35,937 nucleotides of DNA from Blepharisma japonicum (lineage: Eukaryota > Ciliophora > Heterotrichea > Heterotrichida > Blepharismidae): NCBI GenBank assembly GCA_949751835.1, contig CATKHK010000169.1:1-35937 (forward strand), in the 5' to 3' direction. Positions 1 to 35,937 of this stretch are shown here, in pieces (the first letter of the stretch is position 1; every line of letters begins with the position of its first letter). Both the position numbers and the translations under genes were made by a program. The notes beneath the pieces were generated by a model. It did no database searches. It saw nothing but the letters and a program-made list of their open reading frames with translations, and was not told the DNA's origin.

Positions 1-3000
1 ATTTAGTGCCTTTTCAATTTCTATTATACTAAGATCAACTTGGCTTTTTAGCAAATTTCTTGAGTCATCGGTGATAAAAATTTCAAAGGCATTTTTTGGG
101 TCCGAAATTGGATCTCTCTCCATTATTTTCCTAATTAATTCTTCTGGGTTGTCTTCAATAGGATCAATTGTCAAAGCCCCATCTTTTGTTTTATCTCTTA
201 TATCTTTTAAAATATGAATAAATGCTTCATCTGAATTTTCTTGTTTTTTAATTATCGAATTTACTTTTCCATATATGTTTGAAGCTTCTCTCTTTATATA
301 CTTTGTAAAAGCATATGTAAATGAGATGCTATATTTATTGAAATCAGCAATGAGTCTTCCTAAAGTATGAGCAAGTTTTTGAACTCCTTCAAATCGATCT
401 CCTTGAGTGTTTGAGCTTAGTAAAATTAATGGTCTTACACTTCGACATTTTTTTGCATACTCTACAATGCTTATTGTGCTTGCAATATCCAATTCTACTC
501 CTCTTGTTTCCATTAATCCTGGAGTATCAATTATATAAATAATCTCTCCATTAGCTAATTTTATGGCAATAGGCGTAATATATCTCGTTTCTGATTGATC
601 ACAAGATGAAATTATCGTCTTTTTTAATGCACGGTTTCATATAGCAGTTGCTTTAATGTCTGTTATCTCATCTTCTCCTGTAACATATTCCATTTTAGAG
701 CCACATAGAAAATGGACTGTCGTTGATTTTCCTACACCTGTAGCCCCAATTAACAAAATAATGTCTTTATTTTCTAAATCCCCAGAATTTTCGACTGATT
801 TTTTAATTAAACGCTCCATCTCCTTTACATTAACATGCCTATATTCTTTCAGGATATTTTCTGTTTCATTAATCAATCTTTCTCAATCTTGATTTTCAAA
901 ATAACTTCAAAAGTTTCCAGGGACATCAACTTTTCTGTTTTGCTGCAAAAACTCAACAAAATTGTTGAATTCTTTATTAGGATCAATAACTTCTATTTTC
1001 CTGTGAATGTCTAACTCTGGGTCAAAATTATAGTTTTTATAATAGGAATAGCACAAAATGCTGCTAAGAAATTTTTCAGCACAAAATGGCATAGCTTTGA
1101 TATCATCCATCAACTCTTCTATAGCATCAATCTTTTTTTGAATTTCCATTTTTATAGGATCTATAGCCAATAAAGAATTTGAGCTTATCATATTGTCACC
1201 GGAATGAAGCAATTCCAAATCAACAAGTTTCTCTTCTTCAAATTTTACAACATCCTTTTTAATTTTTTGGTTCTGTGAGATAGATCTCTCAGTGGTCTCT
1301 ATTGCTTTTTCTGGATCATTAGATATTTCGAAATCATATTTGGTTAATTCCTTTCTAAATTCTTCTGCTGAAACTGCAACCTCAGTTTTGTTTATTTCTG
1401 GCTCTTTTCTAGTCATATCTAAAATCTCACTAGTTTTCCCCACAAATATCATATCAATAGAGTTTCTCAATTCGTTTTCCATATTCTCAACTGCAAAAAT
1501 CATCCCGTATATATGAGGATCTGTATATAAGCTGCCATGAGTTGCTACCGTTTCTTGGTTTTGCCTTGTTACGCTCCCATTTAATTCAAACCTTCCCGCA
1601 ACTGGGTTGTTGATTGTGATTTGCAAAAATAAAGTCGTGATTATTTTATAAGTTATAGTCTGACTTTCAGAGTCAAGCTTTGCAGTGACTAAGTTCGTGG
1701 ATCCCCAAGTTCCCTTTTCAGTAATCCCTGCAGCTCCTAGATCTTTTTTGACTAGAAAAGCTCCCGCAAATTCATTAGGGCTTGTATCCCACAGGTAAAC
1801 TGATGAAATTCCTGCATCATAATAGAGGTTTTTATATTCATTAAAGATCTCATTGGCTTTTATTTCTACTTGGCGAAGCTCTGTAGAAGGAAAGTGGCCT
1901 TCTGGCAAAGGAGGCTGATAGTTGTTACTATAAGGAGATCTGTATGAGTGTTTGTCACGATTGAATTCACAGAGAATAAATTGTTTGCCTGTTCTTTCAC
2001 ATACTCCAAGTTCTAATGGCTTATCAGCTCTTTTGTAGACTTGATCAACTATTTCTCCGTTTTCAATTAATTTATAGATACCAGTAAGGCTCTTTTCACA
2101 GGTAGAAGGTGGCATTCTTCTCGTGAGTTCAATAGATGAGATAAGGACATCATGCATATTAAACAAGTTAGTATCATAAGGATTTGAGGGCGATATAATA
2201 AGAGATTTTGAGACTGGAGCTGCATGAAGAAAAGATTTGGAGTTTGAATGGGGCTGTTCATCCATCAGCATATTATATTTTATAATATTATCAGTTTCTT
2301 TAGGATCTTCAACTATCATAGATTTCGATCTAAGCATTATAAAAATGGAATGCAGCTTTTCCAACTCAGCAAGATTGCTTTCTTCAATTTTTACATCTTC
2401 TAATTTTTTCTTTTTAAGATAAAAGGAAATACTCTCTTTTGCTTCATTTATCTTTTCTTCAATTTCTTCAGGATTTTCGATTTCATACTTGATTAATCCT
2501 TGGCTAAGCACTTCTTCTAAATTTTCTTCCTCTAAAATTCTTGTTTTTGTATTAATTTCATTATGCAGTTTTAGCAACCTCTCAAGATCTAGCAATTTCT
2601 TTTTTGCATCATTCTCATCATTATATTTTTTCCTTTTATTATAAAAAGCAATGTCCCCTTTGGTCTCTTCTATTTCTTCTGGGACACTATTTATATCATT
2701 GATATCATACATTCTTAGCAGCTCATTAATTTCCTCCATGATTTTATTTACTTCACTCATGCTTTGCAGATTTTCGCATTCTTCATTTTTATGCTCTATC
2801 TCTTTTTCGCATTTTTTATTTCCATTTTCTGCTATAGCTTTGCTTTCATTCAAGCTTTCGGAAAGAATTCCAATGTTTTCTTCATTGATAAATTCTATTT
2901 CTACACTTAAAATTTCGTCACCATCGCTAGGGATCCTTATTCATTTTTTTGGAATGAGATTTTGGTTGAAGTCAATTAATGCTGACCCCATGAGCTTTTG

Positions 3001-3243
3001 GTCATTGTTCATCCAAACATAGAAAGTGATGACTACAGAACTAAAGTCGCTTTGCTGCAAGCGAACTGGAGAAAGGCTGGACACTTGTGATGGCTCAAAA
3101 GTTGAAGACTGAAAGATGATTTTGTTGGTTTGGGGATGTTTAAGTGTATAGCTGAGTTTTAGATTGGCATCAAACTCTAAGTTTGGCATTAATTCAACTT
3201 GGCTGACTTTAAAGTTAAGTCATGAGCTATCTCTGCTAATCAT
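1..3243 (-). CDS. Gene A: giant protein with C2-like N-terminus, capping-protein-beta domain and P-loop GTPase domain (3' part outside window)
   Basis: The start is ATG at 3243, matching the starts of genes C and D (all begin M-I-x-R-D-S-S). The frame is open to the left edge (about 1,081 codons) if TGA is Trp, for example the TGA codons just above 2941, 907 and 637. Residues 18-115 are beta-rich and possibly C2-like. Residues 150-310 are charged helix containing two copies of a roughly 65-residue repeat. Residues about 363-613 are a CapZ-beta domain absent from genes C and D. A third repeat copy follows. A GTPase domain starts near residue 800, with P-loop GATGVGKST (residues 833-841, near 721-747) and a DTPG switch motif near 520-531. 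By homology with gene D, a helical stretch, SecA-like motor and VWA part should follow beyond the edge. The GTPase looks AIG1/septin-like (TRAFAC type), but no clear NKxD motif is seen. It is the first member of the minus-strand array. The combined function is unknown. Confidence 0.9.
1405..2157 (-). other. F-actin-capping protein subunit beta (CapZ-beta) domain embedded in gene A
   Basis: About 250 codons in frame with gene A read as a nearly full-length capping protein beta subunit; the free-standing subunit is about 270-280 aa. Visible family signatures in order are: an N-terminal helix with RRMPPS; FNRDKHSYRSPYSNNYQPPL; an SSVYLWD strand; NGSVTRQ in the sheet; and a C-terminal helix with MENELRNS followed by FVGKTSEI. 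The C-terminal actin-binding tentacle is not clearly recognisable after TRK at about 1405-1413. Capping protein beta normally pairs with alpha to cap actin barbed ends, and no alpha subunit is in the window. Flanking residues on both sides align with genes C and D, which have only a short linker here. Identification of the domain is firm; whether it still dimerises or binds actin is unknown. Confidence 0.94.
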
Positions 3244-3860
3244 TTATAGAAATCTACAAATCTTTGAGGATTTATCCTTCAGAAAATGGCGAAACAAAAG
3301 AATTAGTGTTAGCTTACAATCTAAATTGACAAATATAAGAAGAAAATTCAAATTCATCAATTAGTCTGCAAGAATAAAATCTAAGAATATAGAAACAAAA
3401 TAGAAAAAAATTTACCCAACTTATTGTTCACTGATATTCTAAAAGTATAAGAGAAATGCATTCTCATCATATCTTAAGGGGAGAATAGGGCCCATATTTC
3501 TGAAATTCTAAAAATAATCACTTACTTTAATACTCTGATAACCGAAAACGAGGAAATTAGTGAGGTTTCTGAGGCATAAAGAAGCTTAACCAAAAATGAG
3601 AATACAAGTCAAAAGAAGCTCCAAAGTCTTCATTTTTTGTGTATTAAATATTAAATTTGTGGGTAGCCTTCAATCCAATTAAGCTCAATTTTATTGACTA
3701 TTAATATAAAGCCAAGGGCTGTTTCCACTAATTACTTTGTGTAGCAAATAAAGTGGAGATTCCTCAAATTTCGCATTCTTTAAATGAATTATTAATTGAA
3801 GCTGCTAAGACACTTCAGAATGCATGCAGGAAATTGAGACATCGATGAAAGTCTTAGAAA
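3244..3860. repeat. Upstream region of gene A, repeated at 9967-10593
   Basis: About 620 bp matching 9967-10593 with small indels. Both copies carry, for example, atctacaaatctttg, gttagcttacaatctaaatt, gggcccatat and gtgggtagccttcaatccaa. It includes the presumed promoter of gene A, since transcription runs leftward from 3243. It is unrelated to the upstream flank shared by genes C and D. No promoter motif can be named. A plus-strand frame at 3478-3654 looks coding but contains a TAA at 3577. Confidence 0.85.
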
Positions 3861-4139
3861 TGGATCATCATGAAAAATTGGCAGTAAAGATTGACGACTA
3901 TGGCTTCTAATCATACCACAAGCCTCAACTTTGCTTAAAATTCCAATTGAAGAATTTGTTAGGAGCCTACTTTTCTAGCTAATCATTTAATGTTTAAACT
4001 TAGTTGAACTAAATATTTTTTGATTATTTATATTTTTCAACTTCATAAACATAAAATAAAATTGATTAAGAGCTTAGCCATTATATAATGTTTTTTAGCG
4101 ACTTTAAAAAAGTGAAAAAAGTATTAAAACTGAGTTATT
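3861..4139. other. Single-copy stretch 3' of gene B
   Basis: AT-rich sequence downstream of the gene B stop. A short plus-strand frame, ATG 3820 to TAG 3976-3978 (52 aa, reading TGA as Trp three times, Trp-rich near its middle), overlaps it. It diverges from the repeat copy after about 3848 and is not recognised. Nothing else is supported here. Confidence 0.3.
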
Positions 4140-7100
4140 TTAAGTATAAGAAGGAGGATACATTTCTTTATAGAGCTTGACTGCTTCTTCTCCAGCTACC
4201 TTCCTTAAAATCTCAGAAGAAACCAAATCAGTTAGCCTATCAGCACCTGAAATTGAATTAATATGAAGAAATCCACTTTGTCCTTTTGTTAAAGCTGCGA
4301 TTTCTTCAAAAGCTTCTTCGGCGCCCTCATAAACATAAAATGCATTTATTGGGACTTTCTTTTTTATGATTGTTGCTAATTCATGCATATAATGTTCGAC
4401 TACTCTAAATTTAGATTTATTTCAATATGAAATATACTTGGCTCGTTTTCCCTGAATATCTTCAACTGTATTTGGAGGCATATCGCCAATTAAAATAACT
4501 TGTGAAATTGTATCATTTTTTATAACATTATTTACGTGCCATAATCCAACCTCTATTGCTTCATTTCCCCAGCCTCCTTCAGGTTCTACATTAGCCATAA
4601 AGCTTTCAAGAATATCTGGCTTATTTGTTCATGGTGAAACTTGAAGGATTTTATCGTCAGTAGAATTATAATTTCTATACACGCAATACTGCAACTGAAA
4701 GCACTCAGGGTTTATGCCTTTATTTGAAAGCACTGCGCACACTCGTGAGAACATAATTTTCACTGTATTTTTAGCATTTTGCAATAAATGAGACATAGAT
4801 CCAGTTGCATCCATTAAAACAATAGTTTTTGATGTTCCTAATTCAATACTGAGACCTTTATTAAGCTCTAACAAGAAATTTTTAGATTTTTGGACATCAT
4901 TATACTCGATTCAATCCAAAAACTTAATTGTCTCATTATGAAAAGTTTTAGATTGCATCACATAGCCTGATTCATTGGTATTCTTGATTTGATTAAACTC
5001 ATTTCTTTTCTTATTTAAAGGTTCATAAAATGTTCCGCCATTTCTCATTATTTCGATTTCCATTTTATTGACTTGGAATTTTTCTAGGTCATCATCTAAA
5101 AGTATTAAACTGTACGATCCTTCCTGCCCTTGTCTTGCAGACCTTCCCATAATTTGAGTTTCTTCTGATATATTTTCTGATAGGAATGCTTGAATTGCAT
5201 GAACTCCTCCATTGGTCTCAACTTCTTGGTTTTGGCATTTAAAATCAATTCCTCTGCCAAAAACTCGGGTTAATAATGTCACAGTATTTGGAACTGTTGC
5301 TTTTTTAATCATCATACCTCTATCCTCTGCTGATAAACTCTCTGTCATCAACTGTATATCATAGTCAGTGTCCTTTAAGCTCGAGTTATTATAAAAATTC
5401 ATTAGTTTCTTTTCGTCTTCGAAAAACACAAAAACAGATCTTTTGCAGCCTTCTTTTCTTCCAACTATTTGATTATTTATTTCTGCTAGTATCTTCATAT
5501 AATAATTGTCCTTGTTTTCTACATAAACATTTTTATTTATTCCAAATTTTCTGTTGCTTTTCCCAAATACTGATGGCATTAATGTTTTTAATTTTATATT
5601 ATATTCATTTTCTATAATATTTTTTTCATAATTCCCTAAAGTTTCTAAAGTTCCAGTAACTCCCATAATATACTTATATTTATGAGGTATTTCTGCAAAT
5701 GAGAACATTCCGCATTTAATTCCAATAAAAATATTTTCTTCTAAGCTATCTGTACTAATTTTTCCTTTTTCATTCTCAAAATAATAAGCAAATAATGTAT
5801 TATACCCATAGACAATATTAAATGAAATCCCATCATTTTCTTTGTAACCAATTTTATCATTTTGGACTATATAATCATGAGACTCAAATTGGCGCACATG
5901 ATTAATCATATCTTTAGCAGCTTCTTCTATAAGAAATTCAAAGCCTGGAAATTGTTGGTAGCACTGCTTAAATTCATTAGAATGCCACAGCTCTAAAAGC
6001 TGAGATGTTTTTCTATTTTTTCATATGTAGTCTGTTAAGCGGTTAATTGTGGGGTGTTTAAGCTTCGCGAGAGGTCTATAAATGTTTCCATAGAATGATT
6101 TGGTGAAAAATACATCGACTTCATCTATTAGAAGAACTTTAGGTCTTTCGTTATCTCCATAGCTTCTTTTTGGGATATCCCCAGTCCTTATAAAATCTAA
6201 GACTATTTCTCTGATATCTCCTTTAGAATTAATTTCATCTTCGCAAAGTTTATTAAAAGTTCCATACTTTATATAAGAGCAAATATTTAAAGCTGTGTAT
6301 AAAGGCTGAAAATCTTGGAAGTCTCTTTTACTTAAATGCTCACTATAGCAAGCACAGTTTATATTGAACCCTAATAAAGCAAGAATAGATGATAAGAATG
6401 CCAATGTAATCGACTTTCCTTCTCCAGTTAGAATTTGCACAAGATTATTTTTAGGTTTTGTATTCTCTTCATAGCCAATTCCAAGCATACGAAATATTGA
6501 TATGACTTGTATAGGGTGCGGAGTAACGAATGTAATTTCCTGATCTTCGTCATTAATATCTTGGTTGTATTTTTTAATATTCAAAAGCACCCATAGCATT
6601 GCTATATATGCTAAAAGCTCTGGAATAAATTCTTTCATTAGACTAATATCTGGATTTGGATACCTTGTTGTGAAGGTTTTAGATAGAACCTGAATTTCGC
6701 TAACTATTTGAGTTATGGCAGCATCCACTCCTTCATTACTAGTGACTCTTAAATAATTTCTTTGAGCTTCATCAAATCTTTCTATATAATCTAAATAATT
6801 TTCTTCTAGTTCTTGTAAATCCAGATTTGAGCCTTGGATATGCTGCAAAGCATAATCGATTCCATGCTCCTGGGTTTTTTTCAGTCACAATCTTTGCATT
6901 ACTCCTTCAAAGAATTTATGTTCTGTAATAATGCAGAGCCCTAGTCCGCTAGCATGTTTTTCTAGCTCTTCAAAGATTGCAACTGCTTTTGTTTTGTTCT
7001 TTTTTCTAAATGTATCTAAAAATTCATCCAAAATTGTATCTAATCCTGCTTTTAACAATGGAAAATTATTTGAAATGTTTTTCATGCCTATCATAGCCTC

Positions 7101-7334
7101 AATCATTTCTCTTGCGTCATTTCCTTTTTCCGCTTTTTCCTTTAATTCATAAGTTTTGCTATAAATTTTTTCTTCAATTTTTCTGAGTGTTTTTTTCCAA
7201 TCAAAATCTTTAATATTTAAACTCGCCTCAAAATGAGTTAAACAATTATAATAAATCCGAATCTCATTAAATTCTTCTTTCCTGATATCATCTTTATTTA
7301 TCAAATATAATGCATCGTTAACAATCCTATCCAT
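4140..7334 (-). CDS. Gene B: 5'-truncated paralogue with SecA-like DEAD motor and canonical VWA domain
   Basis: The frame is open from TAA at 4140 up to 7592, with TGA as Trp at several gaps (for example near 6018, 5910 and 4875). The first in-frame Met is at 7334, giving 1,064 aa. Homology to gene D continues upstream to about 7590, just before a TAG at 7593, so the copy has lost about 1,900 N-terminal residues and the true start is uncertain. From Met 7334, SecA-type motifs in order are: a Q-type motif (HPIQVISIFRML), GEGKS 304-308, YLS-like SKRD, DEVD from 404, MGVTGT, FGRGIDF (G693), and GRSARQG from 730. After these comes a VWA domain with an intact MIDAS, DATGSMS from 842, and a GDMPPN strand end. 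It is the only copy here with an intact MIDAS. More diverged than C, D and E are from each other. It could be a functional short gene or a relic; the conserved motifs favour past or present selection. Confidence 0.72.
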
Positions 7335-7592
7335 TTCTTTCGAAATGGATGCAATAATATCAGATTGTATTTCTTCAAGATTAGCATAATCTGTATTTAA
7401 ATGATTTTTTACTACTTCAAAACTTTTTATTTGGTTTCATCTTTCTTTGAGATCATTAACAGTGTCTTCTAGAAGTTTTTGATGCTTAATTTCATCGTTT
7501 TTAATTTTAAAAGTTGAGAAATAAGCTTTAAAGCCATAAAGAGTTTTACTTAAATCCTCAGATAAATCTGCATATCAAGGCTTGAGTTTAAA

Positions 7593-8326
7593 CTAAGATT
7601 AAAGACTGCGCACTTCCTTATTTAGAATCTCATCAAAGGTAAATTGCTAGGATTATTCAACCACAGATGTGAACTTCTTATCTTATTGATTTCGATCAGT
7701 TAAGATTCTTCTCTTCAGACATGACCCGTGCGATTTCACACAAATCCTACTAGAAAAACATTTTTGTCATTTGTGTACTTTTTTGGGGTTTTTGTCTTTT
7801 TTTTTAATGCTTTATGGTCTATATTTAATCTAATTGACTTAAAGTTAATTCCACTTAAATTATCCTGATTCAATTTTATTGATATTAATCTGCTTTTTTT
7901 AACAGATATAACATATTTTGAGTAAACAAAGCAGAGAAATAAATAAGCCAAAAAGTTGAAAAAATTAATAGATAGTAAAATAGAACAAAAAATAGTGCCC
8001 AAGAAATGATTACTTCACACGACCTGTTCATACGGAACAACTAAGTAAATCCTCAGAAGAAGGAAGAAGAAGTCAGCAAAGCACGATTGAAAATGAAGGA
8101 AATAAATATGAAGAAAGTGACACCTCAAATGAAGGAGAATCAATTGAGTTAACACAAAAATAAGAGCAGAAAATGAAATAAATAAAGAGATTCTAGGTTT
8201 AATTTTTAAAAAATAGTTTTAAAAGCACTCGCAAAATCATTGCTCTTCAGTTTAAAATTTAACAAATAAATAAAAATCTAAGTTAGGCATCCAATTCTAA
8301 GATATTAATTGCTTTTTATAATAAAT
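7593..8326. other. Gene-poor spacer with a possible plus-strand coding remnant
   Basis: No gene B homology is visible beyond 7592, where stops in all relevant frames begin (TAG 7593, TAA 7599 on the minus strand). On the plus strand, 7996-8163 is an open frame of 55 codons, Glu/Ser-rich and ending ESIELTQK-TAA, preceded by a TAG. It looks like the acidic tail of a lost gene. A hydrophobic plus-strand frame at about 7759-7920 ends in TAA before it. An 88-residue minus-strand frame (7736-8002) is low-complexity and not convincing. Confidence 0.3.
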
Positions 8327-8773
8327 ATGAAATATTCAATAGAGCAGGATCCAATGTGGAAGTATACAAAGTTAGAATGAAGCATTTGGGGTAAAACTGC
8401 TGGAGCATTAAGGAGCGGAAAAGTTAAAGTAATAGAACAGATCATGGCAAAGTACAGCCGACGCAATGTCCAAAGATTTATTAAAGAGAATATTGACGTA
8501 TTTTTCAGTATTGCCTTGTCTTCACATCATAGTGAATCAATCGATTTTATCATCAGACATGTGGAAAAGGACTTACTAATGGAAGCTATTGAAAGTGACG
8601 ACCACTTAGATTTGAGGAATTTTATAGATTATGTTTCTAGGAAAAAAGAACAAAATCTGCTCGAACAAAGTCTACTCGAAATTTGGAGAGAAACACTGGC
8701 TAAGTTAGCCGAATTGGATGTTGAGCTAGGCAAATTGATATACAGTGTTGGCCACGCTATTTTCAATAATTAA
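8327..8773 (+). CDS. Hypothetical 148-aa helical protein, possibly ankyrin-like
   Basis: This is the only convincing plus-strand gene in the left half. ATG at 8327 follows an in-frame TAA at 8306. One TGA (near 8378, in LEW-SIWG) must be read as Trp, and the frame ends at TAA 8771-8773. An internal Met at 8444 would give 109 aa under the standard code. The protein is predicted to be almost all helix, with pairs of amphipathic helices such as SESIDFIIRHV and LRNFIDYVSRKKEQ. That pattern could be degenerate ankyrin-type repeats, but no canonical motif is present. No signal peptide or membrane segment is seen. Its sequence is less AT-rich than the flanking spacer. It is opposite in strand to the array and stands alone, so no functional context is available. 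I do not recognise the family. Confidence 0.5.
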
Positions 8774-9966
8774 ATCTGAATATTTTAGGTAATCCTTCTG
8801 ATTTGATAAATTATACATCAATAATAAATACAAATATTAATAATTGATTACTTATATTCTTCCAAGCATTTTATACTTATAATAAGAAATCTCTTAGAGA
8901 TATGTCTCTCCTGCTATTAAAATTAATGAGATATTCGATTAGGAAGGCGAAGTAGATTAGAGTTTAATTTTAGCAATTTTTCATCAAAATATATTTTTAG
9001 GTAATATTTTATGGAGTTTACTTACTTAATATATCAATTTTAGTAAAAATCATCAAGTAATGACAAATGCTAATAAATGGGCTTAGATTTATGCAGAAAT
9101 TCAAAAGATTGATAAACCGCTAGCTATCTCTGGTTAGAAGTTTTGCATCTTGAATACTACTGAGAACGCATGTAGCCTAAAATTAAATCTCAAAAAATTG
9201 AGAAAATTGCCAATTAAATGATAATTTACCCTGAAGAGAAAAGTAGCAGATCAGAATGACAAAATTGCAGCATTAAGAATTATAAGTAGCTGCATCAGAA
9301 GTAAGTAATTATGTTTTCTTCTGCTAGTGCAGAAGCAAACAAAATCATTACATGCTGAATTTATTCATCTAATAATGTTTTAAATTTGGTTCCTGACCTG
9401 TAGCTTTTTATCTTAGAATTTTTCTAATCTTTAGGTTCAACTTATATTGAATATCGCAAAAATTATTTTTATGCATCGCTTTAGCAGACTTTTCTGTAAA
9501 ATAGTACACTAGCGATATATTTTTAAATTAATAAGGGTAATTAATTTTATGCTGTCTTAAGTTATCATGAATAGTTGATTGAAATTTTCCATTGATCCCT
9601 AGTAAATAGCTATAATGGATATTCCATGTGCACTTTAATCAATTTGCCAATCAAAACTTATTGATGAAGCCTGATTGCTTCAAAATGGATTGATAGCCAT
9701 CGTAATGATAATTTAAGTACAAGTAGTGGAGCTTTAAACTTTGGTAAACTAAAAAATTTCCAAAATAGCATCTTGCAATTACTCTCAGATTAAAAGCTGC
9801 ATATTCAAATGATAGAAATTCAGTATAAAGAATTATCAAAATTGAGGCAACTAAAATATCAAAAGCAATAATATCACAAAATTATATGATAATTGCAGAC
9901 ACTGAAAATCTCCAATAATTTTTAGACTTTTACAGGAATCAAGATGGCTGGAATCAAGATGGAGTC
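8774..9966. other. Non-coding or decayed spacer
   Basis: About 1.2 kb of AT-rich sequence without an intact gene. A coding-looking plus-strand frame at 9060-9308 is broken by TAG 9084, TAG 9135 and TAA 9222. A perfect 7-bp inverted repeat with a 4-nt loop lies at 9318-9335 (CTTCTGC/GCAGAAG). A short tandem duplication (gaatcaagatgg twice) lies at about 9936-9960, immediately beside the start of the repeat at 9967. Confidence 0.4.
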
Positions 9967-10593
9967 CATTTATAGAAATCTACAAATCTTTGGGAATTTA
10001 ACCTTAAAAAATGGCGAATCAAAAGAATGAGTGTTAGCTTACAATCTAAATTGACAAATATAAGAAGAAATTTAAATTCAGCAATTAGTCTGCAAGAATA
10101 AAATCATAAGAATATAGAAACAAAATAAAATCTAGAAAAATTATTTACCTAACCTATCAATCACTGATATCCTAAAAATATAAAAGAAATGTATTCGCAT
10201 CATATTTTAAGAGGAGATGAGGGCCCATATCTCTGAAATTCTAAAAATAAGCACTTATTTTAATACTCTGCTAACGAAAAGCAAGGAAATTAGTGAAGTT
10301 TCTGAGGCATAAAGAAGCTTAACCAAAAATGAGAATACAAATCAAAAGAAGCTCAAAAGTAAGTCTTCATGTTCTGTCTATTAAATATTAACTTTGTGGG
10401 TAGCCTTCAATCCAATTAAGCTCAATTTATTGACTATTAATATAAAATCAAGGGTTATTTCCACTAATCACTTTGTATAGCAAAAAAAGTGGAGATTCCT
10501 CAAATTTCGCATTCTTTAAATGAATTATAAATTGGAGCTGCTAAGGCACTTCAGAATGCATGCAGGAAATTGAGACATCGATGATTGTCTTAG
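9967..10593. repeat. Second copy of the gene A upstream region, without its gene
   Basis: Matches 3241-3860. The similarity begins at the same cat triplet (9967-9969) that is the ATG of gene A, and nothing of the gene A coding region follows on its left. The right end stops where duplicated block 1 begins (10594). This is an orphaned promoter/5' flank, probably moved by recombination. Confidence 0.85.
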
Positions 10594-11173
10594 ATATAAC
10601 TTAATAGCAATTTCCATTAAAATTGAGTTCTGCTGTGCATAGAAATAGATTGAGCTTAATTATAATTATTGAAACTAATAAGAGCTTAAGGATGCGTTTT
10701 ATTTTTCTATCTTCCCAGCAATCACATAATAGCATTTCATAATTAAGCAATTAGTAAATGTTTAAGCTTCAATAAAATTAGTTCTGGGTCATTGAATCTA
10801 ACAAAAAACTATTATTTTTAATAGGGAAAATTAAATCAAATAAATTACATTTGCTCTATATCATTTTTGGAGTCTAATTTGCACAATACATAAATATCTT
10901 ACTGTGCTTTGGTCATTTTAATCATCCACTTAAAATTGCTTTTTTATTAGAGAATTCATCCTCTTAAGCTCATTTATTTCAGTTTATTAGTATCAGGAAA
11001 AATGAATGCTCAGTGCCTAAGCACTATAACTATCAGCAATTATGACCAAGTTTTTATTTAGTCTCAAATGATTCTAAACAATATTTTATTTTTAAAATTA
11101 AGACTTATAATACGACAGTGAGATGAAATAAAATTAATTAAAATCTTTATTGAATGATGGATTAATACCTCAG
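10594..11173. repeat. 3' flank repeat, copy 1 (start of duplicated block 1)
   Basis: Begins atataacttaatagcaatt and matches 22241-22781 closely. It also matches, more loosely, 20751-21307 and 32414-32683. It is the downstream flank of the giant genes. An inverted repeat AGTGC-ctaa-GCACT at 11012-11025 recurs at 21155-21168 and, with a change, at 22660-22673. No recognisable terminator or polyadenylation signal can be assigned. Confidence 0.8.
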
Positions 11174-14100
11174 TTAAGAATTTGCAGGTTGCTCATCAAT
11201 TTTCTTTAAGATTTCCCCACAAATGAAATCTATCAGTATATCAACCGAATTAAATTCAGAAATTATTTTTTGGCCTCTAGTCCTTTCAGCAATTCTGCCA
11301 TATATAGCTCCTGCTTGACTATTATTATAAATCGCATGGACCGGGATATGTTTTTCTACAATTTTTTCTAATTCTTTATTAGGATCCATTATATTGCTAA
11401 ATTTTGAATTCGTTTGGCTAGAATCTCTGCCTCTTTTTTGACTATTTCCAGCAGTAAAATCGCCAAGTAAAATCACTTGAGAAATTGTATAATTTCTAAT
11501 AGCTTTATTTGCGTGCCATAACCCCAGCTCAGCTTCTCCATTCGTAAAGCCATCCTCAGGACGGATATTTCTCAAAAATCCATCAATAGTACCAGGAGTT
11601 TTTGCCCATGGAGAAATTTGCAGTATTTTATCGTCATTAAAGTTATAGTCTCTGTAAATGCAATACTGAAGTTTGAAACATTCAGGGCTCATTTGTTTTG
11701 CTGCCAAAACATCTGAAATTCTTGAGAATATTGTCCCCACTGTATTTTTGGCTACTCTTAATGCTTGTTGTCCAGCGTTCATTATAATAATTGTTCTCGA
11801 AACTTCTACTGTGCTAAGCCCTAAACTAGCTTCTAATAAGAATTCTTTAGCACTTCTTATATCATTTTGCTCAATACTATCTATATATTCCATTGATCTA
11901 TCATGTCAAGCTTTAGCTCTTTTTACAGCATCAGATTTCGTTTGGCTTTTTTGCATTTTAAATTCGTCTCTTTTTGTATTTATAGACTTATAAAAAGTTC
12001 CTCTTTTTCTCATGCTTTCAATATCTTCTATGGTAATATTATAGGGTCCAAGATCTGTGTCTAATAGAATCATGCTGTATGATCCTTGCTGCCCTTGTCT
12101 TGCTGTTCTTCCCTTAATCTGAGTTTCTTCTGATCTACTTTCTGCAAGGAATGTTTGAATTACATGAACTCCCCCGTTTTTCTCAATATCTTTGTTTAGA
12201 CACTTAAAATCAGTTCCTCTCCCAAAAATTCTAGTCAATAATGTGACTGTATTTGGAACTGTTGCTTTTTTAATCAGCATAGCTCTGTCTCCTGCATTCA
12301 ATTCCTCAGTGATCAGCTGAATATCATAGTCAGTATCTTTTATTCCAGAGTAATTAAAAAATTTCATTAATTTGTCCTCATCTTCGAAAAAAACAAAAAC
12401 AGCTCTTCTGCTGTCCTCTGTATTCCCTTTAATTTGACTCTCAATTTCTTTTATAATTTTTATGTGATAGTCATCTTTATTTTCTACATAAACATCCTTT
12501 TCACTCCTAAAAATTCGATTATTTTTTCCAAAAACGGATGGCATAAAGGTGCTTAGTGTGATATTATATTCATTCTCTATTATATTTTTTTCATAGGGCT
12601 CCAAAGTATCCAAAGTTCCTGTAACTCCCATAATATAATTGAACTTGTGAGGAATTTCTGCATATGAGTAATTACCACAATAAATAGAAAGAGAAATATT
12701 TTTTTCTAAACTTCCTTGAGTGATTTTCCCCTTTTCTTTTTCGTTATAGTAGGCAAATAACGTTTCGTATCCATATGAATAATTAGTTATATATCCATCA
12801 TGCTCTCTGTAGGCAATTTGATCCCCTTGAACTTTGTATTCATGATCGTTGAATTTGTTTACATCTCTCACCATATCTCTGGCAGCCCTTTCAACAAGAA
12901 TTTCAAAGCCTGGGAACTCTCGACAGCAGTTATTATATACACTTGTATTCAGAAGCTCATCAATTTTAATTGTCTCTCTGTTTCTTCATATATAATCTGT
13001 CAATTCTTTAATTTTAGAATGTGTCATCAATTTTGCAGGGTTATAAGTGCGTCCATAAAAAGATTCGGAAAAGAAAACATCAACTTCATCTATCAAGAGT
13101 GCTGTAGGTCTGTCTGCAATTTTATTAGTCTGCTTCTTCATTTCTCCTGTCTTTATTAAATTTTCTGCAATTTCTCTAATATTTCCATGAGTGTTGATAA
13201 AATTATTACAAAGCGTTCCGAAGGTTCCATACTCTATCCACGAATTAATTCCTAGAGTTGAATACAAATCTGTAAAATAATCGAAATCTCGCTTGCTTAA
13301 GTAAGAGCTATAGCAGGCACAATAGGTTTTAAATCCTATTAAAGCTAGAATAGAGCATAAAAACGCCAATGTGATTGATTTTCCTTCGCCAGTAAGGATC
13401 TCTACTAAATTATTTCCAAAACTCGTGCCTTTTGTATAGCCAATGCCAAGCATACGGAATATTGAAAGAACCTGTATTGGGTGAGGAGCAAAAATCGAGC
13501 TTTTTAGCTCTTCATCATTTTCGTCTTCCTCGTATTTTTCTATGTTTATAAGCCCCCAAAGATTTGCAAGGTAAGCCAAAAGCTCTGGATATGACTCTTT
13601 TCATTGTTCTAAATCTGGATTTAAAGAGTTTACAGTTAAATTTTTTGAATAATTCTTTATTTCTCCAATCATTTGGTCTATAGCACCACGAACTTTAATA
13701 TTTTTTGAAATTTTCCAAAATTTGGTTTGAATATCATTAAATTTTCCAATGTAAATTTTATACTTGCTTTCCAGTTCTTTCTTATTTATATTTACCCCTT
13801 TGATATTTTCCAATGCAAATTCTATTCCATGCTGTTGTGTTTTGCTTGTCCATATTTTTTGCATTACTGCTTCAAAAAATTTGTGCTCCATAATTATATT
13901 AAGACCTAAACCACTTGGGTGTGATTCAAGTTCTTGAGTGATGGCAACTAATAGTTCTTTATTTCTTTTTCTTTTGAATTTTTCAAAAAATGCATCTATA
14001 ATTTCATCCACTTCTTTTTTTAATAAAGGAAAGTTATTGGAAATATCTTTTATGCTTATCATAGCTTCTGCTATTTCTGTTGAGTTTGTTGAGCTTTCTG

Positions 14101-17100
14101 CCCTTCTACTTAAATTATATGCTCTGTCAATAATCTTCTTTTTAATATTCCCAACAGTCTCATTCCAATTAAGACCTTTGATTATTAAATATTTCTCAAA
14201 ATTAGCCAAGCTGCTATAATAAGATTGTATTTCTTTAAAATCTTCATTTCGTATATTCTCTTTATCAATCAAAGAAGCAGCTCTTTTTACAATTTTATCT
14301 ATTTCGTTACACAGAGACTCAAAAGCCCCTTTTATTGTCTTCTCAAAATCGATAACGTCAGAATCTAAATGATTTTTTATTTCTTCATATCTATTTAATT
14401 TATTTCATTTATCTTGAATTTCATAGGAAATTCTTTCAAGTATTGCAGGATGTTTGATTTCAGAAAATTCAATTTTTAGGTTTTTGAAATACACACTTAA
14501 TTTATAAACTTCTTCATTTAAGCTCTCTACATAAAATGAATAAGGCTGAATTTTCAAGGTTTGTTGATAATTATCATAAAATCTATCACTTTGATGCTCA
14601 TCCAAAAATTCTTTAAAAATTTTCAAAAAGTCATCTCGTTCCTTGATTTTTTTTAAAATTATATTGCAGGTGTGAAGATTGTTGGAGTCTTTGAGCACTT
14701 TAATATAATCTTGATATAATTTTGCATAAAAGTTTGAAATTCCTGTCAGCATCTTTACAATGGTGGTATTGACACCAAAAATGTCAGAGTTTTTTGGGTC
14801 TTTACTAATTTTAGTATTAAATTCCATAAAAGCTGCATAAACTCTAAATGCCTCTACCAACTCTTCACTGCTGTTCTTGCTGTCAATATTTATAAGGATG
14901 CCCAAAGTCCTTTTAATTAATTGCTCAATACACTGATAAATTTCTGAAAGAGTCGTTTCACTCTCATTTATTAACTCTATTAGTTCATCTTTTGAAGAGA
15001 AAATTGATGCTTTATCAAAAACAATATTTCAGTCTTTCTTATAAAGAGCCGAGTTTATTTCACTTTTAGCTGAGGCTAAAATTTCTCTCAGTTTGCTTTC
15101 TACATACTGCATGTCTGATTGATTTTTTTGTTCATTTAATTCTCGGAGCAGTTTGCACAGTTCGCTAATGTTTTCTTCTTTTGCTTGATCATCAATTTTA
15201 TTTCTGACTTCTTTTTTTTCCCTTTTTATATTTTTTTTCAAATCTTCAACCAAAGTCTCCACATTTTCTTTAATTCCTTTAGGCAAAAAGCCTAAAATAG
15301 AAGTAATTTCATCAATGATTTCTTTTTTTTCTGAATGATTTTTATTTGGGAATTCATTTTTAGCTGCTTCAAGCATTTCATTAATAAAGCCAATAATTTC
15401 ATTTAGAGCTTCTCTATAAACCTGATAATTATTGGCAGCTTCTTCAATTTCCAGAATTTGAGGGAACTCTTTAAGATCTTTAATTGTGCAATTATTTATA
15501 CTCTGTATAAGGTTTAATCGTAAATCATCAATCCAATTTCTAACTTTTTGGATTTCCAAAGGAATAATTTCTCCATTAAGCTCTGTATTCAGATCTTGGA
15601 TATCTTTTATTTTTTCTTCAGCTTCGTTAAATTTGAAGGCTTGAGCGGTAATTATAATAGAATTGAGAAATTCCATAATTTTATTTCAGAAAATTCCGGT
15701 GGTTTCTTTTTCAAGCTCAATAAGTGCTTTCCTTTTAGGCTTCTCAAACAAAGTAAAAATTTTGGTTTTTTTAGCTAAATTGACCTTATGAATATTTATA
15801 ATAATTTTAGGTATTAGTGAATGGTCAAGCTTAGAGTTGTTTATATTTAAAGCATTTCCTTTTGCGTCTGATAATATCGATTCAATGATAAATTGTGCTC
15901 TATCTTTAACAATGTCTTTATTATCGTTCCAAGTTGCTTCATCAAGGCATTCTATCAATTTATTTGCTCTTCTAAATTTGTGAATTTCAATTGATTCTAG
16001 TATGTGTTTGCATGTTTGGTTAAGCTTTGTGCTTAGATTTTTTTCATACATAGATGAAAGTGATTTAAAATCATCATTAACAATAGCAAATTCAGTGACT
16101 ATAACTAATAATGATGACATCCTTTGAAATCTGCTATTTTCATCGCTAAGCCTAAGCTCTTCACTAAGGATATCTCTCAATTCATCAAGTTCGGTGCAAT
16201 ATCTCCTATAGTCAGGCTCCATATCAAAATATCTCGACAATGAGGGAGATTTTGTGCTTACTAAAGACATTTCTTTAAAGTGCAAGGCGGTCTGATGGGA
16301 AAATGTTTTTATTCACTCGAAATCAGTAAATGATTCATCCTGTATTTTACTTGGAACGCTATTGAAGTATTGGGCTAATGAATCAAGATTTCTATTATAT
16401 ATCTGTATCAAATTTTCGAGAATATTTTTAGAAATTGCTTCAGTTAATTTAAATAGTTCAGGAATTTTTTTGCACTCTTCAATATACTGATACGAATTTT
16501 CTACTTTATCAACATCAATAGAGCCTTCTTCCATCCTATTATTGAATTTTTGAATTTGATTTTCAATTTCTTTTATTTTTTCATCTACATCTTCAATGCT
16601 TGCAAAGCCATTATTTCTAACAAATCCTTCAAGTATCTCTGCGCTTTCTCCTGCTTCTTCACCTTGAGTGTATTTAAGTCTAATTTCTCTCAATATCTCA
16701 AGCTCTTCATTTACTGTCTCAGGGTTAAGTTCTCTTCTAATAAATTTCAGCGATTCATGCACTCTTTTTCTAAATATTCTAATAATTTTTTTATGACAAT
16801 TTTTCACTGAAGGAAAAAATTCTTTAAGTTGTGAAACTTCTTTCATTTTTTGAACAATAGAATATCCTTTAGATACATTAAGAGAAAACTCATATCCTAA
16901 GTCAATATCTCCTAAGTCAACCTTAAGTTTATCAATTAAGAATTTAATTTCGTTTTCGATCCCTGAAAATTTGTTAGTATATTTCGCTTCGCTGAATTTT
17001 TCAATTCATTTTCATGACTCAAGATAAGCTAAACAGCCATAGAGCGGTGCAAAGTCCACAGAATCAGGTGAGTTGCTGAAAGATTTAATAATATCTTTTG

Positions 17101-20100
17101 CTTCTCTCTTGTAAACATTAATTTTTTTTATTACGGAGTTAAGCGTTTCTCGATAAGAAGCAGCTATAAGGCATTCTATGTCTGGAACTTCCATTAATAA
17201 AACGAATTCATCAAAGTTGGCTTCAAATATAGAGAAATTACATGATGTATCACTATTTATAATTGACAAAACCTGTGCCTTAGATTTTTCAAAATATGCT
17301 TGGTACTCTTCCTTAATTGAAGATAAAAGATTGTCTATTTCATTTATAGCTATAAGATCACGCAAACTATGAACATCTAAAGCTTCTTTTATAATCGAAA
17401 TGTTTACTTTAAGTACTTCAATATCACTTTTTTCAATGCGTTCTTTCTTTAATGGAATAATTGAGATATTATATCACTCTTTTAAGCTTGAAATAAATTG
17501 ATTTTTTAGAAAATTAAGTTTCTCATCTAAATTTGCATAGCCCAAGTGCTCACGGGCAAGTCCTAATAATCTATCTGTTTCAGAAATGTTATTAGCAAAA
17601 TCGGCGAAATTGTTATTGTTTAAATCTGCACTTCCAGTTGTCAATAAGTTATCAATAAAATCTACATATTTGTCGCAAAGACTTTTATAAAGAGCAGCTA
17701 ATTCTTCAAATGATTCGCCTAAAATTTTACAATTTTTTAGCTGAGTGCTCAAAATATAATCATCAACATCTTCAACTTTAAAAGTCTGACTGAGCAAGGC
17801 TTAGCTTATCGACAATATTTTCTAGCATTCCATTTGAAGAAGGCGTTTCCTCTCTCAAATGCTTTTTTCTAATACCGTCTGATATTTTTATAGCTCTATA
17901 AATTTTTTTATAATGATTTATAGTATTTTCGTCTAAAGTTCCATTATTGTCTAGATAGCTATTAAATTGTAAAATTGTTTTGTTATATATTTCCTTAGTA
18001 GTTCTAATTACTGATTCAACGCATTCAATATATTGAGGCTCAAATGGTGTAAATAATCGCCCAATGTATTGAAGCTCATCCAATTTATATCTAATCATTT
18101 CATAGTCAAGAGAATTTAGTGCTTTTTCAATTTCTGTTTTACTAAGAGCCACTTGGTGTTTTAGTAAAGCTCTTGAATCTTCGGTGATAAACCTTTCAAA
18201 GGCATTTTTTGGGTCCAAAATTGGATCTCTCTCCATTATTTTTCTAATTAATTCTTGATGATCATCTTTAACAGGATTAATTGTCAAGACCCCATCTCTT
18301 GTTTTATCACTTATATCTTTCAAAATATGAAAAAATGCTGTACCTGAATTTTCTTGGCTGTTAATTATCGAATTTACTTTTCCATGTATGTTTAAAGCAT
18401 CTGACTTTTTATATTTTGTAAAAGCATATGTAAATGAGATGCTATATTTATTGAAATCAGTAATGAGTCTTCCTAAAGTATGAGCAAGTTTCTGAACTCC
18501 TTCAAATCTATCTCCTTCAGTTTTTGAGCTTAGCAAAATTAATGGTCTTACACTTCGACATTTTTTTACATACTCGACAATGCTGATTGTGTTTGCCATG
18601 TCCACTTCTGCTCCACATGTATCCATTAATCCTGGAGTATCGCATAAATAAGCAGTCTCTCCAGTATTAGCTAAATTAAGAGGAATATGCGTAATATATC
18701 TCGTTTCTGATTGAGAACGAGATGAAATTACCGTATTTTTTAATGCATGGTTTTGTACAATAGTTGCTTTAATGTCTCTTATCCCATCTTCAGTAACATA
18801 TTCCATTTTAGAGCCACATAGAAAATGTGTTGTCGTTGACTTTCCTGAGCCTGTAGCCCCAATTAGCAAAATAATGTCTTTATTTTCTAAATCCCCAGAA
18901 TTTTTGATTGATTTTTTAATCAAACGGTGCATCTCTCTTAAATTAATAGGCCTATATTCTTTCAGTATTTTTTCTGTTTCTCTAATCAATCTTTCTCATT
19001 CTTGATTTTCAAAATACGTCCGAAAATTTTCAGAGATATCATCTTCTCCATTTTGCTGTAAAAACTCAATAAAATTGTTGAATTCTGCGTTAGGATTAAT
19101 AGCTTCTATTTTCCTGTGAATATTCAGCTCTGGGCCAAAATTATAGGTTTTATAATAGGAATAGCACAAAATGCTGGTAAGAAATTTTTCAACACAAAAT
19201 GGCATAGACTTGATATCGTCCATTAACCCTTCTATAACGTCAATCTTTTTTTTAGTTTCAATTTCTATAGGATTTATAGTTAATAAAGGATTTTGGGGGA
19301 GCTTTTTGCTATCAGAATGCAGCAATCCCAAAACATCAAGCTTCTCTTCTTCAAATTTTGCAACATCCTTTTTCTTTTTTTGGTTCTTTGGAATAGATAT
19401 CTTAGAAGTCTCTATTGCTTTTTCTGATTTATTAGGTCTTTGCCCAATCGGGAGGAAACTAGGATCTTTTATTATCATAGATTTTGATCTAAGCTTTATA
19501 TAAATGGAATGCAGCTTTTCCAGTTCAGCAAGATTACTTTTTTCAATTTTTGCATCTTCTAATTTTTTCCTTTTAAGGTAAAAGGAAATACTCTCTTTTG
19601 TTTCATTTATCTTTTCTTCGATTTGTTGAGGATTTTCAATATCATACTTGGTTAATCCTTGTTTAAGCTCTTCCTCTAAATTTTCTCCCTCTAAAAGGCT
19701 TTTTTTTTGATTAATTTCATTATGCAGTTTTAGCAACCTCTCAAGATCTAGCAATTTCTTTTTTGCATCTTTCTCATCATTATATTTTTTCCTTTTATTA
19801 TAAAAAATAATGTCCTCTTTGACCTCTTCTATTTTTTCTGGGACAATATTTATATCATCGATATCATAGAGTCTTAACAGCCCATTAATTTCTTCCATGC
19901 CTTTATTTACTTCACTTATGCTTTGGTGAGGAGTTTCAATGTTTTCTTCGTTGAAAAATTCTATCTCTACATTTAAAATTTCCTCACCATCGCTAGGGAT
20001 CTTTAGTAATTTTTTTGAAATGAGATTTTGGTTGAAGTCAATTAATGCTGATCCCAGCAGCTTTTGGTCATCGTTAATCCAAATATAGAAAGTGATGACT

Positions 20101-20309
20101 ACAGGACTAAAGCCGCTTTGCTGCAAGGGAACTGGAGAAAGGCTGGACACTTGTGATGGCTCAAAAATAGAAGATTGAAAGATCACTTGGGAGGTTTGGG
20201 AATCATTAAGTGTATAGTTGAGTTCTAGATTGGCATCTAACTCTAAGTTTGGCATTAATACAACCTTGCTGATTTTAAAGCTAATTAATGAGCTATCTCT
20301 ATTTATCAT
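11174..20309 (-). CDS. Gene C: giant GTPase / SecA-like / VWA protein, duplicate of gene D with a frameshift
   Basis: The start is ATG at 20309 (M-I-N-R-D-S-S), as in gene D. The order is: C2-like N-terminus; two complete helical repeats and a partial third; P-loop GATGSGKST near 18835-18863 and DTPG near 18640; a long helical middle; SecA-type GEGKS near 13390 and DEVD near 13090; MGVTGT, FGRGTDF and GRTARQG between about 12630 and 12100; and a VWA-like end with a lost MIDAS. Codons 1-843 are in one frame. Then one extra base relative to gene D near 17780-17785 creates a TAA (17778-17780), and every codon from there to the stop is in the next frame with no further break. Near the end, small indels shift the frame again, so it stops at TAA 11174, about 15 residues earlier than gene D. 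It is either a recently inactivated copy, two shorter ORFs, or an assembly error in a homopolymer. Confidence 0.8.
17778..17790 (-). other. +1 frameshift and premature TAA in gene C
   Basis: On the plus strand gene C reads caactttaaaagtctgactg, where gene D reads caactttgaagcatgactg, one base shorter. In gene C this turns SLAQS-C-F-K-V-E into SLAQS-D-F-stop. The downstream reading frame resumes at once in the +1 phase (F-K-V-E-D-V-D-D). Confidence 0.85.
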
Positions 20310-20750
20310 TTATAATCCTTCTATATTTTTTTAAGAGTTTAGCATAAAAATATGAAGCAATAAAATTATTTGAAATTATGTCTCAAGAAAAATTAGTAGA
20401 GTATTATTCTTGTTTGTAAATTTAAGTTTTGGCAGTATTTGTTTGGCAAATTTTTATTTGATGTTTTAAAATATCATAAAATGGGTTATCAGCTATATTA
20501 AAACTTATTCCTTCTCTATTTTTTGTAAACTGAAATATAAAAGATATGGCATTCCAATTTTTTAAGCATATTCGCTGTAACTTGAGTATTAAATTTCTTT
20601 GTTATTGCGATGGAGGCAAATAATAAAAGGAAAAACCAAATTCCAATAAAATCGAGGAATAATCATGAATAAAGCGTTTTAGTGATATAAAGATTGTTTA
20701 TTATTAAGAGATACAAATTCAGCTGTAAAAGCTATTTTAATCTTATATTT
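20310..20750. repeat. 5' flank (putative promoter region) of gene C, repeated upstream of gene D
   Basis: Matches 31959-32413 almost throughout. Both contain gttttggcagtatttgtttg and aaaatgggttatcagctat. It lies directly upstream of the minus-strand start at 20309. Conservation suggests it carries the promoter of these copies, but it may only reflect recent duplication. No motif can be named, and it is unlike the gene A upstream region. Confidence 0.75.
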
Positions 20751-21307
20751 AACTTATTAGCAATTCTATTAAAATTAAGTTCTGATGTGCATAAAAAAGG
20801 ACTTTATCATAATTATTGAACTCATGAGAGCTTAAGGAGTGCTTATTTCTCTGTCTTATCAACTATCAAAAATGAATATTTTACAATTAAGCAGCCTAAT
20901 AAATATTAAAAATTCAATAAAATTGATCCTAAACATTGATATAACAAAAAACTATTATTATTTTTGTTGGAAAATATACATATTTGATTCTATATCATTT
21001 TTGGAGTCTAATTTGTATAATATATAATGAATTATTTTATTATTTTATGTTTTGGTCATTTTAATAATCCACCTAAAATTTCTTTTTTATTAGATAATTT
21101 ATCCTCATAATCTCATTTATTTTAATTTTATTAACCTCAAGAAAAACAATAGTAAGTGCCTAAGCACTATAGCCTAGCCTAAACATTATAACATTAAGTA
21201 GTTATGTTTAAGTCTTTATTTAGTGGGAAATATATTATACTTTTAAGAAAAAATTATGATTTATAATAAGACGATATGAGACGAAGCCGAATTAATTAAA
21301 ATCTTTA
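20751..21307. repeat. 3' flank repeat, copy 2
   Basis: Downstream flank of the VWA remnant, matching 32414-32683, which lacks two internal pieces, and more loosely 10594-11173. It contains the inverted repeat AGTGC-ctaa-GCACT at 21155-21168. No gene is supported. Confidence 0.7.
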
Positions 21308-21850
21308 TTAAGAAGATGGATAAAGTTCTCTATAAAGAGTTACAGCTAGTTCATCAGCGATTTTCTTTAAAATTTTCGTACAAATGAACTCTGCCAGTTT
21401 ATCATCTGAATTAAATTTAGAAACACCACTTTGGCCTCTAGTCCTTTTTGCGGTTCTTCTATATATAGTTCCTGCTTGGTTATTATTATAAGTCACATGC
21501 ACTGGAATTTGTCTTTCTACAATTCTTTCTAATTCTTTATCACCATCCATTATATTGATGAATTTTGAATTAGCTTGGCTAGATTCTCTACCTCTTTGTT
21601 GTCTATTTTCATCAGTAAAATCGCCAAGTAAAATCACTTGAGAAATTATATAATTTCTAATGGATTTATTTGCGTGCCATAACCCCAGCTCTATTGCTCC
21701 ATTTGTAAGCCCATCCTCAGGACGGATATTTCTCAAAAACCCGTCAATAATATTAGGATTTTTTGCCCATGGAGAAATTTGCAGTATTTTATCATCATTA
21801 AAGTTTTAGCTCTGTAAACACAATACTGGAGTTTAAAACATTCGGGCGAG
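21308..21850 (-). pseudogene. VWA-only remnant of a giant paralogue
   Basis: Matches the last 180 or so codons of gene E (32684-33230), ending ELYPSS-TAA at 21308. The frame is open to about 21805. There, one base is missing relative to gene E (agttttagctctg against agttatagtctctg), which breaks the frame. Similarity to gene E stops abruptly at about 21850. It has no SecA part, no start codon and no MIDAS segment. It corresponds to the far end of duplicated block 1, cut where the single-copy insert begins. Confidence 0.85.
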
Positions 21851-22165
21851 AAAATGCAAAAATGGCAGAGGATATTTTAGCAAATTGAAGATTTGATGTA
21901 GAATAGTCTAGATAAAGAAACGAAAAATATAAATACTTATGCTATAGATCAAATAGCTCACAAATGCAGGATAACTTTAAAAAACATGGAAATGTCAAAA
22001 GATTTTAAAGATATAGAAATATTAAATTGAATGTTTTTTATGAAGAGAAAGCATTGAGAGTGGACTAAAAAGTTGAAAGTTTTTAAGAGAAAAGAAAAAT
22101 CGAAGTATGAATGAATTTTAATTGGAAGAATTAGTCCAATAAAGTGAGCAATAATCATAAGATAA
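21848..22165 (+). pseudogene. Lysine-rich plus-strand coding remnant between the duplicated blocks
   Basis: From the second TAG (21899-21901), the plus strand is open for 87 codons to TAA 22163-22165, reading four TGA codons as Trp (N-W-M-F, H-W-E-W, Y-E-W-I, K-W-A-I). Upstream, from ATG 21854, the same frame has TAG at 21878 and 21899. The product would be basic and helical. I do not recognise it. The opposite strand also has an open hydrophobic frame (21958-22215), so the coding strand is not certain. Confidence 0.35.
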
Positions 22166-22240
22166 TTAAAAAAATATAATAATTTAAATTTTAATTTATT
22201 TTTATAAATAATCAATCAATTTAAATGGGTAAGGAGATAT

Positions 22241-22781
22241 ATATAACTTAATAGCAATTCCCATTAAAATTGAATTCTGTTGTGCATAGAAATAGATTGA
22301 GCTTAATTATAATTATTGAAACTAATAAGAGCTTAATGATGTGTCTATTTTTTCTATCTTCCCAGCAATCACAAAATGAGCATTTCATAATTAAGTAACT
22401 AGTAAATGTTCAAACTTCAATAAAATTGGTTCTAGGCCATTGGATCTAATAAAAAACTATTATTTTTAATAGGGAAAATTAAATAAAATAAATAACATTT
22501 GATCTATATCATTTTTGAAGTCTAATTTGCAAAATATATAAATATCTTGCTATGCTTTAGCCATTTTAATCATCTACTTAAAATTCTTTTTTTATTAGAG
22601 AATTCATCCTCTAAAACTCATTTATTTCAGTTTATTAGCATCAGGAAAAATGAATGCTTAGTGCCTAAGCATTATTACTAACAGCAATTATAATTAAATC
22701 TTTATTTAGTCTCAAATGATTCTAAACAATATTATATTTTTAAAATTAAGACTTATAATACGACACTGAGATGAAATAAAA
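22241..22781. repeat. 3' flank repeat, copy 3 (start of duplicated block 2)
   Basis: Begins atataacttaatagcaatt at 22241, offset 11,647 bp from copy 1 at 10594, and follows it to the end of gene D. It is the downstream flank of gene D. No gene or clear processing signal is seen. Confidence 0.8.
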
Positions 22782-25700
22782 TTAATATCAATCTCTATTG
22801 AATGACGGATACAAATCTCAGTTAAGAATTTGCGGGTGCTCATCATCAATTTTCTTTAAGATTTCCCCACAAATGAAATCTATCAGCATATTATCCGAAT
22901 TAAATTCAGAAACCATTTTTTGACCTCTAGTGTTTTCAGCAATTCTGCTATATATAGCTCCTGCTTTACTATTATTATAAATCGCATGCACCGGGATATG
23001 TTTTTCTACAATTTTTGCTAATTCTTTATTAACATCTATTATATTGCTAAATTTTGAATACGTTTGACTAGACACTCAGCCCCTTTGCTGCCTATTTTCA
23101 GCAGTAAAATCGCCAAGTAAAAACACTTGAGAAATTTTATAATTTCTAATGGCTTTATTTGCGTGCCATAACCCCAGCTCAACTGCTCCATTTGTAAAGC
23201 CATCCTCAGGACGGATATTTCTCAAAAATCCATCAATAGTATCAGAATATTTTGCTCATGGAGAAATTTGCAGTATTTTATCGTCATTAAAGTTATAGTC
23301 TCTGTAAATGCAATACTGAAGTTTGAAACATTCAGCGCTCATTTGTTTTGCTGCCAAAACATCTGAAATTCTTGAGAATATTGTCCCCACTGTATTTTTT
23401 GCTGCTCTCAATACTTGTTGTCCAGCATTCATTATAATAATCGCCCTTGAAACTTCTACTGTGCTAAGCCCTAAGCTAGCTTCTAATAAAAATTCTTTAG
23501 CACTTCTTTTATCATTTTGCTCAATACTATCTATATATTCCATTGATCTATCGTGCTGAGCTTTAGCTCTTTTTACAGCATCAGACCTCGTTTGGTTTTT
23601 TTGCATATTAAATTCGTCTCTTTTTGCATTTATAGATTCATAAAAATTTCCTTTATTTCTCATATATTCCACATCTTCTATTGTAATATTAAAGGGTCCA
23701 AGATCTGTGTCTAACAGAACCATGCTGTATGATCCTTGCTGCCCTTGCCTTGCTGTTCTTCCCTTAATCTGAGTTTCTTCTGATCTACTTTCCGCCAGAA
23801 ATGTTTGAATTACATGAACTCCTTTGTTTGTCTCAACTTCTCGATTTAGACACTTAAAATCAGTTCCTCGCCCAAAAACTCTAGTCAATAATGTGACTGT
23901 ATTTGGAACTGTTGCTTTTTTAATCAGCATAGCTCTGTCTCCTGCATTCAATACCTCAGTGATCAGCTGAATATCATAGTCAGTATCTTTTATTCCAGAG
24001 TAATTAAAAAATTTCATTAATTTGTCCTCATCTTCAAAAAAAACAAAAACAGCTCTTCTGCTGTCCTCTGTTTTCCCTTTAATTTGGCTCTCAATTTCTT
24101 TAATTATTGTTATGTGGTAGTCATCTTTGTTTTCTACATGAACATCCTTTTCACTCCTAAAAATTCGATTATTTTTTCCAAAAACGGATGGCATAAAGGT
24201 GCTTAGTGCAATATTATATTCATTCTCTATTATATTTCTTTCATAGTGCTCCAAAGTTTCCAAAGTTCCTGTAACTCCCATAATATAATTGAACTTGTGA
24301 GGAATTTCTGCATATGAGTAATTACCACAATCAATAGAAAGAGAAATTTTGTTTTTTAAACTCGCTTGAGTGATTTTCCCCTTTTCTTTTTCGTTATAGT
24401 AGGCAAATAACGTTTCGTATCCAAATGTTAGATTAGTTATATATCCATCGTGCTGTCTGTAGGCAATTTTATCCCCTTGAATTATGTATTCATGAGCATT
24501 GAAGTTGTTTACATCTCTCACCATCCCTCTGGCAGCCCTTTCAACAAGGATTTCAAAGCCTGGGAACTCTCGACAGCAGTTATTATATACACTTGTATTC
24601 AGAAGCTCATTAATTTTAATTGTCTTTCTGTTTCTTCAAATATAATCTGTCAATTCTTTAATTGTAGAATGTCTCATTCCTTGAGCAGAGTTATAAGTTT
24701 TTCCATAAAATGATTCGGAAAAGAAAACATCAACTTCATCTATCAAGAGTACTGTAGGTCTGTCTGCAATTTTATTAGTCTGCTTCTTCATTTCTCCTGT
24801 CTTTATTAAATTTTCTGCGATTTCTCTAATATCTCCATGAGTGTTGATAAAATTATTGCAAAGCGTTCCGAAGGTTCCATACTCTATCCAATTTAAAATT
24901 CCTAGAGTTGAATACAAATCTGTAAAATAATCGAAATCTCGCTTGCTTAAGTAAGAGCTATAGCAGGCACAATAGATTTTAAATCCTATTAAAGCTAGAA
25001 TAGAGGATAAAAACGCCAATGTGATTGATTTTCCTTCTCCAGTAAGGATCTCTACTAAATTATTTCCGAAGATCGTGCCTTTTGTGTAGCCAATGCTAAG
25101 CATACGGAATATTGAAAGAACCTGTATTGGATGAGGAGCAAAAATCGAGCTTTTTTGCTCTTCATCATTTTCGTCTTCCTGGTATTTTTCTATGTTTATA
25201 AGTCCCCAAAGATTTGCAAGGTAAGCCAAAAGCTCTGGATATGAGTCTTTTAATTGTTCTAAATCTGGGTTTAAAGAGTCTACAGTTAATTTTTTTGAAT
25301 AATTCTTTATTTCTCCAATCATTTGGTCTATAGCACCACGAACTTTAATATTTTTTGAAATTTTCCAAAATTTGGCCTGAATCTGATTAAATTTTTTATC
25401 GTAAATTTTATACTTGCTTTCCAGTTCTTTCTTATTTATATTTACCCCTTTGATATTTTCCAATGCAAATTCTATTCCATGCTGTTGTGTTTTGCTTGTC
25501 CATATTTTTTGCATTACTGCTTCAAAAAATTTGTGCTCCATAATTATAGTAAGACCTAAACCACTTTCGTGTGATTCAAGTTCTTGAGTGATCGCAACTA
25601 ACAGTTCTTTATTTCTTTTTCTTTTGAATTTTTCAAAAAATGTGTCTATAATTTCATCCATTTCTTTTTTTAATAAAGGAAAGTTATTGGAAATGTCTTT

Positions 25701-28700
25701 TATGCTTACCATAGCTTCTGCTATTACTCTTGAGTTTGTTGAGCTTTCTGCCCTTCTTCTTAAATTATATGCTCTATCAATAATCTTATTTTTAATATTC
25801 CCAACAGTCTCATTCCAATTAAGACCTTTGATTATTAAATATTCCTCAAAATTAATCAAGATGCTATAGCAAGATTGTATTTCTTTAAAATCTTCATTTC
25901 GTATATTCTCTTTATCAATCAAAGAAGCAGCTTTTTTCACAATTTTATCTATTTCGTTACACAGAGACTCAAAAGCCCCTTTTATTGTCTTCTCAAAATC
26001 GATAACGTCAGAATCTAAATGATTTTTTATTTCTTCATATTTATTTAATTCATTTCATTTATCTTGAATTTCATAGGAAATTATTTCAAGAAATACAGGA
26101 TGTTTGATTTCAGAAAATTCAATTTTTAAGTTTTTGAAATACACACTTAATTTATAAACTTCTTCATTTAAGCTCTCTACATAAAATGAATAAGGCTGAA
26201 TTTTCAAGGTTTGTTGATAATTATCATAAAATCTATCACTTTTATGCTCTACCAAAAATTCTTTAAAAATTTTCAAAAAGTCATCTCGTTCCTTGATTCT
26301 TTTTAAAATTATATTTAAGATACGAAGATTGTTGAAGTCTTTGAGCTCTTTAATACAATCTCGATGTAATCTTTCATAAAAGTTTGAAATTTCAGTCAGC
26401 ATCTTTGCAATGGTGGTATTGACACCAAAAATGTCAGAGTTTTTTAAGTCTTTACTAATTTTGGTATTAAATTCCATAAAAGCTACATAAACTCTGAATG
26501 CCTCTACCAGCTCTTCACTACTGTTCTTGCTCTCAATATTTATAAGGGTGTTCAAATTCCTTTTAATTAATTGATCAATGCACTGATAAATTTCTGAAAG
26601 AATCGTTTCACTGCCATTTATTAAATCTATTAGTTCATCTTTTGAAGTGAAAATTGATGCTTTATCAAAAACAATATTTCAGTCTTTCTTATAAAGAGCT
26701 GCGTTTATTTCACTTTTGGCTGAGTTTAAAATTTCTCTCAGTTTGCTTTCTACATACTGCATGTCTGATTGATTTTTTTGTTTATTTAATTCTCGGAGTA
26801 GTTTGCACAGTTCGCTAATGTTTTCTTTTCTTGCTTGATCATCAATTTTATTTCTGACTTCTTTTTTTTCCCTTTTTATATTTTTTTTCAAATCTTCGAC
26901 CAAAGTCACCACATTTTCTTTAATTTCTTTAGGCAAAAAGCCTAAAATAGACGTAATTTCATCAATGACTTCTTTTTTTTCTGAATGATTTTTATTTGGG
27001 AATTCATTTTTAGCTGTTTCAAGCATTCCATTAATAAAACCAATAATTTCATTTAGAGCTTCTCTATAAACCTGATAATTATTGGCAGCTTCTTCAATTT
27101 CCAGAATTTGAGGGAACTCTTTAAGATCCTTAATTGTGCAATTATTTATACTCTGTATAAGGTTTAATCGTAAATCATCAATCCATGTTCTGATTTTTTG
27201 GATTTCCAAAGGAATAATTTCTCCATCAAGCTCTGTATTCAGATCTTGGATATCTTTTATTTTTTCTTCAGCTTCGTTAAATTTGAAGGCTTGAGCAGTA
27301 ATTATAATAGAATTGAGAAATTCCATAATTTTATTTCAGAAAATTCTGGTGGTTTCGTTTTCAAGCTCAATAAGTGTTTTCCTTTTAGGCTTCTCAAACA
27401 AAGTAAAAATTTTGGTTTTTTTAGCTAAATTGACCTTATGAATATTTATAATAATTTTAGGTATTAGTGAATGGTCAAGCTTAGAGTTGTTTATATTTAA
27501 AGCATTTCCTTTTGCGTCTGATAATATCGATTCAATGATAAATTGTGCTCTATCTTTAACAATGTCTTTATTATCGTTTCAAGTTGCTTCATCAAGGCAT
27601 TTTATCAATTTATTTGCTCTTTTAAATTTGTGAATTTCAATTGATTCTAGTATGCTTTTGCATGTTTGGTTAAGTTTTCTGCTTAGATTTTTTTCATACA
27701 TAGATGAAAGCGATTTAAAATCATCATTAACAATAGCAAATTCAGTGACTATAACTAATAATGATGACATCCTTTGAAATCTGCTATTTTTATCGCTAAG
27801 CCTAAGCTCTTCACTAAGGATATCTCTCAATTCATCAAGTTTGGTGCAATATCTCCTATAGTCAGGCTCCATATCAAAATATTTCGACAATGAGGGAGAT
27901 TTTGTGCTTATTAAAGACATTTCTTTAAAGCGCAAGGCGGCCTGATGGGAAAATGCTTTTATTGACTCGAAATCAGTAAATGATTCATCCTTTATTTTAC
28001 TTGGAATGCTATTGAAGTATTGGGTTAAAGAATCAAGATTTCTATTATAGATCTGCATCAAATTTTCGAGAATACTTTTAGAAATTGCTTCAGTTAATTC
28101 AAATAATTCAGGAATTTTTTTGCACTCTTCAATATACTGATACGAATTTTCTACTTTATCAACATCAATAGAGCCTTCTTCCATCCTATTATTGGATTTT
28201 TGAATTAAATTTTCAATTTCTTTTATTTTTTCATCTACATCTTCAATGTTTGCAAAGCCATTATTTCTAACAAATCCTTCAAGTATCTCTGCGCTTTCTC
28301 TTGCTTCTTCACCTTGAGTGTATTTAAGTCTAAGTTCTCTCAACATCTTAAGCTCTTCATTTGCTGTCTCAGGGTTAAGTTCTCTTCTAATAAATTCCAG
28401 CGATTCATGCACTCTTTTTCTAAATATTCTAATAATTTTTTTATGACAATTTTCCACTGAAGGAAAAAATTCTTTAAGTAGTGAAACTTCTCTCATTTTT
28501 TGAACGATAGAGTATCCTTTAGATACATTGAGAGAAAACTCATATCCTAAGTCAATATCTCCTAAGTCAACCTTAAGTTTATCAATAAAAAATTTAATTT
28601 CATTTTCAATTCCTGAAAGTTTGTTAGTATATTTTGCTTCACTGAATTTTTCAATTCATTTTCACGACTCAAGACAAGCTAAGCAGCCATGCAGCGGCGC

Positions 28701-31700
28701 AAAGTCCACAGAATCAGGTGAGTTGATGAAAGATTTAATAATATCTTTTGCTTCTCTTTTGTAAACATTAATTTTTTTCATTACGGAGTTAAGCATTTCT
28801 CGATAAGAAGCAGCTATAAGACATTCTATGTCTGGAACTTCCATTAATAAAACGAATTCATCAAAGTTGGCTTCAAATATAGAGAAATTACATGATGTAT
28901 CACTATTTATAATTGACAAAACCTGTGCCTTAGATTTTTCAAAATATGCTTGGTACTCTTCCTTAATTGAAGATATGAGATTGTCTAATTCATTTATAGC
29001 TATAAGTTCATGCAAACTATGAACACCTAGAGCTTCTTTTATAATCGAAATGTTTACTTTAAGTACTTCAATATCACTTTTTTCAATGCGTTCTTTCTTT
29101 AATGGAGTAATTGAGATATTATATCACTCTTTTAAGCTTGAAATAAATTGATTTTTTAGAAAATTAAGTTTCTCATCTAAATTTGCATAGCCCAAGTACT
29201 CACGGGTAATTCCTAAATATCTATCTGTTTCAGAAATGCTATTAGCAAAATCGGCAAAATTGTTATTTTTTAAATCTGCACTTCCAGTTGCCAATAAGTT
29301 TTCAATAAAATCTACATATTTGTGGCAAAGACTTTTATAAAGAGGAGTTAGTTCTTCAAATGATTCGCTTAAAATTTTACAATTTTTTAGCCAAGTGCTC
29401 AAAATAAAATCATCAACGTCTTCAACTTTGAAGCATGACTGAGCAAGACTTAGCTTATCGACAATATTTTCTAGCATTCCATTTGAAGAAGGTGTTTCCT
29501 CTCTCAAATGCTTTTTTCTAATATCGTCTGATATTTTTATAGCTCTATAAATTTTTTTATAATGATTTATAGTATTTTCGTCTAAAGTTCCGTTATTGTC
29601 TAGATAGCTATTAAATTGTAAAATTGTTTTTTTATATATTTCCTTAGTAGTTCTAATTACTGATTCAACGCATTCAATATATTGAGGCTGAAATTGTGTA
29701 AATAATCGCCCAATGTATTGAAGCTCATCCAATTTATATCTAATCATTTCATAGTCAAGAGAATTTAGTGCTTTTTCAATTTCTGTTTTACTAAGAGCCA
29801 CTTGGTGTTTTAGTAAAGCTCTTGAATCTTCGGTGATAAACCTTTCAAAGGCATTTTTTGGGTCCAAAATTGGATCTCTCTCCATTATTTTTCTAATTAT
29901 TTCTTGATGATCGTCTTTAACAGGATTAATTGTCAAGACCCCATCTCTTGTTTTATCTCTTATATCTTTCAAAATATGAAAAAACGCTGCATCTGAATTT
30001 TCTTGGCTGCTAATTATCGAATTTACTTTTCCATGTATGTTTAAAGCATCTGATTTATGATAATTTGTAAAAGCATATGTAAATGAGATGCTATATTTGT
30101 TGAAATCAGTAATGAGTCTTCCTAAAGTATGAGCAAGTTTCTGAACTCCTTCAAATCTACCTCCTTCAGTTTTTGAGCTTAGCAAAATTAATGGCCTTAC
30201 ACTTCTACATTTTTTTGCATACTCGACAATGCTTATTGTGTTTGCCATATCCACTTCTGCTCCATTTGTATCCATTAATCCTGGAGTATCGCATAAATAA
30301 ACAGTCTCTCCAGTATTAGCTAAATTTAGAGGAATATGCGTGACATATCTCGTTTCTGATTGAGGACGAGATGAAATTACAGTTCCTTTTAATGCGGGAT
30401 TTTGGATATAAGTAGCTTTAATGTCACTTATTCCATCTTCAGTAACATATTCCATTTTAGAGCCACATAGAAAATGAGTTGTCGTTGACTTTCCTGAGCC
30501 TGTAGCCCCAATTAGCAAAATAATGTCTTTACCTTCTAAATCCCCAGAATTTTTGATTGATTTTTTAATTAAACGGTCCATCTCTCTTAAATTAACAGGC
30601 CTATATTCTTTCAGGATTTTTTCTGTTTCTCAAATCAATCTTTCTCATTCTTGATTTTCAAAATGCATCCGAAAGTTTTCAGAGACATCATCTTCTCCAT
30701 TTTGCTGTAAAAACCCAATAAAATTGTTGAATTCTGCGTTAGGATTAATAAATTCTATTTTTCTGTGAATATTCAGCTCTGGGTCAAAACTATAGGTTTT
30801 ATAATAGAAATAGCACAAAATGCTGGTAAGAAATTTTTCAGCACAAAATGGCATAGACTTGATATCGTCCATTAACCCTTCTATAACGTCAATCCTCTTT
30901 TGAGTTTCAATTTCTATAGGATTTATAGTTAATAAAGGATGTGGGGGGATCTTTTTGCTATCAGAATGCAGCAATCCCATAACAGCAGGTTTCTCTCCTT
31001 CAAATTTTACAACATCCTTATTATTTTTTTGGTTCTTTGGAATAGATATCTTAGAGGTCTCTATTGATTTTTCTGGTTTATCAGGTCTTTGCCCAATCAG
31101 GAGTAAACTAGGATCTTTTTCTATCATAGATTTTGATCTAAGCTTTATATAAATGGAATGCAGCTTTTCCAACTCAGCAAGATTACTTTTTTCAATTTTT
31201 GCATCTTCTAATTTTTTCCTTTTAAGGTAAAAGGAAATACTCTCTTTTGTTTCGTTTATCTTTTCTTCAATTTGTTGAAGATTTTCAATATCATACTTGG
31301 TTAATCCTTGTTTAAGCTCTTCCTCTAAATTTTCTCCCTCTAAAAGGCTTATTTTTGGATTAATTTCATTATACAATTTTAGTATTCTCTCAAGATCTAG
31401 TAATTTCTTTTTTGCATTTTTTTCATCATCATGTTTTTTCCTTTTATTATAAAAAGCAATATCCTCTTTGACCTCTTCTATTTCTTCCGGGACAATATTT
31501 ATATCATCGATATTATAGATTCATAGCAGCCTATTAATTTCTTCCATACCTTTATTTGTTTCACTTATGCTTTGGTGAGGAGTTTCAATGTCTTCTTCGT
31601 TGAAAAATTCTATCTCTACATTTAAAATTTCCTCACCATCGCTAGGGATCTTTAGTAATTTTTTTGAAATGAGATTTTGGTTGAAGTCAATTAATGCTGA

Positions 31701-31958
31701 CCCCAGCAGCTTTTGGTCATCGTTCATCCGAATATAGAAAGCGATGACTACAGAACTAAAGCCGCTTTGCTGCAAGGGAACTGGAGTAAGGCTGGACACT
31801 TGTGATGGCTCAAAAATAGAAGATTGAAAGATAACTTGGGAGGTTTGGGAGTCATTAAGTGTATAGCTGAGTCCTAGATTGGCATCTAACTCTAAGTTTG
31901 GCATTAATACAACCTTGTTGATTTTAAAGCTAAGTAATGAGCTATCTCTAATAATCAT
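22782..31958 (-). CDS. Gene D: intact giant protein, C2-like + GTPase + helical + SecA-like motor + VWA-like (about 3,058 aa)
   Basis: One frame is open from ATG 31958 to TAA 22782 if TGA is Trp. Without that it would be broken about a dozen times, always where paralogues carry TGG or another sense codon. Residues 18-115 are beta-rich (C2-like, tentative). About 130-260 are charged helical repeats. The P-loop GATGSGKST is at 484-492 and DTPG at 556-559. About 700-2000 are helical/coiled coil. The SecA-type motor has GEGKS 2307-2311, DEVD 2407-2410, MGVTGT 2560-2565, GRGTDF from 2696 and GRTARQG from 2733. A VWA-like end follows, in which the MIDAS position reads NAGQQ (2844-2848). The last 13 residues follow a TGA at 22818 and still align with LYRELYPS of gene E. 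No intron is needed. SecA proteins are ATP-driven preprotein translocases; the scaffold and wing domains that follow the motor in SecA are not evident, so the substrate is unknown. Confidence 0.92.
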
Positions 31959-32413
31959 TTATAATCTTTCTATATTTTTTTTAAGTGCTTAGTATAAAAA
32001 TAGGAAGAAATAAAATTATTTGAAATTATATCAAGAATAATTAGCAAGAGTATTATTTTTGTTTTTAAATTTAAGTTTTGGCAGTATTTGTTTGGCAAAT
32101 TTTTATTTGATGTTCTAAAATATCATAAAATGGGTTATCAGCTATATTAAAACTTATTCCTTCAATATTTTTTGTAAACTGAAATATAAAAGATATGGCA
32201 TTCCAATTTTTTAAGTATATTCGCTGTAACTTGAGTATTAAATTTCTTTGTTATTGTGATGGAGGTAAATCATAAAATTGCAAATAATTAAAGGAAAAAC
32301 CAAATTTCAACAAAATTGAGGAATAATCATGAATAAAGAGTTTTAGTGATTTAAAAATTGTTAATTATTAAGAGATACAAATTCAGCTGTAAAAGTTATT
32401 TTAATCTTATATT
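31959..32413. repeat. 5' flank (putative promoter region) of gene D
   Basis: Second copy of 20310-20750 with a few substitutions and a small insertion (cataaaattgcaaataatta near 32270). It lies directly upstream of the gene D ATG. Confidence 0.75.
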
Positions 32414-32683
32414 TAACTAAATAGCAATTTCTATAATTATTGAACTCATGAGAGCTTAAGGGAGTGTTTATTTTCTCTGTCTTATCAAGTATCAAAAAAT
32501 AAATATTTTACAATTTAACAGCCTAATAAATATTAAAAATTCAATAAAATTGATTCTAAACATTATAACATTAAGAAGTTATGTTTAAGTCTTTATTTAG
32601 TCCCAAATTATTCTGGGCAAAATATTACACTTTTAAGAGAAAATTATAATTTATAATAAGACGAAGTTGAATTAATTAAAATT
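32414..32683. repeat. 3' flank repeat, copy 4, with internal deletions
   Basis: Downstream flank of gene E. Relative to 20751-21307 it lacks about 40 bp near 32430 and 250 bp near 32560. The larger gap falls between two cctaaacatt repeats present in the other copy (20928 and 21178). Confidence 0.75.
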
Positions 32684-35600
32684 TTATTGAGGAGATGGAT
32701 AAAGTTCTCTATAAAGAGTTACAGCTGGCTCATCAGCGATTTTCTTTAAAATTTTCGTACAAATGAACTCTGCCAGTTTATCATTTGAATTAAATTCAGA
32801 AACTCTACTCTGGCCTCTAGTCTTTTTTGCGATTCCGCTATATATAGTTCCTGCTTGATTATTATTATAAGTCACATGCACTGGAATTTGTCTTTCTACA
32901 ATTCTTTCTAATTCTTTATCAACATCCATTATATTGATAAATTTTGAATTAGTTTGGCTAGATTCTCTTCCTCTTTGTTGTCTATTTTCAACAGTAAAAT
33001 CTCCAAGTAAAATCACTTGAGAAATTGTATAATTTCTAATGGCTTTATTTGCGTGCCATAACCCCAGCTCTACTGCTCCATTTGTAAGCCCATCCTCAGA
33101 ACGGATATTTCTCAAAAATCCGTCAATAATATTCGGATTTTTTGCCCATGGAGAAATTTGCAGTATTTTATCATCATTAAAGTTATAGTCTCTGTAAACG
33201 CAATACTGAAGTTTGAAACATTCGGGGCTCAACTCTTTTCTTGTCAAAACATCTGAAATTCTTGAAAATATTGTCCCCACCGTATTTTTTGCTGCTTGCA
33301 ATACTTGTTGTCCAGCATTCATTATAATAATTGTCCTCGAAACTTCTACTGTGCTAAGCCCGCAGCTAGCTTCTAATAAGAATTCTTTAGCACTTTTTTT
33401 ATCATTTTGCTCAATGCTATCTATATATTCCATTGATATTTCGTGCTTAGCTTTAGCTTCTTTTACAGCATTAGACCCCTCTTGGTTTTTTTGTATATTA
33501 AATTCGTCTCTTTTTGCATTTATAGACTTATAAAAAGTTCCGCTATTTCTCATGCTTTCAATATCTTCTATGGTAATATTATAGGGTCCAAGATCTGTGT
33601 CTAACAGAACCATGCTGTATGATCCTTCCTGCCCTTGTCTTGCTGTTCTTCCCTTAATCTGAGTTTCTTCTGATCTACTTTCGGCCAGAAATGTTTGAAT
33701 TACGTGAACTCCTTTGTTTGTCTCAACTTCTCGATTTAGACACTTAAAATCAGTTCCTCTCCCAAAAACTCTAGTCAATAATGTGACAGTATTTGGAACT
33801 GTTGCTTTTTTAACCAGCATAGCTCTGTCTCCTGAATTCAATGCCTCAGTGATCAGCTGAATATCATAGTCAGTATTTTTTATTCCAGAGTCATTAAAAA
33901 ATTTCAATAATTTGTCTTCGTCTTCGAAAAAAACAAAAACAGCTCTTCTGCTGTCCTCTGTTTTCCCTTTAATTTGGCTCTCAATTTCTTTCATAATTTT
34001 TATGTGGTAGTCATCTTTGTTTTCTACGTGAACATCCTTTTCGCTCCTAAAAATTCGATTATTTTTTCCAAAAACGGATGGCATAAAGGTGCTTAGTGTG
34101 ATATTATATTCATTCTCTATTATATTTCTTTCATAGGACTCCAAAGTGTCCAAAGTTCCTGTAACTCCCATAATATAATTGAACTTGTGAGGAATTTCTG
34201 CATATGAGTAATTACCACATTTGACTGTAAGATAAATATTTTTTTCTAAACTTGCTTGAGTGATTTTCCCCTTTTCTTTTTCATTATAGTAGGCAAATAA
34301 TGTTTCGTATCCATATGAGATATTAGTTACATATCCATCATGCTCTCTGTAGGCAATTTCATCCTCCTGAACTATGTATTCATGATCATTAAAAATATTT
34401 ACATCTTTCACCATCCATCTAGCAGCCCTTTCAACCAGAATTTCAAATCCTGGAAACTCTCGACAGCAGTTATTATACACACTTGCATTTAACAGCTCAT
34501 CAATTTTAATTGTCTCTCTGTTTCTTCAAATATAATCTGTTAATTCTTTAATTGTAGAATGTTTCATTCATCTAACAGGGTTATAAGTATTTCCATAAAA
34601 TGATTTGGAAAAGAAAACATCAACTTCATCTATCAAGAGTACTGTAGGTCTCTCTGCAATTTTATTAGTCTGCTTCTTCATTTCTCCTGTCCTTACTAAA
34701 TTTTCTGCAATTTCTCTAATATCTCCATGCGTGTTGATAAAATTATTACAAAGCGTTCCGAAGGTTCCATACTGTATCCACGAGTTAATTCCTAGAGTTG
34801 AATACAAATCTGTAAAATAATCGAAATCTCGCTTGCTTAAGTAAGAGCTATAGCAGGCACAATAGGTTTTAAATCCTATTAAAGCTAAAATAGAGCATAA
34901 AAACGCCAATGTGATTGATTTTCCTTCGCCAGTAAGGATCTGTACTAAATTATTTCCGAAGGTCGTGCCTTTTTTGTAGCCAATACCCAGCATACGGAAT
35001 ATTGAAAGAACCTGTATTGGATGAGGAGCAAAAATCGAGCTTTTTTGCTCTTCATCATTTTCGTCTTCCTCGTATTTTTCTATGTTTATAAGCCCCCAAA
35101 GATTTGCAAGGTAAGCTAAAAGCTCTGGATATAACTCTTTTAATTGTTCTAAATCTGGGTTTAAAGAGTCTACAATTAAATTTTTTGAATAATTCTTTAT
35201 TTCTCCAACCATTTGGTCTATAGCGTTACGAACTCCACCTTCAGTTTTTGAAATTTTCCAATATTTTGTCTGTATGTCATTAAATCTTTCAGTATAGCTT
35301 CTATATTTGCGATCCAATTCTTCCTTATTCATATTTGACCCCTTGATATTTTCCAATGCAAATTCTATTCCATGCTGTTGTGTTTTGCTTGTCCATATTT
35401 TTTGCATTGCTGCTTCAAAAAATTTGTGCTCTGTAATTATATTAAGGCCTAAACCACTTGGATGCGATTCAAGTTCTCCAGTGATTGCAACTAACTGTGC
35501 TTTATCTCTATTTTTTTTGAATTTTTCAAAAAATGCGTCTATAATTCCATCCACTTCTTTTTTTAATAAAGGAAAGTTATTGGAAATGTCTTTTATACTT

Positions 35601-35783
35601 ATCATATCTTCTGCTATTTCTCTGGGTGCTTCTGCTTTATCTGCTCTACATTTTAAATCATATGCTCTGCTTATGATCTTCTTTTTAATATTCCCAACGG
35701 TCTCTTCCCAATTAAGACCATTGATTATTAAATATTTCTCAAAATTAGCTAAACTGCTATAACAAGTTTGAATTTCTTTAAAG
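32684..35783 (-). CDS. Gene E: 5'-truncated paralogue, SecA-like motor plus VWA-like end
   Basis: The frame is open from TAA 32684 through a TGA-Trp near 34565 and beyond 35783. Similarity to genes C and D ends at about 35783, at the segment F-K-E-I-Q. Further upstream the frame stays open to the window edge (a Met at 35935), but that part is unrelated to the family and lies antisense to a coding-looking plus-strand frame. About 1,033 codons belong to the family. Motifs present are GEGKS near 34930, DEVD near 34625, MGVTGT near 34180, FGRGTDF near 33770 and GRTARQG near 33660. In the VWA-like end the MIDAS is replaced by NAGQQ near 33320, and it closes with LYRELYPSPQ. The C2-like, GTPase and helical parts are missing. 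The start is unknown, so it may be expressed from a captured promoter or be a relic. Confidence 0.75.
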
Positions 35784-35937
35784 CTTAACAAATATGGAAT
35801 TGATGAAGGAATTCTAACCATATATTTGTCCCTAAACTCTGTTGAAGATGCTAAAAATCTTGGGAAAAGTATCAAAATTTTAGGTCGGGATTTTACGATA
35901 GAACACCACTTCACTAGAGTTTGTAATAAATGCAATA
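35784..35937 (+). CDS. Partial plus-strand reading frame abutting truncated gene E
   Basis: From the point where gene E similarity ends (35784), the plus strand is open to the window edge for 51 codons. It begins L-N-K-Y-G-I-D-E-G-I and ends near R-V-C-N-K-C-N. Its composition (beta strand ILTIYLSL, helix VEDAKNLGKSI, strand IKILGRDFTIEHH) resembles a folded domain more than random AT-rich DNA. It may be an internal piece of another gene into which the gene E fragment recombined. No start codon is visible and I do not recognise the family. Confidence 0.35.

Follow-up and report, generated by a model that had tools for sequence, protein, structure and literature searches.

How does a protein subunit that normally exists free come to lie within a giant GTPase protein? 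Capping protein beta (CapB) is normally such a free subunit. In the first-pass annotation of a contig from Blepharisma japonicum, a whole CapB domain was placed in frame inside a giant GTPase protein, here called gene A. The window analyzed is that entire contig (C169, 35,937 nucleotides), one of the 224 contigs that make up the genome of 45,185,585 bases. The location of the domain, the parent gene from which it came, the family into which it was inserted and the selection that now acts on it are described below.

A capping-protein beta domain in the frame of a GTPase protein

Gene A is a single open frame when TGA is read as W (code 4), and five of its codons are TGA translated in this way. 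In PMC9942806, both UGA as Trp and CCCTAACA telomeres are described for Blepharisma stoltei; in the present genome, C36, C47 and C69 are among several contigs with CCCTAACA repeats at their first bases, and the two traits fit a heterotrich ciliate of the Blepharisma type. The open frame together with a full-length PF01115 match in a profile search (residues 369-608, 237.9 bits against a cut-off of 26.3, E = 1.6e-70) bears out the presence of a whole CapB domain, and all five CapZ-beta motifs named in the annotation were found in gene A (Table 1). The annotation had put the insert at 1405-2157, which is correct as to location; the edges defined by DNA homology to a free gene are slightly wider, at approximately 1392-2163.

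Table 1. Coordinates of gene A and its parts, of two paralogues in the window, and of the other CapB-bearing genes (other contigs are named with the position).
Feature	Position	Strand	Details or basis
Gene A	1..3243	minus	1081 codons, start MISRDSS, ends at contig base 1
N-terminal family domain, 121 aa, common to the tandem family, no Pfam name	2881..3243	minus	
38-aa lead-in, unique to the four embedded CapB copies	2161..2274	minus	similarity search and alignment
Captured copy of the free CapB gene	1392..2163	minus	DNA alignment and blastn of flanks against C51
Internal Met M363, once the start codon of the free gene	2155..2157	minus	
PF01115 F_actin_cap_B match	1420..2139	minus	Pfam, profile 3-237 of 237
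CapB motif RRMPPS	2104..2121	minus	
CapB motif NRDKHSYRSP	1933..1962	minus	
CapB motif SSVYLWD	1786..1806	minus	
CapB motif VTRQ	1561..1572	minus	
CapB motif MENELR	1465..1482	minus	
Family coil region past the insert	847..1391	minus	family alignment
P-loop GTPase-like domain	1..846	minus	Pfam MMR_HSR1 and motifs
G1 motif GATGVGKST	721..747	minus	
G3 motif DTPGLM	511..528	minus	
Paralogue C, no CapB	11174..20309	minus	two frames meeting at about 17778-17800; linker 19434-19469
Paralogue D, GTPase and SecA-like parts, no CapB	22782..31958	minus	3058 codons; linker 31083-31118
A2, near twin of gene A	C208:1-3246		
F	C208:6256-12948		stops after 2231 codons, no SecA match
E	C140:52125-63992		3956 codons, stop-free, SecA_DEAD match at cut-off score

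The GTPase shares its frame with CapB. The MMR_HSR1 profile scored 27.3 bits in gene A (cut-off 21.9) and 21.9 bits, equal to the cut-off, in paralogue C; in D, E and the others it was at or below the cut-off. G1 and G3 motifs are present, and at the position expected for G4 ([NT]KxD) inspection by eye found just FTYAFTKY, with no canonical motif. Among solved structures no convincing relative of the GTPase was found, the best hit (E = 0.066) being unrelated. Base 1 of the window is the contig end and truncates gene A inside or just after the GTPase region; because the contig stops there, the ends of gene A are not all within the window. The annotation had further mentioned a SecA-type motor; the SecA-like part is absent from gene A as assembled and is seen in embedded copy E and in paralogues C and D.

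Among the other parts of gene A, the N-terminal family domain was found at seven places in the genome, six of them with E <= 1.7e-21. The 38-residue lead-in, when searched at E <= 10, has no place in the genome beyond the four embedded copies. In the alignment, the coil motif that precedes the insert recurs at the start of the coil region past it (compare row C14a).

Parent gene and edges of the insert

The profile search detected seven PF01115 matches in the genome, of which four are embedded and three lie in short frames of their own. The embedded copies are distributed over C169 (one), C208 (two) and C140 (one), and none of them is a free subunit, since all are internal to host frames of 1081 to 3956 codons. 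The free beta genes C51 and C118 each comprise 266 codons from stop to stop, and that on C73 has 280. Two alpha loci (PF01267) were also found, on C35 (E = 1.4e-52) and C8 (E = 8.6e-52), and both look intact. The genome-wide check for ordinary beta and alpha genes that the annotation had called for thus found three of the former and two of the latter. The C73 gene (L016:2832-3671) is a third, divergent free capping-beta gene, whose protein is 30-34% identical to the other beta copies and whose C-terminal tail is longer than in C51 and C118.

The parent of the insert is the free beta gene C51. The embedded copies share 88% DNA identity with C51 (dS 0.21-0.26) and their proteins are 79-80% identical to it, while against C118 the DNA identity is 76-77% and dS is about 1.2. 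Homology to C51 starts six bases 5' of its ATG and ends one base past the codon located seven codons upstream of its stop. The event captured nearly the whole coding sequence, including the start codon, which is kept as an internal Met. A viral origin of the fusion was considered and rejected: in one scan against viral_contigs, the embedded domain had six pattern matches and no relative.

Host family and a probable two-module gene

A search of the genome with the GTPase returned 15 matches, 12 at E <= 2.8e-69 and three weak. CapB is present in four of the 12 strong modules, and the modules without it, where the site was aligned, have a short linker or nothing there. The alignment agrees with the annotation that paralogues C and D lack CapB and have a short linker at the insert site. 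The CapB-bearing GTPase modules form one clade (support 96/92, found in 94% of 200 bootstrap trees), and the capture apparently took place once, in one clade of the tandem family. The N-terminal domain, coils and GTPase of this family of tandem GTPase-SecA-like giants are common to the CapB-bearing genes, and the SecA-like part is also found in the CapB-bearing copy E. SecA_DEAD and the helicase C-terminal domain gave partial profile matches only, with SecA_DEAD above the cut-off in D and C and exactly at the cut-off in E. In the Pfam domain scan of 12 family frames, several of them in part (A2, C25b, the window frame at 32684-35935 and the ends of C14b, C25a, C98 and E being left out), no integrated host domain was above the cut-off besides GTPase, SecA, helicase and CapB.

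Several irregularities were observed in the array. Paralogue C is broken near 17778-17800 (minus strand) into frames of 843 and 2208 codons, where D reads through, with a one-base difference in length between the paralogues; this is a frame break or a sequencing error. On the minus strand of the window, 4140-7592 and 32684-35935 hold frames of the SecA region (1150 and 1083 codons, the second running off the contig end) that do not include the N-terminal and GTPase parts, and they are family fragments or partial members. Downstream of copy F on C208 (L010, about 4551-6040), pieces of the family helical region occur on both strands, as signs of rearrangement in the array. In copy E, the helical region that follows the GTPase is found twice (1-924 and about 1752-2717 of E align to the same region of F), so the whole module has been duplicated within the gene.

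The contig ends point to a longer gene. A and A2 are both cut by their contig ends at one and the same residue, E and F likewise share the residue with which they start at theirs, and in the family alignment about 97 residues separate the two points. None of 13 genome matches is a contig that bridges the two, and the simplest reading of the gap would be a short repeat too alike to assemble. The intact gene is probably A or A2, a link, and E or F, which would give about 5,100 residues with two CapB-GTPase modules; in the two-module gene carrying E, SecA would lie at the far end.

Selection on the captured domain and its possible roles

A codon model with separate ratios for free and embedded branches was fitted to 250 codons of six sequences. 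The dN/dS came to 0.042 for free and 0.704 for embedded branches, and a single ratio was rejected (2 x (2193.31 - 2148.04) = 90.5, p ~2e-21). Fixing the embedded ratio at 1 cost 2.62 (p = 0.11), so it is indistinguishable from 1. When the embedded branches were split, the ratio was 0.64 in the crown (a borderline difference from 1, p = 0.053) and 1.6 in the stem (not different from 1, p = 0.57), the latter leaving room for adaptive change at capture. On the branch of C51 since the split the ratio was 0.10 (p = 0.018 against 1 and p = 0.039 against the embedded branches), figures resting on few changes (5 nonsynonymous and 10 synonymous by parsimony). C51, C118 and vertebrate CapZ beta agree in 96 columns, of which 26 were altered in at least one embedded copy; for 120 others the count was 40 (Fisher p = 0.37). 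The Gly of NRDGDSYRSP is an example of a deeply conserved polar site changed in all four copies. Counts within pairs of host genes are small: between E and F the dN/dS was 0.75 for helical regions, 0.76 for coil and 0.77 for CapB, and between A and A2 it was 1.34 and 0.49 for coil and 0.74 for CapB, while the GTPase was more constrained in the same pairs (0.30 and 0.50, likewise from small counts).

Residual constraint was assessed by one-sided tests, uncorrected for their number. A neutral simulation that used the mutation spectrum seen in the data gave an expected nonsynonymous share of 0.747, compared with 0.674 among the 135 derived states (P = 0.02); 13 of the 135 conflict with the tree, which means that some gene conversion or parallel change has occurred. 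No stops were found in the embedded copies compared with 4.27 expected (P = 0.01), which is explicable by the host frame alone. Changes in conserved hydrophobic columns (17 of 91, P = 0.04) and from hydrophobic to polar residues (5 of 91, P = 0.05) were below expectation; in the simulation, conserved columns (P = 0.08) and conservative exchanges (P = 0.07) showed trends short of significance. Constraint has collapsed since capture: the purifying selection of a working subunit is not seen, and what remains is weak. The weak signals, namely the absence of stops and the fewer core changes, suggest that the captured domain still folds.

The embedded domain matches CapZ beta well (chain 1izn_B, beta-1, E = 5.6e-53), covering the profile end to end and keeping the NRD..SYRSP, VYLWD, TRQ and MEN regions. 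Unlike CapZ beta, it is internal to a giant protein, lacks the last seven codons of its parent and has a dN/dS of about 0.70. A single-sequence structure model of window 1174-2256 had a mean pLDDT of 30.7, too low to be usable. PMC8821504 describes the C-terminal tentacle of beta with its amphipathic helix; actin is contacted mainly through a basic patch carried by the cap and alpha tentacle, and the beta tentacle serves as a lock. Beyond the stretch matched to 2kxp_B, the C51 frame continues for nine residues and 2kxp_B itself for another 24, and in the embedded copies the last seven residues of the parent are lost and the sequence continues into the host. Judged by sequence only, neither C51 nor the embedded copies have a C-terminal tentacle. 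The proposal in the annotation that actin barbed-end binding is coupled to a nucleotide-driven machine finds no support, given the contrast in dN/dS (about 0.70 against about 0.04) and the conserved columns that were not spared; it is weakened further by the fact that, in the place of the vertebrate beta tentacle, even the free parent has only a very short tail. The captured domain possibly still pairs with alpha, and it would no longer cap.

Four accounts of the insert were weighed. An assembly or haplotype artefact, fusing a free beta gene to a GTPase gene, might be suspected from the ends of C169, C208 and C140, which fall within the family at shared positions and therefore mark a region that is hard to assemble. 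It was rejected because four copies with shared junctions sit on three contigs; these copies differ from one another by 5-20% and have diverged flanks, one of them lies inside the stop-free frame of 3956 codons, and the contig ends are all away from the CapB junctions. Such an artefact is highly improbable, and the fusion of CapB into a GTPase-family protein is real; host and CapB would be translated as one protein. Plant NLRs with integrated domains carry copied host domains as decoys. By analogy, the giant protein could be a surveillance or conflict protein that bears a decoy copy of a host cytoskeletal target: like those NLRs, it is a large nucleotide-binding protein, belongs to a tandem family and contains a copied host protein, the family is rearranging and fast-evolving, and a nearly whole host gene was captured and then released from its own function. 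The likeness does not extend to the kinds of domain, as a single kind of integrated domain was found in the 12 family frames scanned and the host is a GTPase rather than NB-ARC. No immune role is known, the relaxed rate explains the data without one, and a bait of this type seems improbable.

Another possibility is that the embedded beta pairs with free alpha, thereby bringing the giant protein to capping protein or to the ends of actin filaments, with drift confined to the precise capping residues. The two intact-looking alpha genes, the identity still shared with C51, the end-to-end profile match, the avoidance of conserved hydrophobic columns, the fewer hydrophobic-to-polar changes and the lack of stops would all fit such a tether, but the dN/dS indistinguishable from 1 and the deeply conserved polar sites altered in all copies speak against it, and we consider it rather unlikely. 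It is also unlikely that the complete protein would be a machine of about 5000 residues, with two CapB-GTPase modules and a SecA-like motor, whose CapBs bind free alpha and link GTP- and ATP-driven work to actin ends, or else a decoy-bearing surveillance protein outside plants. By a slight balance of probability, we favor the view that the CapB insert is a folded, loosely constrained passenger or spacer, following its capture from C51. The frame, the domain, its edges, the parent gene, the single clade and the relaxed rate are established and support this view. The residual constraint and the stem ratio speak against it, so the embedded domain may have a retained or new binding role.

In the favored reading, a copy of the C51 beta gene, starting six bases ahead of the ATG and stopping seven codons short of the stop, entered one lineage of the tandemly repeated giant GTPase-SecA-like family in frame, apparently in a single event. 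CapB then multiplied together with the GTPase module, giving four embedded copies, probably two per intact protein, and the host protein would be translated straight through the captured domain. Freed from most of the constraint on a capping subunit, the domain now evolves about as fast as the coil and helical regions of the host, and its frame would be kept because the downstream GTPase and SecA parts must be made.

The annotation knew of no earlier fusion of CapB to a GTPase or SecA-type protein; none is reported in the open-access literature searched, where no capping-beta fusion of such kind was found either. A captured capping-beta gene inside a GTPase-SecA giant thus looks new, although the domains are known ones joined by an ordinary event and selection in the captured part is weak. 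It is an unusually clean in-frame capture of a near-whole gene, with its parent, its two edges, the old start codon and four descendants all visible, and the fate of the captured domain can be traced directly from them. At this locus one can also ask what becomes of an obligate heterodimer subunit that lies within a giant nucleotide-driven protein: whether its partner is retained, lost or exchanged. If alpha binding is true, the protein would be an actin-linked motor of a kind not met in the literature searched; if it is absent, a large folded domain would be easily carried as a passenger.
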